From Rosistilla ulvae (GTDB lineage: Bacteria; Planctomycetota; Planctomycetia; Pirellulales; Pirellulaceae), in the NCBI RefSeq assembly GCF_007741475.1, contig NZ_CP036261.1, forward strand, positions 2,852,001-2,916,000: a DNA stretch of 64,000 nucleotides, read 5' to 3'. Numbering within the stretch: position 1 is the first letter of the stretch; the number at the start of each line of letters is the position of its first letter. Below the pieces are notes generated by a model, which worked only from the letters and a program-made list of their open reading frames with translations, did not search any database and had not been told where the DNA came from. The translations under genes were made by a program, and so were the position numbers. Of the stretch, positions 1 through 64,000 are shown piece after piece.

Positions 1-870
1 CGGCTTGGGCCCCTCGGCGAACAACCGGAACGGACGCATGTCCAATCCCGCCCCGAGGATCACTACCTGTTTCAGGTCTTCCACTGCGGTGATTGTTTGA
101 TCGATGTGGCCGGTTCGCGCCAGAACCATATCTTGCAACTGGGGCAATACGCGGCATAACCGGTTCGCCAGCAGTTCGCCATGTGGGCCCGCGGCGACGC
201 GTTCGTGCCCCGAATCGAGCCGTAGTCGTTCGCTCTGCGATGATGATCGCAGACCGGCGATCATCCGCGCCGACGACTTCAGTTTGTGCTTGTACAGCGG
301 AGAGATCTGCGGCTGCGCTTCGGTGGGGCGCAACTGGATCGAAGGCTGGGCGAAGTATTTCATCTCCGCTTCGGCGACGACATCTCCGTTGGCGGTGAAG
401 ACGACCGGCAGAGTGACCAAGACCCGTTTGCCGGCGAAATAACGCTGCCGAACCTTATTGGCAAGCTTCTCGGGAATCTCACAGAATCCACGCACATGTC
501 CCGTGCTGGGGATTCGGTATTTAACATCCATCGATGCCAGCCACAGCGACGCCGACTCCTCTTCGTGACATGGATGTACCCCCACAACAGGCACACCTCG
601 CAACAGCGCCGCCAACGCGATACCACCGGTGTAATCCGCAGACAACGAAATCAAGGCGGCCTGGTGCGTACCGTGCTGATTGGTCGACGCATAGCTGAGC
701 GGCAACTCCGTTGTGCACATCCCCTCGCGGACCTCGGTTATCCGCCAATCGATCGCTTTCAAAACCGGGACCGCTTCATGTAACAAGCTTGTCACCAAGC
801 CTGGGTTCATTCGGTTCTCGTAGTCCTGTTCCCAAGAAATGGACATCGGCCCCAGCTGTGAACTCACCAT
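1..870 (-). CDS. Hotdog thioesterase-like domain fused to a SAM-dependent methyltransferase (3' end outside window)
   Basis: The frame is open from an ATG at 870 to the left edge, about 290 codons. The ATG has TGAGGT about nine bases upstream and an in-frame stop at 880-882; a second ATG lies at 846. Residues about 20-170 look like a hotdog fold of the DUF4442/YiiD thioesterase type, with a stretch around STNQHGTHQAALISLSADYT. From about residue 190 the protein resembles the leucine carboxyl methyltransferase (LCMT/PPM) group, with the SAM-binding motif VVILGAGLDMRPFRL ending near the edge. The known function of that group is SAM-dependent methylation of carboxyl or O groups; the substrate here is unknown. 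The fusion suggests a small-molecule or acyl-CoA substrate, which is inference. It is divergent from the giant kinase gene. Confidence 0.7.
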   Translation of the reverse strand, partial: MVSSQLGPMSISWEQDYENRMNPGLVTSLLHEAVPVLKAIDWRITEVREGMCTTELPLSYASTNQHGTHQAALISLSADYTGGIALAALLRGVPVVGVHPCHEEESASLWLASMDVKYRIPSTGHVRGFCEIPEKLANKVRQRYFAGKRVLVTLPVVFTANGDVVAEAEMKYFAQPSIQLRPTEAQPQISPLYKHKLKSSARMIAGLRSSSQSERLRLDSGHERVAAGPHGELLANRLCRVLPQLQDMVLARTGHIDQTITAVEDLKQVVILGAGLDMRPFRLFAEGPKP

Positions 871-1395
871 CTTCCAACCTCAATATCGATCCAATAAGAC
901 AAGATGCAAATGGTTCGAAGCTGCCAAGCGTCGGCTCTGCTTCGTGCAAATCGATGCTAGTTAGAGGGCGTGCAAAAGCTCCCATCGAGGTGGAGTTTGC
1001 GGGAAATACTATTGCGCAAATAGCGGATTCATCGAAGCCGCTCCAGGAGCTAGCACCTGTGGTGATGTGTCTCTATCCAGAGGTGCGTGGTTTGGTGGTC
1101 GAAGTCACTTCTTTGCAACGATCGTCACTGCAACGGTTATCTGGGTAGACACCATTTTGCATGCGGCACGACGCGCCGGTGTGGCATCACGGAGGGTTTC
1201 ATGTCGATCTCGCAAGCCTGTCGAATCGGCGGTTGGAAAACTTTTTTCGAAGCCTGCCGCGTTTAGAACCTAAGCTTTCTTTGATGGCACGCCTCTGCCT
1301 GACCCCGTTGTATTCACCCACTGACGACTTGCCCTGTCGAAGCAAGGAGCGGCTTCCGTTTCGCATCCGATCTGCAAAGATTTGCGGTCAAGTTC
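871..1395. other. Intergenic region between divergent genes
   Basis: This 525-base gap separates the divergent methyltransferase fusion and multidomain kinase genes. The short open frames in it resemble no family and lack convincing ribosome binding sites. It presumably holds both promoters, but I could not pick out a clear -35/-10 pair. Confidence 0.5.
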
Positions 1396-4300
1396 ATGAC
1401 ACACACATCGGTTTCCCACGAAACGCTAACGATTGGCGAGAAGCGATACCAGATTCTCGACCGGTTGCCGAACAGTTCGGTCGTCTGCGGCTATCGCGCT
1501 CTGGATCTTCATTCCGGCGAACGCGTCGTGTTGCGGCAAGTGCCGAAGCGGCAGTTCCGCGATAGCGGCCTTGCGCGATTCATGAACGAAGCCCGGCTGA
1601 CGTCGGGACTTTCTTGCGATACCTATTCACGTCCGTTGGAATTCCAGCTCTGCGAAGATCACTTGCGGTTGGTCTACGCCGAGGTGCCGGGGACGTTATT
1701 GTCGGCGCGGATTGGCAACGCCCGATTTACGCCACGCGATACGATGCGGATCGCCCGCGATCTGCTGATAGCTCTCGACGACGTCCATCAGATCGGCTGT
1801 ATCCAACGCGATCTCCGCCCATCGAAGATCGTGATCCGCCCCGATGGACTCGCGGTCTTGTGCGGTTACCTGCCGCTGAGGTCTCCCGACGGGCTCGGCA
1901 GCGATGACGATTTGAGCCGCGAGTACGCGTCGTATATGTCCCCCGAACTCTCGGGAGTCATCGATCACGACATCGGTGAAGTCTCCGATCTCTATTCGCT
2001 GGGGCATGTTTTGAATGCCTGTTTGACGGGCGTTCCCGCGTTTGATGGAGAGGTCAATGAGATCCTCTACCAGCACATGACCTCGGATCCGGCCCCCGAG
2101 CGATTCGCCGTCGAAACGCCCGATCTGGTGATCAAGTTCATCGAGAAATTGATCTGCAAAGAGCCTCGCGACCGCTACCAATCGGCCCGGGCGGCGCTGT
2201 TTGATGTCGACAAGATCCTCTCCTTTATCGAGGCGGGAATCGTCGCTCCCAAGTTCGTAATTGGTACCGCCGACCGACGCACGGTATTGATCGAGCCAGC
2301 ATTTGTCGGTCGCCAAGAACAGACAAACGAACTCCGCCTGGGAATCGAGGATGCCCACTGCGGTCGCTTCCACAAGATCTTGATGGTCGCCGAATCGGGG
2401 ATGGGTAAGACCCGGATGTTGAACGAGATCTCGACAGCCGCCGCTCGAAAAGGTTTCCTGATTCTCAACGGAAGGTCGACGCAACACGCCGCCCAACAAC
2501 CCAATGCGGCTTGGTTGCAGATGGTCGATCAACTGGCCAAGTTCCTTGCCAACGATGGGCTGTTGTGCGAGCAAACCGCGCGTCGCATGGAGGGTTTTCG
2601 CGAGGAAGTCATCACCGCGATGCCGGCGATCGCAGATGTATTGGGATGGACCGGGACGCGTTTGTCGGGGCCCGACGAACTGGGACAAGGACGTGTGATT
2701 CAGGCGTTCCGCACGTTGTTTGCCGGACTGGGGACTGCCGATCGATGTGTCATGCTGACGTTGGATGATTGTCAGTGGATCGACGACCAATCGATGCGAG
2801 TGTTGACGGAGATCAGCCAGGCGGACGCGGCACATCTGTTTTTGCTGGCCGTGATGCGCCCCGACGATCACGTTGGCCATCAGCTGAAGCGGGCGCTACG
2901 GGTTTCCCACACCACCACCCTCGGACCGCTCAGCAATCACGCCGTCAAACAACTGGCCCTCTCGATGGCCGGTCCGTTGCCAAGCGTGGCGATCGAGGTC
3001 GTGCAAAGGTATGCCGAAGGGAGTCCTTTTATGGCTGCCGCGGTCTTGCGTGGGATGGTGGAATCGAAGGTTTTGAGCGTCGAAAACGAAGCCTGGGAAA
3101 TCGATCACGACCTGTTGTCGAACTTTCAAGCGGCGGACAATTCCAGCGAGATCTTGGTCGATCGATTGACCCGTTTGCCCGACAACTCTCGAAATCTGCT
3201 CACCGCGGCGGCTGTGATCGGGCACGATTTCAGTCTCGATGCAGCGGCCAGTTTGGCGGGAATGGAGATGGCCGATGCGCACGTGGCGTTTAAGCCCGCC
3301 CGCGCGCACCGTCTGGTCTGGAGCCGCCCCAACAGTATGTTCTCGTTTGTCCACGACAAAATTCGCGCTGCGATTTTGAGTGGGATCGCCGACGAGACCA
3401 AGCGATCGATGCACGGTCAATTGGGACGGTATCTGGAGTCGCACTTTCCCGATCAGGTTTTCGATATCGCCTACCATTTCGACGCGGCCGATATGCACGT
3501 CGAAGCGCTCCCCTACGCGCTCCGCGCGGCGCAGGTTGCGCTGAAAAGCTTTTCGTTGGTCAGTGCTCAAACGCAACTGTCGATTGCGGCGCGAGCACTG
3601 CAACATGCCGATAGCGGTACGCGACATCAAGTCGAATCGATGATGAGCGAAGTCTTGATGCTACGCGGGGAATACGACCAAACCGAGGAATGGTTGGAGG
3701 CTGCGGCGCGCAGCGCGGTGACCGACGAAGACCACGCGAAGGTCGCGATGAAGCGGGGGGAATTACACTTCAAACGCGGTAATAAAGACCTCGCTGTCGA
3801 GTACTTTGAAGCCTCGCTGAAACAGCTCGGTGAAACCGTTTGCAGCAATAAATTGCAAGTCGCCTGGAACATCGGCATCGAACTGTTGCGACAGATCCGA
3901 AATTCTCTGATCCCGTCGCTCTGCGGGCGGCGGCGCGGGGAACCGAGCGAGGCCGAAAAGATGTCGTTGAGTCTGTACAGCCAAATCGCGCATGCCTATT
4001 GGTACACTCGCGACCAATATTACACGCTCTGGGCCCATCTGCGTGGCATGAACGCCGCCGAACGCTACCCCGCGAACCAGTATTTGGCGCAAGCCTATTC
4101 CGAGCATGCACCGGCGATGTCGTTGATGCGTTGGGAAAGCCGTGGGATCCAATACGCGCGACGTTCGCTGGAGATGCGTAAATCGTTGGACGATCTCTGG
4201 GGGCAGGGGCAATCACGCAACTTTTTCAGCATCTTGCTCTATTCGTTCGCGCGATTCGAAGACTGTATCGAACAAGCGCGGCGCGCAGTCGAAATTTTGG

Positions 4301-7300
4301 AACGGACAGGCGATTATTGGGAAGTGCACATCGCCCGCTACCAATTGGCCGCATCGTTCTACCGGCTCGGCAGATCGGAGGAAGCCGTTCGTCATTCCCA
4401 ATTGAACTATCGCTCCGCCGTGAATCATGGCGACTACCAGGCGACAGGGAACATCATCGACGTTTGGGCAAGAGCTTCGTTTGGTGAAATCCCAGCGGAG
4501 ATTCTGGAAACCGAACTGCAGCGCGATGTTTGTGATGCACAGCGAAGTTCCCAGGTGAGGTTGGCCTGCGGAGTCCGAGAATTCTATCAAGGTCGGTATA
4601 GCGAAGCGGTTGCGCAGTTCGAAGCGGCGATCGAGATTGCCGAACGCGCGGAGGTATCCAACACCTATATCAGCCCTTGTTATTCCTGGCGCTGCACGGC
4701 GATGCGGAAGCTGTTTGAAGCCCAGCCGGCCAAATCGGTCACCATGCAGAAACAACGGTTGAAGCAACTTGCGGTCGCTGCCAAAAAGGCGCTCGCGTAT
4801 GGCAAGCGCTTTCCCAACGAACTTCCCCACGCGCTCCGCGAGACCGCTGCCGTTGCGGCGATGGCGGGGCGCCAACGGGTTGCCCAACGCTGCTTTCAAC
4901 GCAGTCTCGACGTCGCGACGCGGCAAGGGGCGAAGTTGGAGCATGCGAAAACGATCATGGTTCGCGAGGAATTTGCCAACGAGTTCGGCTGGGAAATCGA
5001 CCCCGACGAATACTCCCAAGCGTTCGCCAAAATCTCCCGTTTGAAATTCGCTGACGAGAAGGTCGAACAGGGAGGATCGCTTTCGGAGTTCGATCGATTT
5101 GATTCCCTGCTCGCGTCGGGACGTAAGATCGCAAACAGCGTGATGCCAGCGGAAATCTATCGCGAGGTTGGCATCGCGGCACAGAAGATCCTGCGTGGCG
5201 AACAAGCTTTTGTGATCGCGATCTCGCCCGACAGCGACGATCTGGTCACCTTTCCCGAAGGGCACGTCTTCGACAGCAGCATGCTAGCCGAAGCCAAGCG
5301 AAAGAAGACGACGGTTGTAAAAGATGAAGAGAACCGATCCGAACGCGGCATCGTTACCAAATGCAAAGGTTCTTTTCTGTGCAGTCCGATCGAAGTGCAT
5401 GGGAAGGGGGCGGCATTCCTGTACATTCGCAACAAGCGTTTTTCGGATCTCTTCGGTAGCGATGAAATTCGTATCGCTGATTATTTGGTTTCGTTTGCGG
5501 GAGCAGGACTGGAACGGGCCGACGGTTTCCAACAGTTGCAAGATCTAAACCAGAACCTGGAAGAGAAGGTTCAGGATCGGATTATCGCAGTCGTTGAACG
5601 ATCGAAGGAATTGGAACTGACGACCCAACAGCTGCAAAAAACCAAAGAGAAACTGCAGCGTGCCAAAGAAGCCGCCGAAAACGCCAATCACGCCAAAAGC
5701 GAATTTCTGGCCCGGATGAGCCACGAGATCCGAACCCCGATCACCGGCATCTTGGGCTTCTCGGAACTGTTGTTGCGTGGAATCGTGCCCAGCGAACACG
5801 ATCGCACCGCGCATCTGGAAACGATTCATTCCAATGGCACCCACCTGTTGCAACTGTTGGATGACATCTTGGACATCTCCAAGATCGAAGCGGACAAAGT
5901 GGAGATCGAACGCGTCCCCTTCGCACCGACACAATTGATCAATGAGATCGTCCGTTCGCTCCGTTCCAAAGCGATCCAAAAAGAGATCGCGTTGGACTTC
6001 CAGATCGACAGTCCGATTCCCGAATCGATCGTCAGCGATCCCACGCGGTTCCGTCAGATCATCACCAACCTTGTCGGCAATGCAGTCAAATTTACCGACA
6101 CCGGTGGAGTCACGGTCCATCTGAACTCCAAAGGCGATCCGCAGTCACCGAGCCTACTGGAGATCTCCGTCGACGACACCGGATCGGGGATGACGCCCGA
6201 ACAGATGTCGCGAATCTTCGAACCGTTTGTTCAAGCCGACACGTCGACGACAAGGAAACATGGTGGTACCGGGCTCGGTTTGTCGATCGGCAAACGGTTG
6301 GCGGAAGCGTTGGGGGGATCGCTGAGCATTTCCAGCACGCTGAATGTTGGAACCAAATTTGTCTTTTCGCTGCCGATCGAACGGCTTGCCGATACGCCAA
6401 TCCTGAGTCCCGATGAAGCGACGGCATTCGCCAGCCAAACCCGATCGCAACAGTTCCGAAAGGCCGACGCGTCGGGGGCTCGCGTGCTGATCGTCGACGA
6501 TTGTGACACGAATCGGAAACTGATGACGTTCCTGTTGCAGGATGCTGGCAGCGAAGTGACGACGGCAACCAATGGTAAAGAAGCTGTCGAGCTGTTGCTC
6601 GATCGCAAGCTATCGGTCGACATCGTCTTGATGGATATGCAGATGCCGATCATGGATGGCTACACTGCAACACGAATGTTGCGCAATCGTGGTTACAATC
6701 GCCCCGTCGTTGCATTGACAGCGAATGCGATGGTCGGCGACGAAGCGAAATGTCGACAGGCGGGATGCACCCACTATTTGACGAAACCGATCGACTTGGA
6801 TGCGTTGCTGCAGATCGTGACAGTTGGTTCCACCACGTCGACGCAATGCGATTCGGTCGGTGTGCCAGCGGAGACGTTCGAACCACAATCCAAACCGCCG
6901 CAAAACGCTGTTGCAATGCCGCGGGCGGCCGAACCGCAAAACCTCACTGCGACGGAACAAGAACAACAAAAAAGAACCGACACCAATCGGCTGTCAGACG
7001 ATTGGCGAGGAGATTTTGCTTGCTTCTTCGTCGACAAGGTTGCCCAAGAGATGTCCAGCATGCTCGACGCCTGCGCCGCTCACCAGTTCGACGAAGTCGC
7101 CCGGCATTCCCACTGGATCAAAGGTTCCGGTGGCACCGTTGGGCTGCCGCAGTTGTCTCAATTAGCTGTGGACTGCGAGTCGGCATGTCGCGATCAAGAC
7201 GTCGATCAATTGCACGATCGCCTTCGGGAGATGCAGCGTTTCGTGGACGAACTCCAGTTCGAACGCCAGAAAAAGAGAAAGGCGGCAAGCGTCACCAACG

Positions 7301-7395
7301 CTCTCGCTAGTGACGATTCGAAAGTCAAACGCAGTTTTTGGGGCTGGCCCCAACGCAAGCGATCCCAAGTGTTTGCCGATACGCAAGCTCGCTGA
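1396..7395 (+). CDS. Giant hybrid sensor: pseudokinase - AAA ATPase - TPR - GAF - histidine kinase - receiver - HPt
   Basis: This 1999-residue protein has no signal peptide or membrane segment, so it is probably cytoplasmic. Residues about 15-285 form a Ser/Thr kinase-like domain that looks inactive: there is no glycine-rich loop, the VAIK lysine position reads VVLRQV, the catalytic loop is [12 protein letters not shown] (near 135) and DFG is replaced by CGY. The APE-like motif (SPE) is kept. Next comes a predicted ATPase with Walker A AESGMGKT (near 333-340) and a Walker B-like [12 protein letters not shown], then a long TPR-like helical region (about 680-1230), a GAF-like domain, a coiled coil (about 1385-1430), HisKA with His1443 in [11 protein letters not shown], an ATPase with GTGLGLSIG, a receiver with acceptor Asp1747 and Lys1797, and an HPt domain with His1906 in HWIKGSGG. 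The architecture resembles the kinase/ATPase hybrid sensors of fungi and some bacteria. No clear ribosome binding site precedes the ATG. The signal and the final output are unknown. Confidence 0.85.
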
Positions 7396-7462
7396 ATGAT
7401 CTGCATGTTGCATTGCCGCTCCGATCGGGCAAGCGATGCGTTGGCAATGGAGACGCTGCCGG

Positions 7463-8821
7463 CTAGCGTTCCAGCGTCGATTTGCTGCGCAGGATGTGGT
7501 GGTAGTGCTGGGCGAAGCGATGCGATTCGTCGCGGACGTATTGCAGCAACCGCAGCGCGAACGCGTTGCGACTCAACCGAATCGGTTCGGATTCACCCGG
7601 CACGAAGATCTCTTCATCTCGCTTCGCCAATGAGATCACCGTCGGCGGCGTGATCTCTTGATCGCGGAAGGCGGCCATGGCGGAGTTCAGCTGCCCTTTG
7701 CCGCCATCGATCAGCAGGATGTCGGGAAACTTTTCCTGGTTGTCGCTGAGGCTGCGGAAGCGCCGCGAGACCACTTCATAGATGCTGCGGTAGTCGTCGA
7801 TCCCTTTGACGTCTTTGATCCGAAAGCGTCGATAGCCCGGCTTAAACGGCAGCCCATCGATGAACTGGACAAGGCTGGCGACCGTCTCGCCGCCGCTGAG
7901 GTGTGCGATGTCGACCCCTTCGATCACTCGCGGCGTCTCCTTCAGGGAAAGCACTTTCCGCAGTCCGGTCAGCCCCTTCTTGGGATCGACGTAAAAGACT
8001 TCCGGCTGGGCGTGAGTTTCCAGATCGCCACGCTCATCGAGTTTCTCGAGCATCCGAATTTCATCGCGCAGCTTCGCCGCCTTTTCAAATTGCAACGCCT
8101 TGCTTGCTTCCATCATCTCGCCGCGCAGCTCGTTCAGCAATTTCTTGCTGCCACCGTCGAGGAAGGTTTGCAGACGGCGGATGTCTTGCCGGTAGTCCTC
8201 TTTGCTGATCCGCAGATTGCACGGCGCGGTGCATTGATCGATGCTGGCCAACAGACAGGGACGGAACCATTTCCATCGCTCGTCCCCTTCGGTGATGTCC
8301 AGCGAACAGGTACGGAAGCGAAAGATCCGCTGCAGCACCTGGATCGCACCACGCAGCGCCCCGGCACTGGGGAAGGGACCATAGAGTTTGACGCCGCGAT
8401 CGCGCGGTTCCCGCGTGACCTCGATCCGCGGAAACTCCTCCCGCGTCGTGATCATTAGATACGGGAAGGTCTTGTCGTCTTTAAGGTCTTTGTTGTTCTT
8501 GGGCTGGATATCTTTGATCAGCCGCGATTCCATCAGCAGCGCGTCGACTTCGGAATCGCAGTCCATGAAGTCGATGTCAGCGATCTCGCCGATCCAGTCG
8601 GCCGTCCGCTGCTCCTCGGCCGCCGCTTTCAGAAAGTAGCTCCCGGCGCGGCTGCGAAGATTTTTCGCCTTGCCGATATAGATCACCCGCCCGGCGGCAT
8701 CTTTCATCAGATAGACGCCGGGAGTTTGTGGAAACGTGCGGACCTTGGCGGCCGCGTACTCAAAGCCGAGCTCGGCTCCCGATTCGGGAGCATTATTGGC
8801 AGACTCTGAGTTCTCGCTCAT
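7463..8821 (-). CDS. uvrC: UvrABC excinuclease subunit C, short form
   Basis: UvrC makes both incisions beside DNA lesions in nucleotide excision repair, together with UvrB. The GIY-YIG nuclease lies near residues 30-110 (PGVYLMKD, VIYIGKAKNLRSR). A cysteine-bearing central region (CLLASIDQCTAPC) and a UVR motif that contacts UvrB (KALQFEKAAKLRDEIRML) follow. The RNase H-like endonuclease domain keeps its motifs EGVDIAH, LLIDGGKGQ and RDESHRFA. The protein stops after HHILRSKSTLER at 452 residues. Classical UvrC proteins are about 600 residues and end in a tandem helix-hairpin-helix domain, which is absent here. The start codon overlaps the stop of the upstream transporter gene, so the two are probably translationally coupled. 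Confidence 0.93.
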   Translation of the reverse strand: MSENSESANNAPESGAELGFEYAAAKVRTFPQTPGVYLMKDAAGRVIYIGKAKNLRSRAGSYFLKAAAEEQRTADWIGEIADIDFMDCDSEVDALLMESRLIKDIQPKNNKDLKDDKTFPYLMITTREEFPRIEVTREPRDRGVKLYGPFPSAGALRGAIQVLQRIFRFRTCSLDITEGDERWKWFRPCLLASIDQCTAPCNLRISKEDYRQDIRRLQTFLDGGSKKLLNELRGEMMEASKALQFEKAAKLRDEIRMLEKLDERGDLETHAQPEVFYVDPKKGLTGLRKVLSLKETPRVIEGVDIAHLSGGETVASLVQFIDGLPFKPGYRRFRIKDVKGIDDYRSIYEVVSRRFRSLSDNQEKFPDILLIDGGKGQLNSAMAAFRDQEITPPTVISLAKRDEEIFVPGESEPIRLSRNAFALRLLQYVRDESHRFAQHYHHILRSKSTLER

Positions 8822-10575
8822 TCCATTCCTGGGCTAGTCGACTTGTTCTTACGCACAAAGAAACCGATCGCAATCAAAATCAAGTATACGACTAACAGGC
8901 CCAAGATGGCTTGTCCCGCAACTGGATTGGCTTTGTCGGTCACTTTGTCGTAGATCGCGGTTCCGGCAGCCGCAAGAGCTCCCAAGACCGAGAAGATCAT
9001 CAATACGTTCCAAAGCAGCATCCGTCCGCCGGTCGGCTTTTCGTCCCCCAGAATCCGGCGGCTGTTCATCATCAAGAAGAACGTGATGTAGGCGATCGGC
9101 AGCAACATCATGCCGAAACTGGAGGTGAAAATCGCCAGCCAGAACTTCGCGCCACCTGCCCAGAAGTACATCCACGAGAAACCAATCAGCCCCGCCGAGA
9201 CAACGCCCAGCACAAACGGAAACGTTCCGTCGGGGCGATTAAACATTTCGCGGAAGGCGTATCCATTGATCAGCATCAGGATGATGATCGTCGAGAATCC
9301 CATTCCGAAGACGCCCAAACCGAAGACGAGTTTTGAGAGCGATGTGCCCAACAGCGGTGCCAGTGTGTCGGCCAATTGGAACGCGTTGCGCTTGACGAGC
9401 GTCGAGGCGAGCTTCTTTTCGGTGACATCCAATTGAGCGACCATCGCCAATTTGTCAGCTTCGGATGTTTCCGCCGCCGCGTCGCCCAACTGTTGGTCGA
9501 CGCGAGCGATCAACGATCCTTTAACCGCGTCGAACATCGGACTCTGCTCCATCACCGACAGGTCGTTGCTAGCCAATTGGTCGTCGATCTTACCGTGGAA
9601 CGTCGATGCCGCCGCGATCACGACGCAGCTGGTGACGAGGATGTATGGGATCGCCATTCCGGTCGCCAAGTCGAAGCGAGCCAGGCCGCGGAACGGTTTG
9701 TCCCAGCCGCGAGCGAGCATCGAATAAGGCAACAGAAAGGTCATGTTGATGCCGACCGCGGTCGCAGCTGCGGCGATCATCACCGCCCGTTGTTCGGTGA
9801 CCAAACGGTTGGTCCAGAACGACTGGCCTTGCTCCGAAAGACTGGCGACCATCGCTGCCAGATCGCCTGTCGGCTGGGTCCATTGGTTCAAGTTGGGAAT
9901 CAAGCCGGAGAAGATGGCACCGAAATCGAGTTCCCCTTTGACGCCCAACAGAATCGCGACGCCAAAGAAACAGATCACGACCATTCCGACGAGAGCTTTG
10001 AGCGTGATGTCGAACAGTTTTGCAGCGGCACCGCGCCGCGTGTTCAGCAACACGACAAATCCGGCGGCGAACAACAGGATCAACGAAACGGTTCGCTTCG
10101 CTCCCATGTCTTCACCCAACGACTGGCCTGCCAGCGGCATCAGGTTCTTATCCAACGCGTCGTAGCAGAGGCTGAACTGAGGCATACACCAGATCATGTT
10201 GGCCATCATCGTCGCGATCAACCAACCCCAGCCGAGCGCCGGGTTGATCTCGGTGTTGATCGCTTCGAACGGGCGGCGTCCGGTCGACAGCGTGACGTAG
10301 CTGATCGCCGAAAGCATGATCACACCCATCGTGATCGCCATCAGTTGCAGCCAGATCATGCTGGTTCCGCCCAGCACGCCCAAGAAGAGCGCTCCGGCCA
10401 GCGAACCGCCTCCCAATGTGATCGCACTCTGCAACCAACCGGGGCCGGAAAGTCGAACGAAAGCCGACAGCAGGCGGCCTTCGGCGGCGGCCTGTTTCAA
10501 AAATTCGCGGTCCGCATGGACTTTGTCGACAGAGTTTCCAGATTCGGCCGGCGGCGCAACTTCGGTTTCGCTCAT
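8818..10575 (-). CDS. Nramp-superfamily (Mn2+/Fe2+ transporter-like) membrane protein
   Basis: This 585-residue protein has about eleven hydrophobic segments and resembles COG1914 Nramp-type transporters (LeuT fold), which import divalent metals with protons. I chose the ATG at 10575 (MSETEVAPPAESG) because the longer frame adds a basic, low-complexity stretch; no strong ribosome binding site decides it. The first helix reads GPGWLQSAITLGGGSLAGAL, so the metal-binding DPGN motif of true Nramp proteins is not visible, and helix 6 (INMTFLLPYSML) lacks the usual MPH. Metal transport is therefore uncertain. A polar insertion near residues 330-390 (QQLGDAAAETSEADKL) lies between helices. The gene overlaps the start of uvrC by four bases. 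Confidence 0.7.
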   Translation of the reverse strand: MSETEVAPPAESGNSVDKVHADREFLKQAAAEGRLLSAFVRLSGPGWLQSAITLGGGSLAGALFLGVLGGTSMIWLQLMAITMGVIMLSAISYVTLSTGRRPFEAINTEINPALGWGWLIATMMANMIWCMPQFSLCYDALDKNLMPLAGQSLGEDMGAKRTVSLILLFAAGFVVLLNTRRGAAAKLFDITLKALVGMVVICFFGVAILLGVKGELDFGAIFSGLIPNLNQWTQPTGDLAAMVASLSEQGQSFWTNRLVTEQRAVMIAAAATAVGINMTFLLPYSMLARGWDKPFRGLARFDLATGMAIPYILVTSCVVIAAASTFHGKIDDQLASNDLSVMEQSPMFDAVKGSLIARVDQQLGDAAAETSEADKLAMVAQLDVTEKKLASTLVKRNAFQLADTLAPLLGTSLSKLVFGLGVFGMGFSTIIILMLINGYAFREMFNRPDGTFPFVLGVVSAGLIGFSWMYFWAGGAKFWLAIFTSSFGMMLLPIAYITFFLMMNSRRILGDEKPTGGRMLLWNVLMIFSVLGALAAAGTAIYDKVTDKANPVAGQAILGLLVVYLILIAIGFFVRKNKSTSPGME

Positions 10576-10945
10576 TCGATTCTTTCGAGGGTTATGTAGG
10601 GTGGGCAGGCGTTCTTGCCTGTTGGATTGAGAGAGGGAATGTCCTCGTTCGTTCCGCGCATGCACGCAACGCACAACGTTCGCGGTTCGATCGTGAATTC
10701 ATGGAACGATGATCGCTGTTTGCTGAGCGCACCTTCGCGGAGCGAAAGGCGACCAGCGGAAATTCCCCGCCGAGCCGCGTTGAGCGGTCTTCTTTATGGG
10801 TGGGAGATTTCCATGGGGATCGGGTTCAAGTGTTGCAGAATACTTGGCGGATGTCGAGAACGCGAGACGTGGTCGAGCCAGGATTTCGACGCGTTTTGGG
10901 GAAACCGCTGGCCGTTGAGGCTAAGTTGCCGGACCGGATCGCTCC
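10576..10945. other. Intergenic region upstream of the Nramp-like gene
   Basis: No coding region is supported here. It contains GC-rich segments such as GGGTGGGCAGGCGTTCTTGC near 10599 that look like dispersed intergenic repeats, and must include the promoter of the Nramp-uvrC pair, which I could not identify. Confidence 0.4.
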
Positions 10946-10983
10946 AATAAAGAGATGCCGCTGCGTCGGGCAGCGACCTCTCC
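10946..10983 (-). terminator. Rho-independent terminator of the phosphoglucomutase gene
   Basis: Read on the minus strand about 40 bases after the stop at 11025, there is GAGAGGTCGCTGC, a five-base loop, GCAGCGGCATCTC and then TTTATT. The stem is 13 base positions long with two mismatches and is followed by a short T-rich run. Confidence 0.6.
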
Positions 10984-11024
10984 ATTGTTAATCCATCGTT
11001 TGACGTCGGCAACGCGAGCGACGA

Positions 11025-12860
11025 CTACGACACGGTCTTGGCGAACGCGCGGACGTCGACTTCCATCGCCGCCAAGCGATCGGCCAGCTTAGCCTTGGCC
11101 GCTGGCAGGTCTTGCGACTCTGCAGGTGGCAGATAGGTAAAGACGTAGAATTTCACCTTCGGCTCGGTTCCGCTTGGGCGAACGGCGAAGTAGTTCCCCG
11201 ACTGGTCGAGGTCCAAAATAACCAGATCGCCGTCGGGACCGTCCAACGGCGACGTCGAACCGTCGGCTGCGGTGATCGTCTTGGCGGTGTAATCGCGGAC
11301 CTGAGCGACCTTCATGCCGCCGATCTCCTTGGGGGGATCCTGGCGATACTTAGCCATCAACTTGGTCATCAGCGCCATCCCCTCGCTACCTTCCATCATC
11401 ACGTTAATCAGATGTTCGGCGTGCAGGCCATGGGTTTGCGAGAGCGAATCCATCTGCTGGTGGATCGTTTTTCCTTCGCTCTTCAGCTTCGCCACCAATT
11501 CGCTCATCAACATGCAGGCCGCCGCGGCGTCTTTGTCGCGGGCGTATTTACCGATCAGGTAACCGTGCGATTCTTCGAAGCCGAAAGCGAACTTGTCGGC
11601 TCCTTCGCGATCCATCACGCCGGCGATGTATTTGAATCCGACGAGGTTGTTGTTCTCGCAGCGGCAGCCGTAATGTTCGGCGATCCGGCCGGCCATCGCG
11701 GTGGTGACCAGCGTCGTGACGATGTAGTCGTCGCTGCAAAGGCTCCCTTCGGCCTTGCGGCTACTGAGCACATAATCGGTCAGCAACGCGCCGATCTGGT
11801 TGCCGGTCAATGTCGCCCAAGGGCTGCCCGCTTCGGTCGTCAACGGTGCCGCACAGCCCAAACGATCGCAATCGGGATCGGTCGCCATCACGAGATCGAA
11901 GCCTTCTTTGCTCGCTTGTTCGATCGGAGCGTCGAAGACTTGTTTGTTCTCCGGATTCGAGACGTGCCCGGGGACGTTGGGGAAGTCGCCGCTCGGTTCG
12001 GCGTGCGGTTGGAAGACCTCGACGTCGGCGAATCCAACGCGTTCAAGCACGGGGAGGACGGCGGCCGATCCGACGCCGTGCAGTGGTGTGAACAAGATCT
12101 TCGCGTCGCGCGGGCCACTGAAACTGCACGCTGTCACGCTGTCGGTGAACGCCTTGTCGATCTCTTCGGTGCAGATCTCGACGCGGCCGTCGGCCAGGGC
12201 GTCGGCAAACGCCACGACTTCGATCGCGTCGGTCGACATCACGCGATCGATGATCGCTTTGTCGTGCGGCGGCAGAACTTGACCGCCCGTCGACCAATAG
12301 ACCTTCACCGCGTTGTCGCTTGGCGGATTGTGGCTGGCGGTGACCATGATGCCACAGCTGCAGTGCTTTTCGCGGACGGCGAAGGAGAGCTGCGGGGTGG
12401 CGCGGTAATCGTCTAAGAAGTAAACCTTGAAGCCGTTGGCGACCATGATCCCGGCGCACAATTCGGCGAAGTGCCGCGATTTGTGCCGCGTGTCGTAAGC
12501 GATCGCGCACGACAGCCCGCTGGCTGAACCCTGGTGCTGTTGCTTGACATAAGTCGCCAACCCTTGAGCGCTCTCGCCGATCGTGCGGTCGTTGATCGCG
12601 TTGGAACCAAAATCGTACATCCGTCCGCGGCGGCCACCGGTCCCGAATGGGATGATCGTCCAGAAGACGTCGTCCAACTTTTGCCACTTTTCGTCTTCGA
12701 CATGCAGCAGGATATCGTTGCGATAAGCGGCATATCGGTCTTCGCTGAGCCACGCGCGGAGATTCTCGACGGCACCGGCGGTCAATTTGCCCGCGGTATG
12801 AGCTGTTGCGATTTGTGCAAGCGCCGTTTCAACCGTGATCGTGGGGGCTGTTTGTGTCAT
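11025..12860 (-). CDS. Phospho-sugar mutase, PGM2-type (phosphoglucomutase/phosphopentomutase family)
   Basis: This 611-residue protein belongs to the alpha-D-phosphohexomutase superfamily, which interconverts sugar 1- and 6-phosphates through a phosphoserine. The active-site serine lies in TASHNPPSDNAVKVYW (near residue 170), the metal loop is ATDPDCDRLG and the sugar-binding loop is FGFEESHGYLIG. The C-terminal phosphate-binding loop is RPSGTEPKVKFYV. The length, the TASHNPPSDN spacing and the FEESHGY loop fit the long PGM2/PgcA branch rather than GlmM. The likely role is glucose-1-P/glucose-6-P conversion for glycogen or cell-surface sugars. It is divergent from the second mutase gene and is followed by a hairpin terminator. 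Confidence 0.9.
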   Translation of the reverse strand: MTQTAPTITVETALAQIATAHTAGKLTAGAVENLRAWLSEDRYAAYRNDILLHVEDEKWQKLDDVFWTIIPFGTGGRRGRMYDFGSNAINDRTIGESAQGLATYVKQQHQGSASGLSCAIAYDTRHKSRHFAELCAGIMVANGFKVYFLDDYRATPQLSFAVREKHCSCGIMVTASHNPPSDNAVKVYWSTGGQVLPPHDKAIIDRVMSTDAIEVVAFADALADGRVEICTEEIDKAFTDSVTACSFSGPRDAKILFTPLHGVGSAAVLPVLERVGFADVEVFQPHAEPSGDFPNVPGHVSNPENKQVFDAPIEQASKEGFDLVMATDPDCDRLGCAAPLTTEAGSPWATLTGNQIGALLTDYVLSSRKAEGSLCSDDYIVTTLVTTAMAGRIAEHYGCRCENNNLVGFKYIAGVMDREGADKFAFGFEESHGYLIGKYARDKDAAAACMLMSELVAKLKSEGKTIHQQMDSLSQTHGLHAEHLINVMMEGSEGMALMTKLMAKYRQDPPKEIGGMKVAQVRDYTAKTITAADGSTSPLDGPDGDLVILDLDQSGNYFAVRPSGTEPKVKFYVFTYLPPAESQDLPAAKAKLADRLAAMEVDVRAFAKTVS

Positions 12861-12956
12861 GGGGATCGCGTATTCTTTCGTTTGTTAGGTGACCCGGTGG
12901 GGGTAGCGGTCCGATTGCCGGGCCGTGGCAAAACAATGGATTGCAAGCTGAAAAAA

Positions 12957-12975
12957 AGGCTGAAAACTTCAGCCT
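12957..12975. repeat. Perfect 8-bp hairpin between the two mutase genes
   Basis: AGGCTGAA, a three-base loop AAC, then TTCAGCCT. It lies in the 205-base divergent promoter region, followed by more GCCTGAG/GAGGCTGG fragments (12990-13010). Such CAGCCT-rich segments look like dispersed intergenic repeats; no function can be assigned from this window. Confidence 0.5.
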
Positions 12976-13065
12976 GCAGAGATTCTAAAGCCTGAGTATT
13001 GAGGCTGGCAACCAGCAGCTGGGCGGACTGGTAAGCTGAGATTAGTAAAAGGATAAAACGAAAAG

Positions 13066-14418
13066 ATGTCGGAACTGATTATTAGCGTCAGCGGATTGCG
13101 AGGGATTGTTGGGGAGACGCTGACTCCACCGGTGGCGGCCCGTTATTTGGCAGCGTTTTGCAACCAATTGACCAAACCGGGCCCCGTCGTCCTCTCTTAC
13201 GACGGCCGGACCAGCGGACCGATGTTGCGCGATGTGGCCGCCGCGGCGATCGTCGCCTGTGGCCGCGATGTGTTGGACGCTGGCGTCGCCGCCACGCCGA
13301 CCGTCGGAGTGCTGGTGAAACAATTTAAAGCGGCCGGAGCGGTTCAGATCTCCGCCTCGCATAATCCTCCCGCTTACAACGGCATCAAACTCTTCTCCGC
13401 CGTCGGCCGAGTGTTGGATGCTGCCAGCGGAGCCAAGGTCCGCGAGCTGTACCTGGACGATTCGATCTCGTGGAAGGCGGCCGACGCTTTGGGCAGCTGC
13501 TGCGATATCGACGATCCCCACGCATCGCACTTGGATGCGGTGTTGGCGACTGTCGATGTGGAAGCGATCCGCAAACGGAACTTTTCCGTCGTCTTGGACA
13601 GCAACCACGGATCGGGGAGCACGTTGGGGCGGCGGCTGCTCGAAGCGCTCGGCTGCCAAGTGATCGTGTTGGGTGACGAGCCCGACGGCCAGTTCGCACA
13701 TCCTCCCGAACCGATCGTCGAAAATTTGCAAGGCGTTTGCGAGACGATCAAGAGCCGAGGCTGTGAGGTCGGCTTCTGCCAAGATCCCGATGCCGACCGA
13801 CTGGCACTGATCGATGCCGATGGCAAGTTCATTGGCGAAGAGTACACAGTCGCGATGTGCGTTCAGCGGGCAATGATGAAACAGCCCGGCCCGATCGTGA
13901 TCAATCTGGCAACCAGCAGCATGTCGCAGCAAGTCGCGATCGACGCCGGGGCGACTCCCTATCGCAGCGCCGTCGGCGAAGCGAACGTTGCCGACATGAT
14001 GATCGCGAACGCTGCGGTCTACGGCGGCGAAGGGAACGGCGGGCCGATCGATCCAGCCGTCGGATATGTTCGCGACAGCTTCGTCGGCATGGCTCACGTC
14101 TTGGAGCTGATGGCGACGACCGGCAAATCGATCGCCGAACTGGCGGCGGAGCTGCCGCGGTTTGAGATCTACAAAGCGAAAGCGGAGATCGGCCGCGAAG
14201 CGTTGCCAGCGGCGATGGACCAGATCGCGGCGGAGCTGCCCGACGCAGAGGTCAGCCGGATCGATGGGCTACGATTATCGTGGTCCGACCGCTGGCTGTT
14301 GGTCCGCGGCAGCAATACCGAACCGATCGTCCGCTTCATCGCCGAAGCCCCCACGCTCGAAGAAGCCAAAGCTCTCTGCGACCGCGCTGAACAGATCGTC
14401 AACGCCTGCACTGGGTGA
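13066..14418 (+). CDS. glmM: Phosphoglucosamine mutase-like phosphohexomutase
   Basis: The 450-residue product has the GlmM-type layout: SGLRGIVGETLTP at the N terminus, active-site serine in ISASHNPPAYNGIK (near residue 100), metal loop DPDADRLALID, sugar loop GGEGNGGPI and phosphate loop RGSNTEPIVRFIAE. GlmM converts glucosamine-6-P to glucosamine-1-P on the way to UDP-GlcNAc. The sugar loop GEGNGG and the length of about 450 fit GlmM or a closely related phosphomannomutase, and motifs alone do not separate the two fully. AAAAGGA lies about 13 bases before the ATG. It is divergent from the PGM2-type gene. Confidence 0.8.
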   Translation: MSELIISVSGLRGIVGETLTPPVAARYLAAFCNQLTKPGPVVLSYDGRTSGPMLRDVAAAAIVACGRDVLDAGVAATPTVGVLVKQFKAAGAVQISASHNPPAYNGIKLFSAVGRVLDAASGAKVRELYLDDSISWKAADALGSCCDIDDPHASHLDAVLATVDVEAIRKRNFSVVLDSNHGSGSTLGRRLLEALGCQVIVLGDEPDGQFAHPPEPIVENLQGVCETIKSRGCEVGFCQDPDADRLALIDADGKFIGEEYTVAMCVQRAMMKQPGPIVINLATSSMSQQVAIDAGATPYRSAVGEANVADMMIANAAVYGGEGNGGPIDPAVGYVRDSFVGMAHVLELMATTGKSIAELAAELPRFEIYKAKAEIGREALPAAMDQIAAELPDAEVSRIDGLRLSWSDRWLLVRGSNTEPIVRFIAEAPTLEEAKALCDRAEQIVNACTG

Positions 14419-14578
14419 TCGATCGCGGTGGGGCCTCAGCAATTGCGTGGCCTCCCAAATTTTGAATTGCAGCACCGAACGACGAAGCACGAACGCCAGT
14501 TTTCTTGGCGATTGGCTCTCCATTTCGCTCGGGCGAAACGAGATCAAGCGGACTTCTTCTCTTGAGTGTTTGTGCGGG

Positions 14579-16102
14579 TCAGTATTTTTCGTTGGTGCCA
14601 AACATCTGCTGTTTCGATGGCCGGGGGCGAACGCGGACACGATGATCGGGTTCGCCGGTGATGCGATCGAATTCGTCGGGGGTGCGTTTGGATGGTAGGT
14701 AGTCGCCGGTGGTTTCTGTCCAGCGGTCCAACGCGTTCATCATGCGTGTTTTGACCGTTTGATACGCCGGATCGTCGACGCAGTTGGAGAGTTCACCGGG
14801 ATCTCGCTGCAGGTCATAGAGTTCCCATCGCGGCCGTGGGCTGAGGAAGCAGGCCTGTTGATGCGGTGGCAATTTTCCAGCTTGTTGCAGCTGGAGCATG
14901 TTTTGCCACGATAGCCCGCGACCCGCGTCGGCCGATGGTGTCGAAGGGAGATCTCGATAGTCGTTGCGAATCAATTTGAAGCGTTGATCGACGACACAGC
15001 GGGCATGGTCTTCGTAATCGTGCCAGTGATCTTCGGCAAACGCAAACTGGCGTCCCGCACGGGGCGGATCGCTCAAGACCGCTGCAAAGCTTTCGCCTTC
15101 ACCTCCCAGAGCTTTCGGATCACCGCCAGCTAGAGTCAGGAATGTCGGCGCGATATCGATCGCGCTGACCAACGCCTCGGTCTTCTTTCCGGCGGCGATC
15201 TTGGCGGGCCAACGTACGATCCAAGGGGTGCGGATGCCGCCGTCATACAACGTCGTTTTATCGCGTGGGAATGGCCGGCCATTGTCGCTGATAAACAACA
15301 CGATGGTGTTCTCTGCAACACCTTGGCTCTCCAGTTTCGCCAGTACCTTGCCAACGTAGCGATCCAGACGCCCGATCTCATCGTAATAGAGGCGTAGGTC
15401 CTCGCGAACGTCGCGAGTGTCGGGTAGATGCGGCGGGACGATGACGTCATCCAACCCATGCGGTGGATCGAGTGCCCCGGCTGTATATTCGCGATGCGGA
15501 TCGAGCGACGCCAACCACATGAAAAACGGTTTCCCTTCGGCACGCTGATCCAACGCTCGTTCCCAGTCCTCGCATCCGCTGGGTTGCGCCGCAACCATCC
15601 GAGACGGTTCCCCTTTCGCTCCGGTCGGCAGGACAAATCCGGCGGTCGACGCTTCGTAGATCTTGTCAAAATCAGCTCGAATGGCATCGCCCATGTGCCA
15701 TTTTCCCGCGGCGGCGGTGTAGTAGCCCAGCGATTTCAGCTGAGCCACAAAGGTGCGACTTCCCTCGGGGATCGGCCAATGCAATTGCTCGGCCCCGGTG
15801 TTATGAGGATATTTGCCGGTGATGATGCTCGCCCGCGATGGGCTGCACGAATTGGTCGTCAGGTAGGCGTGTTGGAACCGCAGTCCTTCGTTGGCCAGTC
15901 GATCGATGTTGGGAGTGCGAATCGATGGATGACCGTATGCACCGCAATCGTCCCAGTTCATGTCGTCGGCGATGACCAAGACAAAATTGGGGCGATTCGG
16001 GGCGTCAGGAGACTTGGCACCGGCTGTCGTTGCGATTCCGAGGGATGCCCCAACGAAGATCCCAAGCAACCAGTCGCATGTTTTACGAGAGGGTGAATTC
16101 AA
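14579..16102 (-). CDS. Secreted sulfatase (formylglycine-dependent), probable TTG start
   Basis: Arylsulfatase-family enzymes hydrolyse sulfate esters, often on algal polysaccharides in planctomycetes. The signature CSPSRAS holds the cysteine that is oxidised to formylglycine (Cys86 with this start). Metal ligands are visible in LVIADDMNWDD and in FISDNGRPF, and AAAGKWHMG is the typical substrate-side motif. The frame is open up to an ATG at 16255, but that adds about 50 unrelated residues. A TTG at 16102 has AAAAGGA about eight bases upstream and starts directly at a signal peptide (NSPSRKTCDWLLGIFVGAS, then ATTAGA-KS). I therefore prefer 16102, giving 507 residues. Maturation needs a formylglycine-generating or anaerobic sulfatase-maturing enzyme, which is not in this window. 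It is divergent from the dehydrogenase/cytochrome gene. Confidence 0.88.
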   Translation of the reverse strand: MNSPSRKTCDWLLGIFVGASLGIATTAGAKSPDAPNRPNFVLVIADDMNWDDCGAYGHPSIRTPNIDRLANEGLRFQHAYLTTNSCSPSRASIITGKYPHNTGAEQLHWPIPEGSRTFVAQLKSLGYYTAAAGKWHMGDAIRADFDKIYEASTAGFVLPTGAKGEPSRMVAAQPSGCEDWERALDQRAEGKPFFMWLASLDPHREYTAGALDPPHGLDDVIVPPHLPDTRDVREDLRLYYDEIGRLDRYVGKVLAKLESQGVAENTIVLFISDNGRPFPRDKTTLYDGGIRTPWIVRWPAKIAAGKKTEALVSAIDIAPTFLTLAGGDPKALGGEGESFAAVLSDPPRAGRQFAFAEDHWHDYEDHARCVVDQRFKLIRNDYRDLPSTPSADAGRGLSWQNMLQLQQAGKLPPHQQACFLSPRPRWELYDLQRDPGELSNCVDDPAYQTVKTRMMNALDRWTETTGDYLPSKRTPDEFDRITGEPDHRVRVRPRPSKQQMFGTNEKY

Positions 16103-16653
16103 TGCAGTTGTCCTTTTTATAAAACGCTTCGGCTGCGTTGATTCGAAAGCAACCGCAACGGCTGTCGCGAAGATCGGCTTGGGCCGTTGGGCCGAGAGGA
16201 AACTTCGCGACTTGTCGATTCGGTGGAGGAGGAGCGTGTCGCCGCCAAGTGGCACAGAATGCTTCCGTAGAACGGTTGCATCTGTGCGTTGGCATGGCCG
16301 TCCATCTTAGTCTCCGCGACGTACGAAATGAAAATCGGTGTTCGCACTGCTGCCAGGGGAAATCATGGTTTGTGTTTGGGCAATCTTGGCAACTCGATGG
16401 ATAAGCGAGGCACCGGGTGAATTGCTCGCTTACGCTTCGGGTTTCCATATTTCTGAGACGCTTCGGTTGGAAAACGTCATTTGTCCTGGGATCTATGACG
16501 GGACCCGCCCCCCAATTATGATACTGCGGAGGTTTAAAGACCCTCCCGCTTTGGCGTTGTCGTTTCGTTAATTGTGGTATCACGCAATTGGCTAGCTCAC
16601 GCTTGCAATCCCTCCGTTTCAGTTCCCCCCCCCACCGTCGAGATGAACGATTG
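16103..16653. other. Intergenic region between sulfatase and dehydrogenase/cytochrome genes
   Basis: This 551-base divergent region has no supported gene. Around 16402-16445 and 16591-16605 there are short GCTCGCTTACGCTTCGG / CTAGCTCACGCTTGC segments that resemble each other and look like dispersed repeats. Both promoters must lie here. Confidence 0.45.
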
Positions 16654-19600
16654 ATGTTACCGCTGCTTCGCCTTTCCATTACTGCACTTCTTGTCCTGGT
16701 CTCGTCGTACCAGGCGGTCGCCAGCGAACCGATCTTCGACAAGGGAGACCATGTCGTCTATATCGGCAACACGCTTGCCGATCGGATGCAACACGATGCG
16801 TGGTTGGAGAGCTATCTGCATGCGTTATTGCCAGAGCATGAGTTGACCTTCCGGAATCTTGGATTCTCCGGGGACGAAGTCAAGCTACGGCAGCGGGCCG
16901 ACAATTTTGGCGACGCGGACATGTGGCTGTCCAAATGTGGTGCCGACGTCGTGCTCTGCTTCTTCGGATACAACGAATCGCTTAAAGGCGAAGCGGGACT
17001 GAAAACTTTCGAAGCCGATTTGGCGACGATGATCGATCAGATGCGCTCTCAAAAGTACAACGGTGAATCGGCACCCAAGCTGATCGTCTTTTCCCCGTTG
17101 GCGCACGAAGATCTCCAGAGTCCGCATCTGCCCGACGGCAGCGAGAACAACAAAAATCTAGCGATCTACACGACAGCGATGCAGAAGATTTGCGCCGCCA
17201 AGCAAGTCCCCTTTGTCGATCTGTTTACGCTCTCGAAGAAGCTTTACAGCGAAGCGGATGAACCGCTGACGATGAACGGGATTCACTTGCTCGATCGCGG
17301 CAACCGGGCTGTCGCTCGGGCGCTGCTTGCTTCCCCCGAATCTCCCTTTGCCGAACTGGGAAATCCAACGCTGCCGAGCGATGCGGAAATTGCAAAATTG
17401 CGTGAGGCGATCCTCGATAAGAACTATCAATGGTTCAGCCGGTACCGCGTCGTGGACGAATACAACGTCTTTGGTGGCCGATCGAAACTCGCTTGGTTCG
17501 GACAATCCAACGCCGACGTGATGATGCGGGAGATGGAAATCTTCGACGTCAAAACGGCTAATCGCGATCGCAAGATCTGGGCTATTGCCAGCGGAGGTGA
17601 TCTCGATCTGAAGGACGAAAAAATTCCAGCCGAACTGGTCGTCCGCCCCAACAAGGAAGGGCCCTTGCCCGGCGGTGCGTTCCCCTATCTCGATGGCGAG
17701 GAAGCGATCTCGCAGATGACGGTCCAGCCGGGGATGCAAGTGAATCTGTTCGCTTCGGAAAAACAGTTCCCGCGGCTGGTCAATCCCGTCCAGATGTCGG
17801 TCGATACCGATGGACGCTTGTGGGCTTCGGTTTGGCCTTCCTATCCTCACTGGAATCCTGTCGAACCTCGCAAGGATGCGATCGTCATCCTGCCCGACGA
17901 AGATCGCGATGGTCGCGCCGATGAATTGATCGTCTTTGCCGATGGATTGAACAGCGTCACCGGATTTGAGTTCTGGGGAGGTGGCGTGTTGGTCGCGGCC
18001 TTGCCGGAATTGTGGTTCCTGAAAGATACCGACGGGGACAACCGCGCCGATGTCAAGATTCGCATGTTGCAAGGACTCTCCAGCGCCGACACGCACCATA
18101 GCGCCAACGCGATGCTGTTGGGCCCCGATGGTTGGGTCTACTGGTCGCGAGGGATCTTCAACGTGGCGGCTCTCGAAACGCCCACACAGACCTTCCGGTC
18201 GGGGGCCAGCGGCGTTCATCGCTTCAATCCTCGCACCTTTGAATTCGAGTTCCATTATCCGATTGGCCCCAATCCGCACGGCGACGTCTTCGACCGCTGG
18301 GGGTATCAATTCGCCAACGATGGAACTTCGGGAACCGGTGGATATGTGAGTATCGGGAAAGGGCAACGCCCAGGCGGTCGCCAATGGTTCAAAAAAGAAT
18401 GGCGGCCTGTGGCGGCGACGGGCCTGCTGTCCAGTAGCCATTTCCCCGATGCCAGTCAAAACAACTTTTTGATCTGCAATACGATTGGTTTCTTGGGCGT
18501 GTTGCAATACGAAGTCCAATACAACGGAGCGGAGATCACCGCGAATCGGACCGTCGATCTGCTGCAGTCATCCGATCCGAACTTCCGTCCGTCGGATATC
18601 GAAGTCGGTGGGGATGGCGCGGTCTACGTCGCCGATTGGCAAAACACGTTGATCGGACACATGCAGCACAACATGCGCGATCCGAATCGCGACGATCGAC
18701 ATGGGCGGATCTACCGGATCGCGGCGGAAGGACGCCCGCTGTTGCAGCCGGTGAAGATGCAGGGGAAACCGACAGCGGAAGTGCTTCAAAATTTCTTCAG
18801 CAAAGAAAATGGCGTTCGCTATCGGACGCGAATCGAATTGAGCGGTCGCGAGTCAAAAGAAGTGATCGACGCCGTCGATCGCTTTGCCGCCACCTTGAAT
18901 CCCCAGCATGCCGATCCCGACCGCGACGAATCGCAGGCGTTGTTGGAATGTTTGTGGGTTCACGAGGAGCATCGCGTCCCGAACATCGGCTTGGTGGAAA
19001 AGACGTTCCAGGCCGCGGAGCCACGCGTCCGCGCGGCGGCGATCCGCACGCTGGGACATTGGGCAAACCACAAACTGGCCGGACGACCGATGACCGATCA
19101 CTTGCCCGGTTGGGAAGCACTGTTGTCGGCAGCGGCGCAAGACGATTCGGCACTCGTCCGCGCCGAGGCGGTCAAAGCGGCTGTCGATTTTGGTGGCTTG
19201 CCGTCCGCCGAAGCGATCTTCGAAGTCGCAACGCGTCCGACCGATCCCGAATTGGTCGACGTCCTGAACTTTGCTCGCAGCCAGATTCGCGTCGACGATA
19301 TGATCGGCGAAGCGATCCGGTCCAAGACGCCGTTGTCTCCCGCGGCTCAGACGTACGCGTTGGCCAACGCCTCTCCAAACCTGTTGTTGGAAATGGACAA
19401 GTCCAACGCCGTGTATGAAGCGTTGTTGACGCGGGAGCGGATTCCGGCGGCGATCCGGCGAGAAGCGATCGAAGCGATTGCGAAAGCCAATGATCGATCG
19501 CCGTTGGAACAATTGGCGATCCAATTGCAGGGTGCGGAAGAGCAGAAACTGGGGAGCCTGAACGACCTCGCCGATCTGCTTCCGATCGTCGCAGGGAACG

Positions 19601-21639
19601 CTTCGTCCAACGCGGGGGTGTTGCGGCAGTTGGCCGACCAAACGCAAGTGTCGCCAGTTCGCGCAGCCGCTTACACCGCTTGGTTGAACACGGGCGATGT
19701 CGACAGTGTTTGGCAACACGCACTGGGGTCGCGCGATCGATTGCGCGATGCGTTGTCCAGCGTTGGCAAGATGCAAAACGAGGCTGCCCGCGCGAAGGTC
19801 TATCCATCGGTTCGGCGGTTGATGTTCGATCTGCCCGAATCGCTCCGCAGCGCCGAGGACAACCAAGCGGCGCCCAGCAGCCAAGCGGTGCGGTTTGAGT
19901 ACTATGTCCCGAATCCTAAAAACGTGCGACGGGAAACGTTGGACAACTTGAGCCCTCAGTTGACCGGATCGCTCGACCAGTTCGAGAAGTATGTCCCTGG
20001 CGGTAAGAAAGATGGCTTCGCCACGCGGCAAACCGCGTCGATCGTTGTCCCGACCACCGGGGTGTACACGTTCTACCTGACGTCCGACGACGGGTCGCGC
20101 TTGTTCATCGATGGCAAAGAATTGATCGACAACGACGGCTTGCACGGGATGTCCGAGAAGAGCGGCAAGACGCAATTGGATGCCGGGTTGCATTCGATCG
20201 TTGTCAATTACTTTGATAACGGCGGTGGCGACGGATTGGCGGTTGCGTGGCAAGGCCCAGGGCTGTCCAAGCAGATGATCGATGCCACGGTCTTGCGGCC
20301 TGCTGGCAGTGGCAATCTGAAGCAGCAAGCGTTGCAAGTGATCGCCGCTTGGCCTGGTCATCTGGATGCCAAGATCGCCGATTTTTCCAAGCTGGTGACG
20401 GCCGATTCGCTGACGGGGGCGGCGCTACAGGCACTCGCTTCGTTGCCTAGTCAGAAGGTTGCCCAACAGTTGTCCGAAGCGGACGCGGCGGCAATCCTGC
20501 AGACGCTGCTTCAGCGAGCCGATGCGGCGACGCCGGTTGAGCGGCAGAGCGGTTCGTTCGCGAATCTGTTGCAATTGGGGACCCGTCTAACTCGGGCCAC
20601 GGGAAAGGCGGTCGCCGGTGCAGGCAAGCAGTTGAACGAACTGCGGGCGAGCATTCCGGTCAAGGCCGATCCGAAGGTGATGGAACTGGGGGCGGAGGTG
20701 TACGCTCGGGAGAGCCATTGTGCGACTTGCCATCAACCGAGCGGCCAGGGTTTGCCCAATCTCTATCCACCGATCGATGGCAGCCTGTGGACCACCGGCA
20801 ATCAAGATCGTTTGATCCGAATGGTGTTGGATGGCATGCATGGAACGATCGAAGTCAAAGGGAAGCGATACAGTTCTCCGCCGCTGCCGCCGATGACCGG
20901 TTTCCGTCAACTGCTCAACGACGAAGAGATCGCCGCCGTTCTGACTTACGTCCGCAACTCGTGGACTAACCGGGCCCAGCCGATCGATCCGGCACACGTC
21001 GCGAAGATGCGTGCGATCGACCGCGGCAAAGATGCGACGTTCTGGAGCGCTGTCGATCTGTTGGCCGAATATCCGATGGAAGATGGCAGCGTCGCCGTCG
21101 CGCAAGCATCGACCGATGGCTGGATTCCGAAGTTGGTTCAAGAATGGAAGGGGAGCGATTTCAGCGACGCCGACCTGGCCGCTGGCGGACGTTCGTTCGA
21201 ATCGGGGGCGTTGGCGTTCAAGCGAATCGGTTGCATTCAGTGCCACAAGATCGGAAACGAAGGAGGCGTCTTCGGACCCAACTTGGCCGATCTGGACAAG
21301 AAGAAACGCACCCCAGCCTATCTGCTGGAATCGATGCTCGATCCTTCCAAAGATATCGAAGAGAAGTACGCGATGCGGACCTATCTGATGATCTCTGGCG
21401 AAGTAATCTCTGGGTTTGTCGTTGCCGAAACGGCAACCGAGGTTCACGTGAAATCGGATCCGTTGAACCAAGACAAACCGACCGTCGTGATCAAAGAGGA
21501 TATCGAGCACGAAAAGAAGAACGAAAAGTCCGCGATGCCAACCGGCTTGCTGAACTACTTCACCAAGGAACAGGTCCTCGATCTGATCGCCTATGTGATG
21601 GCAGCTGGCGATCCAACAAGCGAGGTGTTTAAGGACTAG
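16654..21639 (+). CDS. Secreted SGNH - PVC dehydrogenase propeller - HEAT - PA14 - dihaem cytochrome c fusion
   Basis: I chose the ATG at 16654 because it opens a signal peptide (LLRLSITALLVLVSSYQAVA); 1661 residues result. Residues about 25-230 resemble an SGNH/GDSL hydrolase (CFFGYNES as block III, MNGIHLLDRGN as block V), but block I reads VYIGNTLADRM without the usual GDS serine. Residues about 350-690 form the planctomycete membrane-bound dehydrogenase-type beta-propeller (TIGR02604-like). HEAT-like repeats (about 750-1065), a PA14 domain (about 1125-1205, FYLTSDDGSRLFIDGK) and two haem-binding sites follow: C1356-A-T-C-H and C1527-I-Q-C-H, the latter in the planctomycete haem-binding (TIGR02603-like) context. 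It probably acts outside the cytoplasm as a sugar or carbohydrate dehydrogenase passing electrons to haem, which is inference from the family. It is divergent from the sulfatase, which fits polysaccharide breakdown. Confidence 0.85.
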   Translation: MLPLLRLSITALLVLVSSYQAVASEPIFDKGDHVVYIGNTLADRMQHDAWLESYLHALLPEHELTFRNLGFSGDEVKLRQRADNFGDADMWLSKCGADVVLCFFGYNESLKGEAGLKTFEADLATMIDQMRSQKYNGESAPKLIVFSPLAHEDLQSPHLPDGSENNKNLAIYTTAMQKICAAKQVPFVDLFTLSKKLYSEADEPLTMNGIHLLDRGNRAVARALLASPESPFAELGNPTLPSDAEIAKLREAILDKNYQWFSRYRVVDEYNVFGGRSKLAWFGQSNADVMMREMEIFDVKTANRDRKIWAIASGGDLDLKDEKIPAELVVRPNKEGPLPGGAFPYLDGEEAISQMTVQPGMQVNLFASEKQFPRLVNPVQMSVDTDGRLWASVWPSYPHWNPVEPRKDAIVILPDEDRDGRADELIVFADGLNSVTGFEFWGGGVLVAALPELWFLKDTDGDNRADVKIRMLQGLSSADTHHSANAMLLGPDGWVYWSRGIFNVAALETPTQTFRSGASGVHRFNPRTFEFEFHYPIGPNPHGDVFDRWGYQFANDGTSGTGGYVSIGKGQRPGGRQWFKKEWRPVAATGLLSSSHFPDASQNNFLICNTIGFLGVLQYEVQYNGAEITANRTVDLLQSSDPNFRPSDIEVGGDGAVYVADWQNTLIGHMQHNMRDPNRDDRHGRIYRIAAEGRPLLQPVKMQGKPTAEVLQNFFSKENGVRYRTRIELSGRESKEVIDAVDRFAATLNPQHADPDRDESQALLECLWVHEEHRVPNIGLVEKTFQAAEPRVRAAAIRTLGHWANHKLAGRPMTDHLPGWEALLSAAAQDDSALVRAEAVKAAVDFGGLPSAEAIFEVATRPTDPELVDVLNFARSQIRVDDMIGEAIRSKTPLSPAAQTYALANASPNLLLEMDKSNAVYEALLTRERIPAAIRREAIEAIAKANDRSPLEQLAIQLQGAEEQKLGSLNDLADLLPIVAGNASSNAGVLRQLADQTQVSPVRAAAYTAWLNTGDVDSVWQHALGSRDRLRDALSSVGKMQNEAARAKVYPSVRRLMFDLPESLRSAEDNQAAPSSQAVRFEYYVPNPKNVRRETLDNLSPQLTGSLDQFEKYVPGGKKDGFATRQTASIVVPTTGVYTFYLTSDDGSRLFIDGKELIDNDGLHGMSEKSGKTQLDAGLHSIVVNYFDNGGGDGLAVAWQGPGLSKQMIDATVLRPAGSGNLKQQALQVIAAWPGHLDAKIADFSKLVTADSLTGAALQALASLPSQKVAQQLSEADAAAILQTLLQRADAATPVERQSGSFANLLQLGTRLTRATGKAVAGAGKQLNELRASIPVKADPKVMELGAEVYARESHCATCHQPSGQGLPNLYPPIDGSLWTTGNQDRLIRMVLDGMHGTIEVKGKRYSSPPLPPMTGFRQLLNDEEIAAVLTYVRNSWTNRAQPIDPAHVAKMRAIDRGKDATFWSAVDLLAEYPMEDGSVAVAQASTDGWIPKLVQEWKGSDFSDADLAAGGRSFESGALAFKRIGCIQCHKIGNEGGVFGPNLADLDKKKRTPAYLLESMLDPSKDIEEKYAMRTYLMISGEVISGFVVAETATEVHVKSDPLNQDKPTVVIKEDIEHEKKNEKSAMPTGLLNYFTKEQVLDLIAYVMAAGDPTSEVFKD

Positions 21640-21831
21640 CCCGCGATACGCTACGCGTTGGATCGGACATCCGCCGCTTGCTGGTCGTGGCGTTCTTGCC
21701 CGGTGATGCGGGCTGAACGCAGGAAATGCTTGCCCCTTTCCCAACACAGTTTGAGGGAGGGGCGGCAAGGGGAGCCGGTGTCCGTTTCGTGTGTTGTGAT
21801 TCGCGATGGTTTGGCAATCGGGAGACTTGAA

Positions 21832-23214
21832 CTACTTGGTTTCTTTGAGCTTTCGATAAAGCGTCTTGCGATCGAATCCAAGGATCTTGGCAGCCGTCGT
21901 CTTGTTGCCACCGACCGCTTCGAGAACGTGTTGGATGTAGCGTGCTTCGACAGCTTCCATCGGCAACAATTCCGCCGGGTCTTCGCCCCCGATCAGGACC
22001 TGTTTGCCGCGATGGTTGCGAATTTTTTCGGGAAGGTCTTCGGGAGCGATGTGGTCGTAACGCGTCAAGGCGACGGCGCGTTGGATGACGTTCCGCAGTT
22101 CGCGGACGTTTCCGGGCCAGTTGTAATCGACTAATTTCTGTGCCGCTGTTTCGGATAGGCCGCCGATCGGTCGCTCTGCTTGGCGGGCGAATTGATCGAT
22201 AAAGTGCTGAGCCAAAATCAACACGTCGGTGCCACGGCTGCGCAGCGGCGGCATTTCGATTTGGATCACGTTGATTCGATAGAACAGATCTTCGCGAAAC
22301 GTTCCCGCTTCGACCATCGCTTCCAAATCGCGGTTGGTCGCTGTCAACAAGCGGACGTTGAACGGTCGTTCGTCGCTACCACCAACCGGACGCGCCGCTC
22401 CCTGTTCGAGCGCCCGCAGCAATTTGACTTGCATCGGCATCGGCATCTCCCCCAATTCGTCCAAGAAGATCGTGCCGCCATCGGCTTGAAAGAACAGCCC
22501 CTGGCGATCGGCCGACGCGTCGGTAAATGCTCCTTTGGTGTGGCCGAACAACTCGCTTTCGAGCAGCGATTCGGGGAGCGCTGCACAATTGAGCGCGACA
22601 AAGGTGTTTTGCGATCTTCGACTCAAGCGATGGATCGCCTGGGCTGCCATCTCCTTCCCCGATCCGCTTTCGCCGGTGATCAGGACCGATGCCTCGGAAT
22701 CGGCGATCTGTCGCACCTGGTCGGCCAAGCGGAGCATCACGGGACTTTCACCCAAGATCTGGTCCAGGCTGCCGCGTCGCGCGGCCGCAACTTGTTGGCT
22801 CAGCAAGCGGATCTGTTGTTGCATGTCGCGGCGTTCGACGGCGCGGCCCAGGGTGAGCGCCAACATCTCAAAATCGAGCGGCTTGGTGACAAAATCGTAG
22901 GCTCCCGCTCGGATCGCGCCGATCGCTGTTTCCATGCTGCCAAACGCTGTCATCACGACAACCGGGACGTCGCTGCGACTGGAAACGATCCGGTCGCACA
23001 GCTCGATCCCGTTCAGGCCTTTCATCTGCATGTCGGTCAACACGACATCAAACTGATTCCGCTGGAACGCGGCAAACGCTTCCAACGGATCGGTGAACCA
23101 TTCGACTGAAAAATCGTGAGGTTCGATCGCGTCTTTTGTCAATTCGCACATGCTTTGTTGATCGTCGACGACCAGCACGCGCGGCTTGGGCTTGGAGGGA
23201 GCATTGTCTGGCAT
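21832..23214 (-). CDS. NtrC-family sigma54-dependent response regulator (variant GAFTDA)
   Basis: This 460-residue protein has a receiver (RVLVVDDQQ; acceptor Asp61 in VVLTDMQMKG), an AAA+ domain with Walker A GESGSGKE and Walker B IFLDELGEMP, the arginine-finger region (ATNRDL, FREDLFYRINV) and a C-terminal Fis-type HTH (NKTTAAKILGFDRKTLYRKL). Phosphorylated NtrC proteins remodel sigma54 RNA polymerase. The sigma54-contacting loop reads GAFTDA (residues 228-233) instead of GAFTGA. It lies 11 bases after the histidine kinase gene, its likely partner. The regulated genes cannot be read from the window. Confidence 0.92.
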   Translation of the reverse strand: MPDNAPSKPKPRVLVVDDQQSMCELTKDAIEPHDFSVEWFTDPLEAFAAFQRNQFDVVLTDMQMKGLNGIELCDRIVSSRSDVPVVVMTAFGSMETAIGAIRAGAYDFVTKPLDFEMLALTLGRAVERRDMQQQIRLLSQQVAAARRGSLDQILGESPVMLRLADQVRQIADSEASVLITGESGSGKEMAAQAIHRLSRRSQNTFVALNCAALPESLLESELFGHTKGAFTDASADRQGLFFQADGGTIFLDELGEMPMPMQVKLLRALEQGAARPVGGSDERPFNVRLLTATNRDLEAMVEAGTFREDLFYRINVIQIEMPPLRSRGTDVLILAQHFIDQFARQAERPIGGLSETAAQKLVDYNWPGNVRELRNVIQRAVALTRYDHIAPEDLPEKIRNHRGKQVLIGGEDPAELLPMEAVEARYIQHVLEAVGGNKTTAAKILGFDRKTLYRKLKETK

Positions 23215-23225
23215 GGAGGTCGCTA

Positions 23226-24680
23226 TTAGGAAGGAACGTGAGTTGTCGGATCGGCGGGGATCGGATCGCGGGAAGCGATCGGCAGTGTGATTTGGAATGT
23301 TGTCTGGACGCCTGGTTCGCTGTGGATATCGATTTGCCCACCATGCTCTTGGACGATTCGGTTGACGATCGACAGTCCCAAACCGGTCCCTTCGCCCACT
23401 GGCTTCGTTGTGTAGAAGGGCTCGAAGACCTGTTGAATGTCTTCGTTGTCGACGCCGTGCCCATTGTCGACGACGTCGATTCGGGCGCTATCGGCGTGCC
23501 GGGCGACTTGCACGCTGACCCGGCCGCCGGCGTCGCACGCATCGATTGCGTTGACGATCAAATTGGTCAAAACCTGTTGGATCTGATTGGCATCGACTTC
23601 GCCCGACACGTCGTCGCTGGCGATCAATTCCAGCGTAACATCGCGGCGCTGGGACATCGATTGCAGCAGCGAGATCGTTTGTTCGGCGATTTGATTCAAC
23701 GAACAAACGATCCGACGCGGCGTGTCGCGGCGAGCGAAATCGAGCAGCTGGCGGATGATCGAGGTCATCCGTTGAGACTCCTTGATAATCTCACCGGCAC
23801 TGGTGTCGATTCGCTGTGGATCGTTGGTTGCCCCTTTGATCAATTGGGCCCGTCCCTGGATGACGTTCAACGGCGTGCCCAGTTCGTGAGCGATCCCCGA
23901 CGCCAACCGGCCCACGGTGCGCAGACGATCTTCGTGGCGCAATTGCTCGATCGCGGCGACCTTGGCAGCCGATTCGGCATCGACCGCCGATTGTGTCTCG
24001 GTCAACCGTTCGCACATCGCATTGATCCCGTCGGCCAGTTCTCCCAATTCATCGCGAGCGTGTCCTTGCAGCGGCGAGGAGAGATCTCCGTCGGCGATCC
24101 GGGCGACTTTATGCGTCAAGCGTTGCAGCGGGTGTGCCAGAAAATAGAGACTGGCAACGCCAACGGCCAGCGTCGACGAAACCATCACCGCGGCGGCCAG
24201 GATCCAAATCGCTCGCATCGATTCCTGGCGGGCTTGCTGCAATTGATCCATCGATTGGACGAATTCCAGACCACCGGGGCGAGCTTGGTCGGTTTCGATC
24301 GGAATATAGCTGAACAGATGCAGCTGACCCTCGGCATCGCGGACCGGCACGCTTTGCAATTGCTGGCGTCGCAGCGATTGGATCTCGACGGCAACGCGCG
24401 GCCCTTCCTGTGGGGACTGCGCATCGAACCAGACCCAACGGGAGTGATACTGCCATTCAATCGAAGGGGGACGTGACATCTCCGAGCAAATTTTGCGTCG
24501 TTCCGAGGCGGGGCTACCGGCCAGCGTTCCGGTCGTTTCGGCGGCAAACCGGCCAGCGACTTCTTCGGCCCGAGCCAGGAAGACATCTTCCTGTTGCTGC
24601 AGCAAAAACCACGACAGGATCCAAGTCACCGCGGCGATGACCGACAGCGAGACCAACATCATTTTGAACGCAATTTTCAT
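23226..24680 (-). CDS. Membrane sensor histidine kinase
   Basis: The 484-residue form starts at the ATG at 24680, directly before the first membrane helix (KMMLVSLSVIAAVTWILSWF); an upstream ATG at 24746 would add 22 residues. A periplasmic sensor region follows (about 35-150), then a second membrane helix (AIWILAAAVMVSSTLAVGV), a HAMP linker, HisKA with the phosphorylated histidine in SGIAHELGTPLNV, and an ATPase domain with VDNGHGVD and GTGLGLSIV. It is a NtrB-like kinase, partner of the regulator gene 11 bases downstream. The sensor region matches no family I know. Confidence 0.88.
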   Translation of the reverse strand: MKIAFKMMLVSLSVIAAVTWILSWFLLQQQEDVFLARAEEVAGRFAAETTGTLAGSPASERRKICSEMSRPPSIEWQYHSRWVWFDAQSPQEGPRVAVEIQSLRRQQLQSVPVRDAEGQLHLFSYIPIETDQARPGGLEFVQSMDQLQQARQESMRAIWILAAAVMVSSTLAVGVASLYFLAHPLQRLTHKVARIADGDLSSPLQGHARDELGELADGINAMCERLTETQSAVDAESAAKVAAIEQLRHEDRLRTVGRLASGIAHELGTPLNVIQGRAQLIKGATNDPQRIDTSAGEIIKESQRMTSIIRQLLDFARRDTPRRIVCSLNQIAEQTISLLQSMSQRRDVTLELIASDDVSGEVDANQIQQVLTNLIVNAIDACDAGGRVSVQVARHADSARIDVVDNGHGVDNEDIQQVFEPFYTTKPVGEGTGLGLSIVNRIVQEHGGQIDIHSEPGVQTTFQITLPIASRDPIPADPTTHVPS

Positions 24681-25200
24681 CCGGCGGTGTCTCGCGCGCG
24701 TGAACGGGAAGCGGGCAATTTTCCAAAGTGGCACGCCCCCGTGCAAAAAATAAGATATAGATTCTGACGTAGCCCTGCTGTCGAAAATTAGCGGCTCCGG
24801 CTGTTGCCTCCATCATAAGTGGATGGCCTGTTGAATGACCAGTCATCCCTTCCGTCCTCCCTTCTCCAAGCCCCCCGGCCAGAAGCTCCAAATTGATCCA
24901 GATCGATTGTTGTGCGAATCGATGTCGGCGGGGCGTCTGCCCCAGTCGAAAGGCGCCGGGGCTGTACATGTGCCGTAAAACGGGGTATATTGTTGGTCGG
25001 TTGGGGCGCGTCGAAGGTGGGCTGGCGGAAAGTTGTTTTCGCTTGCCAGGCCGGCCCGTGTTCCGCCAACGGTGGTCAGTGTTTGTCGATAGATCAACGC
25101 TGGCGTTTTTTGTGTTTGCGATGTTTGTCTATCAAACGGTGGCCTCGCCGAGCGTTGGTTGTTGGCGACGGACAAGCGAGATTGCGTCCTAGGGAGACGA
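24681..25200. other. Intergenic region between histidine kinase and RRM genes
   Basis: This 520-base divergent region has no supported gene. It would give the RRM gene a long possible leader. TGGCACGCCCCCGTGCA at 24729-24745 is a small GC hairpin that resembles a sigma54 site but has the wrong spacing. Confidence 0.4.
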
Positions 25201-25533
25201 ATGGTGGGTAAGAAGCTGTACTGCGGGAACTTGGTTTTTGGTGCTACGAGTTCCGACTTAGAGCAGTTGTTTGGTCAGTTTGGCGTTGTCGAAAGCGCTC
25301 AAGTGATCAGCGATCGCGAAACAGGACGCAGCAAGGGGTTTGGTTTTGTCGAAATGTCCAGCGACGAAGAAGCCGCTGCGGCAATCGAAGGTCTGAATGA
25401 GCAAGATTATGATGGCCGCGCCTTGGTCGTCAATGAAGCTCGCCCTCGCGAAGATCGTGGCGGTGGCGGCGGCTATCGTGGCGGTGGTGGCGGCGGCGGT
25501 TATCGCGGCGGCGGCGGTGGCGGACGCTACTAA
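25201..25533 (+). CDS. Glycine-rich RRM RNA-binding protein
   Basis: I chose the ATG at 25201 because AGGGAGA lies just upstream and the product starts at the first RRM strand (KKLYCGNLVFG). The 110-residue protein is one RNA recognition motif with RNP2 LYCGNL and RNP1 KGFGFVEM, followed by an RGG/GGY tail (about residues 83-110). Proteins of this type in cyanobacteria and planctomycetes bind single-stranded RNA, and some are cold-induced; the RNA targets here are unknown. A hairpin follows the stop. Confidence 0.92.
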   Translation: MVGKKLYCGNLVFGATSSDLEQLFGQFGVVESAQVISDRETGRSKGFGFVEMSSDEEAAAAIEGLNEQDYDGRALVVNEARPREDRGGGGGYRGGGGGGGYRGGGGGGRY

Positions 25534-25543
25534 TTAGATAAAG

Positions 25544-25569
25544 TGAGTTCCGCTGTTTGCCGGAACTCA
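25544..25569 (+). terminator. Hairpin after the RRM gene
   Basis: TGAGTTCCG, an eight-base loop and CGGAACTCA form a perfect nine-base-pair stem 11 bases after the stop. There is no T-run, so the role as terminator is only likely. Confidence 0.5.
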
Positions 25570-25680
25570 ACAGAGGATTGGTCGTTTACGAGTGACTAGG
25601 GAAGGTCAAGATTTTCAGTAACCGTTTGTGGGGCATTTATGGATGTCCCCACATTCGTCAATTACCCAGCGGAGACTTGC

Positions 25681-25926
25681 ATGCCTGTCGTTCGAGATCA
25701 AACTTTTACCAAGTCGGAACAGAGTGTCTTGAAAACGTTTCGTGAGTTTCTGATGAGCCCAGGCCAAATGCTGTGCTTTTACGGACCGGAACTGGAAAGA
25801 TACCGCAACGCCCTGAAGGGATTGACCGAACGCGGACTGTTGGTCAAAGAGCGGTTCAAGGGAGCTTATTCCTTGACCCGCGAAGGCTTTACCGCGATGC
25901 GAATCGTTCATCCACATCTGGCTTAG
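25681..25926 (+). CDS. Small winged-helix-like hypothetical protein
   Basis: The 81-residue product starts at an ATG with GCGGAGA upstream; an earlier ATG at 25639 would add 14 residues. The sequence (FTKSEQSVLKTFREFL, then YRNALKGLTERGLLVKERF, then AYSLTREGFTAM) has the helix - recognition helix - beta-wing pattern of winged-helix DNA-binding proteins. I do not recognise a named family. Its stop codon shares a base with the 5' end of the RNase P RNA gene on the same strand, so the two may be co-transcribed. Confidence 0.65.
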   Translation: MPVVRDQTFTKSEQSVLKTFREFLMSPGQMLCFYGPELERYRNALKGLTERGLLVKERFKGAYSLTREGFTAMRIVHPHLA

Positions 25927-26349
25927 ATCGAAGCGGGCAAGACGATCGCTTGTCGCAAGGCAAGAGGAAAGTCCGGGCTCCGCAGGACAGGGTGGTCGGT
26001 AACGCCGACCGGTCGTGAGATTAGGGAAAGTGCAGCAGAGAACAGACCGCCGAACGGCCTCTCCCTCGCGGAGAGGTGCGTGGTAAGGGTGAAACGGTGA
26101 GGTAAGAGCTCACCAGCGTCGGAGGTGACTTCGGCGGCTTGGTAAACCCCACCCGGAGCAAGACCAAACAGGGAGCCGTTCGCAGATCGATAGCGCTGCA
26201 AAGTGCCAGCGGTCTGCGACGCGATGCGGTTCGTATCGCCGTGACTTCCGGGTAGGTTGCTTGAGGCGGCGAGCAATCGCCGTCCTAGATAAATGATCGT
26301 CCGGCGCTTCGGCGTTGCACAGGACCCGGCTTATACGCCTGCTTCGATC
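25926..26349 (+). ncRNA. rnpB: RNase P RNA (bacterial type A)
   Basis: This is the catalytic RNA that trims tRNA 5' leaders. Conserved blocks are in order: GAGGAAAGTCCGGGCTCC (25969), ACAGGGTGGTCGGTAACGCC (25986), GGTAAGGGTGAAACGGTGAG (26083), GGTAAACCCCACCCGGAGCA (26141) and the 3' block TAGATAAATGATCGTC (26286). The P1 helix pairs GATCGAAGCGGGC at the start with GCCTGCTTCGATC at the end, with one G-T pair, which sets both ends. The left end shares one base with the stop codon of the preceding gene. Confidence 0.95.
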
Positions 26350-26668
26350 TTTTCATTCTTCTTCACCAAGTTCTTCTGCAGAACTTGGCTGGTCGCAGGA
26401 ATCTTCTGCGGCACGCCCAAACACCCCCAGTCAACTCTTCGGTCGATCTCGGCTGGTCGATTTGGGGACGCGTATCGGGCCGATTTGGCGCGGTTTCTCC
26501 TCGCCCAATTGTGAAGATTTGACTTGTCGAGCGAAAACGCCAGGCATTCGCAGCTTACCCCCTTGGGCGCGACGGCGCCCTGTAACTATCGTTTACGGTC
26601 TGTGAGATTTTGCTCTTCGATCGCCTGCTGCAGATGCGATCCTTCACTCTGCTCGGACCTTTCCCCTC
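26350..26668. other. Intergenic region after rnpB
   Basis: No gene is supported here. It holds the hairpin at 26366-26388 and presumably the promoter of the alkaline phosphatase gene. Confidence 0.4.
26366..26388 (+). terminator. Hairpin just after RNase P RNA
   Basis: CCAAGTTCT, loop TCTGC, AGAACTTGG: a perfect nine-base-pair stem 17 bases after the rnpB end, preceded by T-rich sequence but not followed by a T-run. It may end or process the rnpB transcript. Confidence 0.45.
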
Positions 26669-28279
26669 ATGAAACGCTGCATTGCCTTTTTGACCCTCGT
26701 CCTCGGTTCGTTGCTCAGTTTGACATCGGTCTTGGCCGATGATCCGATCCGCCAGATGCAAGCTGATGCGATGCGTTCCAAGGCGGCTTCGTGGGGCTAT
26801 TGGGGAACCGATCCAAGTCGCTATTCGACCTGGACGAACCACTCCAACCGCTTGATCCCGATCTACACCTTCGGGCTCGATATGGAAGTGTTGCGAAACG
26901 AAGGGAGTCAGTATCGGCGATCCGATGCGTTGCAGCAGCTTTACGGTCGCGTCCCCACCGGATCGCTGAACCCCAAGGCCGAGTACTTCGATCAGACCGA
27001 CATCTATCGCTTGCAGAAGCTGGCGTTTGCCGCGGGCAAAAAGAATATCATCTTGATGGTCTTCGACGGCATGGACTGGAACACGACGCAGGCCGCGGCG
27101 ATCTACAAGCAACAAAATGTCGCTTTCACCGAGGGCCGCGGGACGGGGCTGGCTTTCCTCGATTACCGCAGCATCCCATCGGATTACGGATATTGCGTCA
27201 CGAGCGCTCATCACAGCGATGCGAAGACGGACGTCAGTGCCCAACTGGTGATCGACGGCCAACTGGGCGACGCAGGAGGATATGATCCGTTGCGTGGCGG
27301 TTGGGCTCCGTGGGAACATGCCAAGTCGCGCGATTATCTGATCGGAAAGGACCGCCAACAGCCCGATTGCGTTACCGATTCAGCATCGTCGGCGACCTCG
27401 ATGACCTGCGGCATAAAAACTTATAACGCGGCGATCAACGTGACCGTCGACGGCAAGCAAGTCGAACCGGTCGCGAGGTGGCTGCAGCGCGAACACGGCT
27501 TCCGCGTCGGCATGGTGACCAGCGTCCCGATCAGCCACGCGACGCCGGCCGCTGCTTACGCAAACAATGTCAGCCGCAACGACTACCAAGACATTACGAG
27601 AGACCTGTTGGGACTGCCATCGTCCAGTCACCGCATGCCGCTCGAAGGAGCCGACGTCGTGATCGGTGCCGGCTGGGGCGTTTACCAGGATCAAGCGCCT
27701 GGGCAAGGCGACAACTTTGCCGCCGGGAACATCTACGCCGATCTCGAGGATCTGCGCCGCAGCGAGATCGACAACGGAGGCCGATATGTCGTCGCGCAAC
27801 GAACCGCGGGGAAAAACGGTTCGCGATTGCTCGACGATGCAGCCCGCCGCGCGATCGCCGAAAACGGTCGCTTGCTAGGCTTTTTTGGCACCGACCAGGC
27901 GCATCTCCCCTTCCGCACCGCCGACGGACGCTACAACCCTGCGGAGGATGTCAAAGGAACCGAGGTTTACGAACCGGCCGACATCAACGAAAATCCAACT
28001 CTCGCCGAAATGACCGAAGCCGCGTTGCAGGTTCTGCAATCGAGCGAAAAGGGATTTTGGTTGATGATCGAAGCGGGCGATATCGACTGGGCAAACCACG
28101 CCAACAATATCGACAGCTCGATCGGCGCCGTCTTCAGCGGTGAAGACGCGTTTCAGGCAACAGTCAATTGGATCGATGATCGCGATGCGTGGGACGACAC
28201 CGCGCTGATCGTAACCTCGGATCACGGGCACCATTTTGTGCTTCGCGAGCCCGAGGCGCTGATCCATAAAAAGCAATAG
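26669..28279 (+). CDS. Secreted alkaline phosphatase (PhoA family)
   Basis: This 536-residue enzyme carries a signal peptide (CIAFLTLVLGSLLSLTSVLA, then DDP). The catalytic serine is Ser238 in VTDSASSATSMTCG, the classic DSAxxAT site. Metal ligands are visible in MVFDGMDWN, IEAGDIDWANHANN and VTSDHGHH. It releases phosphate from organic monoesters outside the cytoplasm using zinc and magnesium. No clear ribosome binding site precedes the ATG and no phosphate box could be recognised. The exonuclease gene follows by 57 bases in the same direction. Confidence 0.92.
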   Translation: MKRCIAFLTLVLGSLLSLTSVLADDPIRQMQADAMRSKAASWGYWGTDPSRYSTWTNHSNRLIPIYTFGLDMEVLRNEGSQYRRSDALQQLYGRVPTGSLNPKAEYFDQTDIYRLQKLAFAAGKKNIILMVFDGMDWNTTQAAAIYKQQNVAFTEGRGTGLAFLDYRSIPSDYGYCVTSAHHSDAKTDVSAQLVIDGQLGDAGGYDPLRGGWAPWEHAKSRDYLIGKDRQQPDCVTDSASSATSMTCGIKTYNAAINVTVDGKQVEPVARWLQREHGFRVGMVTSVPISHATPAAAYANNVSRNDYQDITRDLLGLPSSSHRMPLEGADVVIGAGWGVYQDQAPGQGDNFAAGNIYADLEDLRRSEIDNGGRYVVAQRTAGKNGSRLLDDAARRAIAENGRLLGFFGTDQAHLPFRTADGRYNPAEDVKGTEVYEPADINENPTLAEMTEAALQVLQSSEKGFWLMIEAGDIDWANHANNIDSSIGAVFSGEDAFQATVNWIDDRDAWDDTALIVTSDHGHHFVLREPEALIHKKQ

Positions 28280-28336
28280 CGGGCGACGGGCATCGAGGCC
28301 AGCCGACCGCACGGACGAACAAGGAATTGAGCCCCC

Positions 28337-29164
28337 ATGTCAGCTGCAACCGACGTCCGTTATCTGGTTTTTGACGTGGAGAGTGTCGCCGACGGCGACC
28401 TAATCGCGCGTGCTCGCTACAAGAGCGACACGATGCAGGCGGGGGACGCGATCGAAGAATTCCGCAGCGATCTTGTTAACGAGGGTGGCAAGGACTTCAT
28501 TCCCTATACCTTCCAGATGCCGGTGGCCGTCGTGATCGCCAAGGTCTCGGCCGACCTGGAACTGTTGGACCTCGTCTCGCTCGACGAACCGCTGCATCGA
28601 CCGCACGTGATCACTCAGCATTTCTGGCGCGGCTGGCAAGCTTATAAACAGCCGACTTGGGTGACGTTTAATGGACGCGGTTTCGACATCCCGTTGATGG
28701 AACTTGCGGCCTTTCGGCACGGCATTCAGCTGCCCGAATGGTTCAACATGTCGGCGCGTACGTACGACCAAAACCGCAACCGCTACAACATGAAGTCGCA
28801 CATCGACCTGCACGAAATGTTGACAAATTTTGGTTCGACGTGGTTCCGCGGGGGACTGAATCTGGCGGCCAACCTGGTCGGCAAACCGGGCAAGATGGTT
28901 GTTGCAGGGAACATGGTCCAAGGGCTCTATGAACAGGGCGAACTGCAGACGATCAGCGATTATTGCCGCTGCGATGTCTTGGATACCTATTTTGTCTTCC
29001 TGCGTTTTAACGTGATCAGCGGGCGGATCGATGTCACCCGCGAGCAAGAACTGGTTGCCAAGGCGAAGCAATATATCGTCGAACGCGCCGACGACTGCCA
29101 GGCCTACGCAGACTATTTAGAAGGCTGGGGCGAATGGGAAAACCCCTGGACCGCGGGAACCTAA
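28337..29164 (+). CDS. Predicted 3'-5' exonuclease of the PolB exonuclease type
   Basis: This 275-residue protein resembles the free-standing PolB-like exonuclease family (DNA_pol_B_exo2, PF10108). The three exonuclease motifs are present: FDVES (Asp13, Glu15), TFNGRGFDIPL (Asp117) and YCRCD (Tyr209, Asp213). The family has the DEDDy arrangement of proofreading exonucleases; its cellular role is poorly known. The short gap to the phosphatase gene suggests possible co-transcription, without an obvious functional link. Confidence 0.88.
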   Translation: MSAATDVRYLVFDVESVADGDLIARARYKSDTMQAGDAIEEFRSDLVNEGGKDFIPYTFQMPVAVVIAKVSADLELLDLVSLDEPLHRPHVITQHFWRGWQAYKQPTWVTFNGRGFDIPLMELAAFRHGIQLPEWFNMSARTYDQNRNRYNMKSHIDLHEMLTNFGSTWFRGGLNLAANLVGKPGKMVVAGNMVQGLYEQGELQTISDYCRCDVLDTYFVFLRFNVISGRIDVTREQELVAKAKQYIVERADDCQAYADYLEGWGEWENPWTAGT

Positions 29165-29300
29165 TATCCCGCGCCCAATCCGACGATTGGCGCAACCGCT
29201 GCGACGCAAACCGATAGACTTTGATAGTGCAAAAACGGCCGCAACCAGCGGCCAGCCCGGCTTGACAAAAAGCCACTTCCCGCCGACGATATGGACCACA

Positions 29301-29373
29301 CGGGCTGTAGCGCAGTTGGTAGCGCGCTTGACTGGGGGTCAAGAGGTCGCAGGTTCAAATCCTGTCAGCCCGA
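29301..29373 (+). tRNA. tRNA-Pro, anticodon GGG
   Basis: The acceptor stem CGGGCTG pairs with CAGCCCG, followed by discriminator A; CCA is not encoded. The anticodon arm is CTTGA-CTGGGGG-TCAAG with anticodon GGG. The T arm contains GGTTCAAATCC. Confidence 0.95.
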
Positions 29374-29500
29374 CTATAAAGAAAACTGCGTTTTTTGCTG
29401 TCGACCAAATCGCGATGTAATCACGAAAGTAATCAAGCTGGGCAAAGCTCTAGTCAGTTGCTATTGACTGAACGCCCGATTGGGCGAGATCAGTGGGTGG

Positions 29501-29523
29501 GCCAATGATTGCATATCATTGGC
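29501..29523. promoter_or_regulatory. Perfect inverted repeat between tRNA-Pro and the XylR-type gene
   Basis: GCCAATGAT, five bases TGCAT, then ATCATTGGC: nine-base arms, perfect. It is 120 bases beyond the regulator's stop and 128 bases after the tRNA. It could be a terminator without a T-run or a protein binding site. Confidence 0.45.
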
Positions 29524-29642
29524 TGTTCAATTAGCGAATTCTCGCTTCTGCAATCGACATGGAACCGTTTCCGGTTGCACAGGCTCGATCGCTGTTCCCC
29601 GCGCTTCAATAATTGCGAGAGGCATTTCGCGATCGTTGGGGT

Positions 29643-30827
29643 TCAATCTTCATCTGGGTCCGGGTCTTCTTCACGCCGCGCGGACTCGCGGAAATCTTTG
29701 GTGGTCATTCCAACTTTCTTGTGGAAGTGATCCATGAAATACGCGGGACTGCTGAACCCGCATCGGTAAGAGACCGTTGTTGCCGAGAGCGATGTTTCGA
29801 TCAGCAGTTCTCGGGCCCGCGCCAGTCGAACACGGACGATTTCGGATTTGAGCGAGCGTCCCAGCAAGTCGCGGAACCGACGCTCCAGCACACGTCTTCC
29901 TACGGCCACTTCCTGCACGACATCGTTGACGTCGATCGCATCACAAGCATGCAGGCGAATGTATTTCACCGCATCGGCGACCTCCGGATCCTCGACCGCC
30001 AGCATGTCGGTCGATTGCCTTTCGACAACGCGTCGTGGCGAGACATTGAACTTCGCTGGAACGTTTTGCCCCTGCATCATTCGACTGAGCAGATCGGCGG
30101 CTTGGTAGCCGACGCGGATCGGATTGACGTCGACGCTGGTGAGCCGTTGGTCGCTTAATTCGCACAGCAATTCATCGTTGCCAACGCCGATCACGGCGAC
30201 ATGTTCGGGAACCGGAATATCCGCGGTAGCGCAGGCGTCGAGCGTCTCGCGGCCACGGATGTCATTGCAGGCGAAGATCCCGATCGGCTTTGGCAAACTG
30301 CGAACCCAATCGACCAACTGCTTTTGTTCTTTCGCCCAAGACGGACCGTACTGACCGCCGCCACGTGGCTGAAAAATGTTGACGTCGTACCCAGCTTCTT
30401 CGGCCAGCGATTGGAAAGCATCACAACGTTCGTCGAGGCGCGGGCGATGGCCGCGGCGCATGCCGCAGATGCCGATGTTTTTCAGCCCCAAGCCAGCGAG
30501 ATGCCCAAACGCCAACTCGGCGATCCGCAGGCAATCGGTCTTCACCACAGGGAACCCCGTGTTGGGGATATCACCAAGAACGTCGACGCAGGGAGCCGCC
30601 GAACGTTTCAGAACCGCCGCCGTTCGCAGGTTGGTTACATGCGCGATGATTCCATCGCCTTGCCAGGAGGCCATCCATGCGGGTGTCGGTTCTTCCAATC
30701 CGCGGGGACGGAACAAGATCGACCAACGACCATGCTCTTGAACATGTTGCCAGATTCCCTTCAGCACGCCTCGGCCGTAGGCCCGCGACGTTTCGACGAA
30801 CAAGGCAACGCGTGGTGTCGGTTGCAT
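29643..30827 (-). CDS. XylR-type regulator (LacI-like sensor + AraC HTH)
   Basis: The product has an N-terminal periplasmic-binding-protein fold (RVALFVETSRAYGRGVLKGI, then GIFACNDIRGRETLDAC and HVAVIGVGNDEL), which in XylR proteins senses a sugar. A C-terminal AraC domain follows with two HTH motifs (about residues 295-390; SLSATTVSYRCGFSSPAYF). I prefer the ATG at 30827, which has AAGGTG nine bases upstream; an ATG at 30875 would add 16 residues. It is divergent from the DUF1559 - lipoprotein - sialidase operon, which makes that operon the likely target. The direct repeats at 30943 and 30964 are its best candidate binding site. The sensed sugar is unknown. Confidence 0.9.
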   Translation of the reverse strand: MQPTPRVALFVETSRAYGRGVLKGIWQHVQEHGRWSILFRPRGLEEPTPAWMASWQGDGIIAHVTNLRTAAVLKRSAAPCVDVLGDIPNTGFPVVKTDCLRIAELAFGHLAGLGLKNIGICGMRRGHRPRLDERCDAFQSLAEEAGYDVNIFQPRGGGQYGPSWAKEQKQLVDWVRSLPKPIGIFACNDIRGRETLDACATADIPVPEHVAVIGVGNDELLCELSDQRLTSVDVNPIRVGYQAADLLSRMMQGQNVPAKFNVSPRRVVERQSTDMLAVEDPEVADAVKYIRLHACDAIDVNDVVQEVAVGRRVLERRFRDLLGRSLKSEIVRVRLARARELLIETSLSATTVSYRCGFSSPAYFMDHFHKKVGMTTKDFRESARREEDPDPDED

Positions 30828-30942
30828 AACGGGTAGCACCTTGGGAGGACGCAGCGTGAGAAAGGGACGAAGCATCTCGAATTGCCTGAAATACTCGCAT
30901 CTAAACTAACTGGAGAGGATGGGGCTGGTAAACAGGCGTTGA

Positions 30943-30976
30943 CGCAAAAACGAATAAGTTGTTCGCAAAACTGAAT
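30943..30976 (+). promoter_or_regulatory. Direct repeat with 21-bp pitch, probable AraC-type operator
   Basis: CGCAAAAACGAAT at 30943-30955 and CGCAAAACTGAAT at 30964-30976 match at 11 of 13 positions and are exactly 21 bases apart, two DNA turns. The second copy ends at the first base of a -35-like TTGAAC. This is the usual layout of an AraC-type activator site. Confidence 0.55.
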
Positions 30977-31005
30977 TGAACCTGCGCGCAGCGGGCGGCT
31001 AGGAT
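30976..31005 (+). promoter_or_regulatory. Candidate sigma70 promoter of the DUF1559-sialidase operon
   Basis: TTGAAC, an 18-base spacer and TAGGAT lie about 90 bases before the first gene. The match is moderate, as expected for an activator-dependent promoter. Confidence 0.45.
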
Positions 31006-31097
31006 ATGGACGTGCGCTGAACCACGATGCCGCAACACCGTTGTGCGTTCCCCCTTTATCCGTTCGATCCCGTTTTAAATTTCTGAGGACTATCGCG

Positions 31098-32087
31098 ATG
31101 CTCCACCAAACCTGTTTCCCGAATCAAAGACTGCGCCGCAGGGGGAGTCGTCCCGTGACGTCGGTCCGCACGATGGGCTTTACATTGGTTGAGTTGTTGG
31201 TTGTGATTGCGATCATCGGGATTTTGGTTGGCCTGCTGCTGCCTGCGGTTCAAGCAGCTCGCGAAGCAGCCCGACGGATGCAATGCACAAACAATCTCAA
31301 GCAGCTCGGCCTAGCGGTTCACAACTATGCCGATACGTTCAAGGTGATTCCCCCGCTGGAAGTCTGGCAAAACGGCAGAACGACAAACTGGGGAGCAAAC
31401 GTTTTGTTGATGCCATTTATTGAGCAATCGGCATTGCACGAAGCGTTGAATCCCCAAGGGGATGCGATTCCCAACGTGAGTGTCCAGCCTTTGCTGGCCA
31501 CGCGGATCGATGGGTTTATCTGTCCATCGGACCCCGGTCCCGATCTGAACTTCGCGTTCAACGACTATGGCAAAGCAAACTACTTGCCAAGCCAGGGTGT
31601 TTTTTGGGTGCCTTATAACGACAGCGGTTATACCCAAGCGTGCCGCTTGGCCAATATCACCGATGGGCTTTCCAATACGCTCCTGTACGGCGAACGATTT
31701 CTGGGAGAGCAGCCGTTTCGTAGCGTGGGAGGCATTTGGGCAGGACGCAGCAGGACCGGGGGCAACGTCCAGGCCCATGGCCGCGCCGCTTGGCCGCCGA
31801 ATACTCCCTATGCCGGTGATCTCGATGACATCTCGGGCACGTCGGATCCGCTGAATACGCGGACCGCCTATTCCAGCTTGCATCCTGGTGGCGTTAACAT
31901 CACTCGTTGTGACGGCTCGGTCCGATTTATCAGCGAAAACGTCGACAGCCTCACTAGTTACCCGTCGAGTTCTTCCACAAACTTCTTCCGACTGGCCGCC
32001 CAAGCCGTCTCGCAACCGTCGGATGCCAATCGCGTCTGGCAAAACTTGTTCATTCCCAACGACGGCAATCCTGTCGGCGACTACTAA
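31098..32087 (+). CDS. DUF1559 pilin-like surface protein
   Basis: The ATG at 31098 has TGAGGA upstream; a longer frame from 31041 lacks one. The 329-residue product has a type IV prepilin-like N terminus: cleavage expected at Gly27-Phe28, the conserved Glu at mature position 5, and the helix FTLVELLVVIAIIGILVGLL, followed by AREAARRMQCTNNLKQ. The DUF1559 C-terminal signature is LHPGGVNITRCDGSVRF. This family is greatly expanded in planctomycetes; the proteins are exported by type II/IV pilus-like machinery and their function is unknown. It is first in an operon with a lipoprotein and a sialidase. Confidence 0.9.
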   Translation: MLHQTCFPNQRLRRRGSRPVTSVRTMGFTLVELLVVIAIIGILVGLLLPAVQAAREAARRMQCTNNLKQLGLAVHNYADTFKVIPPLEVWQNGRTTNWGANVLLMPFIEQSALHEALNPQGDAIPNVSVQPLLATRIDGFICPSDPGPDLNFAFNDYGKANYLPSQGVFWVPYNDSGYTQACRLANITDGLSNTLLYGERFLGEQPFRSVGGIWAGRSRTGGNVQAHGRAAWPPNTPYAGDLDDISGTSDPLNTRTAYSSLHPGGVNITRCDGSVRFISENVDSLTSYPSSSSTNFFRLAAQAVSQPSDANRVWQNLFIPNDGNPVGDY

Positions 32088-32106
32088 GAAGAATTGGAGC
32101 ATTGTT

Positions 32107-32520
32107 ATGAAGCGTTTTCATTCAGTCGGCTTGCGGGTCGCGATGGCGTTGATGGTTTTGGGAACTCTGGGGTGCGGACCCAAGAGCGGCGTCGAGCGGC
32201 ACGATCTTTCTGGCACCGTCACCTTTGAAGGTGCTCCCGTGCCAGTGGGGATGGTTTCATTCGAACCGATCGAAAAGGGTGTCGGAGGCGGGTTCGCCCC
32301 GATCCGAAACGGTCTGTTCGATACGGCTGATGGAGGCCGAGGGGCGCTCAGCGGGCCGACTTCCGTTCGGATCACGGGCTTTGACGGGATCAAAGATCCG
32401 AGTAACCCCGATGCGCCGCCGAAGGCATTGTTTGAAGCTTACGAAACGACGCTCGACTTGGCTGACGATCAAGATGAAATCGAGTTTGCGTTGCCGCTGG
32501 AAGGCGCTCAACCGAATTAG
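32107..32520 (+). CDS. Small lipoprotein with a carboxypeptidase-regulatory-like fold
   Basis: The 137-residue product begins 19 bases after the DUF1559 stop. It has a signal sequence ending in a lipobox (LGTLGCG), so it is probably lipid-anchored. The body (DLSGTVTFEGAPVPVGMVSF, then SVRITGFDG) is the short beta-sandwich seen in many planctomycete lipoproteins that follow DUF1559 genes. The function is unknown. Confidence 0.85.
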   Translation: MKRFHSVGLRVAMALMVLGTLGCGPKSGVERHDLSGTVTFEGAPVPVGMVSFEPIEKGVGGGFAPIRNGLFDTADGGRGALSGPTSVRITGFDGIKDPSNPDAPPKALFEAYETTLDLADDQDEIEFALPLEGAQPN

Positions 32521-32586
32521 TTCGGAGCGATTTTCCCAAAGGTCTGAAAAGACGATTACCTCTTTAACAACGGAGGCATGGCGACC

Positions 32587-33768
32587 ATGCTGAATCGACG
32601 AAATCTCATCAAAGCGGCGGCAGGTTGGGGCGGAGCGTGCACCCTGCCAGGCATTTCGGCGAACAGCTGGGCGAAATCGTATGGCGAAGATCGTCCGTTG
32701 CTGCGCCCGGTTTTCGACCAGGTGATTTGTCCCGAGACGGCGGAGCATCCGCGAAACGACCATCAAACGATCCTGCCCTTGGATTCGGATCGCCTGATGT
32801 TGGTCTGGTCCGAATACTACTTGAATGCCGCGCAGCCATCGCAGCGGGGTGGAAATGCAAGGATCGGGGACGAAGTCTCGTGTCAGATCTCGAGCATGAT
32901 TTCGTCGGATCGCGGCCGCACGTGGAGCGACCGACGCGTGCTGCAACCGAATGAGTGGAAACACAACGTCAAGCAGTCCAATCTGGTTCGGCTTTCCGAG
33001 AACGAACTCTTGATGTTCTATGTCGGCTGGGATTCCGCGACCGATCGCAACGTCTTTCGGCGGCGGTCGCTCGACAATGGCCAAACGTGGGACGCGCAAG
33101 TGCAAATCTCACAGCCGGGCTGGTACTGTAACAACGCCGACCGCGCGATTCGCTTAAGCACCGGGCGGATTCTCTTGCCGGCGCATGGCCCCTACGACCC
33201 GCGTTATATCGGCGGCACGCGTTACAAAGGAGGCGACTTGCATTCGTTTGTCTATTATTCGGACGACGGCTTTCAAACGTGGAAGACCAGCAAAAACAGC
33301 ATGACGGCTGAAGGGCGTGGGTGCCATGAACCGACCATCGTCGAGCTGAAAGATGGCAGCCTGTATTGTTTGATGCGGAATACGAACAAGAAACAGTACG
33401 CGAGCCGTTCTATCGATGGCGGCGAAACGTGGTCGACGCCCGAGCCGACGGTGCTAACTTCCCCCGAGTCTCCCGCGCTCCTGAAGCGGATCCCAAGCAC
33501 CGGCGACTTGATGGTGATCTGGAACAACGTAAGTTCGAGTTCCAATTGGCCGAGAAATCCGCTCAGCGTCGCCATTTCAGACGATGAAGCGAAAACCTGG
33601 AAGCACGTTCAAGACATCGACAATCGCAACAACTACGAGATCGCCTATCCCTCGGCAACTTTCGTCGATGATGAAGTCTTGATCGCCTATTACTCGCGCC
33701 CCACCAGAGGAAGAGTCGGCTCCGAGGTAACGCTGCGAATCTATAAAACCGACCAGCTCTACACCTAG
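32587..33768 (+). CDS. Tat-exported sialidase-like beta-propeller (BNR repeats)
   Basis: I prefer the ATG at 32587: GGAGG lies ten bases upstream, whereas it is one base from the ATG at 32578. The N terminus NRRNLIKAAAGWGG is a twin-arginine signal. The 393-residue body carries Asp-box repeats (SSDRGRTW, SLDNGQTW, SDDGFQTW, SIDGGETW) of the sialidase six-bladed propeller. The family cleaves terminal sialic acids, but many planctomycete members probably act on other glycans. The link to an XylR-type sugar regulator fits glycan use. Confidence 0.87.
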   Translation: MLNRRNLIKAAAGWGGACTLPGISANSWAKSYGEDRPLLRPVFDQVICPETAEHPRNDHQTILPLDSDRLMLVWSEYYLNAAQPSQRGGNARIGDEVSCQISSMISSDRGRTWSDRRVLQPNEWKHNVKQSNLVRLSENELLMFYVGWDSATDRNVFRRRSLDNGQTWDAQVQISQPGWYCNNADRAIRLSTGRILLPAHGPYDPRYIGGTRYKGGDLHSFVYYSDDGFQTWKTSKNSMTAEGRGCHEPTIVELKDGSLYCLMRNTNKKQYASRSIDGGETWSTPEPTVLTSPESPALLKRIPSTGDLMVIWNNVSSSSNWPRNPLSVAISDDEAKTWKHVQDIDNRNNYEIAYPSATFVDDEVLIAYYSRPTRGRVGSEVTLRIYKTDQLYT

Positions 33769-33894
33769 AGCGCGTAGCGGAAGTCGCCATGACTTTCGAT
33801 CCACGCCGAGCCGAGTCTCCTCCGAAACTCTTGACGAGTTCCGCAACGACGGGCATGCAACCAATCGGCCTGTTCTAAACCTCGCGAAACTGCT

Positions 33895-35022
33895 TCAACT
33901 TTGCGAGTCGAATTGAACTCGCGTCTTGTTTAGGTAGATTCGAAGCATGGCGGAAGAGGCCAACTCAAATGCCACCAAGATGGACGTGCCGACTCCGACC
34001 GATAATGGATACCAATGAATGGGGCCCTCCAGAATCTGAGGGATCAGTCCAACGGCGATAGCTGGTGGGATATGGAGTCGAATTAGTTTAAGTGCCACGA
34101 TCCCAAGGACGACGGTGAGCGCAGTTGAAATGACGCCTGGCCCCAGCAAGGCGACTGCAAGTACGCCGATGGTTGCCGTCGCAAGGCATGTGGTTGGCAA
34201 TTTCCAGAGGCTTGTTGACCAAGGGCAGTCGATGGGATGCAGAAACAACTCAAAGGCGATCACAATGAGTGGCGGAAAGAGGATCAGTTTGTTGTCGAAC
34301 AAGTTGGCTATCGCCATGGTTAGCAGCCCGAAGACCAAAAGCCGAACGATTGCGGAGCCAACATGGGGAGCGCTGTTTCGTTGGTCATCTGTTGGCTCGA
34401 CCTCGGAATGGTCAAACGTGAGCGGAGCGGGGGGCTGAACTTGATCCATCGCGTAACGAGTCAAAGCAAGCGATGATGTCCCGCCCAGGATCGCCATAGG
34501 ATACCACCACGTATCAACTCCCAAGACAACGGGAAAGAAACCAGCCGAAATCGCGGGTGCGATCGGAGACCGAAGAACGAGCAATATCGCGATCGACAAA
34601 CCAACCGAAAGGATCATGGAGGCGAATCCATACGGCAAGTAGATTGCACATGCTGCACCAACGATCCCCGTTAACATGGGAACCAAAGCCAACTGCCATT
34701 TGTGTTTCGCCCATTTTCCGCTCGGGTTCTTGAACACTTCGTAGCTTAGCGCTCCGAGTTCGGGAAAATAGATCAACGAGAAATTCGTGATACTGGCAAT
34801 TCCGGAAACGATTGCCATGAACAATGCTGTAAATCGCAATTCCATGATGTGCTGATAGAACGTGAGGCTGGGATTCAAGAGAGGAAGATCGAGTTCGACT
34901 GGTCGCTGGCACCGCAAGACGTTTACATTCGTCTGTTCCCGAACGCCGGCATCGATTTCTTCGCCATTCAAGACGGACGACTCGGAAACTTCGGCGAATG
35001 GTAGCGGCAGCATTCCAAGCAA
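33895..35022 (-). CDS. HPP-like integral membrane protein, two homologous halves
   Basis: The frame encodes 375 residues with about eight to nine hydrophobic segments. Two halves resemble each other around RSPIAPAISAGFFPVVLG and LHIPPAIAVGLIPQILEG, both followed by a W-Y-P motif (WWYPMAILGG, HWYPLSVGVG). This recalls the HPP membrane family, some members of which transport nitrite. The assignment is tentative. The start is uncertain: the first membrane helix begins near an internal ATG at 34845, and the first 59 residues look non-membrane. No strong ribosome binding site decides. Confidence 0.6.
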   Translation of the reverse strand: MLGMLPLPFAEVSESSVLNGEEIDAGVREQTNVNVLRCQRPVELDLPLLNPSLTFYQHIMELRFTALFMAIVSGIASITNFSLIYFPELGALSYEVFKNPSGKWAKHKWQLALVPMLTGIVGAACAIYLPYGFASMILSVGLSIAILLVLRSPIAPAISAGFFPVVLGVDTWWYPMAILGGTSSLALTRYAMDQVQPPAPLTFDHSEVEPTDDQRNSAPHVGSAIVRLLVFGLLTMAIANLFDNKLILFPPLIVIAFELFLHPIDCPWSTSLWKLPTTCLATATIGVLAVALLGPGVISTALTVVLGIVALKLIRLHIPPAIAVGLIPQILEGPIHWYPLSVGVGTSILVAFELASSAMLRIYLNKTRVQFDSQS

Positions 35023-35838
35023 CCGACCGGCTTCCTGCCTAGCACGCGCTAATTTTTAATGCCGATCGTTATTCGAGCGCGCCCTGACTGAGTTTGGCCA
35101 AGGTGGGGCCCTAGGCAATCGTCCCACTACGGGAAGCTGAATCCAAAATTGCTCTTCGTCTCGCGGCAAACAATGGAGTGGTATCCCTGACGCATGTTGG
35201 GGGGCACAGCAAACCAACGCAAGGTGAGGCCGAATCGCTAGGGGACAGCAATATTACTGTGATTCAACATCGCTGTCACGTTCACAAGAATTACGAAGAG
35301 AGTCCCCCAACACTGGTGGACTGAGAACAACGACAACGGTCGATTTGAGCATGGCCGACAAGGCAATTTCCAGGGGATGCGAACAGGAAAGTCCCTTTCC
35401 CTGCCGTGCATCGGGGATCTGAATGGGGGCGGTACTGCCCTGCCGGAGAGTTTGCGCCAAGGCCAATCCCTCCTTTCGGAATGTCTCCGGCAATAAGTGC
35501 TACGGAGCCAAGGCTGCTGCGGGGGAGTTTGGGCGAAAACACGCAACACTGCCACCGCGGTGTCGCGTGTTGCACACGTTTGTGGGCAGGGAGGTGGGGC
35601 TTCGGAGAGAGGTTTCGCAAGAAAATTCATCGACGGCGCGAACGCCGCAACGGTCGTGTTGCGCGACGCAGCAAGTGCTTTTGGAATGGGGGGCGAGTTT
35701 GCCAAGCCAACAACGTCGACGAAAGTCGCCCAACGTTGTCTTGCATGTCAGCGTCCATGTTTGCTTTGGCTGTGTGGAAATGAAGTCCATCGAGCTCGCA
35801 TTCCGTGCCAAACGCCTGGTTGATGGGCAAACCGGATC
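35023..35838. other. 816-base region without a supported gene
   Basis: Several overlapping frames of 100-155 codons exist on both strands but resemble no family and lack good ribosome binding sites. A nine-base inverted repeat (TGTTGGGGG at 35195, CCCCCAACA at 35304) is present. The region may contain a decayed gene; I see nothing identifiable. Confidence 0.4.
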
Positions 35839-38800
35839 TTAGAAATCTTCCGCGAAGATTGAGTCGACAGTCTGCTCGTATTCGCTCAACGATTCAGAGT
35901 CTTCGAACTCGTTGTTCGATGGCAGACGGTCTACAGGCGTGGTCGCATGCGGAGCGTCGATCCTGATGGTTGGCGCGTTGTCGGGATACAGGTTCCCATC
36001 CAATGCATCCGCGGAGACAACTTCATCATTCTCTTCGTCCTGTTTCGATGGAAGCTGGGACGATGGTGGTAATTCCGCTGCCACGTATGCGTTCTGCTTA
36101 TTCAACCAATTGATCACCTGCAACGCATCGACCGGCGTAACACGTTGATCGCCATTGACGTCAAGCATTGACGCTCCGTCGACGCGTTGGTGCGATAGCA
36201 ACGGATCGTTGGAACGATTCAACCGATTCAGAATCAGCAACGCATCGATCGGCTCAACCCGATCGTCGCCGTTGACATCTCGAGAATTGGATTCATTCTG
36301 CCATACGCTGCGGTCGGCGACGGCTTGCAGAACAAACGTCGTGCTCGAGTAACGAACCGGCGATCCGTTGTCGGTTGCCGTGACCGTGATCGACCACTGT
36401 CCCGATTCGGGAATCGAATCGCTGTGGAAGGCGAGGCGATTCGGATCAAAGGTGAGCCATTCGGGAAGCGCCGAACCGTCGCTTTGCCGCGCGTTGTAGA
36501 ACAGTGAGGTGTCCGAATCGGGATCGACAAACGGATCGTCGACGACGTCGAAGTCGAACGGCTTGTCGACGGTGGCTGTGAAGTTTGGCAGTTCTGCCGT
36601 CGGTTCGGGAGCCAGATTGTTCGCGGTGACCACAACGGGCGAGCCGACGATGTTCAGGGGGAGGACGTTGGAGACTTGCGGATTGGGGGCAAGTTCGAAT
36701 GCCTGGAACCAAAATTTATCCCCTTCCAGCGTAAACGGAACTGGAATGACACCGGACGTTGTGCCATCGATCCCCCCTTCGGCTAATGAACTGAAAGTGG
36801 GATTGGCGATATCCAGCGTAACCCCATATTGGGGTAGGAACGTGGAACCTGGCCCCGTTCCCCAAGCAAAGACGACGATGCCGTCGGGGGTGACGTCCGC
36901 CAGATCGACCACTGCGTATCCATCGATCAAGTGAGAAAACGAGATGACAGGTTCGTCATCAAGGCTGGTGGCAGAGAGATCCGCGATGGGGAAGTCGTCG
37001 TAATTGGGATCGTCGCTCGACACGTCGGATTGAATTGAAAACGCGACGGATCCATCGCCACGGTCATCGTCCTGCCCTTGGACCAGAATCGATTGCGGCT
37101 GATCCCAATTGCTGGCGTCAAACGTCAATGTCGCTGTCGCCGCGTAGCTGACTCCGTCGCTCGACACCAAACCTTCGGTCGCGTCGGTGCTCGAGAACTG
37201 CACGGTCACTTCGGCCGTCGGTTCCGATGTGAGTTGGATTGTAACCGTGGAAGTGCCGCCCGCTTCAGTGACGGAGAGCCCATCCACGGGGAAGATTACA
37301 AATCCCGCTTCGTCATCATCCAATATCGTACCGGTTGCCGTTCCGAACGTGACCGATCTTGTCCCCAGGTCGGTCGACGTATCCAACAAGAGACCGTAGT
37401 CCTCGTCCATTTCATCGATGGCATCTTCCATGCTTGCCACGTCAAACGTCTGAGCCGCGACACTCGACGGATCAAACGTCAACTGCACTAACGCGTCATC
37501 AAAATCAACGCCCCCCGTAGCCGTACCATCGTTAACGTGGATATCCAAAACAACTTGGGTATCGATCGGACGATCCAGCGAAACGGTAAACGTTGCCGTA
37601 TTCCCTTCGTTAACGGTGACCGCTTCGATTGTAAAGCTGGCGGCATCGTCATCGATAATCGTACCGGTGGCACTATCGCTGGCGGTCACGTTGCGCGAGC
37701 CCAATTCTGTCGATGTGCTGAGTGCTGCAGTAAAGGTCTCGGTCAATTCGACCAAGTCCTCTTCCGTCGTAGCAACGGTGAATGTTCTGGCGGTGGTAGT
37801 ACCGGCGGCAAACGTCACGATCTGAGGAACGCTTGCGTAGTCGGCGGCCGATGCCGATCCATTTGTGAAGTCGATGTCGACGATCACGTCGGTATCGATC
37901 GGATGATCTAGGGAGACGGTAAACGTTGCCGTTTCGCCTTCGTTAACGGTGACCGCTTCGATCGTGAAGCTGGCTGCATCATCGTTGGTGATCGTCCCCA
38001 GGCCTTGAGCGTCAAGGAACGTCACGTCTCGACCACCGGCTAGGATGTTGGACAGATTGACGAAGAAGCTTTCGTCGAGCTCCACCTTCTCATCGCCATG
38101 GATTTGGACCGTGATCGTTTCGGTGGCACCAGCTGCGGTGCTGGCAAAGGTGCGGGTGGTCGTTGAGATTCCGGTGTAGTCATTGTCGGCCGCGGTCGCC
38201 GAGTCGTTGGCCGTTTCAAAGTCGAACGTGACGTCGGTATCGACTTCGGCATCCAACGTGACGGTGAACGTGAAGGCCGTCGTCCCAGCATTCGTTTCGT
38301 TCTGCGTGATATCGTCGATGCTTAGCGTGGCCGTATCTTCGTTGGTGATCGTCCCCTGGCCCTGGTTGTTGTCGAACGTCACGTCTCGACCACCGGCTAG
38401 GATGTTGGACAGATTGACGAAGAAGCTTTCGTCGAGCTCCACCTTCTCATCGCCATGGATTTGGACCGTGATCGTTTCGGTGGCACCAGCTGCGGTGCTG
38501 GCAAAGGTGCGGGTGGTCGTTGAGATTCCGGTGTAGTCATTGTCGGCAGTGGTCGCCGAGTCGTTGGCCGTTTCAAAGTCGAACGTAACGCCGGTATCGA
38601 CTTCGGCATCCAACGTCACGGTGAACGTGAAGGCCGTCGTTCCAGCATCCGTTTCGTTCTGCGTGATATCGTCGATACTCAGCGTGGCAGAATCATCGTT
38701 GGTGATCGTCCCCAGGCCTTGGTTGTTGGCGAACGTCACGTCTCGACCACCGGCTAGGATGTTGGACAGATTGACGAAGAACGTTTCGTCGAGCTCCACC

Positions 38801-41800
38801 TTCTCGTCGCCATGGATTTGGACCGTGATCGTTTCGGTCGCACCTGCCGCCGTGCTGGCGAAGTTACGGGTGGTCAGCGAGATCCCGGTGTAGTCATGGT
38901 CGGCAGCGGTCGCCAAACCGTTGGCCGTTTCAAAGTCGAACGTGAGACCTGTGTCGACTTCGGCATCCAACGTCACGGTGAACGTGAAGGTCGTCGTTCC
39001 AGCATCCGTTTCGTTCTGCGTGATATCGTCGATGCTTAGCGTTGCCGCATCGTCGTTGGTGATCGTGTAGGTATGGGTACCTTGAATTGTCGAATCACCG
39101 TCGGCATCCTCGATCCGGAGGCCGGCACTTGGATTGGCGAGGGTGAGTTCGATGGTTTCGTCGAGTTCGACGATGCTTTCATCCGTGATGCTAAGAAGGA
39201 TGTCGATCGCGAAGTCTAAGGTTCCATCGTAGGTGCCGGCAGGAATCGTGACGCTGGTGGTCAAGGTAAAGTCGTCGCCAACATCCGCTGATCCACCGGT
39301 GATCGTGACGTCGATGGTCTGATCTTCACTGATAACGCCGTCGACCAGCAGTTTGGGCAGCTTGCTGCCAGTGGTGGTCTCCAGATCCGAGGCGGTGGCG
39401 GAACTGAATTCCACCTCGCCCTGGAACTGGAAATTTGAAAGCGAATCGAGTTCGTCTTGCGTCAAGAAGGCGGCAGCTTGGCCGCCGAAACCAGCAACGG
39501 TCACAAGGTTCTCGGCCGCAGCAACCGCATCTTCGCGCGCATCGGCAAGAATCGTCAGCGTCATTAGCCGCACCGTTTCATGAGCGGGCACGGTCACGAC
39601 AAATTCCCAGACGATGTTGTCATCGATCACATCAACGCTCGAAGGCAGCAGCCCGCCGGGGCCATGGATGAAGTGGATGATCGCGGGCGAACCGCTTTCA
39701 TCGGCGTCGTCGGTTCCGATCCATTGATCGGAAATTTCCACATCGGTATCGTTGTCCGAGGTGTTGAAGACCGTTGTATCGCCGTCGGATCCCAGGTTGC
39801 CAACGATCCGGACGGTCGTGGTGATATCGGCACCGGTGGGATTTTCTAGCACTTCGATCGTGTGAGCGAAGTCGTGGATGCCAGTTGTGGGAACCGTGAC
39901 TTCGCGGTACACCTTGAAAGCGGAAATCGTTTGAACATCTGTGACAAGCATCGACCCTGCATTTTTCAAAGTTGGCGAGGTGCGTGACGAAATGCTGGTA
40001 ACATCGAGACTTTGTTCGGCTTGGAAGCTGACGGCACCTCTCGATTCTGCCTGGACGGTGATGACGTATGTTCCTGCTGGTAGCATCACCCAATCTTCGG
40101 CATCAACTTGCAAGTGACGATCTGAGGCTGACGGAGCTAGCTCCAGGGAATGTGAATGCGAATCTGAAGTAAATCGGCCTATATTCACCTGGTGGCTGTG
40201 GTTCCCAGCGTATGCCGTGTTCTGCGACAAATTGTTGATAGTTAGGTTGGGATCATAATGGTATGATTCAGTCAAAACGGGCACGAATTCGCCCGCTCGG
40301 CTAACAAAGCTATGAGAGTGACTGCCTTCAACCGATGTGATTGTATTAGGCGGGTCAACACTCACACTTTCTGAACTCGTTGATCCCACCAACTGAGGCA
40401 ACTGATAGGGATTGGAAAATGTTGCTGAACTGGGTTCAGCAACACCATCGATGGAAAATCGCACCGCACCCGACCATGCTGAGTTATCTTGGGACAGTAG
40501 ATTCAATTGTGAATCCATTAACACGACGGAGTCTTCCGTCAACGTGATTGTCGTTGTAAGCCCCGGAACATCTGTAAATGTTCCTGTCAGCGACCCGACA
40601 GGAGACGCAAGTTTTTCATCGCTTGTTGCGTGAATGAAACTCACAACATCGAGACTTTGCTCGGCTTGGAAGCTGACGGCACCTGTCGATTCTGCCTGGA
40701 CCGTGATGACGTATGTTCCTGCTGGTAGCATCACCCAATCTTCGGCATCAACTTGCAAGTGACGATCTGAGGCTGACGGAGCTAGCTCCAGGGAATGTGA
40801 ATGCGAATCTGAAGTAAGTCGGCCTATATTCACCTGGTGGCTGTGGTTCCCAGCGTATGCCGTGTTCTGCGACAAATTGTTGATAGTTAGGTTGGGATCA
40901 TAATGGTATGATTCAGTCAAAACGGGCACGAATTCGCCCGCTCGGCTAACAAAGCTATGAGAGTGACTGCCTTCAACCGATGTGATTGTATTAGGCGGGT
41001 CAACACTCACACTTTCTGAACTCGTTGATCCCACCAACTGAGGCAACTGATAGGGATTGGAAAATGTTGCTGAACTGGGTTCAGCAACACCATCGATGGA
41101 AAATCGCACCGCACCCGACCATGCAGAGTTATCCTGGGACAGCAGGTTCAATTGTGAATCCAGCAGCACGACGGAGTCTTCCGTCAACGTGATTGTCGTT
41201 GTAAGCCCCGGAACATCTGTAAATGTTCCTGTCAGCGACCCAGCAGAGGAAACAGCCACCGATTGCACTGAAGACTGTTCCACAAGTGAAGGACCATAAT
41301 CAATACCGTCAACTTGCAGGCGATTCAAACCGTCAAACGCATTGTTTGTTCCCTGCACCAGTTGCCCGGCACCGAAACCACCGAATTCGACGTCAAAGTC
41401 AAAGCCGTTGGGTGACGTGAGTGTGTGCGTCGTCGCACCGACCACAAAATCCGCGACAAAGTCACCTCCCGCAACACCATCACCGTCTCCGTCGATTGGA
41501 TCGCCGCCGGGACCAAGCAGTGAATCCGTGCTCGTCAGGCGATAAACGCTTTCCGGCAAAGCGGCAAACGTGAGCGTTACGGAATCGCCGTTGTACGTTG
41601 GCGGGTCGATCGAGACCATGACATCATCGGCATTGCCCAACAAACCATCGTGTCCCACCGACTGCAACACAAACGGAGCCGTTCCAGCTCCCGCATCGAC
41701 CGCGCGGCTGAAGTCGATCGTCAGTTCCGTGGTACCCGCAGCGATAACGCCCGCGGCCAGCGAGGGTGTCGTGCCGGTGATCGTGTTTGCGGCAACCGCA

Positions 41801-44800
41801 GTTAGAGTGTAGTTCGCGGCGTCACCACCGTAGCTGATTTGGAATAACGATGCTTCGGTCGCGAAAATCGCTCCCTCGCTGAGTCCCTGGAACACCGTCC
41901 CTGTCTCGTCCGCTCCGGCGTCACTGCGGATGTCAATGATCTGAAATGTTTCTCCTGCATCCGGGGATCCGGTAAGTGTGACCGAGAGTTTGCCACCCTG
42001 GTTGGACATCGCACTGGTTATAATTTTGTCTGAGTAACCAGCGTCTGTCCGGAGAATATCCACGTGGTACAGAGAACCCGCCAGAAGTTTCAGGGCCGAG
42101 GCCTGGATCGTACCAATTCCACTCGGACTGACAGCTCCGGGACTCAGCGTTCCGCCATCGGCAACGGTGATGAGTCCAGTGACCGTTTGGTTTCCGGCAA
42201 GCGTTCCTCCCGATGCGACGTGGACGTTTCCGTGAATCATGTCGCCGCCCGCTACTGTCGCTCCGTCTTGGATCGAGACTTGCCCATTAAGGTTGTCTCC
42301 ATTGCTTAAATCGAACGTGCCTGAACTTAGTACGATGTTCCCCGTAATGTTCGAGCTAACCGATGTCGTCGTTCCCGAAGACAATTCGACGTTGCGATTC
42401 GTCGACTCAATGGGACTGTTCAGAATCAAATTCCCTGATGCTGCCAAGCGGACATCGAAATCGGTCAAAGTAATCGGCTGATTCACAGTGATTGAAGTCG
42501 CTTCGACAGCGAAGTCTGCAATTGCATTGATTGCCCCGTCGACGGCCACGTTAACATCGTCGGATCCTAGGAAATCCGCATCCACGTTCAGTGCCCCTGT
42601 GAACGCCGGGTCCAGCGATGCAATCGAAATCGTGTCGGTGCCGTCACCTCCACGAATGGTCAGTGATCCCGATGGATTCGGAAAGATCTGTTCTTCGAAA
42701 TCGCCAATTGGACTGTAGAGTCGCATGACGCCAGGTTTGGTGGCATCTGTGGGATCGATGTCTTCCAAAACGGCAGATGTCACCCCCGCAGGCAATTCGA
42801 AAACCATGTCTTCGACTACCGAATTGAACTCAAAGGGCTCGAGTCCCAACCAGACTAGGGATACGATTTCGTCGCTGTCGGTAGGGTCGAAAACCGTCTG
42901 GCCGTCGGTGGCATTGGTGAGAGATACCGTTACGGTGTCGAAATCTCCACCGCTGACAATTGCCGAATCGAATCCTGTGCCTCCTCCGCCATCGAACGTG
43001 ATCGTGTCGCTTCGATAAGTTCCTGCGGAGAAGTCGAGGAATAGCGTATCATCGATATCGTCTTGTCCCGTGAGCAATGCCTGCCATGGCTCGGTCTGGA
43101 ATCCACCAAAGACCTCCACGTCATCTTCGATTACAAACACGTCCTCTTCGCTTAGTGCGACGACAAACTGATTCTCGGTCTGATCGGCAAGATGCGTCGC
43201 CGTATAATCGACGGCATCGTCGTTGATGATAAAGCCCGCTCCAACCTCGCGGCGCACGATGGCGTTTTCGGCGTCGAATAAGTTCAGCAGAAACCTTTCG
43301 TCCGCTTCGGCAACCTCGTCGCCACGAACGACAACGCTGACCGTTTGCTCGCCCGATTCACCTGGAGCCCAGTTCAACGTGCCACTGGTTGGCGTATAGT
43401 CGCCATCGGCAGCCTCCGCCGTATCGTCGTTCGTCTGGTATTCAACCGAGACAGGGAATTTTGACGCAGAGGTCAGCGAGACGGTGAAGTCAAAGGATGT
43501 CGTCCCGTCGTCGCCTTCGGTCTTTACGACATCGTTCACAAAGATGACGGGAACTTCGATGTCTCCAACGGGCGTATTGGCGACAGCCGTGTCAAGGGCC
43601 GCGCCCGCATAGGCCGCGAGCACGGTCGCGATATCCGTCGAACCGCCAGCAACGGCTTGTAAGTCCGTAGCCAGAGCGCCCTGCATCCATGCTTCCACCC
43701 GCACGATGTCTTCGACAAATGCGGCGTCCGTGGTGACGGGCAGGTCGCGAATCTTCAAATTGCCGCGTGCGATCAATGAAGCTGCACCATCAATCACGTC
43801 GGCCGAGAGTGTGATGCCGGTACGGAATCCGATTCCTTCAAGCAACGAACGTACGGTGGATTCATTCGCCAAGTCGATTTCTGAACCAGCATCCTGGATG
43901 CGCGAAGCGATCTCAGCGTAGGCCAGATCAACAAGCAAATTCGAGGGCGGAGCGCCAGGCGCGGCGGAGAACAGGCTTGCCGCGTCGACGGTGGCATTGA
44001 ACAGTTCGGCGGAACGTGCATATCCGACTGCAGCATCCGCATTGCCATCCATCGTCGCCTCAAACAGGTCCAGTGTGTCGAGTTCCATGCCGTCAGGCAT
44101 TCCCATCGACTGAACCACGCGCTCGCTTGCCTGTGGAATATCAAATCCCAGTTGCGTGAGATGCTGAATCGTCGACGAGATCGAACTGAGCAGTAACTGT
44201 CCGGGTACGGACGAGAACTGGCCGACGAATGGCAGTTGTGTTGCCCCATCGGTGCCACCGATTAGAACGAAGCGGCCTTCATCGAGATCCAGGGTCTCGT
44301 TGCCATCCACATCAAAAGCAGAATCGATATCAAGGGCAAAGCTTCCGTCCTGCAGGGTTGTCGTGACCGGTTCGGACGGTTCACCTTCGTCCTGAATACC
44401 ATTGTCATTCAAGTCGAGATAATCGACGATTCCATTGAAATTGGCATCGAAGAAGGCAGTGCCGTCGACGATATAGCCTCCGTTGACCGCTAACTGTCCG
44501 TTGAAAATGCGGTCGGAGACGGGGATCTGCGACAGATTGATCGAGCTTCCGAACCCAGAGCGACAATCGCCAATCGTTTTTAAATTGATCCTTGGGTTCA
44601 CGGCCAGCGTGCCGGAAACCGTCTCCGCGTTACTTGAACTGGAAGACAAGACTCGGCAGGCATCACTTGGAACGATGTAAACGGAGAATAGGTTTCTCGA
44701 TTTGTCGGTTACGGCATTCTTTGTATTGCTTGAGAGGAACAGCAACAACCTTTCCCTGTTCTCGCTGCGGCTGTCATTTGTAATTCTGACCTGGAAGGAC

Positions 44801-47800
44801 TTGATCGTCTCTCCCGGCTTAAAGGTCAGTGTCCTGTTGCGGAAATTATGGTCGCTGGTGGTTGCGGTCGAGTATCTTGAAATCCCAATCGGCACGGTGA
44901 TCGTTTTGCCACTTGCCCTGGAAAGCCGGACCTCCACCCATGCCCCCTGGCCTTCTTTCCGCTCATACGATGTCACCTTAAACGAAGCAACTGGCTGGGC
45001 GTCGTCGTCATATACGCTAACGGTTTCTGACCTTTTAAGTTTCGATGATGTCGTAGCATTGGTGGGGGTTGCGATGCTGACTTTAACTTTTTCGGTGTAT
45101 TCATCAATGCTGTCGTTCTTGGCTTTGATTGTGAATGTCTTGCTGGTTTGGCCGGGGCTGAACGTTACGCTTGATGGTCCTGTAAAATCTCTGTTGCGCC
45201 CCGCGGAAGAGCCCGCATAGGAGAGCGGAACCGTGACGGTACGGTTTGATGAGGCTGTCAGCCGCAACGTAATCGACGTGCTGGTTTGGTTTCGCTCACT
45301 GATGCTGGAACCTTCACCCATGTAGACGTAAGGATCATCGTCGCGGATCTTGAGCCGAAAATAATCTTGGTTTCCAATCTTCACGCCGTCGGAATTGGCG
45401 ATTCTTACGTAGCCGTACTCGTCACCTTCGTTATGGGAGTCAGCATAAGGATCGACCGTGAGGGTCTTGCTTGTCTGTCCAGCAGTGAACGTGACCGAGG
45501 TCGTGCTAATATCGAAGTCGCGTGAACTGCCCGTCGACTTCACGCCCGTTGTGTACAGCAGTACGGTAACATCCGTTGCCGACGGAGGGGTTAGCGTCAG
45601 TGTTACCGTCTGCGGACCTGCATTTTCCCAAACCGTGGTTCCGCTCGACGAAAACTCTAAGATCGATGTATCGTCGTCGATGATGGTGCCCACAAATGAG
45701 CGTGTGGTACCCAGGACGGCATTTGTTGGTTCTCCTAGCCGTAGGGTGACGTTCTCGTTGTTTTCGTCGATGATGTCATCCAGGCCCGTCAGCGTGATAA
45801 CGCCCTCCGTCTCTCCGGCAGCGATCACAATCGACCCAATTGGCGAGACGCTGTAATCGCCAGCTGTTACCTCGAGGCCGTTCACAAGAGTGTAAGGGAC
45901 GGTTACCGGAAGTACATGTGGTTCCGATAGGCGCACCGTCGCCGCAAGCTGACCGCCGTTTTCGCTAAAACTACCTTGGCTCGCAGTAAAACTAACATTG
46001 GGGACGTCATTCTGTGGGATCGTAATCACGTGCGTCAGCGGATCACCGACGGCGGTAGAAAGCGTTGCTCCGATTGGCGTGCCAAGTTCTGCAACGATAC
46101 GCTCGGTCAACTCCGGCGTTGTATCGTCAACGATCATCAAAGGAATCGAACCGCGAAGCGAACCGGCCGGAATCCAAATCTCAGGATCGGCGGCGATTGC
46201 GTAGTCGGTTCCGTTTGTTGCCGTACCCGACAACAGAATCGGTACGTGGATATCGACTTCGGATTCCGCCAAAATACGTGCTTCAATCACGATCGGACCC
46301 GCATCTTCCGCGGCGGTAACGCCCAATGTAAAGAACGACAATTCGGGGATTGCGTCGTTGTCGTTGATGGTCAGCGTTTGAACTGGCGTTGCACCTGGCG
46401 CTACACCAACGCCAGGCTGCATCGTTAGGACGACGGTGTTCGCCCCCTCGAATCGAAGGTCATCGTCGATAGCTAAAGTTAACGTACCCGTAGTGCTACC
46501 TGCAGGGAAAAAGAAGTTCGGGTCCGATGCGAAATAGTCGAAATTCAGATCGGCCGTGCCAGAGAACGTGACTGGCACCGTCGTATCAAACGGCAGCGGT
46601 TGGGCAAGCTGAGCCACAATCTGCACGACACCCGCGTCCTCGTCAGCCGATGCCGTCGCGTCGGAAAACGAAGCGGTTATCTTTTGGAAATTCCCGAAGT
46701 TCGCGTCAACGGCGATCTCACCGGATCCCAGTGTAAGTGAATGGAATCCAACCACGGGTGGAGTGGCATCGAGTTCCTGAAGCGAATAAGGATCGACCGT
46801 CACGGTTCCCACGGAACCGTCATCAGCGCTGTCGTAAACGGAATTCGCAATTTCAAGTGCCGATTGGGTTCCCCAGTAGTTGCCTGCTAGGTTGCGATCA
46901 TTGACAGAGAGGTTCTGGGCGTTGAAGACGGTGTTGTCGAAGATGTTGTTGCTTGTGACTGCCGTTGTAAAATGTGACGTCAGTTCAAGTCCGATTTCGT
47001 TGCCAACGATGTTGTTGTTGCGCAACTGCGGACCGCCATACCCAGCAGAGGTAACGGCGATGCGATTTCCCGTGAACGTTGAGTATTCGATCAGCGTGTC
47101 GCTGCCGGTGTCGACTGCGATATCGTTGTTCTCGAACAATCCATTGACAACCTTATGACGCCCGGCACGATCGATCACCGTGCCGTTGTTGCGGAAAATC
47201 GAATCGTAAAAGGTACGGTCACCGTTTCTGGAAACCGAAGTGTTGTTTTCAAACAACGAACGGAAGACTTCGACGTCTCCGCCAGAATAGCCGCCGAAGA
47301 CAAGCGAGTTGTGCCGGAACGTGCTGTCCGAAATGGTGGCTGGAATGATCGAATTGGTGCAGCATGAAACCTGGAACGCAGTATTGGCGTACTCCAGTGC
47401 GACGAAGCCCAGTTCCGCTGTGCCGCCGATCGTGTTTTCCAGTTGAATGCCGTTCCAGTCGTTCATCGCCGGAGTCGCCGACGAACTGGTCAGCAGGATG
47501 GGAGCGGCGTCGGTACCGACGGCATCTAGGTGGCCACGGACTGTCAGGCGGGTTCCGGAATCAAACAGCACCACGACGCCCGGATCGATGGAGAGCGTCG
47601 TATCGGGAAAGACCAAAACATCGCCAGTCACGCGAACCGGAGAATCGGCGAGGCTCCACGTTGTGTCTTCAAATAGCGCACCATTTACCGTTGCGGCGGT
47701 GGAGATCGTTGCGTGATCGATGGTCGTCGTTGCCGGTGCCGCCGGAGGTGCCGGAGTTTCCAACGCTGGCAACGACTGCTGCCAGGTGGCCTGTGGCACT

Positions 47801-50800
47801 TCACCAACGGAATAGGTCCCCGCCGCCAGATTGGTAAAGCTGTAGCTGCCGTCATCGGCCGTGGTGGTACTCGGCTCGCCGGTATCTTTCTGCCGATTGT
47901 TGTTGAGATCTAAGAAAATTGTCCAGTCCGACAGTCCTGGCTCTCCGGCATCCTGAATGCCGTCGGCATCAAGATCATCAAATTTGACGCCATGAATTTC
48001 GACGGGAGCGGGACGATCGGTTTCATGATGGCCGAAGTCGATATCGGTTATCGTGGACCCGCTGGTGGTGGAGAGGTCGACAAACCCGGTTGCCGGAAGG
48101 GTGTTGATCCAGCCAGCGCGTCCGACTTCGCGGAGCCGATAGGAGCCTGGGGTTAGGTTCGTAAAGGCGTAGGTCCCATCGGAAGCGGTCGCGACTCGGT
48201 GTTCGAAGTTGTCCAATTGGCCATTGTCGTTGGTGTCGATGTAAATCGTCCAACCCTCGAGGCCAGATTCGCCTGCGTCTTTGATGCCGTCGCCGTTAAT
48301 GTCATCGAACTTAACACCGCTGATCGTCGTTAGTTGATAATTGCCAAAGTCAACGTTCGAAAGGGTTTCCCCATGTGACACGCTTACTGGAAAACTCCCC
48401 GCAAGCAATGGTGTCACCTCTGGCGCGGCAGTAAGAATGGGTTCGTAGGAAACGAGCCCGAGACCAACGTCCTCTCGAGCATCCTCAATGGTTGCGTTGA
48501 TGCTGGCGCTGTCGGTCACACCCCAGTAATTGTTCGCTGCGACTTTGTTGTTGGTGCCGAAGGTTTTCAGGTTGAGAGTCGTATTGTTGTGGAACGAATT
48601 TCCTTCAACCGTAATCGCGTCGTTGCGGCCACTGCCCAGGATCGCTCCGATATCGTTGTTACTGATCTCGTTATTGTACAGCCGGGGCCCAGAATTAAAG
48701 GATGCTTCCACTCCGGTCGCATTTTCTGTGATCCGAGAATAATACACCGACATGTCCGACGCACCGGTGATTCCGATGGAGTTGTTTCGAAATGTGCTCG
48801 TCCAGACAGTCGTCCGTCCGCCGTCACGAATACCTGTCGTGTTGTTGGCGAATAATGAATCTGTGATTTGCTTGTCGACACTCGAAACGCCGTAAGTGTT
48901 GCTGTCGAAGACGGTGCGTTCAATGATAACCTTTGCACCAGAATAGCCGCCGACGCCCGACTGGTTATGGCGGAAAACGCTGTCCGAGATCACGGCAGGG
49001 GATGTGGTGCTGCAACATTCGACCTGAATCCCTGTACTGCTATATTCCAGCGTCACAAACTCCAGTACCACATGCCCCCCCTGCGTATTGCGTATATTGA
49101 TTCCATTCCAGTCAGCTTTGGCCGGCGTGGCTGCGGATGATGTAAACAGAATCGGGTCGGCGCTCGTACCGACAGCTGACAACTCGCCCTCAACAACCAA
49201 GTGTGCACCAGCCGCAAACAAAACTTCTACACCGGGTTCGACCGTCAGAGTCGCGCCCGCAGAAATGGTGACGGGGGTGGTCACCAAGTAAGGCCCAGCC
49301 GCTTTTGTCCACGTCGTGTCTGCGGTGATATCGGTACTCAATGTAGTATTCGAAATCCCGGTACGCGCCAGAATCGGCGGATTCGGTTCGACGAGTCTGG
49401 CAGCCACCGGTGCTGGCAGACTGGCGACCCAGCCGGATTTACCGACTTCGACGATATCAAGCGATCCTGCGGGAACATTGCTAATCGTGTAAACGCCATC
49501 GCTGTCAGTTGTGTCGCTGATTTCTCCGGTATCGAGCACACGATTGCCATTGGTATCGACAAAGATTGTCCAGCCCGCCAAACCAGGCTCACCAGGATCG
49601 CGAACCCCATTCGCATTCAGGTCTTCAAATTTCGCACCCTTCACGACGTTTGGCATTGGAGTCAGTGTGACGTCGTTGCCGTCGCCTCCAAGGTAGGAAA
49701 TCTGAAAGTTCCTACCGTCGATGCCAACGACACTTCCCTCTGCAAGGCCGTTAAAAGTTCCGGTGACACTGTCAGATCCAACGTTGTCGATGATCAGAAA
49801 CGTGTCGGTTATCAGAGGCGCATAGGTTCGCGCGGCATCCAACGTGGCACCACCCAGATCCACCGTGCCATTGACAACAATTTGGTCATACTCGGTGCTG
49901 GCGGTTGCCCCGTCAATTTCGACGAAGAACGTTGAACCGGATGTAAGTCGGAGATCGCCCGTAGTGAGTCTGCCAGGACTGTTGCCTGGACTCAGCATGG
50001 CGGTGCTATTCAACTGCACTGCACCGTTAACTGTCCCTGAACCGCCGAGAGTTGTGCCGGAGGCGACGACGACATCACTTGCCGCAGGTCCATCGGCAAG
50101 GCTACCGTCAATATTCAGACGTCCACTTTGAACCGTGGTGACTCCGGTGTACGTATTCGCTCCTGACAGCGTGAATATACCTGAACCCTGCTTCACTAAA
50201 CCGCCAGTGCCGCTGATCACACCATTGTAAGTGGAACTGCTTGCATCCCCCGTCGTCAGCGTACCACCGCCCAACGCGATCTCTCCGCCTCCGTTCTGAC
50301 CACGCAGTCGACCAATTGTTTCATCGAAGCCGTTGAGGTCCAGTGTGGTGCCGGAGTTAACAGCGACTTCGCCCACGTCTGGAATTGCACCGGACGCGCC
50401 AATTCGGATTGAGCCAGCACTGATCCCAGTGCCACCGGTGTAGCTGTTGACACCGCTCAGAGTCAGAGTCCCAGAGCCATTCTGTGTCAGGTGACCGCCA
50501 CCACGGATGACACCGCTGAAGGCTGTTGATTGGCCGTCGCCTCCATTTTGCAGACTGACAGATCCGTTGAGAACAACGTCACCTTCTCCAGCCAGTGAAC
50601 CAATTCCATCGAAGCCTATGGCTGGATCCAGGCTGAGAGTCGCACCGGACGCAATCGCCACCGCGCTGCCATTGGGGATGGCACCGCCAAAGCCCCCGCT
50701 GTCGTAAAGAGTCCCCGCATTGATAGATGTCGCCCCTGAATAGGTGTTGCTGCCACTCAATGTCTGCGTGCCTGTCCCGATCTTCGTCAGACCACCACTA

Positions 50801-51951
50801 CCACTGATGAGGCCACCAAAGTCATTGCTCAACTCGTTGCCACCGGTTGTCAGCGTTTGTGTTCCAAGATCAATCTCGCCAACGGTTCCCTGCAGCGAAC
50901 CGATCGTTTCGTCGAAACCATCTAGAACGATGGTGGGGCTGTCGGATCCGATGAAAAGACGACTGGCATCGGGAATTGCATCCGCGGCATTCAGCCGCAG
51001 AGTCCCGCTTCCACTTACCGATGTCTGGCCGGACCACGCTCCAGTTCCCGAGAGCACAACGGAACTGTCCGCACCAAACGGGCGCAATCTGACTTCGTGT
51101 CCGGCGCCGTTGTCGGTGATGTTGCCAGAAACTGTCAGCACATGATTGGATTGCGAAAGGAACGTTGGGCTGTTCGCCAAAATTGTGGTTGGGCCACTTA
51201 ACGTGCCAAATCCGGTAATTGTGGCACTCCCAATATTAAAGGGTTCTGCGGTTGTGACTCCGTTGAGGACGAGGGTCGCGCCGGAAGACAGGCTGGTGGC
51301 ACCCGACGCTGCACCGAGGGCTTCGTCGTGAAAAATGTCGATCGTCCCTTCAAGGATTTGAGTGATTCCCGAGTAGGTATTGTCGCCAAGTAGCCGGACT
51401 CGCGAAACGGATCCTGTCTTGGTGATGCCGCCACTGCCACTAATCATGCCTGAAAGACTCATCATGCCGGGAATCGTCTCATCGTTCAGCGTGAGCGTGT
51501 GAGTGCCAAGATCGATCGTTCCCTGAATGTCCAGTGCACCATCTGTCTGAATCGTCTGAGAGCCGGTCAATTCCAGTGGTACGTTAAACGTGTTTGTGCC
51601 GGCAGACTGGTTGTCGATCCCATTGGCCAGTCCAATACTGTTGCCGGTGAGCGTGTAGCCGGCGTCAGTGAAGACGATCGAATCGAAAGCTGTACCGGTG
51701 GCGAAGTTGTTCGTGTTCGCTAATCGAGCCGCACCGCTAGGAAATTCAAGTTGGTCACCTGAAACAGGCGCTACGTTATTGGTCCAGTTGGCGGGCGTCG
51801 ACCAGAAAGCGTCGTCGCCACCACCGTCCCAAACCACTGTCGCCAGCATCCGCCGATCTTCCAGTTGTTCGGCGAGCATTCGTCGTCGCCTCGGCGCCAA
51901 TTGTGACTTATTGTTTCGCTTGCTTGAACGTTTTATTCGTGCCTGACTCAT
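35839..51951 (-). CDS. Giant 5370-residue multidomain surface protein (beta-repeat, SdrD-B-like, beta-helix, Calx-beta, dockerin-like)
   Basis: The N terminus carries the planctomycete motif QLEDRRMLA (about 29-37) instead of a standard signal peptide. Domains in order: autotransporter-associated beta-strand repeats (about 165-620; GSGTLTLSGVNSYTGGT type); an SdrD-B-like domain; a right-handed beta-helix (about 950-1140); two more SdrD-B-like domains (FDDINGDGIKDAGE, FDDLDADGIQDAGE); a second beta-helix (about 1480-1700); Calx-beta domains (about 1750-2400); an EF-hand-like stretch (DANFNGIVDYLDLNDNGIQD) and a helical domain (about 2600-2800); a Calx-beta domain; a duplicated His-rich unit (about 3571-3983); more Calx-beta domains including three near-identical units (about 4300-4657); and dockerin-like repeats at 5225-5245 and 5264-5284 (DVNGDxRVxPxDAL). 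It is probably exported and calcium-binding, perhaps an adhesin or envelope scaffold; that is inference. Divergent from a sigma factor/kinase pair. The frame is intact over 16 kb. Confidence 0.9.
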   Translation of the reverse strand: MSQARIKRSSKRNNKSQLAPRRRRMLAEQLEDRRMLATVVWDGGGDDAFWSTPANWTNNVAPVSGDQLEFPSGAARLANTNNFATGTAFDSIVFTDAGYTLTGNSIGLANGIDNQSAGTNTFNVPLELTGSQTIQTDGALDIQGTIDLGTHTLTLNDETIPGMMSLSGMISGSGGITKTGSVSRVRLLGDNTYSGITQILEGTIDIFHDEALGAASGATSLSSGATLVLNGVTTAEPFNIGSATITGFGTLSGPTTILANSPTFLSQSNHVLTVSGNITDNGAGHEVRLRPFGADSSVVLSGTGAWSGQTSVSGSGTLRLNAADAIPDASRLFIGSDSPTIVLDGFDETIGSLQGTVGEIDLGTQTLTTGGNELSNDFGGLISGSGGLTKIGTGTQTLSGSNTYSGATSINAGTLYDSGGFGGAIPNGSAVAIASGATLSLDPAIGFDGIGSLAGEGDVVLNGSVSLQNGGDGQSTAFSGVIRGGGHLTQNGSGTLTLSGVNSYTGGTGISAGSIRIGASGAIPDVGEVAVNSGTTLDLNGFDETIGRLRGQNGGGEIALGGGTLTTGDASSSTYNGVISGTGGLVKQGSGIFTLSGANTYTGVTTVQSGRLNIDGSLADGPAASDVVVASGTTLGGSGTVNGAVQLNSTAMLSPGNSPGRLTTGDLRLTSGSTFFVEIDGATASTEYDQIVVNGTVDLGGATLDAARTYAPLITDTFLIIDNVGSDSVTGTFNGLAEGSVVGIDGRNFQISYLGGDGNDVTLTPMPNVVKGAKFEDLNANGVRDPGEPGLAGWTIFVDTNGNRVLDTGEISDTTDSDGVYTISNVPAGSLDIVEVGKSGWVASLPAPVAARLVEPNPPILARTGISNTTLSTDITADTTWTKAAGPYLVTTPVTISAGATLTVEPGVEVLFAAGAHLVVEGELSAVGTSADPILFTSSAATPAKADWNGINIRNTQGGHVVLEFVTLEYSSTGIQVECCSTTSPAVISDSVFRHNQSGVGGYSGAKVIIERTVFDSNTYGVSSVDKQITDSLFANNTTGIRDGGRTTVWTSTFRNNSIGITGASDMSVYYSRITENATGVEASFNSGPRLYNNEISNNDIGAILGSGRNDAITVEGNSFHNNTTLNLKTFGTNNKVAANNYWGVTDSASINATIEDAREDVGLGLVSYEPILTAAPEVTPLLAGSFPVSVSHGETLSNVDFGNYQLTTISGVKFDDINGDGIKDAGESGLEGWTIYIDTNDNGQLDNFEHRVATASDGTYAFTNLTPGSYRLREVGRAGWINTLPATGFVDLSTTSGSTITDIDFGHHETDRPAPVEIHGVKFDDLDADGIQDAGEPGLSDWTIFLDLNNNRQKDTGEPSTTTADDGSYSFTNLAAGTYSVGEVPQATWQQSLPALETPAPPAAPATTTIDHATISTAATVNGALFEDTTWSLADSPVRVTGDVLVFPDTTLSIDPGVVVLFDSGTRLTVRGHLDAVGTDAAPILLTSSSATPAMNDWNGIQLENTIGGTAELGFVALEYANTAFQVSCCTNSIIPATISDSTFRHNSLVFGGYSGGDVEVFRSLFENNTSVSRNGDRTFYDSIFRNNGTVIDRAGRHKVVNGLFENNDIAVDTGSDTLIEYSTFTGNRIAVTSAGYGGPQLRNNNIVGNEIGLELTSHFTTAVTSNNIFDNTVFNAQNLSVNDRNLAGNYWGTQSALEIANSVYDSADDGSVGTVTVDPYSLQELDATPPVVGFHSLTLGSGEIAVDANFGNFQKITASFSDATASADEDAGVVQIVAQLAQPLPFDTTVPVTFSGTADLNFDYFASDPNFFFPAGSTTGTLTLAIDDDLRFEGANTVVLTMQPGVGVAPGATPVQTLTINDNDAIPELSFFTLGVTAAEDAGPIVIEARILAESEVDIHVPILLSGTATNGTDYAIAADPEIWIPAGSLRGSIPLMIVDDTTPELTERIVAELGTPIGATLSTAVGDPLTHVITIPQNDVPNVSFTASQGSFSENGGQLAATVRLSEPHVLPVTVPYTLVNGLEVTAGDYSVSPIGSIVIAAGETEGVITLTGLDDIIDENNENVTLRLGEPTNAVLGTTRSFVGTIIDDDTSILEFSSSGTTVWENAGPQTVTLTLTPPSATDVTVLLYTTGVKSTGSSRDFDISTTSVTFTAGQTSKTLTVDPYADSHNEGDEYGYVRIANSDGVKIGNQDYFRLKIRDDDPYVYMGEGSSISERNQTSTSITLRLTASSNRTVTVPLSYAGSSAGRNRDFTGPSSVTFSPGQTSKTFTIKAKNDSIDEYTEKVKVSIATPTNATTSSKLKRSETVSVYDDDAQPVASFKVTSYERKEGQGAWVEVRLSRASGKTITVPIGISRYSTATTSDHNFRNRTLTFKPGETIKSFQVRITNDSRSENRERLLLFLSSNTKNAVTDKSRNLFSVYIVPSDACRVLSSSSSNAETVSGTLAVNPRINLKTIGDCRSGFGSSINLSQIPVSDRIFNGQLAVNGGYIVDGTAFFDANFNGIVDYLDLNDNGIQDEGEPSEPVTTTLQDGSFALDIDSAFDVDGNETLDLDEGRFVLIGGTDGATQLPFVGQFSSVPGQLLLSSISSTIQHLTQLGFDIPQASERVVQSMGMPDGMELDTLDLFEATMDGNADAAVGYARSAELFNATVDAASLFSAAPGAPPSNLLVDLAYAEIASRIQDAGSEIDLANESTVRSLLEGIGFRTGITLSADVIDGAASLIARGNLKIRDLPVTTDAAFVEDIVRVEAWMQGALATDLQAVAGGSTDIATVLAAYAGAALDTAVANTPVGDIEVPVIFVNDVVKTEGDDGTTSFDFTVSLTSASKFPVSVEYQTNDDTAEAADGDYTPTSGTLNWAPGESGEQTVSVVVRGDEVAEADERFLLNLFDAENAIVRREVGAGFIINDDAVDYTATHLADQTENQFVVALSEEDVFVIEDDVEVFGGFQTEPWQALLTGQDDIDDTLFLDFSAGTYRSDTITFDGGGGTGFDSAIVSGGDFDTVTVSLTNATDGQTVFDPTDSDEIVSLVWLGLEPFEFNSVVEDMVFELPAGVTSAVLEDIDPTDATKPGVMRLYSPIGDFEEQIFPNPSGSLTIRGGDGTDTISIASLDPAFTGALNVDADFLGSDDVNVAVDGAINAIADFAVEATSITVNQPITLTDFDVRLAASGNLILNSPIESTNRNVELSSGTTTSVSSNITGNIVLSSGTFDLSNGDNLNGQVSIQDGATVAGGDMIHGNVHVASGGTLAGNQTVTGLITVADGGTLSPGAVSPSGIGTIQASALKLLAGSLYHVDILRTDAGYSDKIITSAMSNQGGKLSVTLTGSPDAGETFQIIDIRSDAGADETGTVFQGLSEGAIFATEASLFQISYGGDAANYTLTAVAANTITGTTPSLAAGVIAAGTTELTIDFSRAVDAGAGTAPFVLQSVGHDGLLGNADDVMVSIDPPTYNGDSVTLTFAALPESVYRLTSTDSLLGPGGDPIDGDGDGVAGGDFVADFVVGATTHTLTSPNGFDFDVEFGGFGAGQLVQGTNNAFDGLNRLQVDGIDYGPSLVEQSSVQSVAVSSAGSLTGTFTDVPGLTTTITLTEDSVVLLDSQLNLLSQDNSAWSGAVRFSIDGVAEPSSATFSNPYQLPQLVGSTSSESVSVDPPNTITSVEGSHSHSFVSRAGEFVPVLTESYHYDPNLTINNLSQNTAYAGNHSHQVNIGRLTSDSHSHSLELAPSASDRHLQVDAEDWVMLPAGTYVITVQAESTGAVSFQAEQSLDVVSFIHATSDEKLASPVGSLTGTFTDVPGLTTTITLTEDSVVLMDSQLNLLSQDNSAWSGAVRFSIDGVAEPSSATFSNPYQLPQLVGSTSSESVSVDPPNTITSVEGSHSHSFVSRAGEFVPVLTESYHYDPNLTINNLSQNTAYAGNHSHQVNIGRFTSDSHSHSLELAPSASDRHLQVDAEDWVMLPAGTYVITVQAESRGAVSFQAEQSLDVTSISSRTSPTLKNAGSMLVTDVQTISAFKVYREVTVPTTGIHDFAHTIEVLENPTGADITTTVRIVGNLGSDGDTTVFNTSDNDTDVEISDQWIGTDDADESGSPAIIHFIHGPGGLLPSSVDVIDDNIVWEFVVTVPAHETVRLMTLTILADAREDAVAAAENLVTVAGFGGQAAAFLTQDELDSLSNFQFQGEVEFSSATASDLETTTGSKLPKLLVDGVISEDQTIDVTITGGSADVGDDFTLTTSVTIPAGTYDGTLDFAIDILLSITDESIVELDETIELTLANPSAGLRIEDADGDSTIQGTHTYTITNDDAATLSIDDITQNETDAGTTTFTFTVTLDAEVDTGLTFDFETANGLATAADHDYTGISLTTRNFASTAAGATETITVQIHGDEKVELDETFFVNLSNILAGGRDVTFANNQGLGTITNDDSATLSIDDITQNETDAGTTAFTFTVTLDAEVDTGVTFDFETANDSATTADNDYTGISTTTRTFASTAAGATETITVQIHGDEKVELDESFFVNLSNILAGGRDVTFDNNQGQGTITNEDTATLSIDDITQNETNAGTTAFTFTVTLDAEVDTDVTFDFETANDSATAADNDYTGISTTTRTFASTAAGATETITVQIHGDEKVELDESFFVNLSNILAGGRDVTFLDAQGLGTITNDDAASFTIEAVTVNEGETATFTVSLDHPIDTDVIVDIDFTNGSASAADYASVPQIVTFAAGTTTARTFTVATTEEDLVELTETFTAALSTSTELGSRNVTASDSATGTIIDDDAASFTIEAVTVNEGNTATFTVSLDRPIDTQVVLDIHVNDGTATGGVDFDDALVQLTFDPSSVAAQTFDVASMEDAIDEMDEDYGLLLDTSTDLGTRSVTFGTATGTILDDDEAGFVIFPVDGLSVTEAGGTSTVTIQLTSEPTAEVTVQFSSTDATEGLVSSDGVSYAATATLTFDASNWDQPQSILVQGQDDDRGDGSVAFSIQSDVSSDDPNYDDFPIADLSATSLDDEPVISFSHLIDGYAVVDLADVTPDGIVVFAWGTGPGSTFLPQYGVTLDIANPTFSSLAEGGIDGTTSGVIPVPFTLEGDKFWFQAFELAPNPQVSNVLPLNIVGSPVVVTANNLAPEPTAELPNFTATVDKPFDFDVVDDPFVDPDSDTSLFYNARQSDGSALPEWLTFDPNRLAFHSDSIPESGQWSITVTATDNGSPVRYSSTTFVLQAVADRSVWQNESNSRDVNGDDRVEPIDALLILNRLNRSNDPLLSHQRVDGASMLDVNGDQRVTPVDALQVINWLNKQNAYVAAELPPSSQLPSKQDEENDEVVSADALDGNLYPDNAPTIRIDAPHATTPVDRLPSNNEFEDSESLSEYEQTVDSIFAEDF
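37981..39051 (-). repeat. Three tandem 357-base Calx-beta units
   Basis: Units at about 37981-38337, 38338-38694 and 38695-39051 are highly similar; the shared anchor GCTAGGATGTTGG starts at 38039, 38396 and 38753. Each encodes 119 residues containing IDDITQNET and VTLDAEVDT. Confidence 0.9.
40001..40596 (-). repeat. Near-identical duplicated unit, copy A (C-terminal copy)
   Basis: This 596-base block matches 40646-41241 with roughly a dozen differences, at a period of 645 bases (215 codons, in frame). It encodes the His-x-His-rich unit of the giant protein. Confidence 0.93.
40646..41241 (-). repeat. Near-identical duplicated unit, copy B (N-terminal copy)
   Basis: Partner of 40001-40596. 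The encoded unit has three His-x-His motifs (GSHSHS, GNHSHQ, DSHSHS). The near identity at DNA level indicates recent duplication or gene conversion. Confidence 0.93.
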
Positions 51952-52275
51952 CGGATCGCTTTTCTAACCGTGTGCTGTGCCGCTTGGATTCCGTCATTGT
52001 CGTTCTGGAGGCTTTTCCACGTGCCGACGCAGTGGCATCGTTACGCGTACCGGTAACCCCCCTCAAAAGGTATTGGCGGATTTCTTTGCCGCAAAAACCA
52101 CAAAATTCGGATTATCGTTAAAGCTGCCGCGTGGTGGCCGCCGGGTAGCCCGCAAGGGTGGACTTGCGTGCAGTATGGTGGTTTGCGTGCGGTTAGGTTG
52201 AAATACGTACATGCAAGTCAGCACCACCGATTTCGTGATCCGAGCAATACGAACGACTTGTCAGAGGTCAGTCGC
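51952..52275. other. Divergent promoter region of the giant gene and the sigma/kinase pair
   Basis: This 324-base gap contains no gene. It is GC-mixed with an A/T-rich stretch near 52085-52120 that may hold promoters, but no convincing -35/-10 pair could be assigned. The ribosome binding site of the giant gene is weak. Confidence 0.4.
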
Positions 52276-52890
52276 ATGAGCACTACTGCCGATGGATCGC
52301 CGCTAACCGACAATGAATTCCAGCGACTGCTGCGAGAAACACGCGCTGGTTGCGACGCGTCGTTGGGGAAACTGCTGGAGCCGCATCGTGAGCTTTTAAC
52401 TCATGTTGCCCGGGCAAAGCTTGATTCGAAGATGCGAAAGAAGATGTCGGGCTCCGATTTGGTTCAAGACGCCTTCGCGGTGGCGACACGCGATTTTGGA
52501 GACTTTCGGGGCCAACGCCCTGAACTCCTCAACGCCTGGCTGTTAACGATTTTGAATCACCAGCTGATCGAAGGTTTTCGTCGGTTCAAGGTTTCCGAGA
52601 AACGGCGTCTACAGCGTGAATTGCCCGACGGGGAAAACTGTCTGAGCCAAACGGCAGATGACGGAGATTCGCCAAGTGCGGTGCTCTCTGCCAAAGAAGA
52701 CGTGGCGCAACTGCTTGGCGCGATCGGACAATTGCCTGAAGAGCTACGCCAGATCGTACAGATGCGTTATCTCGACAACCGTACGTTTGATCAGATTGCG
52801 ACAGAACTTAATCTGCCAACCTCCACCTGCCGACGTCGCTGGTTCGAAGCGATTCAAACGATTGGACACCAGATCGACGGTGCCGTGTGA
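52276..52890 (+). CDS. ECF-like RNA polymerase sigma factor
   Basis: The ATG at 52276 has GAGG eight bases upstream and yields 204 residues; the longer frame from 52168 lacks such a site. Region 2 is visible as KKMSGSDLVQDAFAVATRDF with LNAWLLTILNHQLIEGFRRF, and region 4 as RTFDQIATELNLPTSTCRRRW. This matches the planctomycete sigma group found beside Ser/Thr kinases. Its stop overlaps the GTG start of the kinase gene by four bases, so the kinase may regulate it by phosphorylation, as is proposed for such pairs. The divergent giant surface protein gene is a possible target, by position only. Confidence 0.9.
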   Translation: MSTTADGSPLTDNEFQRLLRETRAGCDASLGKLLEPHRELLTHVARAKLDSKMRKKMSGSDLVQDAFAVATRDFGDFRGQRPELLNAWLLTILNHQLIEGFRRFKVSEKRRLQRELPDGENCLSQTADDGDSPSAVLSAKEDVAQLLGAIGQLPEELRQIVQMRYLDNRTFDQIATELNLPTSTCRRRWFEAIQTIGHQIDGAV

Positions 52891-54494
52891 GCGATTCCCG
52901 CAAAGACGTCGACGACCAAGCCCGCCGCGCAGCCGGATATGAACGTGCGCTCGCTTCGGATTCGGATCCAGTTGACGTTCGTTTTGAACAGGAACACGCC
53001 AAGACGGCCCGTGTGCTGCGGATGCTGAATACTGTTTTTGAGCGGGCCGAAGTGCCCCCGCCGGAACCTGTTCTGCCCGAGAAAATCGGACGCTTTGAAG
53101 TGTCGGGTTTGTTGGGACGCGGAGGGATGGGAACGGTCTATCAAGCGCGTGACCCCGAACTGGACCGTGACGTCGCGATCAAGGTGGCCCGCGTCGATGG
53201 CACTGACCCGGCCGAAATGCATCGTCGATTGCACCGCGAGGCGCGTGCGGTCGCGACGCTCGATCATCCCGGCATTGTTCCGGTCTATGAGATCGGGACG
53301 ACCGATCAGGGACAGCGTTTTCTGGTGATGGCCCTGTGCGAGGGGGAGACGCTTGGGGCTTGGATCGAGCGGCAAACCGGCCCCATCGATCCGATACTTG
53401 CGGCGCGAACGATCGCTGACGTCGTCGATGCAGTTCAGTACGGCCACCAGCACAATGTGCTACACCGCGACCTAAAGCCGGCGAATGTTCTGTTGTTTCC
53501 CAACCGCGAGAACGGCGATTCCAACTCGCTGCCTTGGATCCCACGGGTGACCGATTTTGGGTTGGCATGCTCGATCGATCAGCGTCTAAAAGAAACCGGC
53601 AGCAGCGTCATGCTGGGCACCCCGCTGTATATGTCTCCCGAGCAAGCCCATGGAGGCGATGGAGAGGCAGGGCAGGCGACGGACATCTTTTCGATCGGGG
53701 CAATCTTGTACCATCTACTCACCGGATCGCCGCCATTTGCAGCGTCGAATTATCCGGCGGTATTGATGCGATTGCAGAACGACACGCCGGTGCCCATTTC
53801 GCAGGTGCTGCCAGAAATCGACAAGGATCTCGCCACGATTTGCATGAAGTGTCTGGAGAGAGTGCCTGAGGATCGGTACTCGCGTAGTGCGGATCTGGCC
53901 GCCGACCTACATCGATTTTTGGAGGGGGATGCCATCTCCGCACGCGCTCAGAGCCCGTGGCATCGATTGCGGCGGTGGAGCCAACGTCCCGCGCGGGTTT
54001 CCGATCTGTCGGCGGCGATCATCCTTGTCGTCTGCGCTCGGATTTTCTTTGGGATCGCAGGCTTGGTGGCGATTCCGATGTACGGTCAATCCGTCTTCAA
54101 TCCGAGTGACATGGTTGAATCGTTGTTGGTCCATGGCTTGGTGATCATTCCGTGCGAGTTATGGACCATTTGGGCTGCGCGTCAAAACCAGCAACGTCGG
54201 CTCTCACCGGGTTTATATTGGATCGCGTATCTGCTTACGATCGCGTGGTGTTGCGTCACATGGATGATTGCCAGTGGCGTCTCGGGAGCGTCGTCATGGT
54301 ACGATCGTAATCCCGATGCGCGTTTAATGACGTTCTTGATGATCAGTATCTTATATGGCGCCCAAACGATCTGTTGGTACCTCGCAGACTGGCGCAGGAT
54401 AGAACCCGGGACGTCGCAACGACGCTGGCGGACCCTCAAACGCCTTGCCCTGATGGGACCGGTTCTCGCATTCGCAGCCGTGATGCTCTGGTAG
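52887..54494 (+). CDS. Membrane-anchored Ser/Thr protein kinase
   Basis: Translation starts at a GTG inside the GTGA overlap with the sigma gene; 535 residues. The kinase domain (about 67-330) is complete: LLGRGGMGTVY, VAIKVA, HRDLKPANVLLF, VTDFGLAC and SPEQAHG. The C-terminal 160 residues hold about four or five hydrophobic segments (AIILVVCARIFFGIAGLVAI to GPVLAFAAVMLW) with no large external sensor. It probably sits in the cytoplasmic membrane and signals to the paired sigma factor, which is inference from the gene overlap. Confidence 0.93.
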   Translation: MSDSRKDVDDQARRAAGYERALASDSDPVDVRFEQEHAKTARVLRMLNTVFERAEVPPPEPVLPEKIGRFEVSGLLGRGGMGTVYQARDPELDRDVAIKVARVDGTDPAEMHRRLHREARAVATLDHPGIVPVYEIGTTDQGQRFLVMALCEGETLGAWIERQTGPIDPILAARTIADVVDAVQYGHQHNVLHRDLKPANVLLFPNRENGDSNSLPWIPRVTDFGLACSIDQRLKETGSSVMLGTPLYMSPEQAHGGDGEAGQATDIFSIGAILYHLLTGSPPFAASNYPAVLMRLQNDTPVPISQVLPEIDKDLATICMKCLERVPEDRYSRSADLAADLHRFLEGDAISARAQSPWHRLRRWSQRPARVSDLSAAIILVVCARIFFGIAGLVAIPMYGQSVFNPSDMVESLLVHGLVIIPCELWTIWAARQNQQRRLSPGLYWIAYLLTIAWCCVTWMIASGVSGASSWYDRNPDARLMTFLMISILYGAQTICWYLADWRRIEPGTSQRRWRTLKRLALMGPVLAFAAVMLW

Positions 54495-54914
54495 CGTCTG
54501 GCTTGAGCCCAACGACGCGTCGCCATCGTTGTTCAACGACAATCAGCGTTCGACTTGAGGCCATGCCAAACGTTGTTTCAAAACAGCCAGTGAAATGCCA
54601 CAAACGGTCCGTCGATCACCTCTGTTTCCGAAAGCCTTTGGCGTTTGCAAAGAAACGTCTCGTTGCCAGAGGAGCATCGATGCCGCAGTTGACGCAATGC
54701 CCATGCCACGCGACGGTGAAACAATCGCAACCGTCAATGTGAACGCCTCACGGTCATGCCCACCTGCAGGGCAAATGACGATCTCACCACGAGAACATTG
54801 TCCCCTGGGCGTGGCCCGGCTTGGCTTCATCGTTGGGTGCAAATTACCGAAGAGTGCCGCTTTGCGAGGCCTTCGGTTTGAAGGCCTCGCCGGACGGAAG
54901 CATCGGACGTGTCG
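54495..54914. other. Intergenic region between convergent genes
   Basis: This 420-base gap follows the kinase and precedes the 3' end of the minus-strand lipoprotein gene. It has no supported gene; its notable element is the hairpin at 54864-54890. Confidence 0.4.
54864..54890. terminator. Perfect 11-bp hairpin between convergent genes
   Basis: GCGAGGCCTTC, loop GGTTT, GAAGGCCTCGC. It lies 24 bases past the end of the minus-strand lipoprotein gene and could end transcription from both sides, though neither strand has a T-run. Confidence 0.5.
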
Positions 54915-55352
54915 CTACTTCGTCATGTCAATATCGAAGGAGTTGTCTCCCTGGGTGACTTCCAACTTGAGACCGCTTTGGCTTGGATCGCGGTACTTTT
55001 CGGGGATGTCTTTCACGGGGGCGATCTCGACAACCAGTTCCTCTTCCATCGACGGCGGCTGTTCGGGCGGAAGGACCGTCACGACGTAGCTGCCAGTTGG
55101 GATCGGCGTATTCGTTTTGTACTGCCCACCTTCCTGGAGCTCTTCGGAAATGCCCACACCAAGCTCGCTGCTGTAGAAGGTGACCACCCCTTGTTGGACA
55201 GGCTGCCCCGCGTAGGTGACGCGACCGCTGATCGTCCCCGAAGGATCTCCAGGGGAACTACCACAGCCGCTTACCCAAGGTAAAACCCCGATCCATACGA
55301 TCACTGTGTAGAGAAACGCTGACGAACGACGGGTAGGGCATACTGCCACCAT
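54915..55352 (-). CDS. Lipoprotein with a transthyretin/carboxypeptidase-regulatory-like domain
   Basis: The ATG at 55352 has AGGTGA seven bases upstream and gives 145 residues. A signal sequence (SSAFLYTVIVWIGVLPW) ends in a lipobox (VSGCGSS). The body (GTISGRVTYAGQPVQQGVVT, then PTGSYVVTVLPPEQPP) is a small beta-sandwich typical of planctomycete lipoproteins. It lies 111 bases after a DUF1559 gene on the same strand, the same pairing as at 31.1-32.5 kb. Confidence 0.87.
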   Translation of the reverse strand: MVAVCPTRRSSAFLYTVIVWIGVLPWVSGCGSSPGDPSGTISGRVTYAGQPVQQGVVTFYSSELGVGISEELQEGGQYKTNTPIPTGSYVVTVLPPEQPPSMEEELVVEIAPVKDIPEKYRDPSQSGLKLEVTQGDNSFDIDMTK

Positions 55353-55463
55353 AAAATCACCTGAGCTTGAATTGTTTGTCGAACTTGCTGTGTTATTTGA
55401 AATGAATAGACAGCGCCCGGGTCGCCGCAATGGATGCGGCGACCGCAGCGCGCAAGTCAAAGT

Positions 55464-56450
55464 TTAGAACTCAGCAAGGACATTGCCGTCATCGCGGACA
55501 GAGAGTCGGCTGAGCGTGGTGAATTCCAATGTCTCAGCCAAGAAACGGACCGAACCGTCTGCCAGCAACACTTGGATACCGCCCGGGTGGAAGGAATTGA
55601 GAATGGTATTGCCAGCATAGGGCCTATCCGATTTTGGGACTGTATTGCCACCGGATTGCGCGGTTTTCGCATTGATCACGGAGGCCACCGTCGTGACGCC
55701 GGCGATGTGATGTGCCCCTGTCTTGGTCGATACGTCGCCGGAACTTGACCATCCGCGCCAGCCACCGTGGTAGTTGTTGCGATAGTCATTGGTTCCTACA
55801 CGCCCCGATTGTTCGGCGACGAGAATCGCGTTGGACGTGCCATCGGTAATGTCGCGGAAGCTGAGTTCCTTCTCTGGGACAAGCACTCCCGTGTTGCAGT
55901 ACACGCCGTACGAAGCTCCGGTTGAACAAACATTCGTGCGATTTGCCGGATCGGGAAACGCTCCGCTGATGCCGACGTAATCGTGGGTTTGCAGACGATC
56001 GTAATTGCACATGTTGCCTCCCGGTTCGTTGGATGGCAGGGCGCTCGAGGGACATTTATAGGTAGGCACCGTCAGGTCGATCAAAATCAAATTATTGCCG
56101 GTCGCCTGTTGTCCGTAGCTGCTGCTAGAATTGCATCCCGATAGCACATGGGCACCCTGGTCAACTTGGTCGTAAAGGTTCTCCTCTTCCAGTCCTGGTA
56201 AGATATAAAAACGCCAGTTGGGCCCGTTGGATCGCGACGCTCCGTTAGGGAATTTCCTGTAGGTGTCGTGGTGATTGTGCAGCGCCAGTCCCTGCTGCTT
56301 GAGATTGTTGCTGCATTGCATCCGCCGCGCCGCTTCCCGAGCTGCCTGCACAGCTGGCAAAAGCAGCCCAACCAAGATTCCAATAATGGCAATAACAACA
56401 AGTAGTTCTACTAGCGTAAAGCCGACGCGCATCGGTTGAGAGTGTTTCAT
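55464..56450 (-). CDS. DUF1559 pilin-like surface protein
   Basis: The 328-residue product has the prepilin-type N terminus (cleavage at Gly10-Phe11, Glu15 as mature Glu5; FTLVELLVVIAIIGILVGLL) and AREAARRMQCSNNLKQ. The C-terminal signature FHPGGIQVLLADGSVRF identifies DUF1559. Six or more cysteines in the body suggest disulfides. It is followed by a lipoprotein gene and lies divergent from a sialidase-like gene, repeating the gene set at 31.1-33.8 kb. Confidence 0.92.
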   Translation of the reverse strand: MKHSQPMRVGFTLVELLVVIAIIGILVGLLLPAVQAAREAARRMQCSNNLKQQGLALHNHHDTYRKFPNGASRSNGPNWRFYILPGLEEENLYDQVDQGAHVLSGCNSSSSYGQQATGNNLILIDLTVPTYKCPSSALPSNEPGGNMCNYDRLQTHDYVGISGAFPDPANRTNVCSTGASYGVYCNTGVLVPEKELSFRDITDGTSNAILVAEQSGRVGTNDYRNNYHGGWRGWSSSGDVSTKTGAHHIAGVTTVASVINAKTAQSGGNTVPKSDRPYAGNTILNSFHPGGIQVLLADGSVRFLAETLEFTTLSRLSVRDDGNVLAEF

Positions 56451-57338
56451 CGCTTCATCCTTCCGGAACTAAACACGTGAACAAAAGGGCACAGCCAATC
56501 AGCAAGGCAATTACCCTAGAAGAAAAGGTAGATTAAAAGACTGACAGGCAGATGTCAAATAATCTTGCATCTTGTTGGCTGGGAGTGTTTGTCCATAAGG
56601 AGGTCTTTCGTTGACATGTCCGTTGACATTAATGGGACCCCACCGTGGCCTGGAGCCCAGTGCCTAAGGGCGACGTTTGGTAGATCGAAGCATGCAGCCG
56701 CACGCGAACCTTCCCATTGTCGGACAGCGTTCCAGTTTTTGGTGGCTTGTTGGCAAGCGAGAGTAAACCTCAGGGCTGCTAAGTGTTTGTGCTTAGAGCC
56801 GGACAGAAAACCGCGTTTCTAAAATGCGGTGCCAATCCAACGGGAGGTTTCGCTGTTCGCTTCTAAAAAAGTGTCTTCTCTGCGCTCTCTGCGGCTCTGC
56901 GTTAAAGTTTCCCTTTTTGCTACACACGGCGATTCTTTCGAGGAGCACGGGGTGATTGAAACGCAGGTCCGCCGAGGTTTTGCAATGCGAGCATCGGCAG
57001 GCTTCATCGCTTGTCCGCTTCTTAGGCAAATTTGCCGGCTCCCGCTCGCGTGGCGTTGCCCAAGGGAACCGGACGCAATCGCATGCCGGTTGATTCCTCG
57101 AATTGAAACAACGATTTAGCGTGGGTCCGAGACAGTGCCCACCCCACCGAACACCGGCGGATACGGTAGAATTCCATCCCACAGGCATCCGCACGAATTG
57201 AAGAAACGTAGCCGTTAAGGAATCCTTTCGCGTGACGTGTCCACGCGAATCACGCAGACGGTTGGTAAACGAAAATCGGCGACGCCCGCACTTACCTGAA
57301 GTCCGCCGCCCCCGAAACGAAGCTGTGACAAACGAAGC
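56451..57338. other. 888-base intergenic region
   Basis: The region is between the divergent DUF1559 and sialidase-like genes. It holds a CTCTGCG-type repeat (56874-56905) and a GTGGG...CCCAC element near 57121-57147. A frame at 56619-56822 has an AAGGAGG sequence upstream but no recognisable product. I see no supported gene. Confidence 0.45.
56874..56905. repeat. Dispersed CTCTGCG-type repeat
   Basis: CTTCTCTGCGCTCTCTGCGG followed by CTCTGCGTTAAA. The unit CTCTGCG recurs three times. Its reverse reading translates to NAEPQRAQRR, a hallmark of spurious ORFs over a repeat widely seen in bacterial genomes. Confidence 0.6.
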
Positions 57339-58994
57339 ATGAATCTGCAAACACGACTCTTCCACATGGTGCTGCTTGCCACCCTCGTCACCAACCTCGC
57401 GGCGAGTGAACCCAACGGATCACCCGCTGACAAAAACGGAGCTGTTGTCGACGCGGTGCCTCGCGGAGGGGAGCGCCGAGACGGCGAACGTGCTGCGGGC
57501 TCGCCTGTCTACCTGGCGGCGAACGAGATGTCGATCGCGACGGGCAAACCCTCGTTGGTGCTGATGTCCAGCGGATCCACTCACATTCCCATCTGGTCGC
57601 TTTCGGGTGGCACAACGGGGCAGTCGGTCGCTGGAATCGTGAGCGGATTCCCGAACGACTGTGTCGCGGTGAAAGTCGAGATTTTTGTCACGACGACAGA
57701 TCCGACAACCCGCCCCGAATACAACGACGTCTACCGAGTCCATCTGTCGCAGATGGTGGAGGATGCCCCGTTCACCGACAAGTATTTTTTGGGCAAGCCC
57801 GTTCCAACTGCGCTTCCCGCCGCGCCGTTTTACTCTCGAACGATCGTGCTGGAATCGTATTACGAAGTCGATCCGCAAGCTCCGTTGACGGTGCGGATCC
57901 AGCGGGAACCGGGCGATCCTAACGATTCGTTCACGCGGCCCGCGGGCCTAGCCATGGTCAAGGTGACGCCGCTGAAGGCACTTGCCGAGCCACACGTCGT
58001 GCAAGACGTAAGCGGCTACAACTCGTGGCCGATGATCCAGGCGATCGGCGAGAAACTTGTCTGCGTTTACAGCCGAGGCACAGCTCATTCGATCAAAGAG
58101 GATGTCCGCGCCGTCTTCGCACGCACCTCCAACGATGGCGGAAAAACATGGACGGCGGAGTCGACTGTCGCCGACACGCCGGGAGATGGAGAGGTCACCG
58201 TCGCCAAGGGACTCGATTCCACGGGAGCGATGCTGCTGTGGGTGCGGCGAATTGGGAAGCAGTGGAACCACGACCTCTATCGAACCACCGATGGGGTGAC
58301 CTTCACGCGCGTCGCGACGCCGGAGCTTGCGGTGCAGCCGATGCAAATCACGGACGTCTTCGCGGTTCCCACGGTCGGGCTGATGTCGCTGTGGTTCGCG
58401 GGAGACTACAGCGACGCTGCGACGCAATCATGGGGAACGATGACCAGCCGCGACGACGGAGTCACGTGGACGCAGACCACCATCGAATCGGGATTGACCA
58501 AAGCGGATTGGCCGACCGAACCCTCGGCGGTTTATCTGGGCGACGGCAGGATCCTGGCTGTGGGAAGGACGGAGATCGCGCAGGGGCAATTCCAGCTGAT
58601 CTCGACCGATTACGGAGCGACTTGGAAGCGTTCCCAAACCAACATCCTCGATGTCCGAGCCTCCACGCCCAGCTTGATCCTGGACGCCGAAACGGGTTTG
58701 CTGAGCAATTATTATTACGAACGTGGCAGAGGAATCTTGCGGCGCCGAGTCGTCGATCCCGACCGCGTGTTCGACCATCCGCTCGCCTGGCCAGCATCGG
58801 AGGCAGTCGCCATCGCGAGTCCCATCGCATGGGATTCGGGGAACGCAAACGCCACCGTGATCGGAAGCCAACACTACGTTGCTTTCTATTCCGGCGAGGC
58901 TCCCGACACGTCCGTTCTCGTTTCGGAGCTCCCGGCACCAACTGCATCGAATTCGCATTCACTCCGACCGCGTCCCGGATCGACGCGGAAATAG
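57339..58994 (+). CDS. Secreted sialidase-like protein (Asp-box propeller)
   Basis: This 551-residue protein has a signal peptide (RLFHMVLLATLVTNLAAS). The C-terminal part, from about residue 225, carries Asp-box repeats (SNDGGKTW, SRDDGVTW, STDYGATW) of the sialidase propeller. The N-terminal part (about 55-210; VYLAANEMSIATGKPSLVLM) looks like an extra beta domain that I do not recognise. No strong ribosome binding site precedes the ATG. The catalytic arginine triad could not be assigned by eye, so activity is unproven. Confidence 0.75.
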   Translation: MNLQTRLFHMVLLATLVTNLAASEPNGSPADKNGAVVDAVPRGGERRDGERAAGSPVYLAANEMSIATGKPSLVLMSSGSTHIPIWSLSGGTTGQSVAGIVSGFPNDCVAVKVEIFVTTTDPTTRPEYNDVYRVHLSQMVEDAPFTDKYFLGKPVPTALPAAPFYSRTIVLESYYEVDPQAPLTVRIQREPGDPNDSFTRPAGLAMVKVTPLKALAEPHVVQDVSGYNSWPMIQAIGEKLVCVYSRGTAHSIKEDVRAVFARTSNDGGKTWTAESTVADTPGDGEVTVAKGLDSTGAMLLWVRRIGKQWNHDLYRTTDGVTFTRVATPELAVQPMQITDVFAVPTVGLMSLWFAGDYSDAATQSWGTMTSRDDGVTWTQTTIESGLTKADWPTEPSAVYLGDGRILAVGRTEIAQGQFQLISTDYGATWKRSQTNILDVRASTPSLILDAETGLLSNYYYERGRGILRRRVVDPDRVFDHPLAWPASEAVAIASPIAWDSGNANATVIGSQHYVAFYSGEAPDTSVLVSELPAPTASNSHSLRPRPGSTRK

Positions 58995-59081
58995 AAATAG
59001 AGGGACAGCTTCCAACGATTTTAATTCCGCTCGTCCGATCGATTGAGCGGCGGGGGGATCTAAGCGTATTGAACCCCGGGT

Positions 59082-59092
59082 GACAGACTGTC
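59082..59092. promoter_or_regulatory. Short dyad upstream of the sigma54-type promoter
   Basis: GACAG-A-CTGTC, a perfect 5-1-5 palindrome 32 bases before the sigma54-type promoter. It could be an activator binding site, but it is short and could occur by chance. Confidence 0.3.
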
Positions 59093-59123
59093 GCGAACGG
59101 GGGACAATAGCACTTGCAGATTC

Positions 59124-59140
59124 AGGCACGCGTTGTGCTA
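59124..59140 (+). promoter_or_regulatory. Sigma54-type (-24/-12) promoter of the kinase/regulator operon
   Basis: AGGCACGCGTTGTGCTA matches the consensus TGGCACGNNNNTTGCW at GGCACG and TGCT, with exactly ten bases between the invariant GG (59125-59126) and GC (59137-59138). It is 128 bases before the histidine kinase start. Confidence 0.55.
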
Positions 59141-59267
59141 TGTTAGCGTTTGGGGCATTCGCGGTGCTTGGAATGACGTTTTCCGAGCACCGGCATGATG
59201 GCCTCCTGCCACGCAGATTTCCGGCGGCGCTGAACGCCGCGATCGACTTCGAAAAAGCAGCCTGCCG

Positions 59268-60440
59268 ATGCCGTACTCCCACCTCCGCGATGGGTCCCTC
59301 AACGACGTCTTCTTTCGTATCGTCGCCAACTCGACCTATGATTGGGAAAGTTGGCACGATCCGCACGGGAAATTGGTCTGGGTCAACGATGCGGTGAAAC
59401 GGGTGACTGGGTATACGTCGCAGCAGTGCATGGCGATGACCGATTATCCGTTGCCAATCGTCGCTGAAAAAGATCGTCCGCGGATTCAAAGGATGCTCGA
59501 CGATGCGGTTGCGGGAAAGTCGCACAACGATCTCGAGTTCGAGATCCTCACCTGCGACGGGCAAGCGCGCTGGATGGCCGTTTCTTGGCAGTCGATGTAT
59601 GCCGACGACGGCAAACATCTCGGCTTTCGTACCAGCGTTCGCGACATCACCGATCGTCAGGGACTCAAGGACCAATTGCGGCTCTACACCGAACACCTGG
59701 AACAATTGGTGCAAGAGCGGACCGGACGGATCGCACAACTGGAGAAACATCGCCAGCAGATGGAGAAACTTGCCGCCTTGGGCGAACTTGCCGCTGGCGT
59801 TGCCCACGAAGTCAACAATCCGTTGGCTGGGATTCGCAATGCGTTCGCTCTGTTCCGCGACAGTTTGACGCCTGAGCACGAGCATTACGATCTGTTGGAG
59901 TTGGTCGACAAGGAGATCGAACGGATCAGTTCGATCATTCACCAGATGTATCAACTTTATCGCCGCAGCCCCCAACAGTCGTTTGAGTTTTCGATCGAAA
60001 AGTCGATCCGCGACGTGGCGACGTTATGCGATCCGATCGCGCGGCGACATCAGGTGACGCTGGTTACCGATTTTGATACCGAAGGAGAGATCGTCCGTTT
60101 GCCCGAAGGGGAATTGAAGCAGGTCCTGTTCAATCTGATTCGCAACGCGATCCAAGCCTCGCAGCCGCAGCAATCGGTTAAGCTCTCTTTGGAGGCCGAA
60201 CCGGACAAGGTGCGAATCCTTGTCAGCGATGCGGGGTGTGGTATCGGTGAAGCCTCGCTGAATCATATTTTCGAACCCTTTTTCACCACCAAAAGCGAAT
60301 TGAAGGAAGGCATGGGGCTAGGGTTGTCGGTGTCGCGAAACTTTGTCGAAGGGATGAACGGTAGCCTGACGGTACAATCTCGCGTCGGGCACGGCAGCAC
60401 GTTTGCGGTGACGTTGCCTCGGAGGATAGAAACAGCATGA
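59268..60440 (+). CDS. PAS-domain histidine kinase (NtrB-like)
   Basis: The 390-residue protein has no membrane segment. A PAS domain (about 13-135; [28 protein letters not shown]) is followed by a coiled linker, HisKA with His180 in [14 protein letters not shown] and an ATPase domain ([29 protein letters not shown]). It should phosphorylate the sigma54 activator encoded directly downstream, whose start overlaps its stop by four bases. It probably senses a cytoplasmic signal through PAS; the ligand is unknown. Confidence 0.92.
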
Positions 60441-61891
60441 CCAACCCGACCCAGAAAATTCTTGTCGCCGATGACGAACCGCTCTACCTGAGGACCACTG
60501 GCGATCTGCTTCGCAAGGCCGGCTATGCATGTGTCTGCGTTTCCAATGCGACCGAAGCGATGCGGCGGTTGCGTGAAGAATCGTTCGACCTCGTGTTGTC
60601 GGATCTCAGTATGCCGGGCAATTTCAAGCTGGAACTGCTGCACGATCAACGCAACCACCGCCCGACAGTCCCGATCGTAGTGATCACCGGCGTGCCGACG
60701 CTCCCTTCGGCGATCGAAAGCATTCGCTTGGGGATCACCGATTATCTGTTGAAGCCTGTCAAGTTCGAAGACCTTTTGGCCTGTGTACGACGTGTGCTCG
60801 CCAGCGCTGAAAACAAATCGACGCGTCCCCCCGTTCCGGTGCGCGGTCGCGATGAATTGGAAACGTTGTTCCCGCATATGATCGGCAAAAGCGAACCGAT
60901 GTTGGAACTGTTCGAGATCATCGACCGCGTGGCTCCCACCGACACCAATGTCTTGATCACTGGCGAGAGCGGTACGGGGAAAGAGATTGTCGCCAGTACG
61001 ATTCATTCGCACAGCCATCGCAGCGACGGCAAGTTCCAAGTCATCGACTGCACCGCGGTTCCCGAATCGTTGTTCGAATCGATGCTGTTTGGGCACAAGC
61101 GAGGGTCGTTTACCGGCGCGGTCGGCGAGGCCGAAGGGCTGTTGAAACAATGCGATGGCGGAACGGCGTTCATCGATGAACTGGGCGAACTCCCCGTGGC
61201 CCTGCAAGCAAAACTGTTGAGAGCCGTCCAGGAGCAGACCTTCATTCCCGTCGGCAGCCACACGCCGGTGACCGTCGATACGCGGTTTGTTTGTGCCACC
61301 AACCGCGATTTGGAAATGGAAGTCGCCGCGGGACGCTTTCGCCAGGATCTGTATTACCGCTTGGGAGTGATCCATATCGAAATGCCACCATTGCGAAATC
61401 GCGGCAACGATATCTTGCTGCTCGCCGATGCGCTGTTGGATAGCTTGCGTCCGCCGAATTCGGCTGTCGAAGGTTTTTCCGACGACGCCCGCGAAGCGCT
61501 GCTGCAATACGACTGGCCGGGAAACATCCGCGAGCTTCGCAATCTCATCGAACGCGCGCTCACGCTGGCCCCTGGCCCACTCGTGACCACCGCCGATTTG
61601 CCCGGAAAAGTGCACTCCTCATCCGCCTCCGGTTCGCATTTCAGCGTCCTTCGGGAGCACGTATCGTCGCTCGATGCATCCCCCTCCCCCACCGCAACTC
61701 TACCCGCCGCGCTCTCTAACGCGTCGCGCGAGGAAGCGATGGAAGCGGCCGAGTACCAGTATCTGGTTGGTTTGATGGAAATCCACGCCGGCAACGTTTC
61801 CGAAGCGGCGCGACAAGCGGGGCTGTCGCGGCAAGGCCTGCACAAACTGCTCAAAAAACATGACATCAATGCGGCGCAGTTTCGCTCCTAA
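60437..61891 (+). CDS. Sigma54-dependent response regulator
   Basis: The 484-residue regulator has a receiver (acceptor Asp56 in [10 protein letters not shown]), an AAA+ domain with Walker A GESGTGKE, the sigma54 loop GSFTGA (a functional variant of GAFTGA), Walker [11 protein letters not shown], and a C-terminal Fis-type HTH ([20 protein letters not shown]). It is translationally coupled to the upstream PAS kinase by an ATGA overlap. The sigma54-type promoter before the operon suggests it controls its own synthesis. Confidence 0.93.
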
Positions 61892-61963
61892 GCCACGGCC
61901 GATCGAATTCCACGCCGCGGGGCTGATGGACCGCCGCGAATCGTGATGCGGAAGCATATTTGC

Positions 61964-63061
61964 CTAGTACTGCACGCGATGCGTCGGCGTTGGTCGGCCC
62001 GGTCGAAAGCTTTCCAATTGCTCCACATCCGCTTGGGCGGAGAAGATCGCCGCGGTGGCGGAGACCGCTGCGTCGACCAATTGCCGCAGTTCCTCGGGGG
62101 CCAGCCGAACGCGCGCGTTGATGATTGCTGTCGCCTTCGCCGCGTTCGCTGCGCTGGAAACCGACAGCACCGTCGCAGAATCGCTGTCGATCAGATTGGC
62201 GACGCTGACATCGTCGTTGCCGCTGCAGAGTACCTTTAGGTGGCCTGGTTCGGCGCCGACCTTTGACAAGCTTTGTCGCAGATGCTCGACAAGTTCAACG
62301 GCAACGCGATCCAAGGGCATCGGCGACGGGCTTTCAAAGACGGCCGTGGCGTTCAACCAGCCAAGCTCCGCTTCGCCATCGGCGTAGACGTCGTAATCGA
62401 CCTCCATCGTGGCCTCGCGCGGCGAAGCGAGTTGTTGAAACGCTTCGTACAACGCGTCCAGGTTCTCGCCCGTCTTGGCCGAGATGCAAATCACTTGACG
62501 CCCCGGATACTGTTCGTCGACGCGAGCCTTCAGTTCGTCGACTTCCCCGTCGGACAGTTCGTCGATCCGGTTCAGTAGAATGATCTCCGATTCTTCCAAC
62601 TGCTTGCGGAAGATGTATTCCGCCTTTTCCGAAAACCCACCGCCAGTTCCCGAAAGGATCTTCAAGCCGTGCTTCGGTTTTAAGATCACGGCGTAGGGGC
62701 TGTGAACGAATTTTTCGCCCAACCGCTCCATCATCGGAATCGCGATCGTGGCGATCAGATCGGTGCAACTGCCAACCGGTTCGGCAAGGATCACGTCGGG
62801 GCGACGACGCGATTCGAATTCGTCCATCGCGTCGGTCAGCCCGTCGAAGTTGCAGCAGAAGCAGGAGCCGGCGACCTCGTTGACTTCAAAGCCTTGGCTC
62901 TTCAACAGCTCCGTATCGACCAGCCCTGCGGCTTGATCGTTGGTCACGATGCAAACGTGTTTGCCATCGGCTTGAAAACGCCGGGCCAGCTGTTGAATCA
63001 GCGTCGTTTTACCAGCGCCAAGAAAGCCGCCGATCATGATGAAACGGATAGGGGATGTCAT
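61964..63061 (-). CDS. CobW/G3E-family GTPase (metallochaperone-type)
   Basis: This 365-residue protein is a COG0523 P-loop GTPase: Walker A GGFLGAGKTT (11-20), the metal-binding CxCC motif in GSCFCCNFDG (Cys67, Cys69, Cys70) and the NRID guanine-binding motif in ILLNRIDELSDGE. Family members deliver zinc, cobalt or nickel to client proteins, or insert cobalt in B12 synthesis. The next gene upstream on the same strand is an ArsR repressor, which points to metal-controlled expression. The C-terminal domain diverges from the standard CobW C domain, so the metal cannot be named. Confidence 0.88.
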   Translation of the reverse strand: MTSPIRFIMIGGFLGAGKTTLIQQLARRFQADGKHVCIVTNDQAAGLVDTELLKSQGFEVNEVAGSCFCCNFDGLTDAMDEFESRRRPDVILAEPVGSCTDLIATIAIPMMERLGEKFVHSPYAVILKPKHGLKILSGTGGGFSEKAEYIFRKQLEESEIILLNRIDELSDGEVDELKARVDEQYPGRQVICISAKTGENLDALYEAFQQLASPREATMEVDYDVYADGEAELGWLNATAVFESPSPMPLDRVAVELVEHLRQSLSKVGAEPGHLKVLCSGNDDVSVANLIDSDSATVLSVSSAANAAKATAIINARVRLAPEELRQLVDAAVSATAAIFSAQADVEQLESFRPGRPTPTHRVQY

Positions 63062-63172
63062 CGTGAGAACCTCAACGCATACAGGGCGTAATCAAGCGGG
63101 CCTTGGAGTGGCGTTTGAATAATGCTGCCGGAAATTGAAAGTATCTAAGCACCGACATTCTCACGAACGTCA

Positions 63173-63191
63173 GAATGATTGTCAATCATTC
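63173..63191. promoter_or_regulatory. Perfect 9-1-9 palindrome between arsR and the GTPase gene
   Basis: GAATGATTG-T-CAATCATTC. It overlaps the arsR stop codon and lies 111 bases before the GTPase start. It resembles metalloregulator operators in size and AT-rich dyad form (ArsR or Fur/Zur type). There is no T-run, so a terminator is less likely. Confidence 0.5.
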
Positions 63192-63519
63192 AGTCTCCTG
63201 ATGCAGGGCCCATATCCAACTTGCAGCAACCGAAGTCCAACGCGCCGCGCCGTGTTTTCGCCTGGCCGCCCAGAACACCTTGGTTCAGTGAGTAATAGAT
63301 AAACTTCCCCTCGCGCTGGGTGGTGACAAGGTTCGCGTGGTAGAGCACGCGCAGATGGTGCGAAACGGTCCCGATCTCTTGGTCGAGCGCCAACGCGAGG
63401 TCGGAAACACTCAACGGGCCTGATTGCAGCGCGCGGACGATTTGCAACCGCAGCGAATCCGCTATCGCCTTGAGGTAAACAGCACAACGGTCTTCGTCGG
63501 AGGGATTTGAATTTGCCAC
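63190..63519 (-). CDS. ArsR-family metal-responsive repressor
   Basis: The 109-residue protein is a winged-helix ArsR/SmtB repressor: YLKAIADSLRLQIVRALQSG, recognition helix DQEIGTVSHHLRVLYHANLV and wing TTQREGKFIYYSL. The alpha-3 CxC metal site of ArsR/CadC is absent; a Cys-Cys pair near the C terminus (DFGCCKLDMG) is a possible alternative site. It is divergent from a bacterioferritin-like gene and upstream of the GTPase gene. Confidence 0.9.
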   Translation of the reverse strand: MANSNPSDEDRCAVYLKAIADSLRLQIVRALQSGPLSVSDLALALDQEIGTVSHHLRVLYHANLVTTQREGKFIYYSLNQGVLGGQAKTRRGALDFGCCKLDMGPASGD

Positions 63520-63910
63520 AGATCGGTTCCTGCGTGAGTGAGTGCATTGCGGCCTGGCAATTTATCAGAATATCAGTTCTGCGTTGAGGACGCGAAGTCG
63601 CGATACCCCGGCGGTTTGTGATGTTAGTCTGCAGCCTGCCTCCGGTCCGATCGACGCACTCGACGATGCTTTGACGGGGTGCCTTTCGAACGCAATTATT
63701 GACTCTTTCCGAAGCGTCCGCCGGAAAGTTTTATCCGGCCGCTCGACACTCAAACGCGGGCAACTGAGACTCACTTTCAAGACCACGGAATATATCGAAA
63801 AACCAGCGGATAACGCCATTTTCTGGTCTTCTGCTTGGCCTGTAATCTCGATAGGCTTCAAGTGTACCCCAACGATTACAGACTGCTTCCAGCTCAAAAG
63901 GAAACTCATC
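63520..63910. other. Divergent region between arsR and the bacterioferritin-like gene
   Basis: This 391-base region has no supported gene. It holds the candidate promoter at 63671-63699 and a CTGAT-ATT-CTGAT direct repeat near 63565-63577 (minus strand), close to the arsR start. Confidence 0.4.
63671..63699 (+). promoter_or_regulatory. Candidate sigma70 promoter of the bacterioferritin-like gene
   Basis: TTGACG, a 17-base spacer and AATTAT lie about 210 bases before the start codon. AATTATTG over the -10 matches seven of eight bases of the palindrome half-site AATGATTG, so the same regulator might bind here. Confidence 0.4.
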
Positions 63911-64000
63911 ATGGCAAGCCAAGAACTGATCACCCAACTGAACGAAATTCTCAAGCACGAATGGACCGGCGTCGCACAATACTCGCAGGCCGGATTCATC
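63911..64000 (+). CDS. Bacterioferritin/ferritin-like protein (3' end outside window)
   Basis: The first 30 codons are visible. AAAAGGAAA lies about nine bases before the ATG. The helix ELITQLNEILKHEWTGVAQY is the first helix of the ferritin-like four-helix bundle. Bacterioferritins store iron or protect against oxidative damage. The cluster with ArsR and CobW-type genes fits metal homeostasis. Confidence 0.7.
   Translation, partial: MASQELITQLNEILKHEWTGVAQYSQAGFI

Follow-up and report, generated by a model that had tools for sequence, protein, structure and literature searches.

The window, that is, the whole 64,000-nucleotide stretch of DNA analysed here, carries on its minus strand the gene of a giant protein in which two nearly identical units rich in His-x-His motifs interrupt another extracellular domain. 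The gene and its features are as follows.

35839..51951, minus strand: open reading frame (ORF) of the giant secreted/surface protein, 5,370 aa (ORF list, domain scan)
41287..41496, minus strand: interrupted parent domain, N-terminal half, about residues 3486-3555 (comparison with the G006 and G072 orthologues)
40642..41241, minus strand: unit 1, residues 3571-3770, putative beta-sandwich core plus His arm (self-comparison, alignments)
40753..41079, minus strand: arm of unit 1, about residues 3625-3733, between two core strands (alignment A2)
40957..40965, minus strand: HSH of GSHSHS in unit 1, within an extra insert of about 38 residues that is absent from G128
40837..40845, minus strand: HSH of GNHSHQ in unit 1, invariant in 5/5 units
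40795..40803, minus strand: HSH of DSHSHS in unit 1, invariant in 5/5 units, 14 residues past the GNHSHQ pair
40597..40641, minus strand: linker between the units, residues 3771-3785, unrepeated (self-comparison)
39997..40596, minus strand: unit 2, residues 3786-3985, 98% identical to unit 1 (self-comparison, substitution count)
40108..40434, minus strand: arm of unit 2, about residues 3840-3948 (alignment A2)
40312..40320, minus strand: HSH of GSHSHS in unit 2
40192..40200, minus strand: HSH of GNHSHQ in unit 2
40150..40158, minus strand: HSH of DSHSHS in unit 2
40480..40521 (other copy 41125-41166), unstranded: cluster of seven of the 11 differences between the units (clustering p = 1e-4)
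39397..39978, minus strand: interrupted parent domain, C-terminal half, about residues 3992-4185 (comparison with the G006 and G072 orthologues)

The giant protein starts with an N-terminal LEDRRML-type planctomycete signal and continues through PATR repeats, SdrD_B and Calx-beta domains to a dockerin-like end, and thus has what is typical of giant proteins secreted by planctomycetes, namely a Planc_extracel signal, adhesive repeats and a dockerin-like end. The scores of Calx-beta, SdrD_B, PATR and dockerin lie above the cut-offs, and Planc_extracel scores 18.7 bits, below its cut-off of 25.5. Head-to-head with the gene, at 52168-54491, lie an ECF-type sigma factor and a Ser/Thr protein kinase. 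Within the Calx-beta region, at 37924-38937, lie three tandem 357-nt copies that are 84-88% identical, a second, older duplication in the giant ORF.

Self-comparison at an offset of 645 nt delimits a repeated block of about 597 nt (40000-40596 versus 40645-41241), with an abrupt onset at 40000/40001 and an end at about 40596; identity per 100 nt is 94-100% inside the block and 17-32% outside. The period equals 215 residues, made up of a repeated part of about 199 and an unrelated linker of about 15, and the duplication is in frame. Over 40001-40600, 13 positions differ from the other copy, including two in a boundary codon, and the 594 aligned nucleotides contain 11 differences, eight of them synonymous and three nonsynonymous (L/M, L/F and T/R). 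With a dN/dS of 0.12 and a probability of 0.001 for so few nonsynonymous changes without selection, the substitution pattern indicates that the units are under purifying selection. The seven clustered differences lie within 42 nt and adjoin an identical stretch of 306 nt, a pattern resembling gene conversion, whether between the two copies or into them, that makes the divergence of the units a poor clock for their duplication. All six His-x-His motifs of the protein fall in the two units, each of which has GSHSHS, GNHSHQ and DSHSHS. The preliminary description, which had reported a recent in-frame duplication of near-identical blocks with a 215-residue period and three such motifs per block, inside a surface protein, is confirmed on all these points.

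Comparison with the same-genus orthologues in G072 and G006 places the pair of units inside another domain. In both orthologues the loop of the parent domain is uninterrupted, residue 3555 joining directly to 3992 (junctions at 2239/2241 in G006 and 4490/4492 in G072), which makes the unit pair a clean insertion, in frame, into that loop. The G072 orthologue is 95.5% identical over residues 1-3473, and the one in G006 is more distant. From this comparison the units would most simply have been gained here, loss in both relatives being the less simple alternative. Their GC3 of 0.47-0.48 is the lowest along the gene (0.55-0.74 in the other 200-residue blocks), in keeping with recent acquisition. 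Both the uninterrupted loop and the low GC3 agree with the earlier suggestion of an acquired module; direct repeats at the borders, which would hint at the mechanism of insertion, were not found around the units. At residues ~3480-4430 of the G072 orthologue (L038), a stretch resembling a coiled coil and a series of 'VQSDGKIVVAGxSYNGS' repeats, both absent from the window protein, sit near where the orthologue ceases to match; this spot of divergence between the two proteins is one that gains and loses modules.

Relatives of the unit are rare. A tblastn-type search of 199 family genomes returned one other bearer, G128, and a profile and alignment of the five armed units (two from the window, three from G128; A1) found no armed unit beyond G128 in 241 family, 398 class and 392 phylum genomes. 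The G128 protein (L011:6991-10062) is a secreted protein of 1,023 aa with three tandem units and, C-terminally, two dockerin-like EF-hand stretches; its units are 38-48% identical to those of the window. A1 also has a weak match (E 1.6e-5) in G042 (L014), to three tandem domains with which a 2,307-residue frame begins, and the reciprocal G042 profile finds the window units (E 5e-7). In a joint alignment of the armed units and the G042 domains (A2), the latter match the core strand by strand and lack both the arm and the His pairs, from which we infer that each unit consists of a beta-sandwich core and a His arm that sits between two of its strands. On the stretch with the three tandem armless domains (L014 of G042, ORF 1354-3174), Pfam DUF4397 scores above its cut-off and a siphovirus Dit C-terminal model just under its own. 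Weak A1 matches in G216 and G219 look like chance and are not in surface proteins; further weak matches occurred in G448, G506 and G534. Scans of genome contigs for the unit gave no confirmed relative, a sequence search of the PDB gave only chance-level matches, a plasmid search found no relative, and a source of the inserted units was not found in the collections searched.

The arm, about 70 residues long in G128 and about 110 in the window units, carries the histidines. All five known armed units, two of which are near-identical, share two invariant His-x-His pairs with a constant spacing of 14 residues, and the four histidines of these pairs are among just ~40 invariant columns of A1. The third pair, GSHSHS, lies in the insert of about 38 residues and occurs in the window copies only. 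Invariance across units as diverged as those of the window and G128 speaks for constraint on the motifs.

For the core, a TNF/C1q-like jelly roll is tentatively suggested by modelling, and would be expected to have the same pattern of strands. The AlphaFold2 model of one unit, whose input alignment consisted of the two window copies (the G128 and G042 rows being absent), has a pLDDT of 45, with 55-65 in the core and below 40 in the arm; the model of both units in tandem has 35. Both models are too poor for placing the arm. Foldseek with the unit model gave no match at E <= 0.001. Structure comparison of the same low-confidence model gave jelly rolls at Z 7-9 with no leader (RANKL, 4-1BBL, CD40L, TNF-like lectins and viral capsid domains), and beta-sandwiches of other kinds score as high as the TNF-like proteins. 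The unit is probably a beta-sandwich, and its fold class is the more provisional part of the assignment.

The reading that we prefer, and to which we give about an even chance, is a metal-binding arm on a beta-sandwich, inserted here as a unit after the genus split and then duplicated. The arm of ~110 residues would extend from between two core strands of a TNF/C1q-like beta-sandwich, and its paired histidines would hold a transition metal (iron, zinc or nickel). The metal may join the arms of several units, within one chain or between chains, or may instead stabilise a protruding binding tip; the unit as a whole would then be a beta-sandwich exposed for adhesion or ligand binding, with metal giving its arm stiffness or linking it to other arms. 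Probably coming from another bacterium, the units would have entered the loop of the parent domain after the genus split, one unit would then have been duplicated, and selection, probably together with gene conversion, would have kept the copies alike.

Metal binding is the best candidate function of the arm by analogy, and is plausible because the pairs are invariant in diverged units and share their 14-residue spacing with T4 gp37. On a beta-strand, the two histidines of a His-x-His pair point to the same side, an arrangement established for the fibre sites, which would here suit the holding of one metal ion together with the pairs of neighbouring arms. Such pairs could also serve ligands other than metal. 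A role without metal, with the unit serving as a common type of beta-sandwich that binds sugar or protein and the His pairs being a contact surface or a peculiarity of the family, is unlikely in our view but is the strongest of the alternatives. The armless G042 relatives live without the histidines, giant planctomycete proteins are rich in adhesive beta-sandwich domains, and the low-confidence structure matches include TNF-like lectins; yet both H.H pairs rank among the few invariant A1 columns, and the histidines are never lost in armed copies.

That the arm is a true phage HxH needle, acquired from a phage, with three chains joining into an iron-binding needle at the surface of the bacterium, is considerably less probable. 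In gp37 and R-pyocin fibres, HxH motifs are known to bind iron between three chains, and in R1 and R2 pyocin fibres six HxH histidines from three chains hold an octahedral iron as in gp37 (2XGF) (PMC6116203); paired-His iron sites have also been proposed for an Alteromonas phage (PMC11705849). In T4 gp37 the HxH spacings are 32, 14, 37, 14, 9 and 9, so that the 14-residue spacing of the invariant pairs occurs there twice; it is common in phage fibres as well, yet 7, 9, 12 and 13 are frequent too in this sample, which was chosen by spacing. A PHROG scan matched a tail-fibre family weakly on the arm (unit residues 92-151, E 1.8e-4; 3.4e-4 in a second scan), at similar strength in the window copies only. 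The match disappeared after masking of the histidines and was absent in six of six His-preserving shuffles; since it is lost both ways, the histidines and their neighbouring residues both contribute. The low GC3 of the units would likewise fit an origin in phage.

Against this stands, above all, the lack of phage relatives: tblastn against 50,697 phage records and a pattern scan of 2.9 million viral contigs (IMG/VR) returned no relative of the unit. One Enterobacter phage match from the tblastn search (E 6), an unannotated short protein, was set aside. Phage Collar (PF07484) and the Phage_fiber repeat (PF03335), both present in T4 gp37, have no match in the units up to E 5, although HMMER filters may hide weak matches to the 14-residue model of the latter. 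We also built a fibre profile, scoring only the non-His positions, from 62 non-redundant phage HxH-x11-HxH windows. It accepted both T4 stretches and 58 of 60 held-out fibre windows at p<0.05, but the four distinct unit arms gave p = 0.15, 0.04, 0.19 and 0.41 against shuffles, little or no better than the shuffles themselves. With phmmer, the window unit had no similarity to 198 phage HxH ORFs, and a G128 unit only marginal similarity to them. The core, finally, is homologous to planctomycete domains without the arm. Of the tail-fibre likeness proposed in the preliminary description, the 14-residue His spacing of gp37 remains, without a phage or viral relative or either fibre domain; the one positive is the weak PHROG match (E 2e-4), and the suggested tail-fibre origin is not upheld. 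Judged on sequence, the phage resemblance is one of His arrangement and at most faintly of neighbouring residues, the core points to planctomycete domains, and the unit does not appear to be a domain of phage origin.

Slightly less probable again is a needle-like variant of metal binding in which a cellular surface protein makes a metal-centred needle from one or a few chains: the tandem jelly-roll units form a covalent pseudo-trimer, their arms meet, and His-x-His pairs of different units share octahedral metal sites. The tandem copy number is three in G128, three in G042 and two in the window protein, and both known armed proteins have six His-x-His motifs per chain, three units with two motifs in G128 and two units with three in the window; the threefold repetition in the G128 and G042 chains would, speculatively, suit a kind of domain that comes together in groups of three. 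That the second copy is an assembly artefact is very improbable: nothing other than the high similarity of the copies favours it, and the genome is a single contig of 7,475,804 b with the unit region present once, the copies carry 11 true, mostly synonymous and clustered differences, and an unrelated linker separates them.

Returning to the preferred metal-binding arm, we regard the unit as a rare domain variant and the locus as a case in which a giant planctomycete protein gained a module nested in another domain, a natural example of how such proteins grow by loop insertion, in-frame duplication and purifying selection. Its direct relative is the G128 protein, with tandem units and the same two invariant His pairs; there, unlike in the window, the units follow right after the signal, are un-nested, and lack the third pair and its insert. 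The tandem domains of G042 share the core strands, the tandem arrangement and the setting in a planctomycete extracellular protein, but neither the arm nor its His pairs. At the level of predicted fold only, the tail fibre gp24 of the myocyanophage Pam3 is similar to the proposed unit in being TNF-like, with a distal receptor-recognising domain that extends from the jelly roll (PMC9608196), an extension that is glycine-rich rather than His-rich. The lectins BC2L-C and PLTL likewise have a TNF-like jelly roll, and the low-confidence structure matches of the unit include lectins of this kind. With the tip of T4 gp37 and the shaft of R-pyocin fibres the unit shares repeated His-x-His motifs, with the same 14-residue spacing twice in gp37; it differs in that the motifs lie in an arm inserted in a putative beta-sandwich repeated within one chain, and in having no Collar, Phage_fiber or recognisable fibre relative. 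If the paired histidines bind metal, the arm would correspond, in a cellular protein and on a different domain, to the phage HxH needle, suggesting that paired-His metal sites have been used convergently for making thin, protruding adhesive tips stiff or for assembling them.
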